Part shown: positions 1-59,174 of the stretch, piece after piece
Numbering within the stretch: the first letter of the stretch is position 1
How the letters are laid out: each line of letters opens with the position of its first letter
Assembly (NCBI GenBank): GCA_000276965.1
Contig: AKKQ01000007.1
Coordinates: 1 to 59,174, forward strand
Reading direction: 5' to 3'
DNA length: 59,174 nucleotides
Source: Thiovulum sp. ES
GTDB lineage: Bacteria > Campylobacterota > Campylobacteria > Campylobacterales > Thiovulaceae
Translations under genes and position numbers: made by a program
Notes under the pieces: model-generated
Databases searched by the model: none
What the model saw: only the letters and a program-made list of their open reading frames with translations
What the model was told of the DNA's origin: nothing

Positions 1-252
1 GTTAAATTGTTTAAAAACATCTTCACCTTTTTTATCTGATATATATTTCCATTTTGATTTTATTTCCTTGTAATGAAAAGATAATCTTTTTATCCGTGGT
101 ATTTGACTTGTTTTGGAAATATATTCTTTAATAATTTCTTTTGAAATTAGAGATTTTGAGAAAGATTCAGTAAATTTATTTAAGTGAGCTTCTTTATCTC
201 CTGTCGAGCAAGAGACAAAGAAAAAAAGTAGAAAAATTAGTTTGAAATTAAT
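1..252 (-). CDS. Putative lipoprotein, partial (runs off the window)
   Basis: An open frame of 84 codons runs without a stop to base 1, so the C-terminus lies outside the window. The N-terminus reads as a lipoprotein signal: a lysine, the hydrophobic run LIFLLFFFV, then VSC with the cysteine as the likely lipidated residue. The rest is rich in lysine and serine. No ATG, GTG or TTG is available between the upstream stop (256-258) and the signal. The best start is ATT at 250-252, which has AGAGGG a few bases upstream. It overlaps the end of the 237-836 gene, suggesting translational coupling. No family is recognised. The frame and lipobox are seen; the ATT start is inferred. Confidence 0.5.
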   Translation of the reverse strand, partial: MNFKLIFLLFFFVSCSTGDKEAHLNKFTESFSKSLISKEIIKEYISKTSQIPRIKRLSFHYKEIKSKWKYISDKKGEDVFKQFN

Positions 253-836
253 TTCTTACCCTCTTTTGAAAGTTCTTCGAGTTGAGTTAAAAGTGTTTTT
301 GCTTGTTGAGAAATTTTCTCTAATTCAGTGATACTACTTTGGATTTTGATTCGCAAAGAAGCACCAAGAAGAACTTTTTGAAAATCATCACCATAAGAAA
401 TTAGTTCTCTTAAGCTTGAAATTGTTTTAGAAGCATTTTTGTATGCAACAGTCCAAGAATCTTTTAACTCATTGTTTTTCTTGATTTCAGTTTCTTTTAA
501 TTCAGGATTATTAATTGAGTTTGCAATTTCTTCTAATTTAGCAAAATAAGATTTTGAATCACTTCCAACAACAGAAAAATCTTTTTCTAATATAGAGAAC
601 TCTTCTTTTGCTTTTTCCCAGCTAACTTCCCATGATTTAGAAGCCTCTCTAACTTCTGCTTCTTCTTTTTGAAGTTCTTCAGTCAAAAGAGATGTTGCTT
701 CTGAAACTGCCGAAGATACACCCTCTCGTGATTCCTCAAACTCTTGTATTGCTTCTTCTAAATTATCCGCATACTCAACAACATTTAATGTAGTTAAATC
801 ATTTGGATGCCTATCAAAAACAAATAATAAAGGCAC
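237..836 (-). CDS. Coiled-coil protein of unknown function downstream of atpD
   Basis: The 199-residue product is almost entirely helical and charged (E, K, S), with heptad-like stretches over residues 25-70 and 150-195. The GTG start at 834-836 has no clear ribosome binding site. The frame stays open upstream with a hydrophobic stretch (FFILIVPLLFVF), so the true N-terminus may be a membrane anchor or signal with an unusual start or a sequence error. It sits where Campylobacterota usually carry atpC but has no resemblance to the epsilon subunit. The general shape recalls DUF2959 coiled-coil proteins, but I cannot confirm that. Confidence 0.6.
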   Translation of the reverse strand: MPLLFVFDRHPNDLTTLNVVEYADNLEEAIQEFEESREGVSSAVSEATSLLTEELQKEEAEVREASKSWEVSWEKAKEEFSILEKDFSVVGSDSKSYFAKLEEIANSINNPELKETEIKKNNELKDSWTVAYKNASKTISSLRELISYGDDFQKVLLGASLRIKIQSSITELEKISQQAKTLLTQLEELSKEGKKLISN

Positions 837-921
837 GATAAGTATAAAAAATATTTAAATTTTAATCGTCAAATAAATGATTTTTTGAAGATTTTAAATA
901 GAAAAGATATTTGCAAGATGT

Positions 922-939
922 TTTCCCCGAAAGGGGAAA
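922..939 (-). terminator. GC hairpin after atpD
   Basis: A perfect 7-bp stem TTTCCCC/GGGGAAA with a four-base loop lies 15 bases beyond the atpD stop. No U-rich tail follows on the minus strand, so it is not a classical intrinsic terminator. It may stabilise the 3' end of the ATP synthase mRNA or mark the operon end. Confidence 0.45.
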
Positions 940-954
940 GTGAAGAAAGTAGAA

Positions 955-3257
<2,303 letters not shown>

Positions 3258-3272
3258 ACCCTAATTCCTCAC

Positions 3273-4784
3273 TTATGCAGAAAAGCTAACTTTGAACTCT
3301 TCAAGTGCCTTTGTTAAAAGCGCTTCAGACTCTTTAGTCAGTTTTTGATCCGCAACAATCTGTTTCGGTAAATCTGGATATTTGCTATTGATGTAAGAGT
3401 AAAGTCCATTTTCAAATTCAGAAACTTTATTTGTACTCATTGCATCTAAATAACCTTTATTTCCTGCAAAAATAATAATTACTTGATATTCAGGAGCAAC
3501 TGGTGAATATGGTGGTTGTTTAAGAACTTCTACCATTCTAGCACCTCTTTCAAGTTGTTTTCTTGAAGACTCATCTAAATCAGAAGCAAATTGTGCAAAT
3601 GCTTGTAGCTCTCGATATTGAGCAAGGTCTAGTCGAAGTGTTCCCGCAACTTGTTTTGTAGCTTTGATTTGAGCAGCCCCGCCAACTCGAGATACAGAAA
3701 TACCAACATTAATCGCAGGTCGAACACCAGAGTTAAATAGATCTGTCTCTAAGAAGATTTGTCCATCAGTAATTGAAATAACATTTGTAGGAACATAAGC
3801 AGCAACATCTCCCGCTTGAGTCTCAACAATTGGTAATGCAGTTAAAGAACCAGCACCTTTTTCATCACTTAATTTCGCAGCTCTTTCAAGAAGTCTACTG
3901 TGAAGATAGAATACATCCCCTGGGAATGCTTCTCGACCTGGAGGTCTTCTAAGAATTAGAGACATTTCTCGGTATGCAACTGAATGTTTAGATAAATCAT
4001 CATAAATAATAAGACCGTGTTGTCCATTATCTCTGTAATACTCACCCATTGTTACACCTGTATATGGTGCAAGGAATTGAAGAGCAGATGACTCAGAAGC
4101 AGAAGCAGATACGATTGTCGTATATTCCATTGCTCCAGCTTCTTCTAATCTTTTTACAATTTGTGCGATTGAAGACTGTTTTTGTCCAATTGCAACATAA
4201 ATACATTTAACATCTCGACCTTTTTGGTTGATGATTGTATCGATTGCAACAGTTGTTTTACCAGTTTGTCTATCACCAATAATAAGCTCTCTTTGACCTC
4301 GACCAATTGGAACAAGTGCATCAATCGCTTTAATACCAGTATGAAGTGGTTCATGAACTGATTTTCTAGCCATGATTCCAGGTGCTTTCTCTTCAACGAA
4401 TCTCTCTTCCGCTGCTTCAATTTCACCTTTTCCATCGATAGGCTGACCAAGTCCATCAACAACTCTTCCAAGCATGTTTGGACCAACTGGAACTTTAAGA
4501 AGTTTTGCTAATCTTTTTACAGATGCACCTTCTCTTAAGTGTGAGCCATCACCAAGAACAACAACCCCAACAGAGTCCTCTTCTAGGTTAAGAGCCATAC
4601 CTTTTGTACCGTCTTCAAACTCGACCATTTCACCAGCCATAACATTTGAAAGACCATAAACTTTTGCAATATTGTCGGCAAGTGTAACAACTTTACCGAT
4701 TTCGTTAATATCGACATTTAGTTCAAAGCTAGAGATTCTCTCTTTAATTATTGAACTAACTTCGTCAGCATTAATTTTCGCCAC
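3273..4784 (-). CDS. atpA: F1 ATP synthase subunit alpha
   Basis: The regulatory nucleotide-binding subunit of F1, 503 residues as usual. The P-loop GDRQTGKT is at residues 170-177, and the alpha-subunit signature [14 protein letters not shown] lies near residue 365. It lies between atpH (23 bases) and atpG in the conserved order and forms the alpha3beta3 head with AtpD. Confidence 0.98.
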
Positions 4785-4807
4785 TCGAACTCCTCTCAGA
4801 ATTTAAA

Positions 4808-5338
4808 TTATATAGCTTTTAAAATATGATTGATCATATCTGTTTTAATTCTATCAGCAGAAACAGAAATCTCAACATGTAACTCATCAATAACAACTTT
4901 AATTCCTGAAGTTTTTGAAACCTCCTGAACCAAAGTTATCTGTTTTCCGAGCTTTTTACTCAATCCATTTGCAATTGAAGAAACACTAACATCGTTCAAT
5001 TTTTTAGACGATAAAAGTTTTCCCTCAAATTTGCCAGTTTCAACAGCAATTAATGAAATTAACTCTTTTGAAATGGCAGGAATTTCTGCAATTCGACCAT
5101 TTTTAACAAGTAATTTTAAGAAATTTGAGACTCTTTTGTCATCTGTTGATTTTGCAGAATCAAGAAGAATTTTCTCTTTTTCAGAATTTGATGTTAAATT
5201 TGATGTTAAAACAGCTCTACCTTTTGCATCTGCTAGAGTATTTGAAATAACTTTTAATAATTCGTTTAAGTCTGTTAAAGATTCGCCTTTAAACTCTTCT
5301 TTAATAGCTTTTACATATTTTTTAGCAATGACACTCAT
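4808..5338 (-). CDS. atpH: F1 ATP synthase subunit delta
   Basis: The peripheral-stalk subunit linking F1 to the b/b' dimer. The 176-residue protein has an N-terminal helical bundle and the C-terminal pattern typical of OSCP/delta (IKVVIDELHVEISVSADRIK). Its start codon directly abuts the atpF stop, so the two are probably translationally coupled. Confidence 0.93.
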   Translation of the reverse strand: MSVIAKKYVKAIKEEFKGESLTDLNELLKVISNTLADAKGRAVLTSNLTSNSEKEKILLDSAKSTDDKRVSNFLKLLVKNGRIAEIPAISKELISLIAVETGKFEGKLLSSKKLNDVSVSSIANGLSKKLGKQITLVQEVSKTSGIKVVIDELHVEISVSADRIKTDMINHILKAI

Positions 5339-5851
5339 TTAAGAGACCTTTTTTACAAGAGCTTTAGATAGAGACTCTTCGTCAAGTCCAATTCCATCTT
5401 TCGAAAGTAGTTTTTCAACCTCTTCACGAACAACAGCTTGAACCATTTTTCTCTCTTCAAGTTCTTTCAAATCTTTATTTTGTTTTTCAAGAGTTGAGAG
5501 ATCATTTTGGAATGCTTTTTCAAGATTCACAACCGCAAGTTCCACCTCATTTTTAGCATCAACAACAATTGTTTCAGCTTGTTTTTTAGCGGAAATTAGT
5601 TCAGCTTCAGCTTTCTCTTTTTCTAACTTTGAATCTTCAATTCTCTGCTCGTTCTTTTTAAACTCATTCTCAATTGAGAGAGTTCTATCAGAAAGAAAAG
5701 TTTTGATAGGTTCAGCAATTAGATAGTAAAGAATTCCAGCAAAAATAACAAAGTTAAAAGTTCTTTCAACAATGTCAGTCGCATGTTCCTCTCCACCAGA
5801 AGCTAAAAGCGAAAAAGTAGTCATTAGAAATAGTGTAATAAATCTAATCAT
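5339..5851 (-). CDS. atpF: Fo ATP synthase subunit b
   Basis: A peripheral-stalk b subunit of 170 residues. It starts with a signal-like hydrophobic segment (residues 1-18), then a second membrane helix around 32-48, then a long charged coiled coil (60-140). The double hydrophobic N-terminus is normal for Campylobacterota b subunits. It lies 8 bases after atpF' and pairs with it as a heterodimeric stator. Confidence 0.92.
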   Translation of the reverse strand: MIRFITLFLMTTFSLLASGGEEHATDIVERTFNFVIFAGILYYLIAEPIKTFLSDRTLSIENEFKKNEQRIEDSKLEKEKAEAELISAKKQAETIVVDAKNEVELAVVNLEKAFQNDLSTLEKQNKDLKELEERKMVQAVVREEVEKLLSKDGIGLDEESLSKALVKKVS

Positions 5852-5859
5852 AAGTTCTC

Positions 5860-6282
5860 CTAAATTGAAGCAAATCTACCCTTAAGAGCTTCTTCAAAAG
5901 TTCGAGAGTTTGACATCAATTGCGTTTTGATTCCAGATTTCTCTTTTACGAGAGCTTTTTGGAATGCATCGTAATCTTTTGCCAAAGCATCTTTCTTCTC
6001 TTGAAATCTCTTAGAGATAGATTCTTTTGCTTCAGAAATAGTTTTCTCCTTAATGGAGATAGCCTCTGCTCTTGCTTTAGCTAGAGTTTCTTGAGCCTCT
6101 TTTCGGAGGGAATCGATCTCTGAACTATTCTGAGAAACAGAATTTCTATCATTCTCTAATCTCGCCTCTCTATCATCCATATATTTAAGCAACGGATCAT
6201 AAAGATTTTTGGTGAGATATTTGATGAGAAAGACAAAAACAGCAAGAGTAATAACTAGAAGTATAGGGTTTATGTCTAACAT
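5860..6282 (-). CDS. atpF': Fo ATP synthase subunit b'
   Basis: The short b-type stator subunit (140 residues), first gene of the cluster. One N-terminal membrane helix (residues 5-25) is followed by YDPLLKYMDDREARLENDR, characteristic of b', then a long coiled coil. A strong ribosome binding site (AGGGAG) precedes the ATG. In Campylobacter the gene follows parA-parB; here the upstream neighbour is a zinc-ribbon membrane protein. Confidence 0.92.
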   Translation of the reverse strand: MLDINPILLVITLAVFVFLIKYLTKNLYDPLLKYMDDREARLENDRNSVSQNSSEIDSLRKEAQETLAKARAEAISIKEKTISEAKESISKRFQEKKDALAKDYDAFQKALVKEKSGIKTQLMSNSRTFEEALKGRFASI

Positions 6283-6309
6283 CTAAGATTACTCCCTAAG
6301 TTTTTCAGG

Positions 6310-6318
6310 ATTATACCA
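6310..6318 (-). promoter_or_regulatory. Extended -10 promoter of the ATP synthase operon
   Basis: On the minus strand the sequence reads TGGTATAAT, a perfect extended -10 (TG-N-TATAAT). The predicted transcript start, near 6303, is about 20 bases before the atpF' ATG. No convincing -35 box is visible, as is usual in Campylobacterota. Confidence 0.65.
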
Positions 6319-6382
6319 AAACTCTTTTAACAAATAATATATTCTTAGAAATTTAATCTTATCCATATTTTTTACAAATAGT

Positions 6383-7570
6383 TTAAGATTTTTGAACTCC
6401 ACAATGTTCGCAATGTGAAAAACCTCGCACTTTATCTTTTCCACAATTTTCACAAATTTCTTTTAAATTTTCTCCACAATATGGACAAAAATTTTTCTCA
6501 TAAGATATTTTATTTGAACAAGAGACACAACGACCTTTTTTAAAACTCTCAATTCTGGTGAAGTCATTTTTTTCGCGATTTGTTCTTCGTCTCTGTATAT
6601 ACATAAGAAAAAGAAGTGTAAAGAAAACAACAATTCCAATCAAGAAGTAGTATAAAAGAAAAGGAATATCCAATTCATAGAAGAAATTTATTAGTAAATT
6701 TATAAGCTCATTTGGAATAAAATTGAGAACGATTTCAAAAACTGTTAGCAAAAATGGAAAGAGTGAAACAATGAAAAGATGTTTTGAAACAACATACTGA
6801 ATAAAATGTTCTCCACGACGATGACGAATCATAATAAAGTAAAAAATTAAAACAAGCGGAAGAGTAAAAACTAATTCACTTAAATAGATTTTCCATTTAT
6901 AATTTTCTGTGTCGTTAAGATAATTATTTTCAATAAATTGACCTTTTTCAGAAATATAATTTTTTAATTTTACGACCTCATCGCTATTAAAAAACTCTCT
7001 CTCAAAAACAGCTTTTTTAGTTTCAAAATTTTGTAATTTAATTTCTAGTTTTTCTAAACTCTCTTTTATGTTATCTGCTGAAATTCCTCCAAGAATTGAT
7101 AAGTTTGCTTCCTGATTTGCGATTTTTTCAAGTAGGGCAGAATCGTATTTCTGCTTTGTTGATGAAATTTCACTAGAAACTGCATAAATATGCTGATCTG
7201 TTTGAGTAACTTTGTGTTTAATATCTTTTAATTTTTGAGAATTTCCAACACTTTTTGCCAACTCTATAATACTTTGACACTCTGGCGACAACTCATTATC
7301 TCCCGTAGAATCTCCGTAATAGCTGTTATACCCATAGTCGTAATATGTGTAGTTGTAGATTGTTGAATCTAAATCAACTTCACCTGTAAATTGCCGACAC
7401 TCATAGGACCACTCTGTTTCAGGATTCATAATCACTTCTCTCTGAAACTCAAGACCATCAAAAATTGCGATAAGAACAAAAAAATCGAGAATAAGAAGTG
7501 TTAGGAGTGAGAATTTTGAGAGTCGCTCTTTTCCATTGTATTTGAAATTTTTAAATACTTTTTGAAACAT
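6383..7570 (-). CDS. Membrane protein with C-terminal zinc ribbons
   Basis: A 395-residue protein of unknown role. It has one membrane helix at residues 20-42, a soluble part of about 170 residues with a coiled-coil stretch (110-205), three further membrane helices (about 229-245, 262-285, 300-325), then a cytoplasmic tail. The tail has four CxxC pairs (CVSC, CPYC, CENC, CEHC), the pattern of a double zinc ribbon. A clear AAGGAAA ribosome binding site precedes the ATG, itself preceded by an A8 run. It could be a membrane sensor or scaffold; no enzyme motif is seen. Confidence 0.8.
   Translation of the reverse strand: MFQKVFKNFKYNGKERLSKFSLLTLLILDFFVLIAIFDGLEFQREVIMNPETEWSYECRQFTGEVDLDSTIYNYTYYDYGYNSYYGDSTGDNELSPECQSIIELAKSVGNSQKLKDIKHKVTQTDQHIYAVSSEISSTKQKYDSALLEKIANQEANLSILGGISADNIKESLEKLEIKLQNFETKKAVFEREFFNSDEVVKLKNYISEKGQFIENNYLNDTENYKWKIYLSELVFTLPLVLIFYFIMIRHRRGEHFIQYVVSKHLFIVSLFPFLLTVFEIVLNFIPNELINLLINFFYELDIPFLLYYFLIGIVVFFTLLFLMYIQRRRTNREKNDFTRIESFKKGRCVSCSNKISYEKNFCPYCGENLKEICENCGKDKVRGFSHCEHCGVQKS
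6974..6983 (-). repeat. CGATGAGGTC copy, exact (zinc-ribbon gene)
   Basis: Exact copy on the sense strand, extended to GCGATGAGGTCG; it encodes S-D-E-V-V. Confidence 0.9.
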
Positions 7571-7590
7571 AAGTTTCCTTTTTTTTGATT

Positions 7591-7607
7591 GATCCCCGAG
7601 AGGGATC
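7591..7607 (-). terminator. Hairpin after ccdA-like gene
   Basis: A 6-bp stem GATCCC/GGGATC with a five-base loop lies between the ccdA-like gene and the zinc-ribbon gene. No U-tract follows on the minus strand, so termination is uncertain. Confidence 0.35.
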
Positions 7608-7614
7608 GAGAGTT

Positions 7615-8382
7615 TTAGTATTCCTCTTCAGTTTCGATAAGGTCGGTAATTGTTCCTGTAACTTCTCCAAGAGAACCAAATGCAATCGCAATACCAACAA
7701 TAATTAGTAGGATACCTGAAACAATTTCAATAACTCGGAAATTTTTCTTGATTTTTCCCATAATTCCCATTGCATAACTTGTAAGCATTGCTGAAAGGAA
7801 AAATGGAATTGCTAAACCAAGAGCAAAAAGCGACATTAGTAAAACTGCTCCGCCATCTTGAGTTCCTGACATTGTTAAAATTGAACCAAGAATTGGACCA
7901 ACACACGGAGTCCATCCAAGAGCAAAAGATAATCCGAGAACAAAAGGAGCGATAAGTTTCATAAAAAGACTTTTTTGCTTATCAGTCGAACCAAAATTTG
8001 CTTTTGCTTCAATATTCAAGAAAGATATATTTATTACTTTCATTGTGTGAAGCCCAAAAATAACAATAATTGCACCTGCAACATATGCTACCTCTTGAGA
8101 TTTTAAGAAGTCTCCAATTGTGTCTTCAACAACAACTCCAAGCAGAACAAAGATAAGAGAGAAACCAAAAATAAATGAGAGAGAAGCCATTGCAATTTGC
8201 AACCGTTCCCCAACACTCATTTTCTCTTTCCCGCTAATTTGGTTGTAAGAGAGTCCAGAAATATAAGATAAATATGCTGGAATAAGTGGCAAAACACAAG
8301 GGGAGATAAATGTTATAAAACCACCAAGAAAACTTACTAAATAAGGCATTGACTGGAATAGTTCAACAAGTTGTTCTTCCAT
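7615..8382 (-). CDS. ccdA: CcdA/DsbD-family thiol-disulfide transporter
   Basis: A 255-residue, six-helix membrane protein that passes electrons from cytoplasmic thioredoxin across the inner membrane, typically for cytochrome c maturation or periplasmic disulfide reduction. The two active-site cysteines lie in the family motifs FISPCVLPLIPAY (helix 1) and GWTPCVGPILGSI (helix 4). There is no fused thioredoxin domain, as in CcdA rather than DsbD. It is probably cotranscribed with gatC, 9 bases upstream. Confidence 0.88.
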   Translation of the reverse strand: MEEQLVELFQSMPYLVSFLGGFITFISPCVLPLIPAYLSYISGLSYNQISGKEKMSVGERLQIAMASLSFIFGFSLIFVLLGVVVEDTIGDFLKSQEVAYVAGAIIVIFGLHTMKVINISFLNIEAKANFGSTDKQKSLFMKLIAPFVLGLSFALGWTPCVGPILGSILTMSGTQDGGAVLLMSLFALGLAIPFFLSAMLTSYAMGIMGKIKKNFRVIEIVSGILLIIVGIAIAFGSLGEVTGTITDLIETEEEY

Positions 8383-8391
8383 CTCTTTCTC

Positions 8392-8682
8392 CTATTCTAT
8401 AATTTTTGGAACGATAAAAAAGTCATCTTCACGATGAGGTGCATTCTCCAAAATAGTGTTTGAAATTTCTCTATCTTGCACTTTTTCATCTTCTCGTAAA
8501 AATGCACTGTTTTCAGCCATGAAAAATTTGTCAGAGAGTTCGTCTGTATTTACAGAGTTGAGATTTTCCATAAAATCGAGAATTCCCGTCAATTCTTTTT
8601 CAACTTCTTCCCGTTTTTCCTCTTCAATTTTTAAAAAAGAGAGTTTTTCTAATTTTGTTAAAAGAGTCTCATCAATTTGCAT
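8392..8682 (-). CDS. gatC: Asp/Glu-tRNA(Asn/Gln) amidotransferase subunit C
   Basis: The small GatCAB subunit, which stabilises GatA for making Gln-tRNA and Asn-tRNA by transamidation. At 96 residues it is the usual size, with the family pattern L-x-KLSFLKIEEE at the N-terminus and the C-terminal LREDEKV...NAPHREDDFFIVPKIIE. gatA and gatB are not in the window. Confidence 0.92.
   Translation of the reverse strand: MQIDETLLTKLEKLSFLKIEEEKREEVEKELTGILDFMENLNSVNTDELSDKFFMAENSAFLREDEKVQDREISNTILENAPHREDDFFIVPKIIE
8432..8441 (+). repeat. CGATGAGGT copy (CGATGAGGTG, gatC)
   Basis: Antisense within gatC, where the complement encodes A-P-H-R, a different reading frame from most copies. Confidence 0.8.
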
Positions 8683-8741
8683 AAAATTACCTTTAAAAAA
8701 TGTTAAAAGCTATTTTATCGTTTTAAATTAGAAAAGATGAT

Positions 8742-10391
8742 TTAACTCCTTGTTGCTCGCAAAACCTCATCGATAGTTGTTACACCAGAAAAAGCTTTTT
8801 CAATTCCAATTTCGAGCATTGTTTTAAAACCGTAATTATCTCTAGCTTTTTGCAATATTTTTGATTTTGATTTTCTAGCACTTATAAGTGATGCAATTTC
8901 ATCATCAATTTCTAAAACTTCGCAAATCATCTCACGACCTAAATAACCAGTATTTGAACACTTGTTACACCCTTTTCCCCTGTAAAGTCTGCCATTTTTT
9001 GGAATTAAATCTAAAATTCGCTCGTTAAAAGAGAGGTTTTCTATCTCAAATTCCATTTTGCAACTTTCACAAATTTTACGAACAAGTCTTTGAGCTTGAA
9101 CAAGAAGAAGTGATCCGCTTAAAAGATACGGTTCAATTCCCATGTCAAAAATTCGAGTAATTGCACCAACAGAATCATTTGTATGAAGAGTTGAAAAAAC
9201 AAGATGACCCGTTAATGAAGCCTCAATTGCAATTTGAAGAGTTTCACGATCTCGAATTTCTCCAATCATAATTTTGTCAGGGTCTTGTCTCAAAATATTT
9301 CTGAGAACTTTTGTAAAATCTAGACCTGCTTCACGATCAACATTTACTTGCTGAATCATCTCTAATTGGTATTCAACAGGCTCTTCAACAGTAATAATTT
9401 TATCTTTTACATCTTTAATTTCATTCAAAGCTCCGTAAAGAGTTGTTGTTTTTCCGCTACCAGTTGGTCCAGTAACAAGAATAATTCCGTGAGAAAGTTT
9501 TAGGCTTTTAAAAAACCTCCCATAATTTTCTTCTGTCATTCCTGCTGAGTGTAGAGAAATTGCTGTTTTTGTAGAATCTAAAATTCGCAACACAATTGAT
9601 TCTCCGACAACTGTTGGAAGTGTTGAGACTCGGAAATCAAAATTTATATTTCCAATTCTTTTTGAGAAACGACCATCTTGAGGCACTCTTCTTTCAGCAA
9701 TATCAAGATTTGATAGCAATTTAATTTTCGAGGAGAGTGGATTAAAAATCTCTTTGTCAAATATAAAACTTTTTATAAGTATTCCATCAATACGAAAACG
9801 AATTAGGCAACTATTTTCTGTTGGTTCAATATGAATATCTGAAGCTCTTTTAGATATTGCATTTTCTAAAATAGAATTTATTAACTCGAAAATCACCTTC
9901 TCATTTTCAGCGATGAGGTCGCTTTTAAAGTCTCCCAAAATTGCATTTTCAACCTGCATTTTTTGAAGATATTCAAATATTTTTTCCTCTTCTGAAAGAG
10001 AAATCTCCACTCCAGAATGGAAGCTTTTCTTTATAAATTTCTCTGTTTTTGAACTGAACGGGTCAGCAATAGTAATCTGTTTTTCATTTATGGGCAATAT
10101 AGAAAATTTAATTAATTCTGTAAAATTAAATTTTGTAGCAAAATTATAATTAAAATCTATGAAATCTAAATCAACGATTTTAAATCCAGAAATTTCTGAG
10201 ACTTTTTCTAGAACTTTCTTCTTTTTAATATAAGGAAAATTTCTTAAATTTGAGATTTTGAATCTCTTTTTTAATAAACTTGCAATAATTTCATTTTCAA
10301 CCTCATCGCTAGAAAAAATTCCATTTTTAACCAGAACAGAAATTTTACGAAAATCTTTTTCAGAATTTTCAATCAAGTTTTTTAAATCCAT
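8742..10391 (-). CDS. GspE/PilB-family secretion or pilus assembly ATPase
   Basis: A cytoplasmic hexameric ATPase that drives type IV pilus or type II secretion pseudopilus assembly, 549 residues. It has an N-terminal GspE-like domain (1-130), Walker A GPTGSGKT at 308-315, an Asp box EEPVEYQLE near 336, Walker B around IMIGEIRDRET (375-384) and a His box STLHTND. A zinc-binding tetracysteine is present (C441, C444, C475, C478). Three CGATGAGGT copies lie in this gene, the most in the window. I cannot tell PilB from GspE, but either fits the prepilin-like gene at 30,695. Its -10 lies so close to the ATG that the mRNA may be leaderless. Confidence 0.92.
   Translation of the reverse strand: MDLKNLIENSEKDFRKISVLVKNGIFSSDEVENEIIASLLKKRFKISNLRNFPYIKKKKVLEKVSEISGFKIVDLDFIDFNYNFATKFNFTELIKFSILPINEKQITIADPFSSKTEKFIKKSFHSGVEISLSEEEKIFEYLQKMQVENAILGDFKSDLIAENEKVIFELINSILENAISKRASDIHIEPTENSCLIRFRIDGILIKSFIFDKEIFNPLSSKIKLLSNLDIAERRVPQDGRFSKRIGNINFDFRVSTLPTVVGESIVLRILDSTKTAISLHSAGMTEENYGRFFKSLKLSHGIILVTGPTGSGKTTTLYGALNEIKDVKDKIITVEEPVEYQLEMIQQVNVDREAGLDFTKVLRNILRQDPDKIMIGEIRDRETLQIAIEASLTGHLVFSTLHTNDSVGAITRIFDMGIEPYLLSGSLLLVQAQRLVRKICESCKMEFEIENLSFNERILDLIPKNGRLYRGKGCNKCSNTGYLGREMICEVLEIDDEIASLISARKSKSKILQKARDNYGFKTMLEIGIEKAFSGVTTIDEVLRATRS
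8763..8772 (-). repeat. CGATGAGGT copy (CGATGAGGTT, gspE/pilB)
   Basis: On the sense strand near the 3' end of the ATPase gene, encoding I-D-E-V-L. Confidence 0.8.
9911..9920 (+). repeat. CGATGAGGTC copy, exact (gspE/pilB)
   Basis: Antisense copy in the longer self-complementary form AGCGATGAGGTCGCT. The gene strand encodes S-D-L-I-A. Confidence 0.9.
10299..10308 (-). repeat. CGATGAGGT copy (CGATGAGGTT, gspE/pilB)
   Basis: Sense copy near the 5' end of the ATPase gene, encoding S-D-E-V-E. Confidence 0.8.
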
Positions 10392-10397
10392 GTGAAA

Positions 10398-10406
10398 TTT
10401 ATAGCA
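10398..10406 (-). promoter_or_regulatory. Extended -10 promoter of the GspE/PilB gene
   Basis: The minus strand reads TGCTATAAA. The predicted start falls at about base 10,391, the first base of the ATG, suggesting a leaderless or nearly leaderless transcript. Confidence 0.45.
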
Positions 10407-10438
10407 AAAAAATCATTTGTGGAAAAACTATTTCTATT

Positions 10439-10447
10439 TGCTAGAAT
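10439..10447 (+). promoter_or_regulatory. Extended -10 promoter of ugd and the PAPS genes
   Basis: The sequence TGCTAGAAT is an extended -10 box; transcription should start near 10,454. It lies upstream of the TTG at 10,477 and inside the longer frame that begins at 10,417, supporting the shorter protein. Confidence 0.5.
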
Positions 10448-10476
10448 TACAAATAAAAATTTTGCAAAGGGCATTT

Positions 10477-11643
10477 TTGAAAATAGCAGTTGTTGGAACT
10501 GGATATGTTGGATTATCAAATGGAATTCTTCTTTCGCAAAATCATAAAGTCATAGCCCTTGATATTGATTCTGGAAAAGTTGAAAAACTACAAAACAGAG
10601 AACTTCCAATTGAAGATACTGAAATGGAGTTTTTTCTTAAAAATAGAGAATTAGATTTTCATGCAACACTCGATAAAAAAGAGGCATATAAAAATGCGAA
10701 ATTTGTAATTGTTGCGACACCAACAGATTATGATCCAGAGACAAACTACTTCAATACAAAATCAGTAGAAGCTGTTATTCGAGATGTCTTAGAAATTTCT
10801 CCAAAAAGTCAAATAATTATAAAATCGACTGTTCCTGTCGGATATACTGAAAATCTGCGGAAAGAACTCAATTCTGAAAATATAATTTTTTCGCCTGAAT
10901 TTTTGAGAGAGGGAAAAGCTCTCCATGACAATTTACACCCGTCGCGGATAATTGTTGGTTCAAAAAGTGAGAGTGGAAAAGAGTTTGCAAATCTGCTTTT
11001 GGAAAGTGCTGAAAAAAAAGACATTCCAATTCTTTTCACAGATTCAACTGAAGCAGAAGCGATAAAACTATTTTCAAATACATATTTAGCTATGAGAGTT
11101 GCATATTTTAATGAACTTGATACATATGCACAAACTCACAACTTAAATACAAAAGAGATAATTGACGGGGTTGGACTTGACCCAAGAATTGGAACACATT
11201 ATAATAATCCTTCGTTTGGTTATGGTGGCTACTGTTTGCCAAAAGATACAAAACAGCTTATGGCAAATTATCAGAATGTTCCACACAATTTGATTTCAGC
11301 AATTGTTGATGCAAATACGACTCGAAAAGATTTTATTGCAGAAAGTATAATTCGTAAAAATCCGAAAGTTGTCGGAATTTACAGACTTGTGATGAAAAGT
11401 GGTAGCGATAATTTTCGGGCTTCATCAATCCAAGGAGTGATGAAACGGATAAAAGCAAAAGGTATCGAAATTGTGGTTTATGAACCAATTTTAGAAGAAG
11501 ATACTTTTTTTAATTCTCGGGTAATTCGGGACTTAGAAGAGTTTAAAAATATCTCCGATGTGATTGTTGCAAATCGTAAATCAGATGATTTAAAAGATGT
11601 TGAAGAAAAAATTTATAGCAGGGATATTTTTGGAGCAAACTAA
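10477..11643 (+). CDS. ugd: UDP-glucose 6-dehydrogenase
   Basis: Oxidises UDP-glucose to UDP-glucuronate with two NAD+ for polysaccharide synthesis. The N-terminal Rossmann motif is [11 protein letters not shown]; the catalytic cysteine lies in [14 protein letters not shown]; the motif [17 protein letters not shown] is typical of the short (about 388-residue) Ugd type. I chose the TTG at 10,477 because AAAGGG lies just upstream and the protein then starts right before the Rossmann strand; the frame also extends back to 10,417. It begins the plus-strand sugar-precursor and PAPS block. Confidence 0.92.
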
Positions 11644-11644
11644 T

Positions 11645-12394
11645 TTGGAAAATATAAATATCGATGAGGTCATTGAAATTGCAAAAAAAGCTGGTCAAAA
11701 AGCTTTAGAAATTTACAATTCTTCATTTAATATTGAATACAAAGGTGACGGAAGTCCATTGACTGATGCAGATTTGGAAGCCAACAAAATTATCACCTCA
11801 TCGCTAAAAAAACTCTATCCAGAAATTCCAATTCTTTCAGAAGAGGGAAAAGATATTCCATTTGAAATTCGTAAAAACTGGGAACTTTTTTGGTTAGTTG
11901 ATCCAATTGACGGCACAAAAGAGTTTATAAATAAAAGTGGCGAATTCACTGTAAATATTGCACTTATTCAAAAACATTCTCCTGTTCTCGGAGTTATTTA
12001 TGCACCAGTTTTAGACAAGATGTATAGTGCAAAAAAAGGAAACGGTGCTTTTGTAAATGGTGAAAAAATGCCTCTCCCAAAAACAGAAAGACCTTTTACA
12101 GTTGTTGCTAGTAAATCTCACCGAAATAGAGAAACAGATGAGTATCTAAATACTCTGAAAAATGAACATGAAAATATTGAATTTATCTCAATTGGTAGTT
12201 CTTTAAAATTCTGTATTGTTGCTGAAGGAAATGCTGATTTATATCCTCGTTTTGCACCAACAATGGAGTGGGACACGGGAGCAGGAGATGCAATTATTCG
12301 AGAAGTTGGAATGAAAACTTTGAGAATTGAAGATATGAAACCAGTGATTTATAACAAAGAAAATTTGTTAAATCCATATTTTATTGTTAAGTAA
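11645..12394 (+). CDS. cysQ: 3'(2'),5'-bisphosphate nucleotidase
   Basis: An inositol-monophosphatase-family enzyme that hydrolyses PAP to AMP, removing the by-product of PAPS-dependent sulfation. Metal-binding motifs are visible: SEEGKDIP, DPIDGTKEF and EWDTGAGDA. The TTG at 11,645 has GGAG nine bases upstream and gives 249 residues; the frame also opens at 11,597 inside ugd but lacks a better signal. It precedes cysD by 10 bases in one operon with PAPS synthesis. Confidence 0.9.
   Translation: MENINIDEVIEIAKKAGQKALEIYNSSFNIEYKGDGSPLTDADLEANKIITSSLKKLYPEIPILSEEGKDIPFEIRKNWELFWLVDPIDGTKEFINKSGEFTVNIALIQKHSPVLGVIYAPVLDKMYSAKKGNGAFVNGEKMPLPKTERPFTVVASKSHRNRETDEYLNTLKNEHENIEFISIGSSLKFCIVAEGNADLYPRFAPTMEWDTGAGDAIIREVGMKTLRIEDMKPVIYNKENLLNPYFIVK
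11662..11671 (+). repeat. CGATGAGGTC copy, exact (cysQ)
   Basis: Sense copy close to the cysQ start, encoding I-D-E-V-I. Confidence 0.9.
11794..11803 (-). repeat. CGATGAGGT copy (CGATGAGGTG, cysQ)
   Basis: Antisense copy; the gene strand encodes T-S-S, a third reading frame. Confidence 0.8.
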
Positions 12395-12404
12395 TTGGAG
12401 TTGA

Positions 12405-13313
12405 ATGAATTCAGAAATTCGTAGTCATTTAAAACAGCTTGAAGCTGAGTCAATACATATTATGAGAGAAGTTATCGCAGAATTTGAAAATCCTGCAATG
12501 CTCTACTCTGTTGGAAAAGATAGCTCTGTAATGCTACATATTTTACAGAAAGCTTTTTATCCTGCACCTCCACCACTTCCACTTGTTCATGTTGATACTC
12601 AATGGAAATTTCGGGAAATGATTGAATTCCGAGATAGAAGAGCAAGTGAAGTTGGAATGGATTTAATCGTCTATTCTAATCCAAAAGGAGAAGAATTAGA
12701 TATTTCTCCTTTTAAACATGGTTCAGCGATGCACACAGATATTATGAAAACTGAAGCTCTTAGACAAATGCTAGATAAATATAAATTTGATGCTGTATTT
12801 GGAGGAGCAAGACGGGACGAAGAGAAAAGTCGTGCCAAAGAAAGAATTTACTCCTTTCGAGATGAAAACCATCGTTGGGATCCAAAAAATCAGAGACCAG
12901 AACTTTGGAATATTTACAATGCACGACATAATAAAGGTGAGTCAATTAGAGTTTTTCCGCTTTCAAATTGGACAGAATTGGATATTTGGCAATATATTTA
13001 TCTTGAAAAAATTGAAATTCCATCACTATATTTTTCAAAAGAACGAGAAGTTGCTGATTACATGGGAACTAAAATTATGGTTGATGATGATAGAGTTCCT
13101 GCTGATTTAAAGAAAACCTCTTACATGGAAGAGGTTAGATTTAGAACACTTGGTTGTTATCCTTTGACTGGTGCTATTTCTTCAACTGCTTCAACTCTAC
13201 CAGAAATTATTCAGGAAATGCTCGTAACAACAACAAGTGAAAGACAAGGACGACTTATCGATAATGATAGTTCTGCCTCAATGGAAAAAAAGAAACAAGA
13301 GGGATATTTTTAA
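12405..13313 (+). CDS. cysD: Sulfate adenylyltransferase subunit 2
   Basis: The catalytic subunit of ATP sulfurylase, making APS from ATP and sulfate with the GTPase CysN. The 302-residue length is normal. The PP-loop motif is [10 protein letters not shown] (residues 36-45), and [16 protein letters not shown] and [15 protein letters not shown] are characteristic. The cysN start follows its stop by one base. Confidence 0.97.
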
Positions 13314-13314
13314 A

Positions 13315-14753
13315 ATGGCTCACCAATCTGAACTTATTAAAACTGATATTGAAAAATATTTAAAAGAACATGAGCAAAAAGATATTTTAAGATTTATAAC
13401 TTGTGGTAGTGTTGATGACGGGAAAAGCACACTTATTGGAAGGCTTTTATACGATTCAAAAATGATATTTGAAGATCAACTTGCAAGTATTGAGAAAGAT
13501 AGTAAAAAAGTTGGAACAACTGGAGACAAAATTGACTTAGCACTTCTTGTCGATGGACTAGCGAGTGAGAGAGAACAAGGAATTACAATTGATGTAGCCT
13601 ATCGTTTTTTCTCAACTGAACATAGAAAATTTATTATTGCAGACACACCTGGACATGAACAATACACAAGAAATATGGTTACAGGTGCAAGTAATGCCGA
13701 ACTTGCAATTATTCTTGTTGATGCACGAAAAGGAATTTTAACTCAGACAAAACGGCACTCTTACATTGTTTCGCTTTTAGGAATTAAGAAAATTGTTGTC
13801 GCAATAAATAAAATGGATTTGGTTGATTTTTCAGAAGATATTTTTGAGCAAATTAAGAGCGATTACAAAGAGATCATTCCAAAATTACAAAACAATGAAA
13901 ATATTGAATTTGAATATATTCCAATTTCTGCACTTGACGGGGATAATATTGTTTCAGTTTCAGAAAAAACATCTTGGTATAAAAAAGATTCTTTGATGTC
14001 TCTTTTAAATTTTAGTGAAGTCAAAAAAGAGAAAAATAGTAATTTTAGATTTCCTGTTCAATATGTGAATCGACCTCATCTAAATTTTAGAGGTTACAGC
14101 GGAACAATTGCTAGTGGAGAAATTTCAGTTGGCGATGAGGTTACGATTTTACCATCACAAAAATTACTAAAGTAAAATCTATTGTTTCAACAGAGATTAA
14201 AGAATTATCTCCAAGAGGAAAAGACCAAAAAGTTGAAGGCATTAAAAAAGCCTTTTCAGGAATGGCAATTACTTTAACTTTAGAAGATGAAATTGATATT
14301 AGTCGAGGGGATTTAATCGTAAAAGATTCAATGCCAACTATTTCAAATTCTCTAAAAGCAATGGTTGTTTGGATGGGTGAAATTCCAATGCAATTAAATG
14401 AAAAATATTTAATCAAAACGACGAACTTTATTTCAAATGGAAAATTTAAAAGTATCAAATTCAAAAAAGATATAAATACTTTTGAAGAAATTCAAACTAA
14501 AAGTTTAGAACTGAATGATATTGCTGAAATTTCATTCAGTCTTGATAGAGAAATTGCATTTGATAAATATTCTGAAAATAGAGACCTCGGTAGTTTTATT
14601 ATTATTGACCGTTACACAAATCGAACTGTTGGAGCAGGAATGATTTTAGAAGTTGAAGAAAAAACTTTTGCAAAAGAGTATTCAGAAGCGGAGAAAGATT
14701 TAAATAAATACATTCGGAAATATTATCCTGAGTGGGGTTGTATAGAAATTTAA
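13315..14753 (+). CDS. cysN: Sulfate adenylyltransferase subunit 1, frameshifted
   Basis: The GTPase subunit of ATP sulfurylase. The first part (13,315-14,175) has G1 [10 protein letters not shown]2 [14 protein letters not shown]3 DTPGHEQY and G4 NKMD. It then stops prematurely after LPSQKLLK. Translation resumes in another frame at about 14,163 (ITKVKSIV...) and continues through [16 protein letters not shown] to the normal C-terminus at 14,753. One extra A in the A5 run at 14,159-14,163 restores a single product of about 479 residues. The ATG at 13,315 has GAGGG upstream. A sequencing error is likelier than true loss, because cysD and the kinases are intact. Confidence 0.88.
14133..14142 (+). 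repeat. CGATGAGGT copy (CGATGAGGTT, cysN)
   Basis: Sense copy encoding G-D-E-V-T, 17 bases before the cysN frameshift. Confidence 0.8.
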
Positions 14754-15481
14754 TGTATAGAGATAGTAATGTTCGTTCAATAGTTAAGGGAATTTCATGG
14801 AGATTTGTTGCGACAACTACCACGGTAGTTATTGTATATTTTTTCTTTGGAAGACTTGACCTTGCTATTTTTGCTGGAATAATTGAAACTGTTTTAAAAG
14901 TTGCTTTATATTGGTTTCATGAAAGAGTTTGGTTTAAAGTTCGTTGGGGACGAAAAAAAATTGAGCCTTTTAATCTTTGGTTCACTGGTTTGCCACTTTC
15001 TGGAAAAACTACAATTGCCGATGAGGTCTATAAAAAATTAGAAAAAATAGATATTCCTCTTGAACGGCTTGATAGTAAAGATATTCGGGACTTAATTCCA
15101 AATATTGGATATTCTAGAGAAGATCGAGATCGACATATGCACAGAGTTGGACATTTAATCAAAACTTTGCAAAAAAACTCTATTTCAACTGTCTCTTCTT
15201 TTGTTTCTCCATATCGAGAATCTCGAAAAGCAATTAGAACGATGGTAAAAAATAATATTGTTGTTTATGTAAAAGCGAGTGTAGAAACTTGTAAAAACCG
15301 AGATTATAAAGGAAAATATGAAAAAGCTATGAGAGGCGAAATAGAGAATTTTACAGGAATTAATGATATTTATGAAGAGCCTCAACATGCTGAAATAGTT
15401 ATTGATACAGAAAAAACAAATGTTGATGAAGCTGTTAAAATTATTATTTCTTATTTAAAAGAGAATGGATATTTTCAATGA
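14753..15481 (+). CDS. DUF2061 membrane domain fused to an APS kinase-like domain
   Basis: A 242-residue fusion. Residues 5-66 match DUF2061: RSIVKGISWRFVATTTT, two membrane helices, then WFHERVWFKVRWG. Residues 74-240 form an APS kinase-like P-loop domain with GLPLSGKT at 79-86. The segment that binds APS in CysC (DGDNVR-GLN-DLGF) is here DSKDIRDLIPNIGYS (107-121), so the substrate or activity may differ. The ATG overlaps the cysN stop (TAATG), and the stop overlaps the true cysC. It may tether PAPS production to the membrane near the sulfotransferase. Confidence 0.85.
   Translation: MYRDSNVRSIVKGISWRFVATTTTVVIVYFFFGRLDLAIFAGIIETVLKVALYWFHERVWFKVRWGRKKIEPFNLWFTGLPLSGKTTIADEVYKKLEKIDIPLERLDSKDIRDLIPNIGYSREDRDRHMHRVGHLIKTLQKNSISTVSSFVSPYRESRKAIRTMVKNNIVVYVKASVETCKNRDYKGKYEKAMRGEIENFTGINDIYEEPQHAEIVIDTEKTNVDEAVKIIISYLKENGYFQ
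15019..15028 (+). repeat. CGATGAGGTC copy, exact (DUF2061-kinase)
   Basis: Sense copy encoding A-D-E-V-Y. It is the last copy before a 9.6-kb stretch with none. Confidence 0.9.
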
Positions 15482-16074
15482 AAAATATCGTTTGGCACAA
15501 TTCAACAATTGATAAAAAAGCTAGAGCGGAAAAATTCCAACAAAAACCACTTGTTATTTGGCTTACTGGTTTAAGTGGCAGTGGAAAATCCACAATCGCA
15601 AATGCACTTGAAAAAGAGCTTTTTATACAAGGTTTTTATACTTACTTGCTTGATGGAGATAATGTAAGGCATGGTTTAAATGGAGATTTAGGTTTTTCTG
15701 AAAAAGATAGAGTTGAAAATATTCGGAGAGTTGGAGAAGTTGCAAAACTTTTTGTAGATGCTGGATTGATAGTGATTACTGCATTTATAAGTCCGTTTCG
15801 TTCTGACAGAGAACTTGTAAAAAATCTTTTTGAAGAAGATGAGTTTTTGGAAATTTTTATAAATACTCCTATTGAAATTTGTAAAGAGAGAGACCCAAAA
15901 GGTCTTTATAAAAAAGCTTTAAACGGAGAAATAAAAAATTTCACAGGAATTGATAGTCCATATGAAAATCCAGAAAATTCAACTTTAGAAATTGAAACTG
16001 ATAAATTATCCATTGAAAAAAGTATTGAAAAAATTATAGAGTTATTAAAAAATAGGACAGAAAAAATTTCGTGA
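15478..16074 (+). CDS. cysC: Adenylylsulfate kinase
   Basis: Phosphorylates APS to PAPS, the donor for sulfotransferases. It has 198 residues with P-loop GLSGSGKST (31-39), the intact APS-binding segment DGDNVRHGLNGDLGF (59-73), FISPFRSDR and the lid KGLYKKALNGEIKNFTGID. It overlaps the preceding fusion gene by four bases and wecB by four, so it physically joins the PAPS operon to the polysaccharide genes. No PAPS reductase (cysH) is nearby, favouring sulfation over assimilation. Confidence 0.95.
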   Translation: MKNIVWHNSTIDKKARAEKFQQKPLVIWLTGLSGSGKSTIANALEKELFIQGFYTYLLDGDNVRHGLNGDLGFSEKDRVENIRRVGEVAKLFVDAGLIVITAFISPFRSDRELVKNLFEEDEFLEIFINTPIEICKERDPKGLYKKALNGEIKNFTGIDSPYENPENSTLEIETDKLSIEKSIEKIIELLKNRTEKIS

Positions 16075-17222
16075 AAAAAAATATATTAGTTGTTTTTGGA
16101 ACAAGACCAGAAGCTATAAAAATGGCAATTGTTGTAAAACAGTTGCAAAAAGTAGAAGAATTTAATACTAAAGTTTGTGTTACAGCTCAACACAGAGAAA
16201 TGCTAGATCAGGTTTTAGAGATTTTCAATATTGTTCCTGATTATGATTTAGACATTATGAGTAAAAATCAAGATTTATTTGATGTAACAATAAAAATTAT
16301 GTCAGGTATTAAAGAAATTTTAAATTCATTTAATCCTGATTTGGTAATTGTTCATGGGGATACATCAACTTCTACAATATCAGCACTTAGTTCTTTTTAT
16401 AAGCAGATAGATGTTGCACATATTGAAGCTGGATTACGAACTTTTAATATTTATAGTCCTTTTCCAGAAGAAGCAAATCGTCAGATTACAAGAGTTTTAG
16501 CAAAATACCATTTTGCACCAACCCAAAGCAGTAAAAATAACCTTATAAAAGAGGGTGTTGAGGAAAAAAATATTCTTGTTTCTGGAAATAGTGTTATAGA
16601 TTCCTTAATACATATTACAAATAAAATAAATAAAAACAAAAATATCAAAGAAGCGATAGAAAAACTGTTAATTAAATTTGAATTAAATTTAGAAAAAATT
16701 TATAATAAAAAGATAATTCTTGTTACAGGACATAGAAGAGAGAATTTTGGAGATAGCTTTTTAAATATTTGCAATGCAATTAAAGAAATTGCCATTAAAA
16801 ATAGAGATGTTGAGATTGTGTATCCCGTCCATTTAAATCCAAATGTTAGAAAACCTGTAAATGATATTTTAAGAAATATTGAGAATGTTAATTTGATAGA
16901 ACCTCTCGATTATGAACCTTTTATCTATCTTATGAACAAATCATATTTAATATTAACTGACTCTGGTGGAATTCAGGAAGAAGCACCAAGTTTAGGAAAA
17001 CCTGTTCTTGTAATGAGAGATACAACAGAAAGACCAGAAGCAGTTGATTCAGGAACTGTAAAACTTGTTGGCACAAATAAAGAGATTATAATTGCAGAAA
17101 CAGAAAAACTTTTAAATAATAAAGCTGAATATAATAAAATGAGTAAAGCACACAATCCATATGGAGATGGAAAAGCATCAGAAAAGATAGTTGAATTTTT
17201 GAAAGGGACTTATGAAATATAA
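16071..17222 (+). CDS. wecB: UDP-N-acetylglucosamine 2-epimerase (non-hydrolysing)
   Basis: Interconverts UDP-GlcNAc and UDP-ManNAc. Its 383 residues contain the family motifs FGTRPEAIKMA, TAQHREMLDQ, VHGDTSTS, HIEAGLRT, PFPEEANRQ and TDSGGIQEEAPSLGKPVLVMR. The GTG start overlaps the cysC end. With wecC next and a WecG-type transferase at 26,373 it supplies ManNAc for ManNAcA. Confidence 0.95.
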   Translation: MKKNILVVFGTRPEAIKMAIVVKQLQKVEEFNTKVCVTAQHREMLDQVLEIFNIVPDYDLDIMSKNQDLFDVTIKIMSGIKEILNSFNPDLVIVHGDTSTSTISALSSFYKQIDVAHIEAGLRTFNIYSPFPEEANRQITRVLAKYHFAPTQSSKNNLIKEGVEEKNILVSGNSVIDSLIHITNKINKNKNIKEAIEKLLIKFELNLEKIYNKKIILVTGHRRENFGDSFLNICNAIKEIAIKNRDVEIVYPVHLNPNVRKPVNDILRNIENVNLIEPLDYEPFIYLMNKSYLILTDSGGIQEEAPSLGKPVLVMRDTTERPEAVDSGTVKLVGTNKEIIIAETEKLLNNKAEYNKMSKAHNPYGDGKASEKIVEFLKGTYEI

Positions 17223-18405
17223 AAATATCTGTGTTGTTGGATTGGGTTATATTGGATTACCGACAGCTTCTTTATTAGCAAACAGAGGCTTCAATGTTCA
17301 TGGTGTTGATATTATTAAAAATACCGTTGATACAATTAATAGAGGTGAAATACATATTGTAGAACCTGAGCTTGACACTTTTGTTCATTCTGCTGTAAAA
17401 AGTGGAAATTTAAAAGCTGATTTAAAACCTGCAGAAGCAGATGTTTTTATGATAGCTGTTCCGACTCCTTTTCATGATGGTTTTGTTCCAAATGTAGATT
17501 ATGTAATATCTGCAACTAAATCTATTGCCCCTTATTTAGAAAATGGAAATTTGATAATTCTAGAATCTACTTCACCTATTGGAACAACAGATAGCCTAAT
17601 AGATGTTTTACAAAATGAGGGTGTCAATACTTCAAACATCGATATCGCTTATTGTCCTGAGCGAGTTCTACCTGGGAATATTATGAGGGAACTTGTTGAA
17701 AATGATAGAGTTGTTGGAGGAATAACTGACAGAGCTACGGAAAGAGTTGCAGAGTTTTATAGAACTTTTGTAAATGGAGAAGTCTTAAAAACAACTGCAA
17801 AAACTGCTGAAATGGTAAAACTAACTGAAAACTCTTTTAGAGATGTAAATATTGCTTTTGCAAATGAACTATCAATTTTATGTGATAAGTTTGGAATTGA
17901 TGTTTGGGAATTAATTAAACTTGCAAATAGACATCCTCGAGTAAATATTTTACAACCTGGTGCAGGAGTTGGCGGACACTGTATAGCAGTTGATCCTTGG
18001 TTTATTGTTCATAAAGGTGGAGATGATGCGAAAATCATTAAAACTGCTAGAGAGATTAACACTTATAAAACAGAATGGGTAATTGAAAAAATTAAAAATT
18101 CTGCTTTAGAATTTGAAAAAGAGAATGGACAAAAACCAAAAATAGCTAGTATGGGATTAGCTTTTAAACCAGATATTGACGATTTACGAGAGTCTCCCGC
18201 CCTTTACATCACTAGAAGACTTATTGGAGAAAATTTAGATATTTTAGCAGTTGAGCCAAATATAGAGAATTTTAATGAATTTGAAATCCATAATTGGGAA
18301 GAGGCTTTAGCAAAATCTGATATTCAAGTATTTTTAGTTGCACATAAAGAGTTTAAAAATGTTTCAAAAAAAGACAGCTCTTTAGATTTCTGTGGAATTT
18401 TATAA
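17212..18405 (+). CDS. wecC: UDP-N-acetyl-D-mannosaminuronate dehydrogenase
   Basis: Oxidises UDP-ManNAc to UDP-ManNAcA. The Rossmann motif is VGLGYIGLPTA, the catalytic cysteine is in GVGGHCIAVDPWF, and CPERVLPG is a subfamily mark. Its 397 residues overlap wecB by 11 bases. It is distinct from the Ugd at 10,477 in motif and likely substrate. Confidence 0.92.
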   Translation: MKYKNICVVGLGYIGLPTASLLANRGFNVHGVDIIKNTVDTINRGEIHIVEPELDTFVHSAVKSGNLKADLKPAEADVFMIAVPTPFHDGFVPNVDYVISATKSIAPYLENGNLIILESTSPIGTTDSLIDVLQNEGVNTSNIDIAYCPERVLPGNIMRELVENDRVVGGITDRATERVAEFYRTFVNGEVLKTTAKTAEMVKLTENSFRDVNIAFANELSILCDKFGIDVWELIKLANRHPRVNILQPGAGVGGHCIAVDPWFIVHKGGDDAKIIKTAREINTYKTEWVIEKIKNSALEFEKENGQKPKIASMGLAFKPDIDDLRESPALYITRRLIGENLDILAVEPNIENFNEFEIHNWEEALAKSDIQVFLVAHKEFKNVSKKDSSLDFCGIL

Positions 18406-18411
18406 AATAAA

Positions 18412-19710
18412 TTGAACAAAAAAAATGTAAAATCAATATCATTTTTATGGATGGGTTCATTGCTTGGCAGTGGAAGTACATTTATTATTTATATGATTCT
18501 TGCAAGGCATTTAGGAGTTGAGCAGTTTGGTTTGTTTTCATCTGCATTTGCAAATATAGCTATTCTTTCACTTTTTGCTGGATTTGGTGTATCTCAATCT
18601 TGGCTTAAACATTTCGGTACAGAGGGGTGGAATGCTATACGATGGCTTCCTTCATCATTTAAACTAGTAATTATTTCTATAGCTATAGTTTTATTAATGT
18701 TGTTTTTATGGGCTTTTTTCGGTCCACATGATAGCTCAACTCAACAGATACTTTTGATAATGAGTTTTTTTGTTATAGGACAGATCGTTATAGAGCTTGT
18801 AAGTGTAAAATTACAGCTTGAAGAAAAATACTCAAAGTTAGCACTATGGCAATTGCTACCAAACCTTCTAAGACTCATTTTTATAGCCACTTTTATATTT
18901 GCTTTTTCAAATAGTTTAGATGTAATTGAAGTAGCTTATATCTATGCTTTGGTAGCTATTTTATTTATTTTTATTGGTTTATACCAATTAAAGCAGATGA
19001 AAACAAATTTAGATTTAAAAGGTCATGGAGAGAAAATTATAAATTACTTAGATGCTCCAAAGATAAAAGAAGTACTTTCTCACTCTTGGGCTTTTGGAAT
19101 TGCAAGTGTATTTGCATTTATATATCTTCAAAGTGATATCATCATGGTTAAGTATATATCGGGTGATGAGCAAGCAGGTTTATATAATATTGGATTTGTA
19201 ATAATGACTGCAATTTTGATACTTCCAACAGTATTCTATCAAAAGTTTTTAATGCCAAAAGTACATAGATGGGCAAATAGCGATAAAAGAAAATTTTATG
19301 AAAACTATAAAAGAGGTAATATAGCTATGCTACTATCAGGTTTATTAGTTTTATTACTTATATATTTCTTGTCAAGTTTCTTTATTCCTTGGCTATTTGG
19401 AGGAGAATATATCGATTCAATTGAACTAGTAAAAATTTTATCTTTCTCATTACCATTTTATTTCATAGCCTATAATGTAGGAATAACACTTGTAGCAAAT
19501 GAACATATGAAACAAAAAGTTAAATTGATGGGAGTAGTTGCATTACTAAATATAATTTTAAATTTACTTCTTATACCAACTTATCAAGCAGTCGGTGCCG
19601 CTACTGCTACTGTCTTAAGTAATGTAATTTTATTAATTTTATATTATACATATGCAGAAAAAAAAGTATTTAAATATCAAAAAGGAAAAAGAAATGTGGA
19701 GATTAATTAG
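18412..19710 (+). CDS. Wzx-type polysaccharide flippase
   Basis: A 432-residue membrane protein with about 12 helices and the MATE/Wzx opening LLGSGSTFIIYMILARHLGVEQFGLFSSA. It probably flips the lipid-linked repeat unit across the inner membrane. It starts with TTG seven bases after wecC, with a poor ribosome binding site, but the conserved first helix requires this start. Its 3' end overlaps the next gene by 17 bases. From here the genes use many ATA codons and look more AT-rich than the flanks. Confidence 0.88.
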   Translation: MNKKNVKSISFLWMGSLLGSGSTFIIYMILARHLGVEQFGLFSSAFANIAILSLFAGFGVSQSWLKHFGTEGWNAIRWLPSSFKLVIISIAIVLLMLFLWAFFGPHDSSTQQILLIMSFFVIGQIVIELVSVKLQLEEKYSKLALWQLLPNLLRLIFIATFIFAFSNSLDVIEVAYIYALVAILFIFIGLYQLKQMKTNLDLKGHGEKIINYLDAPKIKEVLSHSWAFGIASVFAFIYLQSDIIMVKYISGDEQAGLYNIGFVIMTAILILPTVFYQKFLMPKVHRWANSDKRKFYENYKRGNIAMLLSGLLVLLLIYFLSSFFIPWLFGGEYIDSIELVKILSFSLPFYFIAYNVGITLVANEHMKQKVKLMGVVALLNIILNLLLIPTYQAVGAATATVLSNVILLILYYTYAEKKVFKYQKGKRNVEIN

Positions 19711-20677
19711 ACCATATATAAGAAACCTATATCGAATGTTAAATGCATTAAGGTATTTTATATACGACTACAAAAGGTATTTAAAATATAGTGGATTTAA
19801 AAGTGATTTCGGTGATGATGAATTAAGAAATTATAACTCTGTTATGGTATACCATGGTTTAGAAAAGAGTTTAAGCTATAAAGAAAGAAATCAAAACTCT
19901 GGATGGAAAAATGCTTATCAAATATTAGATTTATTAAAAGAAGCTTCTAAAACAACAAGGTTTGGCTACCACGATATTGCATCACTTCAAGTTTTAGAAA
20001 AATTTATTAATCTACCAGAAAATATAAATGATAAAAGAGCTGTAAAGATCAATGAAGAAATAAAAAAATATAAACAATTTAAATCAAATGAAAATCATGG
20101 TGCTTTTGAATATACAAATCAAGACTATAAAAAAGGTGTATTAGAAAATCCAGAACAGTTTTTCTTTTCAAGATACTCACTAAGAGAATTCAAAAACAAA
20201 ATTGTAAAACATGAAGATATTAATAGAGCTGTTAAATTAGCCATGAAAACACCGTCTGTATGTAACAGACAAGCTTGGGGTATTTATCATACTTCAAAAC
20301 AAGAGATAAAAGATGTTGTCTTAAAGTATCAACATGGCAATAAGCCTTTTGGTGTAAAAATACCAAACTTAATAATAGTTACTACTGATTTAAAAGCATT
20401 TTTTAGTGCAGATGAACACTATCAACACTGGATAGATGGAGGCATATTATCAATGTCTCTTATGTATGCTTTTCATTCTATAGGGATCGCTACGTGTGCT
20501 TTAAATTGGAGTGCAAAACCAAAAAATGATTTAGAACTTAGAAACAAAATTAATATAAAAGACAACCATACAATTATAATGGTTTTAGCTGTAGGCTATC
20601 CTGATGAAACAAATAAAGTATGTGCTTCTACTAGAAGACCAACAGAAGAAGTTTATCAAGAATTGGAATTAAAATGA
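19694..20677 (+). CDS. Nitroreductase-family protein of the polysaccharide locus
   Basis: A 327-residue protein whose C-terminal half (from about residue 145) matches FMN-dependent nitroreductases: SRYSLREFKNKIVKHEDI, then MKTPSVCNRQAW and the late stretch IGIATCALNWS. The N-terminal 130 residues are an extra helical region. I chose the ATG at 19,694 because AAAGGA precedes it. It is followed by, and overlaps, a pyruvyl transferase; the two families often sit together in polysaccharide clusters. The substrate is unknown. Confidence 0.82.
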   Translation: MWRLIRPYIRNLYRMLNALRYFIYDYKRYLKYSGFKSDFGDDELRNYNSVMVYHGLEKSLSYKERNQNSGWKNAYQILDLLKEASKTTRFGYHDIASLQVLEKFINLPENINDKRAVKINEEIKKYKQFKSNENHGAFEYTNQDYKKGVLENPEQFFFSRYSLREFKNKIVKHEDINRAVKLAMKTPSVCNRQAWGIYHTSKQEIKDVVLKYQHGNKPFGVKIPNLIIVTTDLKAFFSADEHYQHWIDGGILSMSLMYAFHSIGIATCALNWSAKPKNDLELRNKINIKDNHTIIMVLAVGYPDETNKVCASTRRPTEEVYQELELK

Positions 20678-21777
20678 AAATAGCACTTATTACAATACAC
20701 AATGCAAACAACTACGGAGCAGTACTACAAGCATATGCAACTAAAAAAATACTTTCACAATATGGGGAAACTAGTACAATAGATTATGAAAATAGATTTT
20801 TAAACCATCATCTAGATATATTGAGATTTGATATGTCAGTGCATGGTATTAAGAAGCTGGTGCATGATATATTACGATTTCCATATCGTCTAAAAGCTAT
20901 AGGCAGATTTAAGAATTTTATAAAGTCTAATATGAACTTAACCCAAAAACTTTCAGCAGATGGACTTATGCAAGGGAAAGCAGGAAAATTTGATATATAT
21001 ATTTGCGGAAGTGACCAGATTTGGAATCCTGAAATAGTAAGTGAAGATAAATTTATTGATCCTATATTCTTTTTATCTTTTGCCAACAAAGGAGCTAAAA
21101 AGTTATCATATGCTTCAAGTACAGGGCATCATAACTATACAGATAAAGAAAAAAAAGAGCTAGCAAAACTTTTAGAAGATTTTAACCTGATAACAACTAG
21201 AGAAAGTGATGGAGTAAAAAAACTTCAAGAGATATTACCAAATAGAGATATTCATCATGTACTTGACCCCACACTTTTACTTAGCAAAGAAGAGTGGCTA
21301 GAAGCATTAGATATAAAACTTGAAGAGCCAAAAGAGAAGTATATATTAGTCTATAGTGTACCAAGAACGGAGCTTATAAGAAAAGCAATAGACTACTATG
21401 CATATAAACTAAATATGAAAGTAGTAGCAATTGATCAGATGCTTTTCCCTCTTTCAAAAAAAATAGATACTCATATAAAAGATGCAGGACCAAAAGAGTT
21501 TATAGAGTTATATGCGAATGCAAGTTTTGTGATAACTGATTCTTTTCATGGTACTTGTTTTGCAGTAAATTTTGGTAAACCTTTTGTAAGTATATCAGCT
21601 GGAAAAAGAGCAAATAGGATTATAAGTTTATTGTCGATTTTAAATATAAATGAAAGGTTAGTAAATAGTGAAGAAGAGTTTGCAATTATTAAAACAGATA
21701 CTTTTAATATGAATATATTAAAAAAATTAGTATCAATTAGACAAGAATCATTGATACTACTTGATGAGTTTATATAA
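20674..21777 (+). CDS. Polysaccharide pyruvyl transferase family protein
   Basis: 367 residues matching the CsaB/WcaK-like family, which moves pyruvate from phosphoenolpyruvate onto a sugar as a ketal. Visible motifs are TIHNANNYGAVLQAYA at the start, CGSDQIWNPE, YASSTGHH, DPTLLL and TDSFHGTCFAVNFGKPFV. It overlaps the nitroreductase gene by four bases. Pyruvylation would add negative charge alongside uronic acid and sulfate. Confidence 0.88.
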   Translation: MKIALITIHNANNYGAVLQAYATKKILSQYGETSTIDYENRFLNHHLDILRFDMSVHGIKKLVHDILRFPYRLKAIGRFKNFIKSNMNLTQKLSADGLMQGKAGKFDIYICGSDQIWNPEIVSEDKFIDPIFFLSFANKGAKKLSYASSTGHHNYTDKEKKELAKLLEDFNLITTRESDGVKKLQEILPNRDIHHVLDPTLLLSKEEWLEALDIKLEEPKEKYILVYSVPRTELIRKAIDYYAYKLNMKVVAIDQMLFPLSKKIDTHIKDAGPKEFIELYANASFVITDSFHGTCFAVNFGKPFVSISAGKRANRIISLLSILNINERLVNSEEEFAIIKTDTFNMNILKKLVSIRQESLILLDEFI

Positions 21778-21837
21778 ATATCAGTTTTTATTATATGGTA
21801 ACATTTAACTTGTTATTACTTATATTTACAATCAAGG

Positions 21838-23028
21838 ATGAAAAAAATTATGATTTTAAAAAAAGATAATTTATTTTCATATTTTATACTCACAATCAGT
21901 CTTGCTTGGTTAATGATAGATACACTTAATGGAATAATTGGTTACTTTAAAGATTTATATATATTTTCATCTTTTTTTAGAGCCATAGTTTTCTTTGTAA
22001 TGTATATATACATATATAAGTATTTTTATAAAAATCTATTTTTTAACTTAACATCAGCTTTGTTATTCTTGCTTACAATAATTCATGTTATTTTATTTGC
22101 AAATGTAGAATCAGTGAAAATGGTTATAAAAGTTTTGATGCCGTTATTGATGTATTTTACATTTAATATTATGTTGAAAAAACAACATATTAGTTTTAAA
22201 AACATAAAGTTTATAATCATTATAAATACATCTGTTATTTTACTTAATTTATACCTATATTATTTTGGAATTGGTTTTGACAATTATGGAATTGATGATA
22301 CAACAAAGCTCTTAAAAGGTGGTACAGGTTTCTTTTATGCGGGTAATGAAGTTGGGGCAACATTAATTGCATTATTGATATTAAATATATTTATATTTTA
22401 CAAAAAAAATATTATTTTTATTTCTATTGTTGTGATGTTTTTTCTAATTGCATCTTTGGCACTAATGTCCAAAACAGCTATTTTTGGTGTATTACTAATT
22501 TATTTTTTATATCTTTTTTCAAGATATGCAGTAACAACAATACTAAGTTATCTATTTGTAACAATCACATCTACTATACTTTATGTATATAATATATTTA
22601 TAGAGCAAATTAATTTAACTATAGAAAGGTGGAGTTATTTTTATAATGAATATGGTGTTGTGTATTTATTTGGGGGTATTAAAAGATGGACTCATGTACA
22701 TCAATGGATATTAGATATTTCAGCTAATCCGTTTAGCTTGTTTTATGGGACTGGTTGGAGTGGTGAATGTGAAAATAATTTTTTTGATTTATTACAAGCC
22801 TTTGGAATTGCTGGATTTATCATTTTTATATTCTGGGTAGGAATATTCTTTAAATTATTTAAAACTAAAAAATATAATCCTAAAATGTACTTTGTCTCTC
22901 TATCATATGGTATTTTAATTGGAATTAGTTTTTTTGCTGGACATGTAATGCAATCTGCAATGTTGTCACTATTTTTAGTATTAGTCTCACATAGTAATAA
23001 GATTTATGCATTGTCAAATAAGCTATAA
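21838..23028 (+). CDS. Wzy-like O-antigen/capsule polymerase
   Basis: A 396-residue hydrophobic protein with about ten membrane helices and a larger periplasmic loop (roughly residues 260-315, containing HVHQWILDISANPFSLFYGTGWSG), the usual form of O-antigen ligase/polymerase proteins. Sequence similarity in this family is low, so the call rests on topology and position next to a flippase and glycosyltransferase. The ATG at 21,838 abuts AAGG; an in-frame ATG at 21,850 is an alternative start. Confidence 0.75.
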   Translation: MKKIMILKKDNLFSYFILTISLAWLMIDTLNGIIGYFKDLYIFSSFFRAIVFFVMYIYIYKYFYKNLFFNLTSALLFLLTIIHVILFANVESVKMVIKVLMPLLMYFTFNIMLKKQHISFKNIKFIIIINTSVILLNLYLYYFGIGFDNYGIDDTTKLLKGGTGFFYAGNEVGATLIALLILNIFIFYKKNIIFISIVVMFFLIASLALMSKTAIFGVLLIYFLYLFSRYAVTTILSYLFVTITSTILYVYNIFIEQINLTIERWSYFYNEYGVVYLFGGIKRWTHVHQWILDISANPFSLFYGTGWSGECENNFFDLLQAFGIAGFIIFIFWVGIFFKLFKTKKYNPKMYFVSLSYGILIGISFFAGHVMQSAMLSLFLVLVSHSNKIYALSNKL

Positions 23029-23054
23029 TTTTATATAATCTAGGGAGCTAAGCA

Positions 23055-24083
23055 GTGAAAATATTAATAATATCAAATATGTATCCATCACCACAAAAAC
23101 CATATAGTGGTATTTTTGTAAAAAATCAATATGACTATTTAAAGAAAGAGTTAAATCAAGATATTGAAATTTATGCAATGGAAAGAAGTTTTACAAATAA
23201 AATTGGAAGTATTTTTAAATATCTCAAAGCATTTTTATTATTTTTCCCATATTTATTTAAGAAATATGATGTTATTCATTTACATTATTTCTTTCCTATG
23301 GTAATTTTATCAGTATTCTATAAAATTTTATATCCAAAAACAAAAATAGTTGTTACTTTTCATGGATCAGATATAACAAACTTTGTAAATTCAAATTTAA
23401 GTAAAAGGTTTTTTACTAAATTAATAGATAGGTGTGATTATATTATTTCAGTAGGAAGTGATTTGTCAGAAATTATATTTAAAAAGTTAAATAAAAAGTC
23501 TGATTTAGTTTTAAGCGCAGGAATAGACGAACGTGTATTTTATGAAGAGGAATCTATTAAAAAAGAGTATGATTTTATTTTTGTTGGGTCGTTTATAAAG
23601 AGAAAAGGCTTAGATATATTACTTAAAGCAATACAAATAGTGGATAATAAAAATATTCGATATTGCATAGTAGGTTCAGGAGTACTAGAGAAAAATGTAT
23701 TAGAAGTTTCTAAAAAATATAATATAATTTTATTAAAAAACCAAACACAAGAGCAATTAAGAACATTATATAATCAATCAAAATTCTTTATTTTACCGTC
23801 AAGAGATGAGCCATTTGGATTAGTCGTCTCCGAAGCTATTTTTTGTGGAACACCTGCTATTGTATCAAATATAGGTGGTATGAAAGATCAAGTTAAGGAT
23901 GGAATTAATGGATTTATTTTAAAAGAAAACACTCATGATGAACTTGCAAAAAAAATAAAAGAAGTGGAAAATATTTCTGAAAAAGAGTATAAACAACTGT
24001 CTGTAAATGCTTTAAACTCAAACCAAGAACACTCATTAGAAAATATTTCAAAAAAATTAATAGAGATTTATAATGAACTTTAA
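23055..24083 (+). CDS. Glycosyltransferase family 4
   Basis: A 342-residue GT-B fold transferase. The N-terminal domain begins ILIISNMYPSPQKPYSGIFV, with the mid-domain FHGSDITNF. The C-terminal donor-binding domain has FVGSFIKRKGLDILLKA and the EX7E motif within DEPFGLVVSEAIFCG. The GTG start has AGGGAG upstream. It adds one sugar of the repeat unit; donor and acceptor cannot be read. Confidence 0.9.
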   Translation: MKILIISNMYPSPQKPYSGIFVKNQYDYLKKELNQDIEIYAMERSFTNKIGSIFKYLKAFLLFFPYLFKKYDVIHLHYFFPMVILSVFYKILYPKTKIVVTFHGSDITNFVNSNLSKRFFTKLIDRCDYIISVGSDLSEIIFKKLNKKSDLVLSAGIDERVFYEEESIKKEYDFIFVGSFIKRKGLDILLKAIQIVDNKNIRYCIVGSGVLEKNVLEVSKKYNIILLKNQTQEQLRTLYNQSKFFILPSRDEPFGLVVSEAIFCGTPAIVSNIGGMKDQVKDGINGFILKENTHDELAKKIKEVENISEKEYKQLSVNALNSNQEHSLENISKKLIEIYNEL

Positions 24084-24591
24084 AAGAAAAATTTTTTATC
24101 TATTTTACATATCTTTATTTCGTTTTACTCCAGAAGATTATAGACCCTATTCACTATTTTTTCCAAAAGTTAGAAATTGGTTAGTAAAAAAATTTACAAA
24201 CAGTTGTGGCAAAAATATTAGAGTTAAACACAATGCCGATATATCTCCAAATATTTGGATTGGTAAAAACTCAGAGCTAGGAACAAGATGTATGATACAT
24301 GGGAATGTTCATATTGGAGATAATGTAATTATGGGACCAGATGTAAAAATATATGCAAGAAATCATAAATACGAAAGATTAGACACACCTATAAGAGAAC
24401 AAGGAAAACACTATTTGAAAACAGAAATAGCTAATGATGTTTGGATTGGAGCAAACTCTATTATTACAGCAGGTGTTAAAATTGGAAATCATGCAATAAT
24501 AGGGGCTGGTGCAGTTGTAACAAAAGATATTCCAGATTTTGCAATTGTTGGAGGTGTTCCAGCAAAAATCATAAAGTTTAGAAATGAATAA
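24073..24591 (+). CDS. Hexapeptide-repeat acetyltransferase
   Basis: A 172-residue left-handed beta-helix acyltransferase of the WcaF/NodL/maltose O-acetyltransferase type. Hexapeptide repeats run from about residue 55 (ISPNIWIGKNSELG) to 160 (IGAGAVVTKDIPDFAIVGGVPAK), with the catalytic-type loop RNHKYERLD. It overlaps the GT4 gene by 11 bases and probably O-acetylates the polysaccharide. Confidence 0.9.
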   Translation: MNFKRKIFYLFYISLFRFTPEDYRPYSLFFPKVRNWLVKKFTNSCGKNIRVKHNADISPNIWIGKNSELGTRCMIHGNVHIGDNVIMGPDVKIYARNHKYERLDTPIREQGKHYLKTEIANDVWIGANSIITAGVKIGNHAIIGAGAVVTKDIPDFAIVGGVPAKIIKFRNE

Positions 24592-25444
24592 ACTCATCTA
24601 CCTCATCGGTGCAGGACGAAGTGGAACAACAGCACTTGCCACTTTTTTAGGAAATAGTAGAGATATTACAACTATTGGAGAGATGCATCAGTTTTTTGAA
24701 CATTTAGAAAAAGGTAAAAGTTGTTCTTGCGGAAAAGAGTTTTTAGAGTGTAAATTTTGGAATCCAATTTTAGAAAAACTTCCAAAAGAGTTTTTAGAGA
24801 ATCCAAAAAAATTTCAAGAATTTACAGAGCAATTTGAGTATCACAGTTCAATACCAAAATATCTTTTTAGAAAATTTAGAGTCGATGAGGTTCAAAAATA
24901 TTTAGAAATAAATGAAGCTATTTTTTCAGGATTTCAAAACAGATATATTTTAGACTCTGCAAAATATATTGGTCGCTATTTAGGATTAAGAAAATCTAAA
25001 AAACTAGAAGTAAAAGCCATCTATTTAGTTCGTGATGTTCGAGGAGTTGTAGACTCTTTTTCAAAACAGGTTCAATCTTCAAGAAAACCTTTAAGTTCCA
25101 TTGTGTATTGGTTAATCATAAATTCAATTGCAGAAATTATTTATAGATTTTCAAAAGAAAAAATCTTAAAAATTAAATATGAAGACTTGATTGAAACACC
25201 TATTTCCGAATTTGAAAAAATTGAAAAGTTTTTAGATTTAGATTTAAGTGAGATAAAAAATAGAATAGAAAAAAGCGAACCTTTTGAAATGCCCCATATA
25301 GTTGGTGGAAACAGAATAAAAAGTAGTAAAGAGATATATTTTAAAAGTGACATAGCTTGGAAAAATAAAATGAGTCGATGGAAACAAGTTCTGTACTACT
25401 TTTTAGCTTTTCCAATTATGATTTTGAACGGATTTAAACTTTGA
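24584..25444 (+). CDS. PAPS-dependent sulfotransferase
   Basis: A 286-residue sulfotransferase. The 5'-phosphosulfate loop is GAGRSGTT (residues 9-16), the 3'-phosphate segment is RDVRGVVDSFS (150-160), and a cysteine motif CSCG...CKFW (47-59) is shared with many bacterial polysaccharide sulfotransferases. It overlaps the acetyltransferase gene by eight bases. PAPS would come from the cysDNC genes 9-12 kb upstream, and PAP be removed by CysQ. Two CGATGAGGT copies lie here, the first after the motif-free stretch. Confidence 0.9.
   Translation: MNKLIYLIGAGRSGTTALATFLGNSRDITTIGEMHQFFEHLEKGKSCSCGKEFLECKFWNPILEKLPKEFLENPKKFQEFTEQFEYHSSIPKYLFRKFRVDEVQKYLEINEAIFSGFQNRYILDSAKYIGRYLGLRKSKKLEVKAIYLVRDVRGVVDSFSKQVQSSRKPLSSIVYWLIINSIAEIIYRFSKEKILKIKYEDLIETPISEFEKIEKFLDLDLSEIKNRIEKSEPFEMPHIVGGNRIKSSKEIYFKSDIAWKNKMSRWKQVLYYFLAFPIMILNGFKL
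24599..24608 (-). repeat. CGATGAGGT copy (CGATGAGGTA, sulfotransferase)
   Basis: Antisense copy at codons 6-9; the gene strand encodes Y-L-I-G inside the nucleotide-binding strand. Confidence 0.7.
24883..24892 (+). repeat. CGATGAGGT copy (CGATGAGGTT, sulfotransferase)
   Basis: Sense copy encoding V-D-E-V-Q. Confidence 0.8.
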
Positions 25445-26376
25445 GAAATATATTTATAACTTTAGACTATGAACTCTTTTTTGGCTCAAATAGTGGAACA
25501 GTAGAAAAAAGTATTCTCTATCCAACAAATAAGCTCTTAGAGGTTTTAGATAAATACAATGTGAAAGCCTCGTTTTTTGTAGATAGTGGCTATCTATTAA
25601 AATCTGGAGACAAAGAAGTTATTTCTCAAATAGAAAAGCTTTCAAAAGAGGGGCATGATATTCAACTTCATATTCATCCTCATTGGGAAGATAGCTACTT
25701 TCAAGATAGTTGGAAAATGGATACAACACGATATAGACTTCACCAATTTGAAAATATAGATGAAATTGTAGGTAAGTATAAAAAAGCTCTTACTGATATA
25801 GTTGAGAATCAAGTTTTTGTGTTTCGTGCTGGAGGCTGGTGTATTCAACCATTTGATAAAATTAAAGATGCTCTAAAAAAAGAGAATATATGGCTAGACT
25901 CAACACTATTTTATGGTGGAAGAAACAAGAGTGAAACCCATTTTTTTGACTTTAGAAACTCTCCAAAAATGGATTTTTGGCAATTTGAAGAAGACCCTCT
26001 AATAGAAAAAGATGGTTTTTTTACGGAAATTCCAATTTCAAGTTATAAACTTTCACCTCTCTTTTTCTGGAAACTAGCATTTTTTAAAAAGTTTGGTGGG
26101 CAAAAGTATAAATCTTTTGGAGACGGAAGTGCTATCGGTGGTTCAAAATGGGACAAGATAAGAATGCTAACCTCTTTTTCTTGGAGTCCTGTCTCAATTG
26201 ATGGTTATAAATCCTCATTTCTCCAAAAAGCATTTGAAGAGTTTTCAGAGAAAAATTTTGTAATAATAGGACATCCAAAGGCATTGAGTAAGTACTCTTT
26301 AAAAAAGCTTGAAGAATTTATAAAGAAAAATATTTCTGAAAACTTTACGACCTATTCAAAAGAGTTTTTAAAATGA
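25441..26376 (+). CDS. Polysaccharide deacetylase family protein
   Basis: A 311-residue NodB-like protein. The first motif ITLDYELFFGS carries the likely catalytic aspartate and the metal motif is HIHPHWED (residues 76-83); FRAGGWCIQ matches a later family motif. The TTG start overlaps the sulfotransferase stop. It probably N-deacetylates an amino sugar of the polysaccharide, which could create a site for further substitution. Confidence 0.83.
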   Translation: MRNIFITLDYELFFGSNSGTVEKSILYPTNKLLEVLDKYNVKASFFVDSGYLLKSGDKEVISQIEKLSKEGHDIQLHIHPHWEDSYFQDSWKMDTTRYRLHQFENIDEIVGKYKKALTDIVENQVFVFRAGGWCIQPFDKIKDALKKENIWLDSTLFYGGRNKSETHFFDFRNSPKMDFWQFEEDPLIEKDGFFTEIPISSYKLSPLFFWKLAFFKKFGGQKYKSFGDGSAIGGSKWDKIRMLTSFSWSPVSIDGYKSSFLQKAFEEFSEKNFVIIGHPKALSKYSLKKLEEFIKKNISENFTTYSKEFLK

Positions 26377-27107
26377 GAATAAATATATTTAATTGTCCAA
26401 TTGACACTTTTACAATGGCAGAGACAATCGAGAAGATAGATAAGTCTATACAAAATAGAAACCATCTCCATCATGTAGTTGTAAATGCTGCAAAACTTAT
26501 AAATATGCAAAAAGATATAGAGCTTTACAATTCAGTTGTAAATGCAGATATTATAAATCCTGATGGTCAGGCTGTTGTTTGGGCAAGTAGGATTTTAAAA
26601 CAACCTTTACCTGAAAGAGTAGCTGGAATAGATATTATGCAAAATATTGTAAAACTTGCATTTGAAAAAGGGTATAGGATTTTCTTTCTTGGTGCAAAAG
26701 AGGAAATTGTAAAGGGTGTTGTAGAAAGATACAGTAAAGAGTTTTCATCAGAAATAGTTGCTGGATATAGAAATGGTTACTTTGGAAAAGAAGAAGAGAG
26801 TGTTGCAAGAGAGATAGCTGAAAGCAGAGCAGATATTCTTTTTGTTGCTATCTCTTCACCAACTAAAGAGATTTTTTTAGAGAAGTATAAAGAGATTATA
26901 GATGCTCCATTTATAATGGGAGTTGGTGGTAGCTTTGACGTTGTTTCTGGAAAAGTAAAAAGAGCTCCACTCTGGATGCAAAAGTCTGGATTGGAGTGGT
27001 TCTTTAGGTTTTTACAAGAACCTCGAAGAATGTGGAGACGAGCTTTTATTACAAATGGAAAATTTATTTTATTAGTATTAAAAGAGTATTTAAAAAACAA
27101 AAAGTAA
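26373..27107 (+). CDS. wecG: WecG/TagA/CpsF-family glycosyltransferase (GT26)
   Basis: A 244-residue GT26 transferase. Family marks are NAAKLINMQKD, INPDGQAVVWASRIL, LPERVAGIDIM, FFLGAKEE and GVGGSFDVVSGKVKRAP. In enterobacterial common antigen the family moves ManNAcA onto lipid-linked GlcNAc. With wecB and wecC in the same locus, ManNAcA is the likely donor here. It overlaps the deacetylase by four bases. Confidence 0.88.
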   Translation: MRINIFNCPIDTFTMAETIEKIDKSIQNRNHLHHVVVNAAKLINMQKDIELYNSVVNADIINPDGQAVVWASRILKQPLPERVAGIDIMQNIVKLAFEKGYRIFFLGAKEEIVKGVVERYSKEFSSEIVAGYRNGYFGKEEESVAREIAESRADILFVAISSPTKEIFLEKYKEIIDAPFIMGVGGSFDVVSGKVKRAPLWMQKSGLEWFFRFLQEPRRMWRRAFITNGKFILLVLKEYLKNKK

Positions 27108-27110
27108 ATT

Positions 27111-28058
27111 ATGAATATTTTAAATATTGCAAAAGAAGTTTTTGAAATTGAATCTCAGGAAATCAGAAATATTTCAAATGCACTAACTGAAGATTTTGAA
27201 AAATCTGTAAATGAAATTTTAGCTTCAAGTGGAAAAGTTGTTGTTTCTGGAATGGGAAAATCTGGGATCATTGGAAAAAAGATTTCTGCAACTCTCTCCA
27301 GCACTGGAACGGCTAGTTTTTTTCTCCATCCAGCAGAAGCATATCATGGAGATTTAGGAGTTGTTGAAAAAGATGATGTGATTCTTTTAATTTCAAACTC
27401 TGGTGAAACTGATGAAATTTTAAAAATAGTTCCTTTTTTTAAGAAATATGGAAATAAAATAATTTCTATGAGTGGAAATCCAAATTCTACTCTTGCAAAA
27501 AACACAGATTTCCATTTAAATATTGGTGTGGAAAAAGAGGCTTGTCCGCTACAACTTGCACCAACAAGTTCTACAACGGCAACTCTTGTAATGGGTGATG
27601 CACTTGCAGTTGCACTTATGAAAATGAGAGATTTTAAAGATGTTGATTTTGCAAAATTTCACCCTGGTGGAAGTCTTGGAAAACGACTACTTTCAAAAAT
27701 TAGTGATGTGATGAAGAAAGAGAATTTACCAATTTGTGAAAAGTCGACCTCATCGAAAGAGATAATTCATCAAATTAGTTTTGGAAAAGTTGGTTCTGTT
27801 GTTGTTTTGGAAAATGAGCAAATTATTGGTGTTATCACCGATGGAGATATTCGTCGAGCGATGGAGACAAAAGAGGAGACTTTTTTTTCTTTAAAAGCTG
27901 AAGACTTGATGTCGAAAAATCCAAAAACAATCTACGAAAATCAAAACCTAGAAGAAGCAAGTGAAGTTATGAACAAATACAAAATAAATTCTCTTCTTGT
28001 TTTAGATGAGAAAGAGAATTTTGTCGGAATTGTTAAAATGTATGATTTGAAATCTTAA
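27111..28058 (+). CDS. kdsD: Arabinose-5-phosphate isomerase (KdsD/KpsF)
   Basis: Converts ribulose-5-phosphate to arabinose-5-phosphate, the first step to Kdo. Its 315 residues hold an N-terminal SIS domain ([36 protein letters not shown]) and two C-terminal CBS domains (about 200-315; [13 protein letters not shown]). It is the last gene of the plus-strand locus and overlaps lptB tail to tail by four bases. Confidence 0.94.
27746..27755 (-). repeat. CGATGAGGTC copy, exact (kdsD)
   Basis: Antisense copy followed by G (CGATGAGGTCG); the gene strand encodes S-T-S-S-K in the linker between the SIS and CBS domains. Confidence 0.9.
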
Positions 28059-28777
28059 AATTTGAAATCTTCTCCTAAATAGTGAGTTCTCACAAGTTCA
28101 TTTTCTGCAATCTCATCACTGCTACCACTTGCAAGAAGAGAACCAGATTTAATAACAAAAGCGGTATCACAAGTTTGTAGAGTTTCTCGAACATTGTGAT
28201 CTGTAATCAAAATTCCAATATTCATCTCTTTCAACTGTTTAATCACTTGACGAATATCAAAAACAGCAATTGGATCGACTCCTGCAAAAGGTTCATCAAG
28301 AAGTAAGAATTGCGGTGAATTTACCAAAGCACGAGCAATTTCAACTCTTCGTCGCTCTCCACCAGATAGAGAACCGCCCAAATTATGTCGAATAGGTTCT
28401 ATATTAAAAAGTTGCAAAAGCTCTTCTAGTTTTCTTCGCCGTTTCGTTTTGCTACTAATTGTAACTTCACTCGCTAGAAGAATATTCTCTTCAACGGTCA
28501 AATCTTTAAAAATCGATGATTCTTGAGGTAAATATCCAATTCCATACTTTGCTCTTTTGTGAATAGGTGCTTTTGATATGTCAGTCCCGTTTAATAAAAC
28601 TTTTCCTGAATCTTGTGGCAAAAGTCCTGAAATCATATAGAAAGTTGTCGTTTTTCCAGCTCCATTTGGACCAAGAAGCCCAACAACTTCTCCAGAATTT
28701 ACCTCAAGAGAAATATCCCGAACAATAATTTTATTTTTGATTATTTTTTGTAATTTTGATGCAACTAATTTTGCCAT
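28055..28777 (-). CDS. lptB: LPS export ABC transporter ATPase
   Basis: The cytoplasmic ATPase of the LptB2FG complex, which extracts lipopolysaccharide from the inner membrane. Its 240 residues include Walker A GPNGAGKT (36-43), the Q-loop [10 protein letters not shown], the signature [15 protein letters not shown] and Walker [13 protein letters not shown]. It overlaps tsaE by 13 bases. In Campylobacter rpoN follows lptB; here the polysaccharide locus ends against it instead. Confidence 0.96.
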
Positions 28778-29196
28778 TTATCACTCACTGCATAAATTCT
28801 GTATTCGCTATTTTCATTGGAAATCTTCAAGTGCCAAAATTTAAAACCATACATTTTTAAAAGTTTTGCTAATTCTTCATTTCCCCACTCGATGAGGTGA
28901 TAACCACTTTCACCAAGCATATCTAAAAGTCCCAATTTTAAAAACTCATTTACATTTTTTTGATAAATGTCGTAGTGATAAATCTTTGCACCGTAAATAT
29001 TTTGAATTGTATAAGTTGGTGAAGAAACATCTTCGTCGATTCCGCAATATTTCACAAACTCTTTTACAAAAGTTGTTTTTCCTGAAGCAAGATTTCCCTC
29101 TAGCAAAACAATCGCATTTGTGCTGTTTATCATCGCTAAAATTTCTGCAACTGCTTTTGGAACAACTGCCTCTTTTACTTTAAATCTTTTTATCAT
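28765..29196 (-). CDS. tsaE: tRNA threonylcarbamoyladenosine synthesis ATPase
   Basis: TsaE acts with TsaB and TsaD to make t6A37 in ANN-decoding tRNAs. The 143-residue protein has the P-loop [16 protein letters not shown] (residues 33-48), the switch region [11 protein letters not shown] and YHLIEWGNE. The pairing with lptB is conserved in Campylobacterota. Confidence 0.94.
28890..28899 (+). repeat. CGATGAGGT copy (CGATGAGGTG, tsaE)
   Basis: Antisense copy; the gene strand encodes H-L-I-E-W. Confidence 0.8.
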
Positions 29197-29226
29197 TTTT
29201 TATAACCAATATAACTATCTCATTTT

Positions 29227-29235
29227 TGATACAAT
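29227..29235 (+). promoter_or_regulatory. Extended -10 promoter of the STAS-CheX gene
   Basis: TGATACAAT matches an extended -10 in the 74-base divergent gap between tsaE and the STAS-CheX gene. The predicted transcript start is near 29,242. Confidence 0.5.
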
Positions 29236-29270
29236 AGTATCAACTAAACCGAATTATAAGAAAAAATCTA

Positions 29271-30698
29271 TTGAAAGCTACAATTAGAAAAGAGATCGCT
29301 GTATTTTATCCCAACAAAACCTTTGTTGATTCTGGCAATGTGAATGATGTTTTGTCAAGTGATGATCTAAAAAGTACAGTTTTTAACAAAAGGGTTTCAA
29401 CTGTTCTTGTCTCCCTAAAATTTGTTCATTATTTTAATGCAATTGGAATTTCTATTATTGTTGAAAGATTGAATTGGATTCAGGAAGAATGGAAGCAGAA
29501 AATGGAAGCCAAAAAACCTTTACGAGTAGGTTTTTGTGATTTGAATGAAGAGAAACACAATTTATTAAATCATATATTTGGAAAAGAACCAAATTTTGAT
29601 ATTTACAAAACATTTGAAATTGCAATGCTATTTTCAACAAAAGCATTTGGAAGAAACGATGAAAAAATCCTACTTTGGAATAGCGATTATGAGCAGAGAA
29701 CTTACCAAGGATTTGAACTTCTTGAAAATAATCATAATCTTTTAATTGCTCACTCTGAAAAAGATTTCACAAACTATTTTACAAGTCCAAAAATGCATTT
29801 TTCAATGGTTGTTCGAGATTCTTACATTAACATTGCAAAAAAAGTGAAATTTGCGACTGTTCATGAAAACTCTATTATTTACAATTTTGAGGGTTATATT
29901 GACTCAAGAATCGATTTTAAATTCAATATGATTTATCATGACGAAGCAATTGCAAGTGGTTTTAAGCTTTTTATTTTTGATTTAAATAGTGTTGTCGGAA
30001 TGAATGCAAAAGGAAAGCTGTTTTTTGAGAAGATTAAAGAAAGTAGTAAATCCGTAAATATTGTTGTTACTGAAACAGGAAAAAACTCGTTAAATACAAA
30101 AAAAGAGTTTGAAAAATTAGATATTCCTATTTTTAAAGATTTAAAAACAATTCTAGAAAATAAACCACTTTTTAAAAGTCTTGGTGGAGAAATAGTTGAT
30201 ACAAAAAAGAGGAAACATGGAATTTCAAAGGACCTCATCGAGCAAATTCCAATTTTTCTTAATGCCACAATTTCAACTTTTGAAGTTATGCTTCAATTTA
30301 TGGCAAAAAAGAGAAATCCTCCTAAAGTTCAAAAATTAGATGTAAGTGAAATTCACGGAAAGATTATGATTGCATCGATTGCATTTCACGGAGATTTAGA
30401 AGGCTTTATTATTCTTGTTTTTCCTTATAGACTCGCAAAACATAGTTCTCAAATAATTATTGATGGGGAAATAGAAACAGTTGCTGAAGTCCTTGACACA
30501 ATTGGTGAATTTACAAATATTATTGCAGGAAGAACAAAAGCTGATTTTTCTGAAGAGGGAATTGGAATTTCAATAACTCTGCCAAAAACATACACATCAA
30601 TTGAAAGTCTTGGCAAAGTTATAAACCTAACAAGAGTTGGTGTTCAAATGGATTTATCTTTTGATGATGAAAATTTTATATTTTTTCTCACTCGATGA
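29271..30698 (+). CDS. CheX-type chemotaxis phosphatase domain protein with N-terminal STAS-like regions
   Basis: A 475-residue cytoplasmic protein. Residues 320-475 match the CheC/CheX family: FLNATISTFEVML, a GKIMIASIAFHGDLEGFIILVFP sheet and the active-site ExxN motif in GEFTNIIAG. This domain dephosphorylates CheY-P in other bacteria. Residues 1-110 and 190-310 look like STAS-type folds (KFVHYFNAIGISIIVERL; FKLFIFDLNSVVGMNAKGKLFFE). It starts with TTG, and its stop overlaps the next gene's ATG. A link to flagellar behaviour is supported by flagellar genes nearby, but is inferred. Confidence 0.78.
   Translation: MKATIRKEIAVFYPNKTFVDSGNVNDVLSSDDLKSTVFNKRVSTVLVSLKFVHYFNAIGISIIVERLNWIQEEWKQKMEAKKPLRVGFCDLNEEKHNLLNHIFGKEPNFDIYKTFEIAMLFSTKAFGRNDEKILLWNSDYEQRTYQGFELLENNHNLLIAHSEKDFTNYFTSPKMHFSMVVRDSYINIAKKVKFATVHENSIIYNFEGYIDSRIDFKFNMIYHDEAIASGFKLFIFDLNSVVGMNAKGKLFFEKIKESSKSVNIVVTETGKNSLNTKKEFEKLDIPIFKDLKTILENKPLFKSLGGEIVDTKKRKHGISKDLIEQIPIFLNATISTFEVMLQFMAKKRNPPKVQKLDVSEIHGKIMIASIAFHGDLEGFIILVFPYRLAKHSSQIIIDGEIETVAEVLDTIGEFTNIIAGRTKADFSEEGIGISITLPKTYTSIESLGKVINLTRVGVQMDLSFDDENFIFFLTR
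30231..30240 (-). repeat. CGATGAGGTC copy, exact (STAS-CheX gene)
   Basis: Antisense copy; the gene strand encodes K-D-L-I-E. Confidence 0.9.
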
Positions 30699-30702
30699 GG
30701 TT
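30693..30702 (+). repeat. CGATGAGGT copy (CGATGAGGTT) spanning a stop/start junction
   Basis: The motif contains both the TGA stop of the STAS-CheX gene and the ATG start of the prepilin-like gene. Confidence 0.8.
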
Positions 30703-31339
30703 TGCATTCTCTCTGCTTGAAGTTATTATAGTTATCTCAATTTCATCAATTCTTTTAATTGGAATTTCAAAAGTCTTCTCGAATTTATATAAAACATATT
30801 TTCGGAATGTAGAATTGCATAAAAAAGATGCGACCCTTTCAAATGCAAATTTACAACTCTCTAAATTTTTGCAAAATTCAATTTCTCATACAATTCAATT
30901 TGATGGGAAAAAGCTTCAGTGGTTTGGAAATTCTTCAGATTTAAATAATAAAACTGTTTTGAGAATTGCAAATCTAAATAGTAGCAATTCCACTCATTTG
31001 CACATTTCAGAAATAAATATATCTCTTTTTAATGAAATCATTTCTAGTTTTGATAGCGATGAGGTCAGGCTATTTTTTCAGGGTGAAAATTTTTCTGGTA
31101 ATTTTTCAAAAGTTGCTGAAAAGTATTTTTTTGTTTCAAAAGATTTCTCTACAATTTGGGAAAATTTTGAAATCTCGTTTATAAAATATGTTCTGGAAAT
31201 TGAAAATGGAAATCTATATTTAAGTTTAAATGGAAATAGGTCTATTTTCTTGGAAAATGTATCTTTCTTTGATTTTAATTCCACAAATCAGAAATTCAAA
31301 ATTTGTATATCTGATTTGTGTCAAAAGCAAATTTTTTAA
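30695..31339 (+). CDS. Prepilin-type N-terminal methylation domain protein
   Basis: A 214-residue type IV pilin or pseudopilin-like protein. The N-terminus MRFAFSLLEVIIVISIS is a class III signal: short basic leader, cleavage before F5, Glu at +5, and a long hydrophobic helix (5-26). The residue before the cleavage is Ala instead of the usual Gly, which prepilin peptidase tolerates in some proteins. The rest is soluble and lacks known motifs; it may be a minor pilin. It would be assembled by the ATPase at 8,742 or another one. It overlaps the flgG-type gene tail to tail by four bases. Confidence 0.82.
   Translation: MRFAFSLLEVIIVISISSILLIGISKVFSNLYKTYFRNVELHKKDATLSNANLQLSKFLQNSISHTIQFDGKKLQWFGNSSDLNNKTVLRIANLNSSNSTHLHISEINISLFNEIISSFDSDEVRLFFQGENFSGNFSKVAEKYFFVSKDFSTIWENFEISFIKYVLEIENGNLYLSLNGNRSIFLENVSFFDFNSTNQKFKICISDLCQKQIF
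31057..31066 (+). repeat. CGATGAGGTC copy, exact (prepilin-like gene)
   Basis: Sense copy with G before it (GCGATGAGGTC), encoding S-D-E-V-R. Confidence 0.9.
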
Positions 31340-32124
31340 GCTCTGTTTGTTGCTAGTTTTTCGATTGCATCTCTGTTGAGTTGGTTCATCTGTGTGTCCA
31401 TAACTTTTTGATACATTCCAACCATTCGGTTTGCTTCAATAAGCGAACTCATTTCAAGAACAGCATTCACATTACTCCCTTCAAGATAACCTTGTCGCAC
31501 AACATTTAAATCCTCTGCTGAAACAAGTTCATTTTGATCAGTAATTTTGTATAAGCCATTTCCCATTTTTTGTAATGTTCGCAAATTTTCAGGTTGAACA
31601 ACAAGAAGTTCTCCATCATTGTTCCCATTCATAAAAGCACCAGCTTTATCAAAAGCAATATTCTCATTCATATCAATTTCGATTGGTCTCAAATCTGTAT
31701 CGAGAACAGCAAATCCCTGTCTTGTTACAAGTTGTCCGTTCTCGTTTGTCGTGAAAGAACCGTCTCGAGTCAAATGAAAACCATCTGGAGCTTCCACAAC
31801 AAAAAACACATCATCTTTTGCAAGAGCTAAATCAAGTGGATTATGAGTCTGTTTCATCGAACCCATTGAAAAATCAGAATATTCATCAACAACTTGTGGA
31901 ACTCTTGTCATTGTTCGGTTGTAAAATTTAGAACTTTCTCGGGTGTGATTTTGAAGAGGCAATTCATCGTGAGAATCTTTTGCCATTCTCATATAATCGC
32001 CAAAAATCTTCTCGTCTCTTTTAAAACCAGTTGTGTTTAAGTTTGCTAAATTGTTTGTAATTGTTTCAAGTTTATGAAATTGGGAGACCATTCCTCCCGT
32101 TCCAGCATAAAAACCGCTTTGCAT
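31336..32124 (-). CDS. flgG2: Flagellar basal-body rod protein, FlgF/FlgG family
   Basis: A 262-residue flagellar rod component. It has the conserved N-terminal segment GMVSQFHKLETITNNLANLNTTGFKRD and the C-terminal NVNAVLEMSSLIEANRMVGMYQKV, which form the rod coiled coil. The size and N-terminus match the second FlgG (FlgG2) of Campylobacterota rather than the distal rod FlgG. It lies 9 bases after rimP. Confidence 0.87.
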   Translation of the reverse strand: MQSGFYAGTGGMVSQFHKLETITNNLANLNTTGFKRDEKIFGDYMRMAKDSHDELPLQNHTRESSKFYNRTMTRVPQVVDEYSDFSMGSMKQTHNPLDLALAKDDVFFVVEAPDGFHLTRDGSFTTNENGQLVTRQGFAVLDTDLRPIEIDMNENIAFDKAGAFMNGNNDGELLVVQPENLRTLQKMGNGLYKITDQNELVSAEDLNVVRQGYLEGSNVNAVLEMSSLIEANRMVGMYQKVMDTQMNQLNRDAIEKLATNRA

Positions 32125-32133
32125 TTTTCTCTC

Positions 32134-32571
32134 CTAAAACTCGAGTTTTGTTCTAGCTTTTTTAATATCTGCTAGAAAAATCTCAACTTCACCAACACTT
32201 TTATCGTCTATCAAAATTCTTCTGTTTTCAAAATCTAAAAGTTTTCCAATATATTTCTCTCCAGAAAGAACAATAATCTCAAGATTTTCACCTTGCGAGA
32301 GTTCAAAATGCCTCTCACTCTCTAATTTTCGCTCAACTCCAGCAGAACTAACTTCAAGTGTGTATTTCTCTTTCATTGGTTCTTCAACATCAAGAAATGG
32401 CGAAATAATATTTGTAACTGTTACACAATCGTCAATAGAGACATATCCCTCTTTTCGCTTTATATAGACTCGGAAAATGTTTCTATCTCCCTCTTTTGTG
32501 CTTTCAGTCCCGTAAAGAAAAAAACCTTCACTCTCAATCATGCTGTTTAAAGTCTCTTCTAATTTATTCAT
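32134..32571 (-). CDS. rimP: Ribosome maturation factor RimP
   Basis: Needed for 30S subunit maturation. The 145-residue protein shows the family pattern LNSMIESEGFFLYG, then DDCVTVTNIISPFLDVEEPMKEKYTLEVSSAGVERKL, then a C-terminal SH3-like domain. It is followed by the flgG2-type gene and preceded closely by the exported-protein operon. Confidence 0.92.
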   Translation of the reverse strand: MNKLEETLNSMIESEGFFLYGTESTKEGDRNIFRVYIKRKEGYVSIDDCVTVTNIISPFLDVEEPMKEKYTLEVSSAGVERKLESERHFELSQGENLEIIVLSGEKYIGKLLDFENRRILIDDKSVGEVEIFLADIKKARTKLEF

Positions 32572-32578
32572 GTAAATC

Positions 32579-33103
32579 CTAAATATCTGGTAAATCTGGT
32601 GTAATTATTCCGATTGATAAATCAGGTAATTTTGGAGGCAAAAGCTCTTTTGGCAAAGGAGTCCTTTTTTGCAACTCACCATCTTTGTTTGCCACCATTA
32701 TAGGCTTTTGAACTTCAAAGTGCTTATATTGAGCTATCTGTTCTAATCTAGCATCTTCACTGTAATAATCAGCAACATATATTGCAAATGATGAATCGAG
32801 TTGAATAAAAAGAGAGGCTGTGTGGTCAAGACCACTGTTTGGAGAGTATTTAAAAAATCTTGTAACTTTATCAGTTGTTATATTTTTATCTCCGAAAATC
32901 TTTCCATTTGATAAGTTGGGAGTTAGTGGATCATCTGCATAAGATATTCCATTCTCTTTTACTTCTTTTAAAAAATCTTTGTAGTTTTTGCTCTGAATGT
33001 TTTTTTGAAAATCAATCTCTTTATAAATATCAAAGAGTGATGAGTTCTCTTCGCAACCAAAAACAAACAGAAGCAGAGGAAAAAATCTAAATATTTTCAT
33101 CAC
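32579..33103 (-). CDS. Lipoprotein of unknown function
   Basis: A 174-residue lipoprotein: the signal FRFFPLLLFVFGC has its lipidation cysteine at residue 17, followed by EENSS. The C-terminus is proline-rich (LPKELLPPKLPDLSIGIITPDLP). No domain is recognised. The start overlaps the end of the beta-helix gene by four bases, so it belongs to the same exported-protein operon and may act with it at the outer membrane. Confidence 0.8.
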   Translation of the reverse strand: MMKIFRFFPLLLFVFGCEENSSLFDIYKEIDFQKNIQSKNYKDFLKEVKENGISYADDPLTPNLSNGKIFGDKNITTDKVTRFFKYSPNSGLDHTASLFIQLDSSFAIYVADYYSEDARLEQIAQYKHFEVQKPIMVANKDGELQKRTPLPKELLPPKLPDLSIGIITPDLPDI

Positions 33104-36039
33104 TTATATAACCATAGACCCGCATTTTTTGGAACATAGTTGAAGACTTCAAAGTGTGAATTTCTAATTTTTCTACGAATATCAGGCAATGGACTGTATC
33201 CTTTAAATTCACCGTCTGCAAAAATCCACACAATCTGTATTCCATCAAATATTGTAACATCTTTTATTTCAGCAAGTGTTCCCAATAAAGACCAACCTTT
33301 TGGCAAGTTTTTAATCGTCTCTTCTGTAATTCTAATTCCAAATTTACTAGGATCAGCTTTAATTTTATCTGTTAGTCTCATCATCTCATTTTGGACTTGA
33401 GACATGGAAAGTAAATTGAATTTCTCAGGATTTTCTATAATTTCTTTTTTTGCTTTGCTTTCAGCAATTTTTACATTCTTTTTACTCGTAAAATTATATT
33501 CATCAAGATTTGAAATTATCTCTTGTTCAATTTCAGTAATAATCTCTTCATAATTTTTGAAACTTGCCAAATCAAACTCTTCAGGGTGTTCAAGAATGTA
33601 ATTTTTTGCATTCTCAATAGCTTCATCAGATTCTGGACTTTGAGAAATAATATTTAACTCTTTTAAAGAGTTTAAAATATAACTTTCAACTTCTTGCACT
33701 CCATTGTTATACATAACCATTTTTGATATATTCTGATCACCCTCAAGCTCACCAACATACATTTGCAAAAATTCAGATTGTCGCTCTTCAGCTGTTTCAA
33801 TTCCAATAGCTTTATAGTAACTTGTTGGATTTTCAAGAATTTTCATAATTCCTCGACTCATACTTTCAAGATAGACTCTTGAGTCTTCATCTTGAATTAG
33901 CTCTTTAAAATCATCTTTTGAGAGTTCATAAACGGCAACAGGAAATTTCTTTTCAACAACATTTCCTTCGCTATCAGCAATCTTAACTTTTACATCTTTA
34001 ATTCCAGAAGTGTGAAAACGGTAGTTTATAGAATTTCCACGAATCTCTTCATAGCCTCGACCCTCGTCAAAATCAATCATCTGTTTTACAATTCTATTTC
34101 TTCCGTCCCGAATAACTGTAACGAACCTCATCTCTTTGAAAATCTTATGATCGCCCTCGATCATTAAATCGCTAATATCAGCAACAGTAGAAGTTCTTCT
34201 TTCACTTTTGTCTCTATCTCGAGAGAGGATCTCAATTTTTTCTGTTTTTGTTGAAATTAGCTCTTGTTCTGGAATATGAAACACTTTTGAATAAGCAGTT
34301 CTTGTATCAAATGTCTCTTTACACGAAGCCTGTTTGTCAAGAGAAATACCAACCTTTGCAATTTCTGTGTCTCCAAAAATTTCAATAAAATCTGTATCTT
34401 TTAGATTTTTAATTGGTTCATTCCCTTTTGTTTTTCTTTTGTAAAGTTCATCATTATAAATGTTGCTTAAAGTTAAATAATTGTTTTCAAGCTCAATATG
34501 TCCATTCAGGTAAATCTCCTGAGAAACAAGGTCGGGAGCAGTCGAATTTTTAATAATCGAATTTGCAATTAAACCTTTTCCATAGAGACTCATTCCCTTT
34601 CCATAATTTTTAACAAGAAGAGAGTTGAAAATTCTCACATTCCCAAAAATAGCACCACCATAAGTTGCACTGTTGTTAAAAAGTAGAGTGTTTGTAATAT
34701 TCAATTTTGCTGTGTGTGGAGTGCAAATTGCACCACCTTTATAAGCTCTATTCTTTGTTAGATTTGATTGAGTAATTGTTATATCAACTGCATCAATAGC
34801 TCCACCATTTCGTCCAGCTGAATTGTCGCAAAGAGTTGAATATCTGATTTTTATATCAAACCCTTTTATTGCACCTCCGCGATTTGTAGCTCTGTTTTCA
34901 GAAAAAATAGTATCTGTAAAAGTCCCATTTTTTGTTAAGATAGCTCCACCCTTATAGCTACTATTCCTTTTGAAATCAGAACTTGTTGCGATTACAATAT
35001 CAGATGAGATAGCCCCACCAACTCTATTTGTGCTGTTTAAAATAAATGTTGAGTTCTCAATTGAAACTCTTGTTGATTTTATAGCTCCACCGCCGTATTT
35101 TGAACTGTTCCCAAGAAAATATGCACTAGAAATTTTAGAATTTTTTGAAAAGATAGCTCCGCCATATTTTGCCTCATTTTTTCTAAGAATTGAGTTTTCT
35201 AAATCAAGTGTGTCTGCAAAAATAGCTCCGCCATAATTCTCAGAAATATTATTAGACATATTTACATCAAAGACTCTAGCTTTTATGCTTTTTATTGCAC
35301 CGCCATCATATTTTGCACGATTATTTTTAAATATAACTTTTTCAACTTTTAAACCACTTTCACCATAAAATCCTCCACCATAACCACTTGAATTGTTAGC
35401 AAGAGTTGAGTTCTTTATAAGTGCTGTTTGTGTGCTAAAAATTCCGCCACCATGTTTTTTTGAGTAATTATATGAAATTGCAGAGCTGTTAATAACAAGA
35501 TTTTTTCCTGAAAAAACACCTCCTCCAATTCCTCGTGATGATTCATTTTTTGCAATAATAGAATTATTTACAATAATAGTTCCACCAGCATGAACACCGC
35601 CACCATCATAATCAGAACGGTTATAAGCTATAACAACATTATCTAAATCAAGTTCTCCGCTATTTTCAACAAAAACACCTCCACCTTGATTTTCAGTGTA
35701 GCCGTTTTGAATTGTTATTCCAGAGATATTTACAATTATTTTATATTTTTTGTTCGAGACTTTTATTGTTGAACGAACACCATTCCCATTAACAATAATA
35801 TTGCTTCTATCAACTCCGTCTGCTCCTTGGATTGTCAAATCAAAATCTTCTGTTGATTCGTAGTAGAAAGGGTATCTAAAAGTTGATAAATACCTTCCTC
35901 CTGCGAGGATAATCGAGTCATCTTCTTGATTATTTTCGGCACTCTTTAAGGCTAAATAGAACTCTTTTGCATTTGACACATGAAAATCTTTTCCATAAAG
36001 TTGTAGAAAAAGAGAGAAGAAAATAATGAGAAGTTTCAA
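33100..36039 (-). CDS. Pmp-like beta-helix surface protein with GGA(I) repeats
   Basis: A 979-residue exported protein with a signal peptide (LLIIFFSLFLQLYG). Residues 100-480 hold 15 repeats of about 24 residues, each with GG(A/G)(I/V/F) followed by N-rich segments such as FSENRATNR, like the GGA(I,L,V)/FxxN repeats of chlamydial polymorphic membrane proteins, which form a right-handed beta-helix. Unlike Pmps there is no C-terminal autotransporter barrel. Residues 640-930 are helical with five NP-x-x-F-x-L type repeats (HPEEFDL, NPEKFNL, DPSKFGI), and the last 60 residues begin GWSLLGTLAEI. The TTG start has AAAGGA upstream. Likely an adhesin or matrix protein. Confidence 0.85.
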   Translation of the reverse strand: MKLLIIFFSLFLQLYGKDFHVSNAKEFYLALKSAENNQEDDSIILAGGRYLSTFRYPFYYESTEDFDLTIQGADGVDRSNIIVNGNGVRSTIKVSNKKYKIIVNISGITIQNGYTENQGGGVFVENSGELDLDNVVIAYNRSDYDGGGVHAGGTIIVNNSIIAKNESSRGIGGGVFSGKNLVINSSAISYNYSKKHGGGIFSTQTALIKNSTLANNSSGYGGGFYGESGLKVEKVIFKNNRAKYDGGAIKSIKARVFDVNMSNNISENYGGAIFADTLDLENSILRKNEAKYGGAIFSKNSKISSAYFLGNSSKYGGGAIKSTRVSIENSTFILNSTNRVGGAISSDIVIATSSDFKRNSSYKGGAILTKNGTFTDTIFSENRATNRGGAIKGFDIKIRYSTLCDNSAGRNGGAIDAVDITITQSNLTKNRAYKGGAICTPHTAKLNITNTLLFNNSATYGGAIFGNVRIFNSLLVKNYGKGMSLYGKGLIANSIIKNSTAPDLVSQEIYLNGHIELENNYLTLSNIYNDELYKRKTKGNEPIKNLKDTDFIEIFGDTEIAKVGISLDKQASCKETFDTRTAYSKVFHIPEQELISTKTEKIEILSRDRDKSERRTSTVADISDLMIEGDHKIFKEMRFVTVIRDGRNRIVKQMIDFDEGRGYEEIRGNSINYRFHTSGIKDVKVKIADSEGNVVEKKFPVAVYELSKDDFKELIQDEDSRVYLESMSRGIMKILENPTSYYKAIGIETAEERQSEFLQMYVGELEGDQNISKMVMYNNGVQEVESYILNSLKELNIISQSPESDEAIENAKNYILEHPEEFDLASFKNYEEIITEIEQEIISNLDEYNFTSKKNVKIAESKAKKEIIENPEKFNLLSMSQVQNEMMRLTDKIKADPSKFGIRITEETIKNLPKGWSLLGTLAEIKDVTIFDGIQIVWIFADGEFKGYSPLPDIRRKIRNSHFEVFNYVPKNAGLWLYK

Positions 36040-36062
36040 GTTTGTCCTTTAAATTTTAAATT

Positions 36063-37543
36063 TTAACAACCTTCTGGTGTAAAACAGAAGTCAATAGAAT
36101 CGGTTGTCTGCGAATAATTATTTATGTCGGTTGAATCATAAGTTTGCGGATCGAAACTTGGAAATGCACTCTCTCGACAAACAATATCTTTATCGCTTTC
36201 ACTGTAATACTTGACAAAGAATTTTGTTCCTGCAAGTGTTGAGTCATAGTAAATATTTGCAATTTCTGCACCATTTTTCGGATCAAAAATATAGTGAATT
36301 CCATATTCAAAATCGCCAGATGATGTAGTAGTCATTGTTTGATGATAAACAAGAACTTTACTAAAATTGTTTCCAATATTAGTTTCATGTCTTGAAAGAA
36401 GATAAATTAAACCGTCTGGACTTTGAGTTGCATCTGGTGAAGCAGGTGAATTATCATCAACAGTCCTTTCATATCCAGTTGTTGAACTAACTCCACACTC
36501 AAAAAGATCGTATGTCATTTCCGTATTTCGTTTTGTTGATTCAATATTGAAAAAATAGTCTTCTGAAGCACCAGTTGGTTTTCCATTTTTTAACTCAGTC
36601 ATCTCAATTTCAATATTTTCCATTCCCTCTTTTAAACCAATAACTTGCATCGTAAATTCAATTCCATTTTCAGTATTTTCTTGAAAAAGTTTTTTCTCTA
36701 TAAAAAGACTAATAATTTCTCGCTCATTGATTAAAGCTTCATCTTTAATATCAAATTTCAAGTCATTACCAAGAGTATTTGAAGCATATAGAGTAATATT
36801 GACCTCATCGCCATCTGCTACAATGGGATAAGTTGCTCCCTCATTTTTGATGGCTGTAATTGAGAGTTGCTTTTCAACTGTAATTGTAAAATCGATTTTT
36901 TTCTTATATGTTCCATTATCAAGCTCAACTCTAAATTTATCTATACCAAGAATGTTAGAAGAAGCAACTTGAATTGTGTAGTCATACTCTTTATCAACTC
37001 TTGCTTGACCGTCAAGTGTAAGAGTAATTCTGTCGTCAGTAATTGCACCTTCACCCTCTAGCTTTTTAAGAGTTATAACTTCATCTTGCTGAGTAGGTGT
37101 AGAACGAATTCTAATTTCAAGATTTTGATTTGTTCCCATTGTAAAATCGTAACTTGAAACATTATTGTAGTCTGGAAGAGTTAATGTAAAATCTGTAACA
37201 AGAATTGAATCATCTACAACATCTTCTTCTGTATCTTCGACATCTGTTGTATTATCTACATTGCTGTCTACCGATTCATCTTCGTTTGAAACAACTTCAT
37301 CATCCAAGCTAGGGACATCATCGACAATAGTACCTGTATCTTCATTTACATCAACAACACTATCTGTTTCATCAATTTCATCTATTGTTTCATCAGGAGT
37401 AGCTTCTTCGATTACTGTTTCTGTTGTCTCTTCATCGTCATCAATATCTAAAATCTCTTTATTGATCTTATCAACAACTTCACAACCACTAAAAAAAGAG
37501 AAAAAGAGGAGATCAGTGCAAAAATAGTTAGTATCTGTCTCAT
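36063..37543 (-). CDS. Acidic surface lipoprotein, frameshifted in an A7 run
   Basis: The ATG at 37,541-37,543 has a strong GGGGAG site and reads MRQILTIFALISSFSLF, then the frame runs out to a stop at 37,448. One extra base in the A7 run (37,491-37,497) would continue as FSGCEVVDKINKE, a textbook lipobox with Cys21, followed by about 90 Asp/Glu/Thr/Val-rich residues and an open frame of over 400 residues. The body looks like beta-rich extracellular domains (TLPDYNNVSSYDFTMGTNQ). Without the shift the longest product would start internally at 37,307 and lack a signal. It could be phase variation or a sequencing error. Confidence 0.75.
36801..36810 (-). repeat. CGATGAGGTC copy, exact (acidic lipoprotein)
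   Basis: Sense copy with G before it, encoding G-D-E-V-N. Confidence 0.9.
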
Positions 37544-37544
37544 T

Positions 37545-37763
37545 TTAATACTCCCCGTAATCCTCTTCTCTGTAGTTTGTCCCCTCTATCTGATTACTAA
37601 TTTCGTCATAGTAGTATTGTTCATCTTCTGGACTTAAAACACTATCACTCATTTTGTCACAATACTTTCCATCAGACTGATCAATGTAAGTATATGTTGC
37701 AACAGAACCAAAAACACCCCCCACTAGGGAGGAAACCATTAATACGGCAACAGCTGTTAGCAT
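37545..37763 (-). CDS. Small exported protein
   Basis: A 72-residue protein with an N-terminal hydrophobic segment (LTAVAVLMVSSLVGGVFG, residues 2-19) that may be a signal or anchor. An acidic, tyrosine-rich tail follows (EDEQYYYDEI, REEDYGEY). AGGAG eight bases before the ATG supports expression. It lies 12 bases after the 1346-residue gene and one base before the acidic lipoprotein, so it is part of the same operon. No family recognised. Confidence 0.7.
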   Translation of the reverse strand: MLTAVAVLMVSSLVGGVFGSVATYTYIDQSDGKYCDKMSDSVLSPEDEQYYYDEISNQIEGTNYREEDYGEY

Positions 37764-37775
37764 TTAAAACTCCTT

Positions 37776-40700
37776 TTAGTCTTCACCAATTGTTTGCCCA
37801 CTATTCTCAATCTCCTCAAGAACACAAGCTTCGTCTTCATTATAACAACCATCTTGGAAAACACCTCGATATAAATTTCCATCGTTATAAACAAAGAAAT
37901 TTTTATCTTCATAATTATTTGTAAATTTAACTTTTCCAATTTTATTGTTGAAAGCATCTTTCACAAACATCGTAATAGGAGTTGTTGTTGAGAATGAAGC
38001 ACCCGTAATAGGTGTATATGTAAATGTTGTTGTTCCTTTTAATGAAAGAAGAGAAACCCCACTATCATCTTCAAGATTATCTGTGTTTTTAAAAGTTCCA
38101 CTTTTTACACAACTCTCATCATAAACTGTTGGAAGTTGATCCGCACTTTCATCTGTTCTATTGCTAACAAGAACATGAACATTTCTCATAGGAACGTATC
38201 TAACAGTTGTAATATCTGAAACATTTGCTTGTTCTGGACTTGCATTATCTAAAGCAACAATTGCAAGATCAAAATAATCTAAACTATTGTTTTCAACCTC
38301 TAAAACTGGACAAAGAGTATCAAGACCACTTGTTCCTTTTGCTTTATCAACAGTCATAACATAGTTATCTTCATCAGCTAAATTATCAACACCGCTAACA
38401 TCGTTAATTCTATCTTTAAAAATCATGTAATTAACTGTATCATCAAGTGTTCCAAGTGCTTTATCTCCAGAAATAACATAAAATTTAGTAGATTCAATCT
38501 TATCGCCATTTACAAATGAGACAACAGGTTTTGTAGGTTTTTTGACATCAATGGAGATATTAAATTCATCTCTTGAGAGTCGTCCATCTGTTGCTGTAAT
38601 TGTTATAAATTGAAGAGCATCGCTTAAATCAGGAATTTCAAAATAATCTAACATTAAGTTTTGATAAGGACTAATTCCACCAAGTGAAGTTGTTCCAAGA
38701 GAAATTCTTTGCATTGGAAAATCAAATGCTTCTAAGTCCTCGTTGATACCATGTAAATTAACTGTAACATACCCGCTTAACTCATCTTCAATTCCTTTAA
38801 CATTTACATCGCTGATTGTTAAATTGAAATAGTTTCGAGTAATTCCTCTCTCATTATCAAATTCTCTAATGTAGTTTTTTGTAATACTAGGAGCAGTTGT
38901 TCCATCGTCAATAATTCCAAAATCTAATTGCAAGTTATCAATTGTATCAAGATAAACCCAGTAAGCTTTTTGATTATGTGTTGAGAAAAGATTGTATTCG
39001 TTATACCATCTATCAATTTTCCGAACTGGTGAAAGGCTTTTCCAATAAATCCGACCCTCTTGCGAACTAGTTTCACTACCAACAATCATAGTCGGTAAGT
39101 AATTTGTAGATGATGCAAAAGCCTCTGAAAGAGTTATTAGTGCATTTGTAGCGATGAGGTCGCTTGTTGAAATTGAATTTCCATTTAAATTTTCTACCGC
39201 ACCCTGATAAGCTTCAAGTTCAGAAGCATTACTCGGGAACGAAAAATCAATAACTCCGTCTTCGCCAATACCCAATTTAGACAATCCATTTCCTTGGAAA
39301 ACACTTAAAATTGAACCTCTTGTTTCAGGAATATCAAAAGATTTATTAAGAGAGAGAGAGTCATCAGAGACATTGTCTTCAGCAATTACTTCTCTTAAAA
39401 GAATATTATACATGTTTGAATTTACAACAATATATTCACTCTGATTTCCATCAACATCACTACCGTTTTCATCAAAAATATAGAATTTAACAGTAATATC
39501 TCCACCATCAAAAGTTTGAGTAGTGTTAAAATCAGAACCAATTAGAGATGAAAAATTCGAGTCTTTTTTGATTATTGCAGTGTCATTTGGAATACCATCA
39601 TCATTTTCATCATTCAATAATTCTGCATTTTCACCATTACCTTGATAAATACCAATATATAGATCACCTTCTAAATTAGGATCATAAGTGTATGTTTTAG
39701 TATACGTAGTGTCTTTGATGTAAAATGTATTTTCAGAAACAACAAGAATTGATTCATTATCTTCAATAGTTCCACTAAAATCTATATCTATTGCATAAGC
39801 TTTAAGAAGTTTTCCATAGTTTGGAGAAGAAGCAGTATCATCTCTAGTAAAATCTTTGTTGTTAATAACACTAACTGCCGTTTCTAAAGTTGTTCCAAGA
39901 GACAGAGTTTCAATTGATTTATTTATTTCAGTTTCATTTCCGTCAATACCAACAGAATAAGCAGTTATTTCAAATTCAGCATCACTAGCTTGAGTAATTT
40001 GTGAAGTTAAATTTGGTTGAACGAGAAGTGCATAATCACCATATTGAGAAATTAATTGACCAGCTTCTAACTCTTCACCAGAGAGAGTTTTTCCAGTAGT
40101 TGTTGTAACATCAAATTCAACTTTAAATTCATCATCTGAAATAATCACAAGACCATCGTCTTCACCAATCGGATAAGCTCGAATATTAAAGGCTTGAGTC
40201 GAAAGTTCCCCAGTAGCAATTGCATTTTTTACATTTTCATTAATTGTTCTAGCTACATTTGATGCAAGATTTTCATTTGTTCCAATATATAAATCAAGAC
40301 TCTCGATTTTCACAGTATTTACACCAAAAGGATCAGAAATATAAATCTTTTCAATTGTCTCATCCCAATCTTCAAAAACAATTCCTGTAACACTTCGCCG
40401 AATTGTTGAAGTTGGAAGAGTTAAAAGATTCCAGCCTTTAGTCGCAATATTCTTATAGACTGAATTTGATGTAATTGTTACACTTGTGTCTCCAAGAACA
40501 AGCCCTGATTTAATATCTTTTGTAGTCCAAAACATTTTATCAGATGTTCCAATATTTGAGAATATATCAATATCACCGCTCTGAACTTCTTTTAATTTAA
40601 TATCTGTTTGACTACTATAATTGATTTTAAGAAGAATTGAATTATCAGCAATTTTAACAGCTTGTAATGAGAATCCATCCGCACCACTATTATAATTTGT

Positions 40701-41816
40701 TTGATCTTTTAATTCAGTTAGAACAGAATCTATATCACTATCAGTAAAGTTTATATCATAAGAACTACTATTAACAGTTAAAATTAAATTACTAGGAGTT
40801 CCCTTTCCATAATTGTCATTTAATTCAAGTGTCTGGATATAGTCAAATGTGTTATCGTTTGAAATATAAGTATCATTTTTAAATTTCATCCAATAACCTT
40901 TACCTGCTTGAAGCTCTTCAAAGTCATTTTGTGTATTTTTATTACTGTAATCTAACCAAGTTCCATCAATACTGTTGTATGTATAAATTCTAAGCTCCGA
41001 ACCTTCTGCAAGATCATTATCTCCATCAAGCGGAACTTGATGTTTTGTTGTTACATAATCACGAAGTTCTCTTTCATAGTTAGAGTAAAGAGTGAGGTTT
41101 GCATCTCCAAAACCTGGGTTGTCATTCAAGTATAAATCAACAATTTCATTAACTGGTTGTGTTTTTTCAGAAAGAGCTTTTTTGTAATCTTCATTGTCAG
41201 AAGCAGGAAAATCAGCAGAATCTAAATAAACATCTGTTCTGCTTTGAGTAAGTGGAACTTCATAGATTTTATTCTCATCATAATCTAGTGAAAAAACAAG
41301 TGTAGCAACTGTATCAGTTGGGTGTCGGAAAACGGCTATCTCATCTCCACCACTTTGTCGGTAAACGAATTTATCAATCGCCATACCTGTATAACCGTCT
41401 CCACCACCACTGCTGTATTGTTTTACATTTTCACAACTAATTTGTGAAGAATCAACATCAACAACTAGGGGAGATAGAGAACCAATAGCTTCTTCAACTT
41501 TAATTGAGAAAAGCCAATAATAGCCCATCATATCATCTGTAACATCAGCTTCAGAACTCGTTTTTGTTCTGATTGTTGAACCTGCTACTGGTTCTTCGCA
41601 ATAAAAAGAAGTGTATTCTGATTGACTACCCGTATTTGAGTATTCAACACCATAAACATTGTTATAAAAACCTGCAACACCAACCATTTGCCAACTACCA
41701 CTTCCATTCTCATCAGTAAAGAGTCTAATATACTTAGGACTCAAATCACCTGCTGATGAAAGAAGAGTTTGAAAAATTAATGTTGCTAAAAAGAGCTTAG
41801 AAATTCGCCCCAACAT
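37776..41816 (-). CDS. Very large exported protein of unknown function
   Basis: 1346 residues from the ATG at 41,816, which has GGAGG seven bases upstream (the frame extends to 41,852 without such a site). The signal peptide is FLATLIFQTLLSSA. The body is beta-rich, acidic and low in cysteine. It includes KGWNLLTLPTS and AGKGYWMKF, resembling a small 'GWN-L / GYW' domain seen in other exported proteins and echoed at the end of the Pmp-like protein. The C-terminus has VCVLEE-type cysteine pairs. No C-terminal anchor or barrel is visible. It heads a five-gene exported-protein block and lies 59 bases after ligA. Confidence 0.78.
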   Translation of the reverse strand: MLGRISKLFLATLIFQTLLSSAGDLSPKYIRLFTDENGSGSWQMVGVAGFYNNVYGVEYSNTGSQSEYTSFYCEEPVAGSTIRTKTSSEADVTDDMMGYYWLFSIKVEEAIGSLSPLVVDVDSSQISCENVKQYSSGGGDGYTGMAIDKFVYRQSGGDEIAVFRHPTDTVATLVFSLDYDENKIYEVPLTQSRTDVYLDSADFPASDNEDYKKALSEKTQPVNEIVDLYLNDNPGFGDANLTLYSNYERELRDYVTTKHQVPLDGDNDLAEGSELRIYTYNSIDGTWLDYSNKNTQNDFEELQAGKGYWMKFKNDTYISNDNTFDYIQTLELNDNYGKGTPSNLILTVNSSSYDINFTDSDIDSVLTELKDQTNYNSGADGFSLQAVKIADNSILLKINYSSQTDIKLKEVQSGDIDIFSNIGTSDKMFWTTKDIKSGLVLGDTSVTITSNSVYKNIATKGWNLLTLPTSTIRRSVTGIVFEDWDETIEKIYISDPFGVNTVKIESLDLYIGTNENLASNVARTINENVKNAIATGELSTQAFNIRAYPIGEDDGLVIISDDEFKVEFDVTTTTGKTLSGEELEAGQLISQYGDYALLVQPNLTSQITQASDAEFEITAYSVGIDGNETEINKSIETLSLGTTLETAVSVINNKDFTRDDTASSPNYGKLLKAYAIDIDFSGTIEDNESILVVSENTFYIKDTTYTKTYTYDPNLEGDLYIGIYQGNGENAELLNDENDDGIPNDTAIIKKDSNFSSLIGSDFNTTQTFDGGDITVKFYIFDENGSDVDGNQSEYIVVNSNMYNILLREVIAEDNVSDDSLSLNKSFDIPETRGSILSVFQGNGLSKLGIGEDGVIDFSFPSNASELEAYQGAVENLNGNSISTSDLIATNALITLSEAFASSTNYLPTMIVGSETSSQEGRIYWKSLSPVRKIDRWYNEYNLFSTHNQKAYWVYLDTIDNLQLDFGIIDDGTTAPSITKNYIREFDNERGITRNYFNLTISDVNVKGIEDELSGYVTVNLHGINEDLEAFDFPMQRISLGTTSLGGISPYQNLMLDYFEIPDLSDALQFITITATDGRLSRDEFNISIDVKKPTKPVVSFVNGDKIESTKFYVISGDKALGTLDDTVNYMIFKDRINDVSGVDNLADEDNYVMTVDKAKGTSGLDTLCPVLEVENNSLDYFDLAIVALDNASPEQANVSDITTVRYVPMRNVHVLVSNRTDESADQLPTVYDESCVKSGTFKNTDNLEDDSGVSLLSLKGTTTFTYTPITGASFSTTTPITMFVKDAFNNKIGKVKFTNNYEDKNFFVYNDGNLYRGVFQDGCYNEDEACVLEEIENSGQTIGED
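39152..39161 (+). repeat. CGATGAGGTC copy, exact (large exported protein)
   Basis: Antisense copy in the form GCGATGAGGTCGC; the gene strand encodes S-D-L-I-A, as at 9,911. Confidence 0.9.
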
Positions 41817-41875
41817 CTGGAAACCTCCGTGAAATATGCACCTTTTCGGCAAGTAATATCTGAATTGACAATCGT

Positions 41876-43780
<1,905 letters not shown>

Positions 43781-43815
43781 TTAAAAGAGAAATTGTATAC
43801 TTTTAAAAGTAGAAC

Positions 43816-44928
43816 TTAGTATCCGAAATCTGCATAAATTGGTAAGTGGTCAGAAAATCCCTTTCCAATATGTCTCTTCATCTTATCTTTTTGCCAACGA
43901 TAAACTTTGCCTTTTTTATTTAGAACTCCTCCATCTCTAAAAACTTTGAAAGTTCCATCAACAAATTCAACCCCTTTTCCGTCTAAAAGACCTTTTGAGA
44001 TAATCACATTGTCAAGTGTCTCTTTTTTTCTGCCATAAAGATAACTCCATCTATCATCTTCTGGGAGTTCATTCCATAAATTATAATTCAATTCGTTGCT
44101 ACTCTGTTTTGCTACTTTCTCTTTTGTTGTATCTTCAATCTCAATTTCCATTCCAAACATCTTTTTAAATTTAATTGTCATGTCCCAATCATTCACTTCT
44201 ATCGTTTTAAGAGTATGGTTTATTCCTGTTTCCCCGTCAGAATCGTTTAAATGTTTGCTTTTGACAAAAGTTTTATATTCATTGTAATTACTATTAAAAT
44301 CTCCTAACAAAATGTATGGAGTATCACTTGGAAATTGATCAAGTCTTTTTTTAAGAGCCTCTGCACTTTTAATTCGTCGACTCTCACCGCCCGATTTTGA
44401 TTTCCAGTGATTTACGAAAATATAGAGAACCTCATCGCCAATTTTTACACCAACTTCCAAAATATCTCTATTCATCGGGTGATTTGAAACCTTGACTTCT
44501 GAAATCGATTCAATTGGAAATTTTGAAAGTAGTGTAGTTGTTACAGAAACTCTTTTACTCTTTTTCTGTTTTGTATCAGCAATCGCACTATATTTATAAT
44601 AAATTCCCTTTTTCTTTATCTCATCTCGCAAATCAAGAAGTGCATTTTTATTCTCAATTTCTTGAAAAGCGATAATATCTGCATCCAATTGTGCAACAAC
44701 AAAAGCGATATTTCCCAACTTTTTTTTGTAAATAACACTGTTCCAACCAGATTCACTATTTGGAATATACTCTTTGTATTCTCCGCCAGAATAATCTAAA
44801 TCAAATAGATTTTCCACATTGTATGAAGCAACTCGTAATCGCTTTTCGCCAATCTCTCTTTTTCCACTATTTTCACCACAAGCGGAAAAAGTTAAAAAAA
44901 CTAAAAATGAAATTGCTATAAATTTCAT
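43816..44928 (-). CDS. Lipoprotein endonuclease/exonuclease/phosphatase family protein
   Basis: A 370-residue exported member of the DNase I-like fold. The lipoprotein signal is FLVFLTFSAC (Cys17). Catalytic motifs follow in order: SYNVENLFD, FQEIEN, VNHWKSKSGGE, LLGDFNSNYNEY and FSDHLPIYADF. These correspond to the metal and catalytic His/Asp residues of extracellular nucleases. It is likely outer-membrane or periplasm-facing and could degrade environmental DNA; phosphodiesterase activity on another substrate is possible. Confidence 0.87.
   Translation of the reverse strand: MKFIAISFLVFLTFSACGENSGKREIGEKRLRVASYNVENLFDLDYSGGEYKEYIPNSESGWNSVIYKKKLGNIAFVVAQLDADIIAFQEIENKNALLDLRDEIKKKGIYYKYSAIADTKQKKSKRVSVTTTLLSKFPIESISEVKVSNHPMNRDILEVGVKIGDEVLYIFVNHWKSKSGGESRRIKSAEALKKRLDQFPSDTPYILLGDFNSNYNEYKTFVKSKHLNDSDGETGINHTLKTIEVNDWDMTIKFKKMFGMEIEIEDTTKEKVAKQSSNELNYNLWNELPEDDRWSYLYGRKKETLDNVIISKGLLDGKGVEFVDGTFKVFRDGGVLNKKGKVYRWQKDKMKRHIGKGFSDHLPIYADFGY
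44428..44437 (-). repeat. CGATGAGGT copy (CGATGAGGTT, nuclease gene)
   Basis: Sense copy with G before it, encoding G-D-E-V-L. Confidence 0.8.
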
Positions 44929-44981
44929 AATTTATCCTTTATATATTTTAAATTTAAAGTAGTCTATCTATTTTTTGAAAG

Positions 44982-45002
44982 AGTTGCGATGAGGTCGCAA
45001 CT
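44982..45002. terminator. Intergenic hairpin built from an exact CGATGAGGTC copy
   Basis: An 8-bp stem AGTTGCGA/TCGCAACT encloses the loop TGAGG; the exact motif lies at 44,987-44,996. It sits between the dksA stop (45,018) and the nuclease start (44,928). It may act as a transcript end, though no U-tract follows. It is the only fully intergenic copy in the window. Confidence 0.55.
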
Positions 45003-45017
45003 TAAAAGAGTATTTTA

Positions 45018-45377
45018 TTATTTCTGATTTTTTTCTGCAATATCTCGGCAAGTCCGACAATATTTTGCATGTGGTTTTATTTCCAATCTCTCAAACTGAA
45101 TATCTTCGGAACACATTTCACAAACTCCAAAATCTTCAGGTTCATTCACTAATTTTGAAAGTGCCTCTTCAATCTCTTCTAGCTCTTTTTCTTGCAAAGA
45201 AACAAGCATTTGGTCAGTGTGTGAGTCTATGCTAATAGATGCAAAATCACCGTCATCACAAATATCAACTTGACTCAAATTATTGAGAGATATTTTCAAG
45301 CTATTCAAATTTTCAAGAATAGATTCTTTTCTATTTTCCAAAAGTTCTTTAAATTGTTCTAAATTTAAATTTTCCAA
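45018..45377 (-). CDS. dksA: DksA/TraR-family zinc-finger transcription factor
   Basis: A 119-residue DksA-type protein: an N-terminal coiled coil (residues 1-75) and a C-terminal four-cysteine zinc finger CEMC...CRTC, with KPHAKYCRTCRDIAE typical of the family. DksA binds the RNA polymerase secondary channel and adjusts rRNA and stress promoters, often with ppGpp. It lies 8 bases after rlmH. Confidence 0.9.
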   Translation of the reverse strand: MENLNLEQFKELLENRKESILENLNSLKISLNNLSQVDICDDGDFASISIDSHTDQMLVSLQEKELEEIEEALSKLVNEPEDFGVCEMCSEDIQFERLEIKPHAKYCRTCRDIAEKNQK

Positions 45378-45385
45378 AGATTTTC

Positions 45386-45853
45386 CTATTTATGGTATGA
45401 GTGTCCGCCATTTATCGAAAGTCCGCGATAAATCTGTTCGAGAAGAACAATTTTTGCAATTTTGTGACTAAAAGTTAGTGGTGAAAGTTGCAAAAGAAGA
45501 TCTCCACTTTTTCTAAATGTCTCATTAAATCCCCAAGCTCCGCCAATAAAAAAGTTTGTTCGTGGATTTTCATGGAGAATTTTTGCAAAACCGTTTGTAT
45601 CAACTTTTTTGCCAAGCGGGTCTAAAATAATATTAAAACTATCTTTTGAAAGATATTTTTGTAGAGAATTTTCGTAGCTTTTTTCAATTTCAGGAATATT
45701 TTCAGAAGCTTGAGTTTTTTGTATCTCTTTGTTCCAAATATTTGTTTCAGAAACTCTCCCGAATTTGAGAGAATTTTTAATTAAATGTTGCGAAATTGAA
45801 TCAAATTCGTCTCGGTCTTTTTTTCCGATCCAAAAAATATCGACTCTATTCAC
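45386..45853 (-). CDS. rlmH: 23S rRNA pseudouridine-1915 N3-methyltransferase
   Basis: A SPOUT methyltransferase of 155 residues. The knot region shows FNIILDPLGKKVDT, NFFIGGAWGF and LSPLTFSHKIAKIVLLEQIYRGLSI, ending SYHK as in RlmH. It modifies the 70S ribosome at helix 69. It overlaps pssA by four bases. Confidence 0.94.
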   Translation of the reverse strand: MNRVDIFWIGKKDRDEFDSISQHLIKNSLKFGRVSETNIWNKEIQKTQASENIPEIEKSYENSLQKYLSKDSFNIILDPLGKKVDTNGFAKILHENPRTNFFIGGAWGFNETFRKSGDLLLQLSPLTFSHKIAKIVLLEQIYRGLSINGGHSYHK

Positions 45854-46401
45854 GGGTGAGGAATCTTAATTTTTGAATTAAGTAAAAATCCAACAACAAC
45901 TATGTAAATTGTGTAGAAAAGTGGATTTGTGATAATTTCAAATTGCCAAAAAAGAAGTGAAACCCAAAGCAAAATTGCACCGAGTGGAGTCGGAATTCCT
46001 GTAAAGAATTTTTCAGCTTCACCCTCATTGCTATTCAAATTGAAACGAATAAGTCGTCGAAGTCCTGAAATTGTATAAAGCACAAAAGCTATTCCAAAAA
46101 TTGCTGGATTTAAATCTGAACTTTTGAAAATTGCAAAATACAAGAGAAGAAGCGGAACAATTACAAAAGATAAAAAATCCGCAAAAGAATCAAGTTGAAT
46201 TCCAAATTGAGAAGAAAGCCCGAATTTTCGAGCCACTTTTCCATCAAGAATATCAAAAGCTCCGCCAATCCAAGCGGAGATAACGGCAAAATTATAAAGT
46301 TCCTGCGAAATAAAATATATCGCTAAAACTCCCGCCGTTATATTTAAAAAAGTGATTGTATTTGCTAAATTGAAATCACTCTCTTTTTGGAAAAGGATCA
46401 T
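45850..46401 (-). CDS. pssA: CDP-diacylglycerol-serine O-phosphatidyltransferase
   Basis: Makes phosphatidylserine, the precursor of phosphatidylethanolamine. A 183-residue membrane protein with the CDP-alcohol phosphotransferase motif DG-x2-AR-x8-G-x3-D-x3-D seen in DILDGKVARKFGLSSQFGIQ (active aspartates follow). It has about five membrane helices, fewer than the roughly 240-residue Campylobacter enzyme but like the short Bacillus type. It overlaps purM by four bases. Confidence 0.87.
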   Translation of the reverse strand: MILFQKESDFNLANTITFLNITAGVLAIYFISQELYNFAVISAWIGGAFDILDGKVARKFGLSSQFGIQLDSFADFLSFVIVPLLLLYFAIFKSSDLNPAIFGIAFVLYTISGLRRLIRFNLNSNEGEAEKFFTGIPTPLGAILLWVSLLFWQFEIITNPLFYTIYIVVVGFLLNSKIKIPHP

Positions 46402-47375
46402 TTCAGTGAAACTCCCTCGCCTTTTACAACTTTTCCAATTTTATAGCCGTCAGTTTTTTGAAGAACCTCATCGCTATTTTCTGGAGAAACAACAACTACC
46501 ATTCCAACACCCATATTGAAAGTTCGCCACATTTCACTCTCCTCGACATGTTCGCCAATTGTTTTAAAAATACCATGAACTCTGATTTTGTCTTTCTCGA
46601 TTTCCGCACCTAAATTTTCAGGGAAAACTCGAGGTAGATTTTCAAGAAGACCGCCACCAGTAATGTGTGCAAGTGCATTGATTTTTTCTTTCAATTCTAA
46701 AAACTCTTTCACATAAATTCGTGTCGGAGTCAAAAGAGTTTCGAGAAGTTCGCCCTCTAATTTCAAATTCATTTTGTCAAAAAGCACTTTTCTCGCTAGT
46801 GAAAAACCGTTAGAATGCAAACCGCTACTTGGTAGAGCGATGAGGTCGTCCCCTTCTGAGATTTTTCCCCGTCTATCAATTTCATCTTCTTCCGCAATTC
46901 CAACTGCAAATCCTGCTAAGTCAAAATCACCTTCCGAATACATCGATGGCATCTCCGCAGTCTCCCCGCCAACAAGTGAGCTTTCCGCTTTAATACAACC
47001 GTTTGCAATTCCTGAAATCACACTTTCCGCTTCGTCAATTGCTAATTTTCCTGTTGCATAATAGTCGAGGAAAAACATCGGTTTTGCAAAATTACAAATT
47101 AAATCATTCACACACATCGCTACTAAATCTTCACCAACTGTATCAAATCTTTTTGAGTCAATCGCTAATTTTAGTTTTGTTCCAACTCCGTCAGTCGCCG
47201 AAAGTAAAACTGGGCTTTTATACCCCGTCGGCAATTTATATGCACCTGCAAATGAACCAATTCCGCCAAGAACATTTCCGTCAAAACTCTTTTTTACGAT
47301 TGGTTTAATTCTCTCCACAAGGGAGTTTCCAGCATCAATATCGACACCAGAATCTTTATAACTTACTTTACTCAA
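46398..47375 (-). CDS. purM: Phosphoribosylformylglycinamidine cyclo-ligase
   Basis: AIR synthetase, the fifth step of purine synthesis. Its 325 residues contain SYKDSGVDIDAGNSLVERIK, LLSATDGVGTKLKLA, GGETAEMPSMY, LHSNGFSLAR, HITGGGLLENLPRV and a C-terminal TFNMGVGMVVV. Two CGATGAGGT copies lie in opposite orientation near its two ends. Confidence 0.97.
   Translation of the reverse strand: MSKVSYKDSGVDIDAGNSLVERIKPIVKKSFDGNVLGGIGSFAGAYKLPTGYKSPVLLSATDGVGTKLKLAIDSKRFDTVGEDLVAMCVNDLICNFAKPMFFLDYYATGKLAIDEAESVISGIANGCIKAESSLVGGETAEMPSMYSEGDFDLAGFAVGIAEEDEIDRRGKISEGDDLIALPSSGLHSNGFSLARKVLFDKMNLKLEGELLETLLTPTRIYVKEFLELKEKINALAHITGGGLLENLPRVFPENLGAEIEKDKIRVHGIFKTIGEHVEESEMWRTFNMGVGMVVVVSPENSDEVLQKTDGYKIGKVVKGEGVSLK
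46464..46473 (-). repeat. CGATGAGGT copy (CGATGAGGTT, purM)
   Basis: Sense copy with G before it, encoding S-D-E-V-L near the C-terminus. Confidence 0.8.
46838..46847 (+). repeat. CGATGAGGTC copy, exact (purM)
   Basis: Antisense copy in the form GCGATGAGGTCG; the gene strand encodes D-D-L-I-A. Confidence 0.9.
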
Positions 47376-47383
47376 TTTTTCTC

Positions 47384-49147
47384 CTAATTTGCTCCAGCAC
47401 TATTTAAAGCTGATGTTAAATCTGCACCCGAAAGTGATGTTTTATCATCTCCGTTCTCTTCATCAATTAAGATTTGGAACAAGTCGCTAACATCTTCTGG
47501 ATTCTCACTGATATAAGCAGAAATTCTTTCAAGCAGAATATCGTATTTCATTGAGTCCTCATTAAAGTTGTTATCAAGTCCAAGAGAATTTTCGATGTTT
47601 TTCTTCATTGCTGAATACTTCTCATTAATATCTTCTTCTAGCTCTTCGTCATTTGCAAGTGAATAAGCATAATCGTCGTCGTCTTCTTTCACCTCTTCCA
47701 ACATTTTGAAAGCAAATGGCTGAACAACTTTTCGATAGAAGATAAACAGAATAATACCTGCAATGATATATTTTATTATATTTTCAAATGGACCTAAATA
47801 TTCCTGAACTCTGTCTTGCCATGTCTCCATAACAATACTTCGATCAAGATGATCTTTAACCGATTTGAATTGGAAATTTCTGACTGAGACATCATCGCCT
47901 CTCTCTAAATTTATACCAATTGCCTGAACAACTAAACCTTGAATTGCATCAAGTTGAGTCTGTTCTAGTGGAAGATATTCCCATTCACTAGTATCTTTTC
48001 CATTTTCATCTTTTTTCTTTTGATAAGTTCCATCAACAACAACCGCAGCAGTTATTCTTCTAATTCGAGAAAATTCTGCTTTTTTGCTAGAAACAGTTTT
48101 TGAAATTTCATAATTTGTTGTTGCTTTACTCTTTTCATATTTCTCTTTGTCTTCGCCATTTAAACCTTGAACTGGACCTATGTTACTAACTGCACCTGGA
48201 ACTCCGCCAATATCTTTTGGGCTAGAACCTTCTCGCAACTCCTCTAAACTCTGTTCGCTACGAATTACAGATTCTGGATCAAAATATTCACTTTGGCTCT
48301 CTTCTCTCGAAAAATCAAACTCAATTGTAACTTTTGCAACAACTCTTTCAGTCCCTCCAATAAATGGAGCAAGAACCTCTACAATCTTATTTTCATAAAG
48401 TTTCTCATACCGATTTTTGTACGACATTTGAATTTTTGCTTCTTCGCTTGATGTAGAAATTTCATCTCCATCACCAAGGTCTTCACCAAAACTATTTACA
48501 ATTGAAACATCTTCTGGAGAGAGTTTTGGCACTGATGAAGCAACAAGATGTTGAATCCCTTTTACCTGTTTTGGCTGTAAAATCATGCTTTCTCGAAGGG
48601 AAATCACAACCGAAGCAGTTGGTTTTACTTGTCGTGCTACAAAAAGTGAATCTTGCGGAAGTGCAATATGAACTTTTGCGGAACTGATTGGATCAAGCAA
48701 CTCAATTGTTTTTGATAATTCACCCTCAATTGCTCTTAAATATTTAATTTTTTGATCAAAATCTGTCGCTCCAAATTCTTGCTCATTAAAAAGTTCAAAT
48801 CCAACTCGAGTATCTTTTGGCAAACCAAGTTCAGAAACATGAATTCTTGCTTTTGGCAAATCTTCATTTGCAACTTTGATTGTTGCCAAATTATTATTTT
48901 TCTCTTCAATAGAATAATCAATACCATTTTGCTTGAGTGCTTCAACAACTTTTCCAGCTTCTTGATATGGTACTCCCTCAAATAGAGGTTTATAACCGTA
49001 ACTTTTATCTTCTGCTGTTGAAACAATTACAAGAAAAATTAGAAATCCGACGACTGCTAAAAGGGAAGCACCAACGATAAGTTTCTGATTTGTATTTAAT
49101 TTTAGAAATTCTTTTGATAGTTGTGTTAAAAGTTCTTTAAAATTCAT
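47384..49147 (-). CDS. fliF: Flagellar M-ring protein
   Basis: Forms the MS ring that seeds the flagellar motor in the inner membrane. Its 587 residues have N-terminal (26-45) and C-terminal (about 447-465) membrane helices around a large periplasmic domain. Conserved stretches include GYKPLFEGVPYQEAGKVVE, the ring-building motif KVHIALPQDSLFVARQVKPT and VRNFQF. The acidic C-terminus is the FliG-binding tail. Its upstream neighbour hisC is also the neighbour in other Campylobacterota. Confidence 0.96.
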   Translation of the reverse strand: MNFKELLTQLSKEFLKLNTNQKLIVGASLLAVVGFLIFLVIVSTAEDKSYGYKPLFEGVPYQEAGKVVEALKQNGIDYSIEEKNNNLATIKVANEDLPKARIHVSELGLPKDTRVGFELFNEQEFGATDFDQKIKYLRAIEGELSKTIELLDPISSAKVHIALPQDSLFVARQVKPTASVVISLRESMILQPKQVKGIQHLVASSVPKLSPEDVSIVNSFGEDLGDGDEISTSSEEAKIQMSYKNRYEKLYENKIVEVLAPFIGGTERVVAKVTIEFDFSREESQSEYFDPESVIRSEQSLEELREGSSPKDIGGVPGAVSNIGPVQGLNGEDKEKYEKSKATTNYEISKTVSSKKAEFSRIRRITAAVVVDGTYQKKKDENGKDTSEWEYLPLEQTQLDAIQGLVVQAIGINLERGDDVSVRNFQFKSVKDHLDRSIVMETWQDRVQEYLGPFENIIKYIIAGIILFIFYRKVVQPFAFKMLEEVKEDDDDYAYSLANDEELEEDINEKYSAMKKNIENSLGLDNNFNEDSMKYDILLERISAYISENPEDVSDLFQILIDEENGDDKTSLSGADLTSALNSAGAN

Positions 49148-49167
49148 CGATATATCTCATATAAATA

Positions 49168-50262
49168 CTATGTTATGCTTTCAAAAATCTCGAAGAATCT
49201 GCTATTTTCTTCGGGTTTTCCAATTGTAACTCTGATCGCATTCAAATTATAACCCCTTAAGTTTCTAACAATGATTCCCTCTTTAAGAAGTTTGTCAGAT
49301 AAAGTTGTGGAATTATATCTATCGGTTAGTAAGATAGTAATAAAATTTGTGTGGCTTTCAATATAATTTAAACCATGTTTTTCTATAAATTCAACATATC
49401 TTTTCATTTCTCTAAAATTTATCTCAATGCTGTTTTGAACAAAATCCCAATCTTTAAGAGCTTCAATAGATGCAAGAAGTGAAAGAGTTGTGATGTTGAA
49501 AGGTGGTCGCATTTTTAAAATATTTCTAGTAATTTCAGGTTTTGCAATTCCATAACCAACTCGCATTCCGCCAAGACCATAAGCTTTTGAGAAAGTTCCT
49601 GTATAAATCACATTTGGGAAAGTTTCAACTAAATCTTTTGGTTCAATTTTGAAATTATCATCTTTTACAATTGCATATTCCATATAAGCACCATCGAGAA
49701 CAACAAGAGTTTCAGGAGATATTTTTTCTAAGAAATCATAAACTTCATTTTTTGAGAGTGCATCACCAGTTGGATTGTTTGGTGTGCAAATATAGATGAG
49801 GTCAGGATTCTCATTTTTTGCAATTTCTAAAAATTGTTCTAAATCATGATGAGTAGAATCGGTTGTGAGAATTTCTGCACCCATCTGTTTTGCATAAATT
49901 GAATACATCGCAAAAGTAATTTTGTTCATTAAAACTTTTGAGTTTGAATTCAGTTTTGCACGAGAGATCATCTCAAGAACTTGATCACTACCTGCACCTA
50001 TAACTATTTGATTTTCATCAACTCCAAATTTATCAGACAATCCTGTTTTTAATTCAAACATAGAATCGTCTGGATACATATAAGCATATTTTGCTTTTTC
50101 AGAAATTGCACTCGAAACTTTTGGACTCATTCCAAAAGGATTCTCGTTACTAGCCATTTTAATAATTTTCTCTTTTGGAACACCGAATTCGCGAACAACA
50201 AGTTCTATCGGTTTTCCAGCTTCGTAAAGTTCCAAAGCATCTAAGTGTCTATTAAATTTCAA
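49168..50262 (-). CDS. hisC: Histidinol-phosphate aminotransferase
   Basis: A PLP-dependent aminotransferase of histidine synthesis, 364 residues. It has NENPFGMSPKV at the N-terminus, the substrate loop CTPNNPTGDAL, the PLP lysine in GTFSKAYGLGGMRVGYG, and IRVTIGKPEEN near the C-terminus. It is followed by fliF 20 bases downstream. Confidence 0.94.
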   Translation of the reverse strand: MKFNRHLDALELYEAGKPIELVVREFGVPKEKIIKMASNENPFGMSPKVSSAISEKAKYAYMYPDDSMFELKTGLSDKFGVDENQIVIGAGSDQVLEMISRAKLNSNSKVLMNKITFAMYSIYAKQMGAEILTTDSTHHDLEQFLEIAKNENPDLIYICTPNNPTGDALSKNEVYDFLEKISPETLVVLDGAYMEYAIVKDDNFKIEPKDLVETFPNVIYTGTFSKAYGLGGMRVGYGIAKPEITRNILKMRPPFNITTLSLLASIEALKDWDFVQNSIEINFREMKRYVEFIEKHGLNYIESHTNFITILLTDRYNSTTLSDKLLKEGIIVRNLRGYNLNAIRVTIGKPEENSRFFEIFESIT

Positions 50263-50294
50263 AACATCTCTCCTAAATAATTTTAAAATTATAT

Positions 50295-51029
50295 TTAAAT
50301 TAGGGAGTCTCTAAAGGATTTACCTTTGGAACTCGATTCTTTTTTCCACTCCATATCAATCTCAATCAAACCGCTGAGTTTTTGAGTAGAAGCGATTGTT
50401 CCTTCACGAACTTTTTCATGTTTATATGTATAAATTCGGAAGCCATTCTCATACATGCCAAGTCGAACTGGTGTCGATGTTGAATAAGTAGTTAAAACTG
50501 CATCGCAAGTCATTCGACTCTTTAAAAGTTTAAAATATTCAACAGTCCATAGCGATGGAGAAATTTTTGGACTAAAAGCATCTTGATAAACAATGTTGAA
50601 TTTCTGACCATCATACTCTTTTAAAAAATCACGACTATCTTTAAAATGGACATAAATTCTTTTGCTTTCACTTTCATATTTTCCATTTTCCGCAATTGAA
50701 ACAATAATTTCACGGAGAGGCTCGAATATTTTAGGATAAGGAAAATTGGAAAGAGTTTCAACAAGTTCTCTATCAATTTCTGGTGAATGAATTTCAACTT
50801 CAACATCACTATTTAAAAGCGAATATAGAGTTGTAAAAGTGTTAAAACCCAATCCAAAATTTATATCTAAAATTTGCAACTTCTCTTTTTTTTGAATTGA
50901 AAGTGCTGGAATTATATGTTTGTAAAGAGCTTCACTTAAAGCTCCATCTTTTGGTGAGTGATAATGTTCGCCAAACTTTTCTGAAAAAAGTGTGTATGAA
51001 CCATCACTGCTTTTAACTAAATTTTCCAC
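50295..51029 (-). CDS. mnmD: MnmD-type tRNA methyltransferase (MnmC N-terminal domain)
   Basis: A 244-residue SAM-dependent methyltransferase of the DUF752/MnmC(MnmD) family, which completes mnm5U34 in tRNAs. The family pattern is DGSYTLFSEKFGEHYHSPKDGALSEA, then ILDINFGLGFNTF (SAM loop) and YQDAFSPKISPSLWTVEYF. The FAD-dependent oxidoreductase half of MnmC is absent, so it is a stand-alone MnmD. Confidence 0.88.
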   Translation of the reverse strand: MENLVKSSDGSYTLFSEKFGEHYHSPKDGALSEALYKHIIPALSIQKKEKLQILDINFGLGFNTFTTLYSLLNSDVEVEIHSPEIDRELVETLSNFPYPKIFEPLREIIVSIAENGKYESESKRIYVHFKDSRDFLKEYDGQKFNIVYQDAFSPKISPSLWTVEYFKLLKSRMTCDAVLTTYSTSTPVRLGMYENGFRIYTYKHEKVREGTIASTQKLSGLIEIDMEWKKESSSKGKSFRDSLI

Positions 51030-51123
51030 AAATTTTCTCTTTAAACTTTATTTAATAAATAATTCAAATACTACATCAATTCTATCAAAACAGTTTCCAT
51101 TTTTGATTTTAATTTTTAAAAAT

Positions 51124-52329
51124 TTACAAAACCTTATATTTATAATTTTGTAGGGCATTCTCAATCTCTTTGCGATGCTCAGAACCTTTAATTTCTAAAT
51201 CAATAGAGACATTTGCATCTCCATAGGAAATTGAAGTATCAGTTCTGTCATATCCAATATGAACAATATTTGCACCAAGCTTGTCAAAAACTTCAGTTAA
51301 ATTTTTAAGAGAACCGTGTTTGTCAATAAGTGTAATTTGCAATTTAAGTTTTCGATTTGATTTGACAAGACCTTTTTCAATAATTACAGAAAGCATGGTA
51401 ACATCAATATTTCCGCCACTTGTAATAACAGCGATATTTTTATACTTGTCTAAATCAAATTTTTTGTGCATAACAGAAGCAACACCAACCGCACCTGCAC
51501 CTTCGACAATGATTTTGTGATTTTCAAGAAGATACAGAATTGCTGAAGCGATCTCTTCATCATCAACTGCAACGACCTCATCCACATACTCTTTCAAATA
51601 TTGCAAAGTGATTTCAGAACCATTTTTAACAGCAATTCCATCGGCAATAGTTTTAACAGGAGAGGAGACTGTTTCGCCTTTTTCAAAACTCTGCTTTTGT
51701 GCAGTTGCTCCAGCAGAAACAACTCCGATGATGTCGATTTCTGGTTTTAAAGATTTAATCGCTGTTGCAACTCCAGAAATTAGTCCGCCTCCGCCAATGG
51801 GAACAACAACAGCATCAAAATCTATACCACTCTGTAAAAGCTCAATCCCAATTGTTCCCTGTCCCGCAATAACATCAGAATCTTCGTATGGGTGAATAAA
51901 GACTTTTTCATTCTCTTCTGCCAATTTTTTTCCATATGAATAAGCATCATCATAAAGAGTTCCATGTAAAATAACTTCTGCACCGTAGCTTTTAACTCCA
52001 TTCACTTTTGTAAGTGGAGTATTTTCAGGCATAACAATTGTTGTTGGAATATTAAAATATTGTCCGCTAAATGCTACACCTTGAGCATGATTTCCTGCGC
52101 TTGAAGCAACTACACCTTTGCTTCTTTCACTTTCAGATAAGTTTGAAATTCTATTAAATGCACCACGAATTTTAAATGAACCAGTAATTTGTAAATTTTC
52201 TGTTTTTAAGAAAATGTTTTTTCCACTCTCTTTTGAAAGAATTGGAGATTTAACAAATGGAGTCTCTGTTAAAATTTTAGAGAGCCGATCTCTTGCTCCC
52301 CAAATTTCACCTAAATTTATCATATTCAT
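51124..52329 (-). CDS. ilvA: Threonine dehydratase (catabolic/biosynthetic short form)
   Basis: A PLP enzyme deaminating threonine to 2-oxobutyrate, 401 residues. The PLP lysine lies in GSFKIRGAFNRI, with SAGNHAQGVAFSG and the glycine loop PIGGGGLISG. A C-terminal ACT domain (about 325-401) is present, as in the short IlvA/TdcB forms with one regulatory domain. A second in-frame ATG follows two codons later. Confidence 0.94.
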   Translation of the reverse strand: MNMINLGEIWGARDRLSKILTETPFVKSPILSKESGKNIFLKTENLQITGSFKIRGAFNRISNLSESERSKGVVASSAGNHAQGVAFSGQYFNIPTTIVMPENTPLTKVNGVKSYGAEVILHGTLYDDAYSYGKKLAEENEKVFIHPYEDSDVIAGQGTIGIELLQSGIDFDAVVVPIGGGGLISGVATAIKSLKPEIDIIGVVSAGATAQKQSFEKGETVSSPVKTIADGIAVKNGSEITLQYLKEYVDEVVAVDDEEIASAILYLLENHKIIVEGAGAVGVASVMHKKFDLDKYKNIAVITSGGNIDVTMLSVIIEKGLVKSNRKLKLQITLIDKHGSLKNLTEVFDKLGANIVHIGYDRTDTSISYGDANVSIDLEIKGSEHRKEIENALQNYKYKVL

Positions 52330-52519
52330 CTTTTATTAGAGATTTTAACAAGTTTTAAGTGGTTTTTGTTTAAAAACTATTCTAGTATGTGTTTAGTAAT
52401 CTTTTTTCATGCTAATATTATATAAGAAATTTAAAGTATCATTTTTGCCCCATTGTCTAAATATTCTTATGGATTTTGTTGGGGTGGGGAGTCAGTGATA
52501 TTATTCATAAAGGTTATAT
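52330..52519. other. Divergent ilvA/pnp control region with long pnp leader
   Basis: The gap holds outward extended -10 boxes: TGTTAAAAT on the minus strand (52,342-52,350) for ilvA and TGCTAATAT on the plus strand for pnp. The predicted pnp leader is about 95 bases. It contains CCCCA (52,449-52,453) and TGGGG (52,480-52,484) that could pair around a 26-base loop just upstream of a second GGGG, possibly an RNA structure for control of pnp. Confidence 0.4.
52410..52418 (+). promoter_or_regulatory. Extended -10 promoter of pnp
   Basis: TGCTAATAT fits TG-N-TAnnAT; predicted start near 52,425. Confidence 0.4.
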
Positions 52520-54652
52520 TTGAGTATAGAAATAGATTTTGGCAATAATAGTGAAATTTACAGATTAAATGAGATTGCTAAACAGGCTGATGGGTCGGCA
52601 TGGATTCAGGAAAAAGGGACTGTTCTTTTAGCAACAGTTGTTATGGACGAATTAGCAAAATCTGATGATGATTTTTTACCACTCACAGTTCAATATGTTG
52701 AAAAATTTTATGCAATTGGAAAAATTCCAAGCGGATTTATTAAAAGAGAAGGGAAACCGAGTGATTTTGAAACTCTAACTTCTCGAATTGTCGATAGAGC
52801 ATTACGACCAACTTTTCCAAAAGGTTTTAATTACCCTGTTCAGATTTCAATTTTTGCACTGAGTGTTGAAGAGAATGCTGATTTACAAACTCTAGCATTA
52901 AAATCTGCTTCAGCTGCTCTTTTTGTTTCATCAGTTCCAGTTAAAAAATCAATTTCAAGTGTCCGAATTGGTCGTTCAGTCGATGGCGGTTTCCTTGTAA
53001 ATCCAAATGCATCAGAGAGAGCTGAATCTTCACTTGATCTTTTTGTGGCTGGTTCTAAAGAAGAGCTACTTATGATTGAGATGAGAAGTGTTGGTAAAAA
53101 TGTTGATGGTGTTCAAGACAACGGAAAAATTGATGAAGATGAACTTGTTCAAGCCATTGATTTGGCTCAAAAAGAGTTAGAGAGATACAACACTTTTTAC
53201 GAAGAGAAATTTTCTAAATTTGTGCGAGAAGAGAAAAATGTAGAACTTGTTCAAAAAGAGGAATCTGAAGAACTTAAAAACTATATTTCTGAAAACTATT
53301 CTGAAAAATTGAAAGAGGCTTTAACTCATTTGGCTCAAAGTGAAAGAGCTACGATTTTATCTTCAATTGCTGATGAGGTTCTTGCAAAATTAGAAGAGAT
53401 TCATGGCGAGAATTTGGAGTGGGATCACGATGAAATTTCTGATGCATTAGCTAAACGAAAAAAAGAGATCATGCGAAGTATGGTTCTTAATGAAAACAAA
53501 AGAGCGGACGGAAGAAAAACTACTGAAGTTCGACCAATTACAATTGAGACAAATATTCTGCCACAAGTTCATGGTTCTTGCCTATTTACTCGGGGACAAA
53601 CTCAAGCACTTGTTACTTTAACAATTGGGTCAAATGAAGATGCACAAATTTTTGAAGAACTTACTTCTGTAACAGGTCAGCAAGAGCAATTTATGGTGCA
53701 TTACAATTTCCCAGGATTTTCAGTTGGTGAAGCTTCAAGATTAAAAGGAGTTGGACGACGAGAATTAGGACACGGTAATCTTGCAAAAAGAGCTTTGGAA
53801 TCTAGTTTGGATAATGTTGATGATATGACGGTTAGACTTGTTTCTGAAATCCTTGAGTCAAATGGTTCTTCATCAATGGCGACTGTTTGCGGTGGAGCAT
53901 TGGCACTTCGAGCTGGTGGGCAATCAACAAGCGAACTAATTGCAGGTGTTGCCATGGGTCTTATTACTGAAGACGATCGATATGCAATTTTGACAGACAT
54001 CATGGGACTTGAAGATCACGATGGAGATATGGATTTTAAAGTTGCGGGTTCTCGAGATGGAATTACAGCTTTACAAATGGATATTAAGCTTGGTGGAATT
54101 TCGCTTAAAGTTTTAACTGAAGCACTTTATCAGGCAAGAGATGCACGAAGCCACATTTTAGGACTTATGGAAGAAGCAGATGCTGAAATCATCGTAAATC
54201 GTGATGTTTTACCAAAAGTCGAGAGTTTTAAAATTAGTCCATCAAAAGTAGTTGATATTCTTGGACCAGCTGGAAAAGTTATTAAAGGAATTATTGAAGA
54301 GTATTCGGTAAAAATTGATATTGATCGGGAAACTGGCGATGTTAAAGTTGTTGGTCGAAAATATGATAATGTTGAAAATGCTTCTGAATATATTAGAAAA
54401 TTAGCAGACAATCGACAACTTGATGAAATTTACCAAGTTGGTTCGCGATACCATGGGAAAGTAAAAGACATTGCTAAATTTGGTGCATTTGTTGGATTGC
54501 CGTCTGGACACGATGGTATGATTCACATTTCCAAAATTAGTAAAGCACGAATCAACGATATTGCTGATCATCTTTCTGTTGGCGATGAGGTCGAAGTTGA
54601 AATTATTGCTATTAAAGGCAAAAAAATCGAACTAAAACGAATTGAAAAATAG
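52520..54652 (+). CDS. pnp: Polyribonucleotide nucleotidyltransferase
   Basis: A 3'-5' phosphorolytic exoribonuclease of the RNA degradosome, 710 residues. Two RNase PH domains are followed by a KH domain (about 560-615; GPAGKVIKGIIEEY) and an S1 domain (about 625-700; GSRYHGKVKDIAKFGAFV). Catalytic residues lie in the second RNase PH domain (EILESNGSSSMATVCG, DIMGLEDHDGDMDFKVAGSR). The TTG start has AAAGG six bases upstream. A CGATGAGGTC copy lies in the S1 domain. Confidence 0.97.
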   Translation: MSIEIDFGNNSEIYRLNEIAKQADGSAWIQEKGTVLLATVVMDELAKSDDDFLPLTVQYVEKFYAIGKIPSGFIKREGKPSDFETLTSRIVDRALRPTFPKGFNYPVQISIFALSVEENADLQTLALKSASAALFVSSVPVKKSISSVRIGRSVDGGFLVNPNASERAESSLDLFVAGSKEELLMIEMRSVGKNVDGVQDNGKIDEDELVQAIDLAQKELERYNTFYEEKFSKFVREEKNVELVQKEESEELKNYISENYSEKLKEALTHLAQSERATILSSIADEVLAKLEEIHGENLEWDHDEISDALAKRKKEIMRSMVLNENKRADGRKTTEVRPITIETNILPQVHGSCLFTRGQTQALVTLTIGSNEDAQIFEELTSVTGQQEQFMVHYNFPGFSVGEASRLKGVGRRELGHGNLAKRALESSLDNVDDMTVRLVSEILESNGSSSMATVCGGALALRAGGQSTSELIAGVAMGLITEDDRYAILTDIMGLEDHDGDMDFKVAGSRDGITALQMDIKLGGISLKVLTEALYQARDARSHILGLMEEADAEIIVNRDVLPKVESFKISPSKVVDILGPAGKVIKGIIEEYSVKIDIDRETGDVKVVGRKYDNVENASEYIRKLADNRQLDEIYQVGSRYHGKVKDIAKFGAFVGLPSGHDGMIHISKISKARINDIADHLSVGDEVEVEIIAIKGKKIELKRIEK
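54583..54592 (+). repeat. CGATGAGGTC copy, exact (pnp)
   Basis: Sense copy in the form GCGATGAGGTCG, encoding G-D-E-V-E in the S1 domain. Confidence 0.9.
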
Positions 54653-54661
54653 GAGCTTTTT

Positions 54662-55318
54662 TTGAAACATCTAATCTCTCTGAAATCTAAAAATGTCATT
54701 GGAACTCTCACTTTAACTGTTGCTACTGCTATTTCTGGTTGTGCGGGTCCTGAAAATGAAGAAGGAAATACACCCACTGAAAATCCTCAAGAGACAGGGA
54801 ATAAAATCCTTACAATTGAGGAAAAAGCTGAGGGTAAATATGTAATTGTTGATGAAGCACCAACTTCTGGTCCAAATAAAGCAATTATTACAGATATTAA
54901 CGGGACAACTCGAGTTTTAAATGAGCAAGAGATGCAACAATTTGCACAAACTGAAATGCAAAAAGTTGAAAATGGAACATCTAATTTGACTGCTCCACCA
55001 GCTCAACAACAGGATGACGGTTTAGGCATGGGTGAGCTTCTTCTTGCGGGTGCTGCGGGTGCTTTACTTGGTGGTCTTGCTGCAAATGCTCTTTCAAATA
55101 ATAGTAATTATCAAGCAAATCAACAAAGATACAACCAATCCTCATCTTTCCAATCTCGAATGGGTGGAACTGGTGGTGGTCGAGCTACCTCATCGACATC
55201 AACTTCAAAACAGAATTTTTTCAACAAACCATCTTCTACAACTTCAAGTCCAAGCACTTCGAAACCAAGTTTAGGTAAAAGCGGTGGTTCTAGCAGTGGC
55301 GGCTTCTTCGGCGGGTAA
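54662..55318 (+). CDS. UPF0323-family lipoprotein
   Basis: A 218-residue lipoprotein with a signal ending AISGC (Cys27). Then come a predicted folded region (KILTIEEKAEGKYVIVDEAP...TDINGTTRVLNE), a glycine-rich hydrophobic segment (LLLAGAAGALLGGLAANAL) and a Ser/Thr/Gly-rich tail ending SGGFFGG. This matches UPF0323 lipoproteins known from Campylobacter and Helicobacter; their function is unknown. It follows pnp by 9 bases. Confidence 0.88.
   Translation: MKHLISLKSKNVIGTLTLTVATAISGCAGPENEEGNTPTENPQETGNKILTIEEKAEGKYVIVDEAPTSGPNKAIITDINGTTRVLNEQEMQQFAQTEMQKVENGTSNLTAPPAQQQDDGLGMGELLLAGAAGALLGGLAANALSNNSNYQANQQRYNQSSSFQSRMGGTGGGRATSSTSTSKQNFFNKPSSTTSSPSTSKPSLGKSGGSSSGGFFGG
55186..55195 (-). repeat. 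CGATGAGGT copy (CGATGAGGTA, UPF0323 gene)
   Basis: Antisense copy; the gene strand encodes A-T-S-S-T in the Ser/Thr tail. Confidence 0.7.
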
Positions 55319-55328
55319 ATAGTAAAAT

Positions 55329-55691
55329 ATGGGTTTTAATTCAAACAGAATAGTTGATAAAATAGACCTCTTAATTCCAGATGAGGAGGAACTTACAACT
55401 TATGAGAGAACTCAACTTGAAAAGGAGTTTATTTTTGATGAGGTTATGTATAAAACAGGAAGAGGCAAGGAGTTTTCAGTGAATGCTCTTGTAAGTAGTA
55501 TCGCTCTCATTATTGTCGCTCTTTTTGTTTTTGGAATTAAAATCCATTTCAACAACAGAATTTATGATTTGTCGAGAGATATAAATTATCTTTCAGACGA
55601 AAAAGAGAGACTTGTCGAAGAGAATATAGCTCTTCGTATGAAACTTGAAAAAGAGAAGTTTTTTAACGAGATTGAATCAGAAATTTTTTAA
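55329..55691 (+). CDS. Small single-pass membrane coiled-coil protein (FtsL/DivIC-like shape)
   Basis: A 120-residue protein: a cytoplasmic acidic N-terminus of about 50 residues, one membrane helix (residues 52-70; VSSIALIIVALFVFGI), then a short coiled coil (75-112; YDLSRDINYLSDEKERLVEEN). Topology and size resemble the division proteins FtsL and FtsB/DivIC, which vary greatly in sequence, so this is a suggestion only. It follows the UPF0323 gene by 10 bases. Confidence 0.65.
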   Translation: MGFNSNRIVDKIDLLIPDEEELTTYERTQLEKEFIFDEVMYKTGRGKEFSVNALVSSIALIIVALFVFGIKIHFNNRIYDLSRDINYLSDEKERLVEENIALRMKLEKEKFFNEIESEIF

Positions 55692-55741
55692 GCTTTTTAT
55701 AAGTCTCTTTCATATAAAATTCCATTCACTTAAAAGCTATA

Positions 55742-55818
<77 letters not shown>

Positions 55819-55848
55819 GATATAGACTTTAAAAACTTACTTTGATGT

Positions 55849-55924
55849 GGGGAATTAGCTCAGCTGGGAGAGCACCTGCTTTGCACGCAGGGGGTCAGCG
55901 GTTCGATCCCGCTATTCTCCACCA
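55849..55924 (+). tRNA. tRNA-Ala (TGC)
   Basis: 76 bases with CCA. Acceptor arms GGGGAAT/ATTCTCC pair with one G-U, the anticodon stem-loop CCTGCTTTGCACGCAGG gives TGC, and the T arm has GTTCGATC. It pairs with tRNA-Ile as in a 16S-23S spacer, but a transporter gene follows 70 bases later. Confidence 0.97.
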
Positions 55925-55994
55925 CTTCAAATATTTCCAAAATGTTTCCAAAAAAATTTAAAATATATTTTCATTACATTTTTCTAGGTCTTTT

Positions 55995-56990
55995 ATGGAT
56001 ATTACACTTTTTTTGATGCTGTTTGGATTTGTTCTTGCTGCATATTCAATTATCGCAAATGATACGATTCAAACCCTTGGAACTTTTTTAAGCTCAAACT
56101 CTCATCGACCTTGGTGGATTCTCTGGATTTTCATCGCAACTATTTTTACAGCTGTAATTTTATACGGTTGGTATAGCAGTGGGCATATTGTTGATGGGCA
56201 ATTTATTGGAGATGTTGCTTATGACCGTTTAAGCAAATTTCCAGTGCCAGAAAATTTCACATGGCTTCTTGTTCTGCCTCCGCTAATTATTTTACTTTTA
56301 ACAAGATGGGGAATTCCAGTTTCTACAACTTTTCTTGTTTTAACAGTTTTTGCACCGACAAATCTTGAAAAAATGCTTACAAAATCTCTTCTCGGATATG
56401 TTGTTGCATTTGGAGCTTCGATTATTTTATATTTGCTTATTAGTAAAATTATTGAAGAGAAGTTTATAAAAAGCAAACCGCACGAAATAAACGATTTGCC
56501 AATGCACTGGATTGTTTTACAATGGCTTTCAACTGCATTTCTTTGGAGTCAATGGCTAATTCAGGATTTAGCAAATATTTTTGTATATATGCCGAGTCGA
56601 GAGCTTTCTGGAATTTATGTTTATGGTTCAATTGCTGTGATTTGGGTGATGCTTGGATATATTTTCTATACTCGAGGCGGAGCAATTCAGGGGATTGTAA
56701 ATTCAAAAACAAATGTAAATGATGTGCGGACTGCAACAATTATAAATTTAGTTTTTGGACTTATTTTACTTTTCTTTAAAGAGATGAGTAATATTCCAAT
56801 GAGTACAACTTGGGTTTTCCTTGGACTTCTTGCTGGTCGAGAAATTGCATTAAGTATTACACTTCACCACCGAACAATGAATGACACGGCGAAAAATATC
56901 GGATTTGATATTGCAAAAGCTTTCTTTGGTTTGGCTGTTTCTGTTGCAATTGCATTTAGTTTTCCAATTTTATCTGAATTTTTAAACTAA
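55995..56990 (+). CDS. Divergent PiT-family inorganic phosphate transporter-like protein
   Basis: A 331-residue membrane protein with about nine helices. Two inverted-repeat signatures resemble PiT/Pho-4 carriers: IIANDTIQTLGTF followed by GIPVSTTFLVLTVF, and later FKEMSNIPMSTTWVFLGLLAGREIA. The usual GAND motif is changed to ANDT. The substrate may be phosphate or another anion. It lies between tRNA genes and has its own unit ending in a hairpin. Confidence 0.75.
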   Translation: MDITLFLMLFGFVLAAYSIIANDTIQTLGTFLSSNSHRPWWILWIFIATIFTAVILYGWYSSGHIVDGQFIGDVAYDRLSKFPVPENFTWLLVLPPLIILLLTRWGIPVSTTFLVLTVFAPTNLEKMLTKSLLGYVVAFGASIILYLLISKIIEEKFIKSKPHEINDLPMHWIVLQWLSTAFLWSQWLIQDLANIFVYMPSRELSGIYVYGSIAVIWVMLGYIFYTRGGAIQGIVNSKTNVNDVRTATIINLVFGLILLFFKEMSNIPMSTTWVFLGLLAGREIALSITLHHRTMNDTAKNIGFDIAKAFFGLAVSVAIAFSFPILSEFLN

Positions 56991-56993
56991 TTT

Positions 56994-57011
56994 TTTGGGG
57001 ATTTCCCCAAA
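56994..57011 (+). terminator. Hairpin after PiT-like gene
   Basis: A perfect 7-bp stem TTTGGGG/CCCCAAA with loop ATTT lies three bases after the stop. It is followed by AT-rich sequence but no clean T-run. It resembles the GC4-core hairpin after atpD. Confidence 0.45.
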
Positions 57012-57060
57012 TTAATATCTTTATAAGTTTATTTTGTAATAATTTCGGACCTCAAAAGAT

Positions 57061-57135
57061 GGTCGCATAACTCAGTGGTAGAGTGCTACCTTGACATGGT
57101 AGTGGTCACAAGTTCAAATCTTGTTGCGACCACCA
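57061..57135 (+). tRNA. tRNA-Val (GAC)
   Basis: 75 bases with CCA. Acceptor GGTCGCA/TGCGACC pairs fully, the anticodon stem-loop CTACCTTGACATGGTAG gives GAC, and the T loop is GTTCAAAT. TAATAAT near 57,037 may be its -10. Confidence 0.97.
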
Positions 57136-57206
57136 CTCCAAAATTTAATTCTTCTTTAATTCAAAAAAACAGTTTCAAAAACACACTAAAAATCAAAAAT
57201 CTCTTT

Positions 57207-57215
57207 TGTTAGAAT
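57207..57215 (+). promoter_or_regulatory. Extended -10 promoter of the YyaL-family gene
   Basis: TGTTAGAAT is an extended -10 box; predicted start near 57,222, 16 bases before the ATG. Confidence 0.45.
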
Positions 57216-57237
57216 TGAAAAAAATTAGGAAAGAAAT

Positions 57238-59103
57238 ATGGCAAATAAATTAGAACTTGAAGATTCTCCATACCTTCAACAACACAAAAATAATCCTGTG
57301 GATTGGTATCCGTGGGGAGAAGAGGCAATTCAAAAAGCAATTGATGAAGATAAGATGATTTTTCTTTCAATTGGATACAGCAGTTGTCATTGGTGTCATG
57401 TTATGGAAAAAGAGAGTTTTGAAAATGAAAAAATTGCGGACTTGTTAAATGGTAGCTTTGTTTCAATAAAACTTGACCGAGAAGAGAGACCAGATTTAGA
57501 TAAATACTATCAAGATTTGTATGCTTCTGTTTATAAAAAAGGTGGAGGATGGCCTCTTTCAGTTTTTTTGACTCCAGAAAAAAAGCCATTTCACATTGAC
57601 ACATATATTCCTGAAGTGAGAAAATACAATAAAGTTGGAATGGAGGAATTACTTCCTGCGATGATTGAAGAGTGGATTTCACGAAAAGAGAAAATCTTAG
57701 AAGCAGGAAATCAAATCCACCAATTTGCAGAACAAAAAACACAAAACATTCCAAGAGAAATTGAAAATGGAATGACTGAACATTTTGTAAAAATTGTCGA
57801 ACAAAACTTTGATAGTAATTTTGGTGGTTTCTCAAAACCTCCTAAATTTCCACAAGTTGGAATTTTAAAAACTCTACTTTTACTAGATTCGACAGAAATG
57901 GTAGAAAAGACACTTTTAGAAATGACAAAAGGCGGATTTTACGACCTCATCGATGGTGGATTTTGTAGATACTCTGTTGATGAACGATGGCTTGTTCCAC
58001 ATTTTGAAAAAATGACTTATGACAACGGTCTGCTTTTAGAACTTCTTTCAGATCTATATCTTAAAACTGAAAATCCACTTTTTAAAAGATTTGCAACTGA
58101 AACAGCAAATTTTTTACTCTCCAAAATGGAAAAAGAGAATCTATTCTATTCAGCAAGTGATGCAGACAGTGATGGTGAAGAGGGAAAATATTTTACATAC
58201 AAACATCATGAAGTTGTAGAAAAAATAGATTATCACACTCTCCAAAATCTCTCAATTACTCCATACGGAAATTTTGAAGAAAACTCAATTGTTCGAGTTG
58301 AAAATCACAAAGAGCTTCCGAAAGAGTTCCAAATTTTGAGAAAAATGAGAGAGACACGAAACTATCCAAATATTGATAATAAAATTATCACATCTTGGAA
58401 TGCAATGGCAGTAAAAGGTTTTTTCCGACTTTCAAAAATAGACAAACTCTACAAACCAATTGCAGAACTCTCTTTACAAACATTACTCGAAACAATGTCT
58501 GTTGAAAATACTCTTTTTCACTCAACAATTAGCGGAAAAAAACCTAAAATTTCAGGTTTTCTTGAAGATTATGCCTATCTTTCAGATGTTCTTGTTGAGG
58601 CATATCAGCAAACTTACAACTCTTTCTATTTGGAAAAGTTGGAACAAATTCTTGATTTGGCAATTGAAAAGTTTCACCGTGAAAATCGTTGGTATTCATC
58701 AGAAAAAGAGAGTGATGTTGAAGTTGAAGCAGAAAGTGAAGATTCTTCTTATCCATCAAGTCGTGCAAAAATTGTTTCGTCACTCATTTCGGGTTCTGCT
58801 CTATTAGATAGAAGAGACTTTTGGCAAATTGCTGAAGATACAATTTCCCACTCAATTTCAAACTTTTGGCGATACACAACTGCTTACGGCTCTTTAACGG
58901 AAGCAATTTGGAAACACGATGGTGAAGTTCTTGTTGTTAAATCGACAGAAGAAAACTTAGACAAATTAGATTTTAATTCACCAAAAATCTTAAAAAAAGT
59001 TTCTCAAGAAAAAAGTTTTGAAATTTGCGGAATCGGTCTTTGTTACAATAAAGTTGTAACTGTCGATGAGGTCAAGGATTTTATTAAAGGTTTTTGGGCA
59101 TAA
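57238..59103 (+). CDS. YyaL/spermatogenesis-associated 20-family thioredoxin-domain protein
   Basis: A 621-residue protein. Residues 1-160 form a thioredoxin-like domain (DUF255) with the family opening [20 protein letters not shown], the cysteine motif SSCHWCHVM and [14 protein letters not shown]. The rest is an (alpha/alpha)6-barrel-like region with [23 protein letters not shown] and [12 protein letters not shown]. The precise function is unknown; a redox or sugar-related role has been suggested for the family. AGGAAAG precedes the ATG. The length is somewhat below the 650-700 typical. Confidence 0.93.
57943..57952 (-). repeat. CGATGAGGTC copy, exact (yyaL-family gene)
   Basis: Antisense copy followed by G; the gene strand encodes Y-D-L-I-D. 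Confidence 0.9.
59064..59073 (+). repeat. CGATGAGGTC copy, exact (yyaL-family gene)
   Basis: Sense copy near the 3' end of the gene, encoding V-D-E-V-K. Confidence 0.9.
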
Positions 59104-59174
59104 AAATCTAGTCTTAAAAAGTAGGGAGAAGTAATAAAACAATTTAAGTTTTTATTAAGTTTATTTCCCTACAA

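Follow-up and report, generated by a model that had tools for sequence, protein, structure and literature searches.

Locus and gene layout

The window analysed was a stretch of 59,174 nucleotides of Thiovulum sp. ES (contig AKKQ01000007.1 of assembly GCA_000276965.1, positions 1 to 59,174). Five packed genes, designated A to E, were confirmed on its minus strand at 32579-41816, with the spacing given in a preliminary description of the locus: intergenic distances of 12 (A-B), 1 (B-C) and 23 (C-D) bases, and a 4-base overlap of D and E. The end of ligA and the start of A are separated by 59 bases. The features considered were as follows, in order of transcription.

41876..43765, minus strand: ligA (NAD-dependent DNA ligase), the constant neighbour upstream of A
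41816-37776, minus strand: gene A, 1346 aa, ATG start with a GGAGG site; predicted Sec-exported giant protein of an undescribed family
37763-37545, minus strand: gene B, 72 aa; predicted Gly-rich membrane helix (residues 1-26) and acidic variable tail
37717..37732, minus strand: predicted RNA hairpin CCUCCC-UAGU-GGGGGG, within the coding sequence of B
37543-36063 (from the ATG at 37543), minus strand: gene C, predicted lipoprotein with an acidic linker and a Thiovulum-type C-terminal domain
37497-37491, minus strand: T7 run that breaks the frame of C in ES, inside the signal peptide of C
36039-33100, minus strand: gene D, 979 aa, TTG start; predicted exported protein with Pmp beta-helix repeats and a GW domain
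33103-32579, minus strand: gene E, 174-aa predicted lipoprotein, GTG start; accessory, unlinked in three of five genomes

Conservation of the cluster

The cluster was compared across all available genomes of the Thiovulum family, which number five: Thiovulum sp. ES, Ca. T. imperiosus, Ca. T. karukerense, Ca. T. stygium and Campylobacterales UWMA-0117. Three of the other genomes, those of imperiosus, karukerense and stygium, share the order ligA-A-B-C-D with ES; in stygium, A-D lie at about 1229920-1238610 of CP091137. In UWMA-0117 the cluster is divided between two contigs: one carries ligA-A-B-C and the beginning of D, the other the remainder of D and then E. Mean pairwise identity among the five genomes was 46% for A, 60% for B, 42% for C and 54% for D, with 56% for LigA; the gene order was kept in the four other genomes at roughly 35-55% protein identity. 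The other flanking genes tested (those for EEP, RlmH, RimP and FlgG, and for two further proteins) were near the cluster in none of these four. Judged from gene order and sequence divergence, the linkage of A-B-C-D appears to be more than chance. LigA is not thought to take part in the function of the cluster. E was found in all five genomes and adjoined D only in ES and UWMA-0117, so the core was taken to be the four genes A-D.

Co-occurrence in relatives had been set beforehand as a test of the preliminary description, with separate occurrence of the genes, or a match of each to unrelated known families, as the contrary outcome. A-B-C-D lay together and in the same order in all five genomes; on the contrary side, E was unlinked in three, A had homologues outside Thiovulum and D proved to carry a known repeat. 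B, C and the architecture of D were confined to Thiovulum in the samples searched. A signal peptide or lipobox was present in A, C, D and E and in their orthologues, that of C in ES being divided between offset frames.

Gene A and its wider family

Full-length orthologues of A were present across the Thiovulum family, the best conserved parts being mature residues 24-60, 430-475 and 900-960, which hold W-rich motifs. No Pfam or NCBIfam match was obtained with A, and a first scan of genome contigs with A also gave no match. When the Thiovulum A alignment was compared by hhalign with proteins of about 1100 residues from another Campylobacterota family, a match of 99.9% over 834 columns was obtained, and distant homologues were recognised in other Campylobacterota. 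On this profile evidence A is a member of a family of giant exported proteins, previously undescribed, which is spread over several Campylobacterota families and for all that span had no match in any library searched. ES itself carries further members at C1 and C21.

The A-like proteins of two other Campylobacterota families stand between lipoprotein genes, and many other A-like proteins are solitary. An arrangement of an A-like gene plus lipoprotein genes thus recurs with different partners: the likeness to the Thiovulum cluster lies in the hhalign match and, for some, in the position between lipoprotein genes, whereas the neighbours encode different lipoproteins together with small exported proteins, and B, C and D are absent.

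Structure prediction gave no usable model, either for A residues 24-1202 (AlphaFold2, pLDDT 43) or for D residues 560-979 (pLDDT 32), most likely through lack of homologues. A Foldseek search with the A model gave no match at E<0.001, and PDB profile searches with A, the A-like proteins, B, C and D gave no credible match.

The flagellin IN motif (PF07196) was considered for A. The best scores were 16.7 bits (E 0.018) for A orthologues and 14.5 bits for A-like proteins, below the curated cut-off of 22.7 bits, and these sub-threshold matches fell at one position in several family members. No advantage over shuffled decoys was seen with a profile made from the IN repeats of Thiovulum. Unlike FliD and the flagellins, in which IN-motif domains occur, the A family has no flagellin or cap domains and its matches are always sub-threshold; IN-like modules in A are offered as a lead only. 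In the closed genome of stygium, gene A (L058, 4920-8887) falls into two parts because its frame changes at an A7 run.

Gene B

B had been described as an exported protein. Its residues 1-24 form a hydrophobic stretch with no K/R charge ahead of it, and residues 1-26 are 84% identical between genomes, whereas the A and D signal peptides reach only 34%. Because of the missing charge and this difference in identity, the N terminus of B looks like a functional membrane helix and not like an export signal that is cleaved off, and the earlier assignment was set aside. Among the five genomes 26 residues are invariant within the first 38, after which follows a variable acidic tail. A scan with a B profile found carriers besides ES in imperiosus, karukerense, stygium and UWMA-0117; among 397 genomes of the class there was no other acceptable match, one match (E 3e-4) lying inside a 550-aa frame. 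No phage copies of B were found. A type IV pilin was considered and rejected, since there was no N_methyl match and no G/FxxxxE motif in the five orthologues.

Every genome of the family also holds one unlinked paralogue, B'. In imperiosus (L105, 2440-8302) B' is directly preceded by C', a paralogue of C treated below; two genes with type IV pilin-like N termini follow within 2 kb.

Gene C and its frame break

The C-terminal part of C, about 270 residues, is also the C terminus of lipoproteins of 1040-1290 residues (C') in each genome, two of them in ES. C also has an acidic linker, which is long, variable and of low complexity. Outside the family C had one weak match, in one other genome among 289 searched.

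C had been taken for a lipoprotein, and in the four orthologues the signal peptide and lipobox are indeed intact in one frame. The ES copy is not one open frame. The ATG frame holds the start of the signal peptide (MRQILTIFALISSFSLF...), and the lipobox (FSGC) and the remaining 470 or so residues lie in another frame, which has no start codon of its own after the stop of B; the two part at the T7 run (37497-37491). The break may reflect a faulty assembly or a switch. A general role of frameshifts at homopolymers in phase variation of the operon was considered and not adopted: the T7 run in ES C and the A7 run in stygium A would fit, and the break in D of UWMA-0117 is not at a homopolymer.

Gene D, the GW domain and gene E

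The preliminary description had found no recognised family among the five proteins, which held for A, B, C and E and was wrong for D. D matched Pfam Chlam_PMP (PF02415, E 1.8e-20, above the cut-off) and NCBIfam POMP_repeat (TIGR01376, E 7e-28). The layout of D comprises Pmp repeats, a strand-rich middle segment, a helical part and a C-terminal GW domain (residues ~912-979). Like the chlamydial Pmp proteins, D has a signal peptide followed by GGAI/FxxN repeats, for which a right-handed beta-helix fold is expected. It differs from them in that it lacks the C-terminal autotransporter beta-barrel (no barrel family was matched up to E 1), ends in the GW domain and shares an operon with a giant protein and lipoproteins. 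Its beta-helix has distant relatives outside the Thiovulum family.

The GW(N/S)LL motif that had been noted in both A and D was traced in D to a real C-terminal domain of 68 residues; the profile of this domain did not find it in A. The domain recurs in other exported proteins at the C terminus, in tandem at the N terminus and internally, and its occurrence at both ends and internally led to its rejection as a C-terminal sorting signal. On ES contig 21 (L121, 220-11504) the gene directly after a paralogue of A encodes a protein of 2323 aa that has a GW-type motif at its N terminus and numerous Kelch repeats.

E, the second lipoprotein named in the preliminary description, was borne out as such by a signal peptide with a lipobox Cys (MMKIFRFFPLLLFVFGCEE); the FGC of this lipobox is likewise present in UWMA-0117.

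RNA hairpin within gene B

Since the A-B gap is only 12 bases, any element that separates A from the later genes would need to be placed within B. Codons 11-16 of B form a run of G residues (G6 in ES, G7 in imperiosus, G8 in karukerense, G7 in UWMA-0117, interrupted in stygium), and these genomes contain hardly any G/C runs with a length of at least six. The run makes up the 3' arm of a predicted hairpin whose 5' arm is CCUCCC, with a variant in stygium.

The native fold was compared with synonymous recodings that used each genome's own codon usage. It was extreme in all five genomes (P 0.016 in ES, 0.001 in imperiosus, 0.003 in karukerense, <0.001 in stygium and 0.004 in UWMA-0117). As a safeguard against selection of the site by eye, the same scoring was applied throughout ligA, A, B, C and D, in 1,073 aligned windows of 14 codons each. 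The three windows that contain the hairpin ranked 1 to 3, with mean z of -3.4, -3.3 and -3.2; the next had -1.8, and the spread was 0.54. Third codon positions of B outside the hairpin are free (49% identical). In the paralogue B' a comparable Gly-rich helix is encoded by ordinary codons, and the hairpin is lacking (z +0.8 to +1.7; L082, 16499-16909 in one genome). With B' as a built-in control, the hairpin would be a well-controlled case of RNA structure selected within a bacterial coding sequence. On the other side, the pairing register shifts between species, covariation is weak, and dinucleotide shuffles that keep the composition of the G run gave the hairpin z values of only -0.6 to -2.8.

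Known elements were also considered. There was no Rfam family match at the hairpin. The pattern of an intrinsic terminator, a GC-rich stem followed by a U tract, is present in ES, and the tails are U-poor in imperiosus, stygium and UWMA-0117. A phase-variation tract is not favoured for the poly-G, as the constraint on the 5' arm is just as strong and every frame is intact. Strong early hairpins were also seen in the gene after the A-like gene in another Campylobacterota family (L122, 7899-8312; L124, 9311-9706; L125, 5365-5784). These were not accepted as an independent replication, the window ranking only 11th of 768 by synonymous recoding, and are regarded as suggestive.

The most economical reading is that the hairpin would control the ratio of A to B-C-D. 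For the hairpin taken alone, a rather unlikely alternative is a series of rare codons at which the ribosome would slow down during synthesis of the membrane helix, with the pairing as a by-product. The arms are indeed made up of the least used codons (TCC, 1-11% of Ser codons; GGG, 3-18% of Gly codons) and lie within the helix, and TCC stands at codon 12 in all five genomes. Rarity alone would leave the complementarity of the arms in all five genomes to be accounted for, in stygium with partly different pairs, and B' encodes its similar helix in ordinary codons.

Proposed function

A cell-surface assembly of several proteins had been proposed in the preliminary description. An envelope or exported assembly is still the best reading, and it is narrowed to A-B-C-D by the linkage of these genes and the separation of E; of the kinds suggested, the data fit an adhesin, a sheath or a filament alike. 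We propose, with confidence that is evenly divided, that A-B-C-D is an operon of the Thiovulum lineage which builds an envelope-anchored, outward-facing protein assembly, and in which the hairpin makes A more abundant than B-C-D. A and D would leave the cytoplasm by Sec. C, and the unlinked E, would be acylated and anchor the assembly at the outer membrane through the acidic linker, and B would be embedded in the inner membrane through its helix. The giant A, predicted to be strand-rich, would be the chief structural component, and D, which adds further domains to a beta-helix, may serve for binding or capping. The hairpin just inside B could act as punctuation, by transcript processing, partial attenuation or a ribosome pause, and so raise A above B-C-D in abundance. 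A dosage gap between major and minor parts is common in surface structures.

This proposal is supported by the conserved gene order, the signal peptides and lipoboxes, the Pmp repeats of D, the position of A-like genes among lipoprotein genes and the C'-B' pair of imperiosus, and by a hairpin that directly follows A, is conserved against synonymous change in all five genomes and is missing in B'. Against it count the weak covariation, shifting register and modest shuffle z of the hairpin, and the broken C of the ES assembly. The cluster has no gene for an outer-membrane barrel, usher, sortase or pilin, and it does not encode a route for A and D across the outer membrane. Fibrillar adhesin and pilus operons likewise combine a large modular exported protein with anchoring lipoproteins and a hairpin after the largest gene; the cluster differs from them in lacking a chaperone, usher, sortase, pilin or known stalk-domain family, and in that its hairpin lies inside a coding sequence.

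The lack of an encoded exit route would also suit an internal envelope system, in which A, C and D act in the periplasm, either in tethering of the outer membrane to the wall or in handling of another exported product. C and E are lipoproteins, for which the inner leaflet is the default place, B belongs to a membrane, and very large cells may need extra tethering. This is considered a tentative alternative of fairly low probability, as Pmp repeats are otherwise typical of exposed surface adhesins and the long, acidic, variable linker of C is as expected of an exposed spacer. It is improbable that the cluster consists of unrelated exported proteins which merely share a transcript behind ligA. 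A and D have stand-alone relatives elsewhere and E is unlinked in three genomes, but an order conserved in all five at the identities given above, with the other tested flanks unshared, and the recurrence of B and C as the neighbouring B'-C' pair in imperiosus, argue against this reading.

Relation to stalks and veils

Thiovulum, a giant sulfur bacterium, ranks with the largest bacteria and with the fastest swimmers among them, and forms centimetre-wide veils from secreted stalks. As an operon of exported proteins that is both restricted to the lineage and universal within it, A-D makes a short and concrete candidate list for the unexplained cell surface of these organisms. Its distribution fits a lineage-specific structure such as a stalk or veil. 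That A-D make a Thiovulum-specific extracellular structure (part of the stalk, of the veil or of the fibrous antapical organelle), with the dosage of A set by the hairpin in B, is a long shot; the estimate was kept low because many other genes must share the distribution of A-D. The stalks and veils are described as arising from mucus exuded by a specialised feature of the cell wall, and the passages concerned with the stalk speak only of mucus or slime from the antapical organelle and name no gene (PMC4680615, PMC9938260). Short filaments of Thiovulum are attributed there to type IV pili (PMC9938260).

Three further loci were recorded. In stygium (L162, 1-4082) a lipoprotein gene is followed by long near-identical repeats (LRDLIFSNLDFSK...), present as several adjacent frames. 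The window contains a single gene for a pseudopilin-like protein (30695-31339; weak N_methyl match) beside a gene for a CheX-type chemotaxis phosphatase (29271-30698). It also contains, at 20674-28058, a surface polysaccharide cluster with genes for a pyruvyl transferase, glycosyltransferases, an acetyltransferase, a sulfotransferase, a deacetylase and a member of the WecG family.
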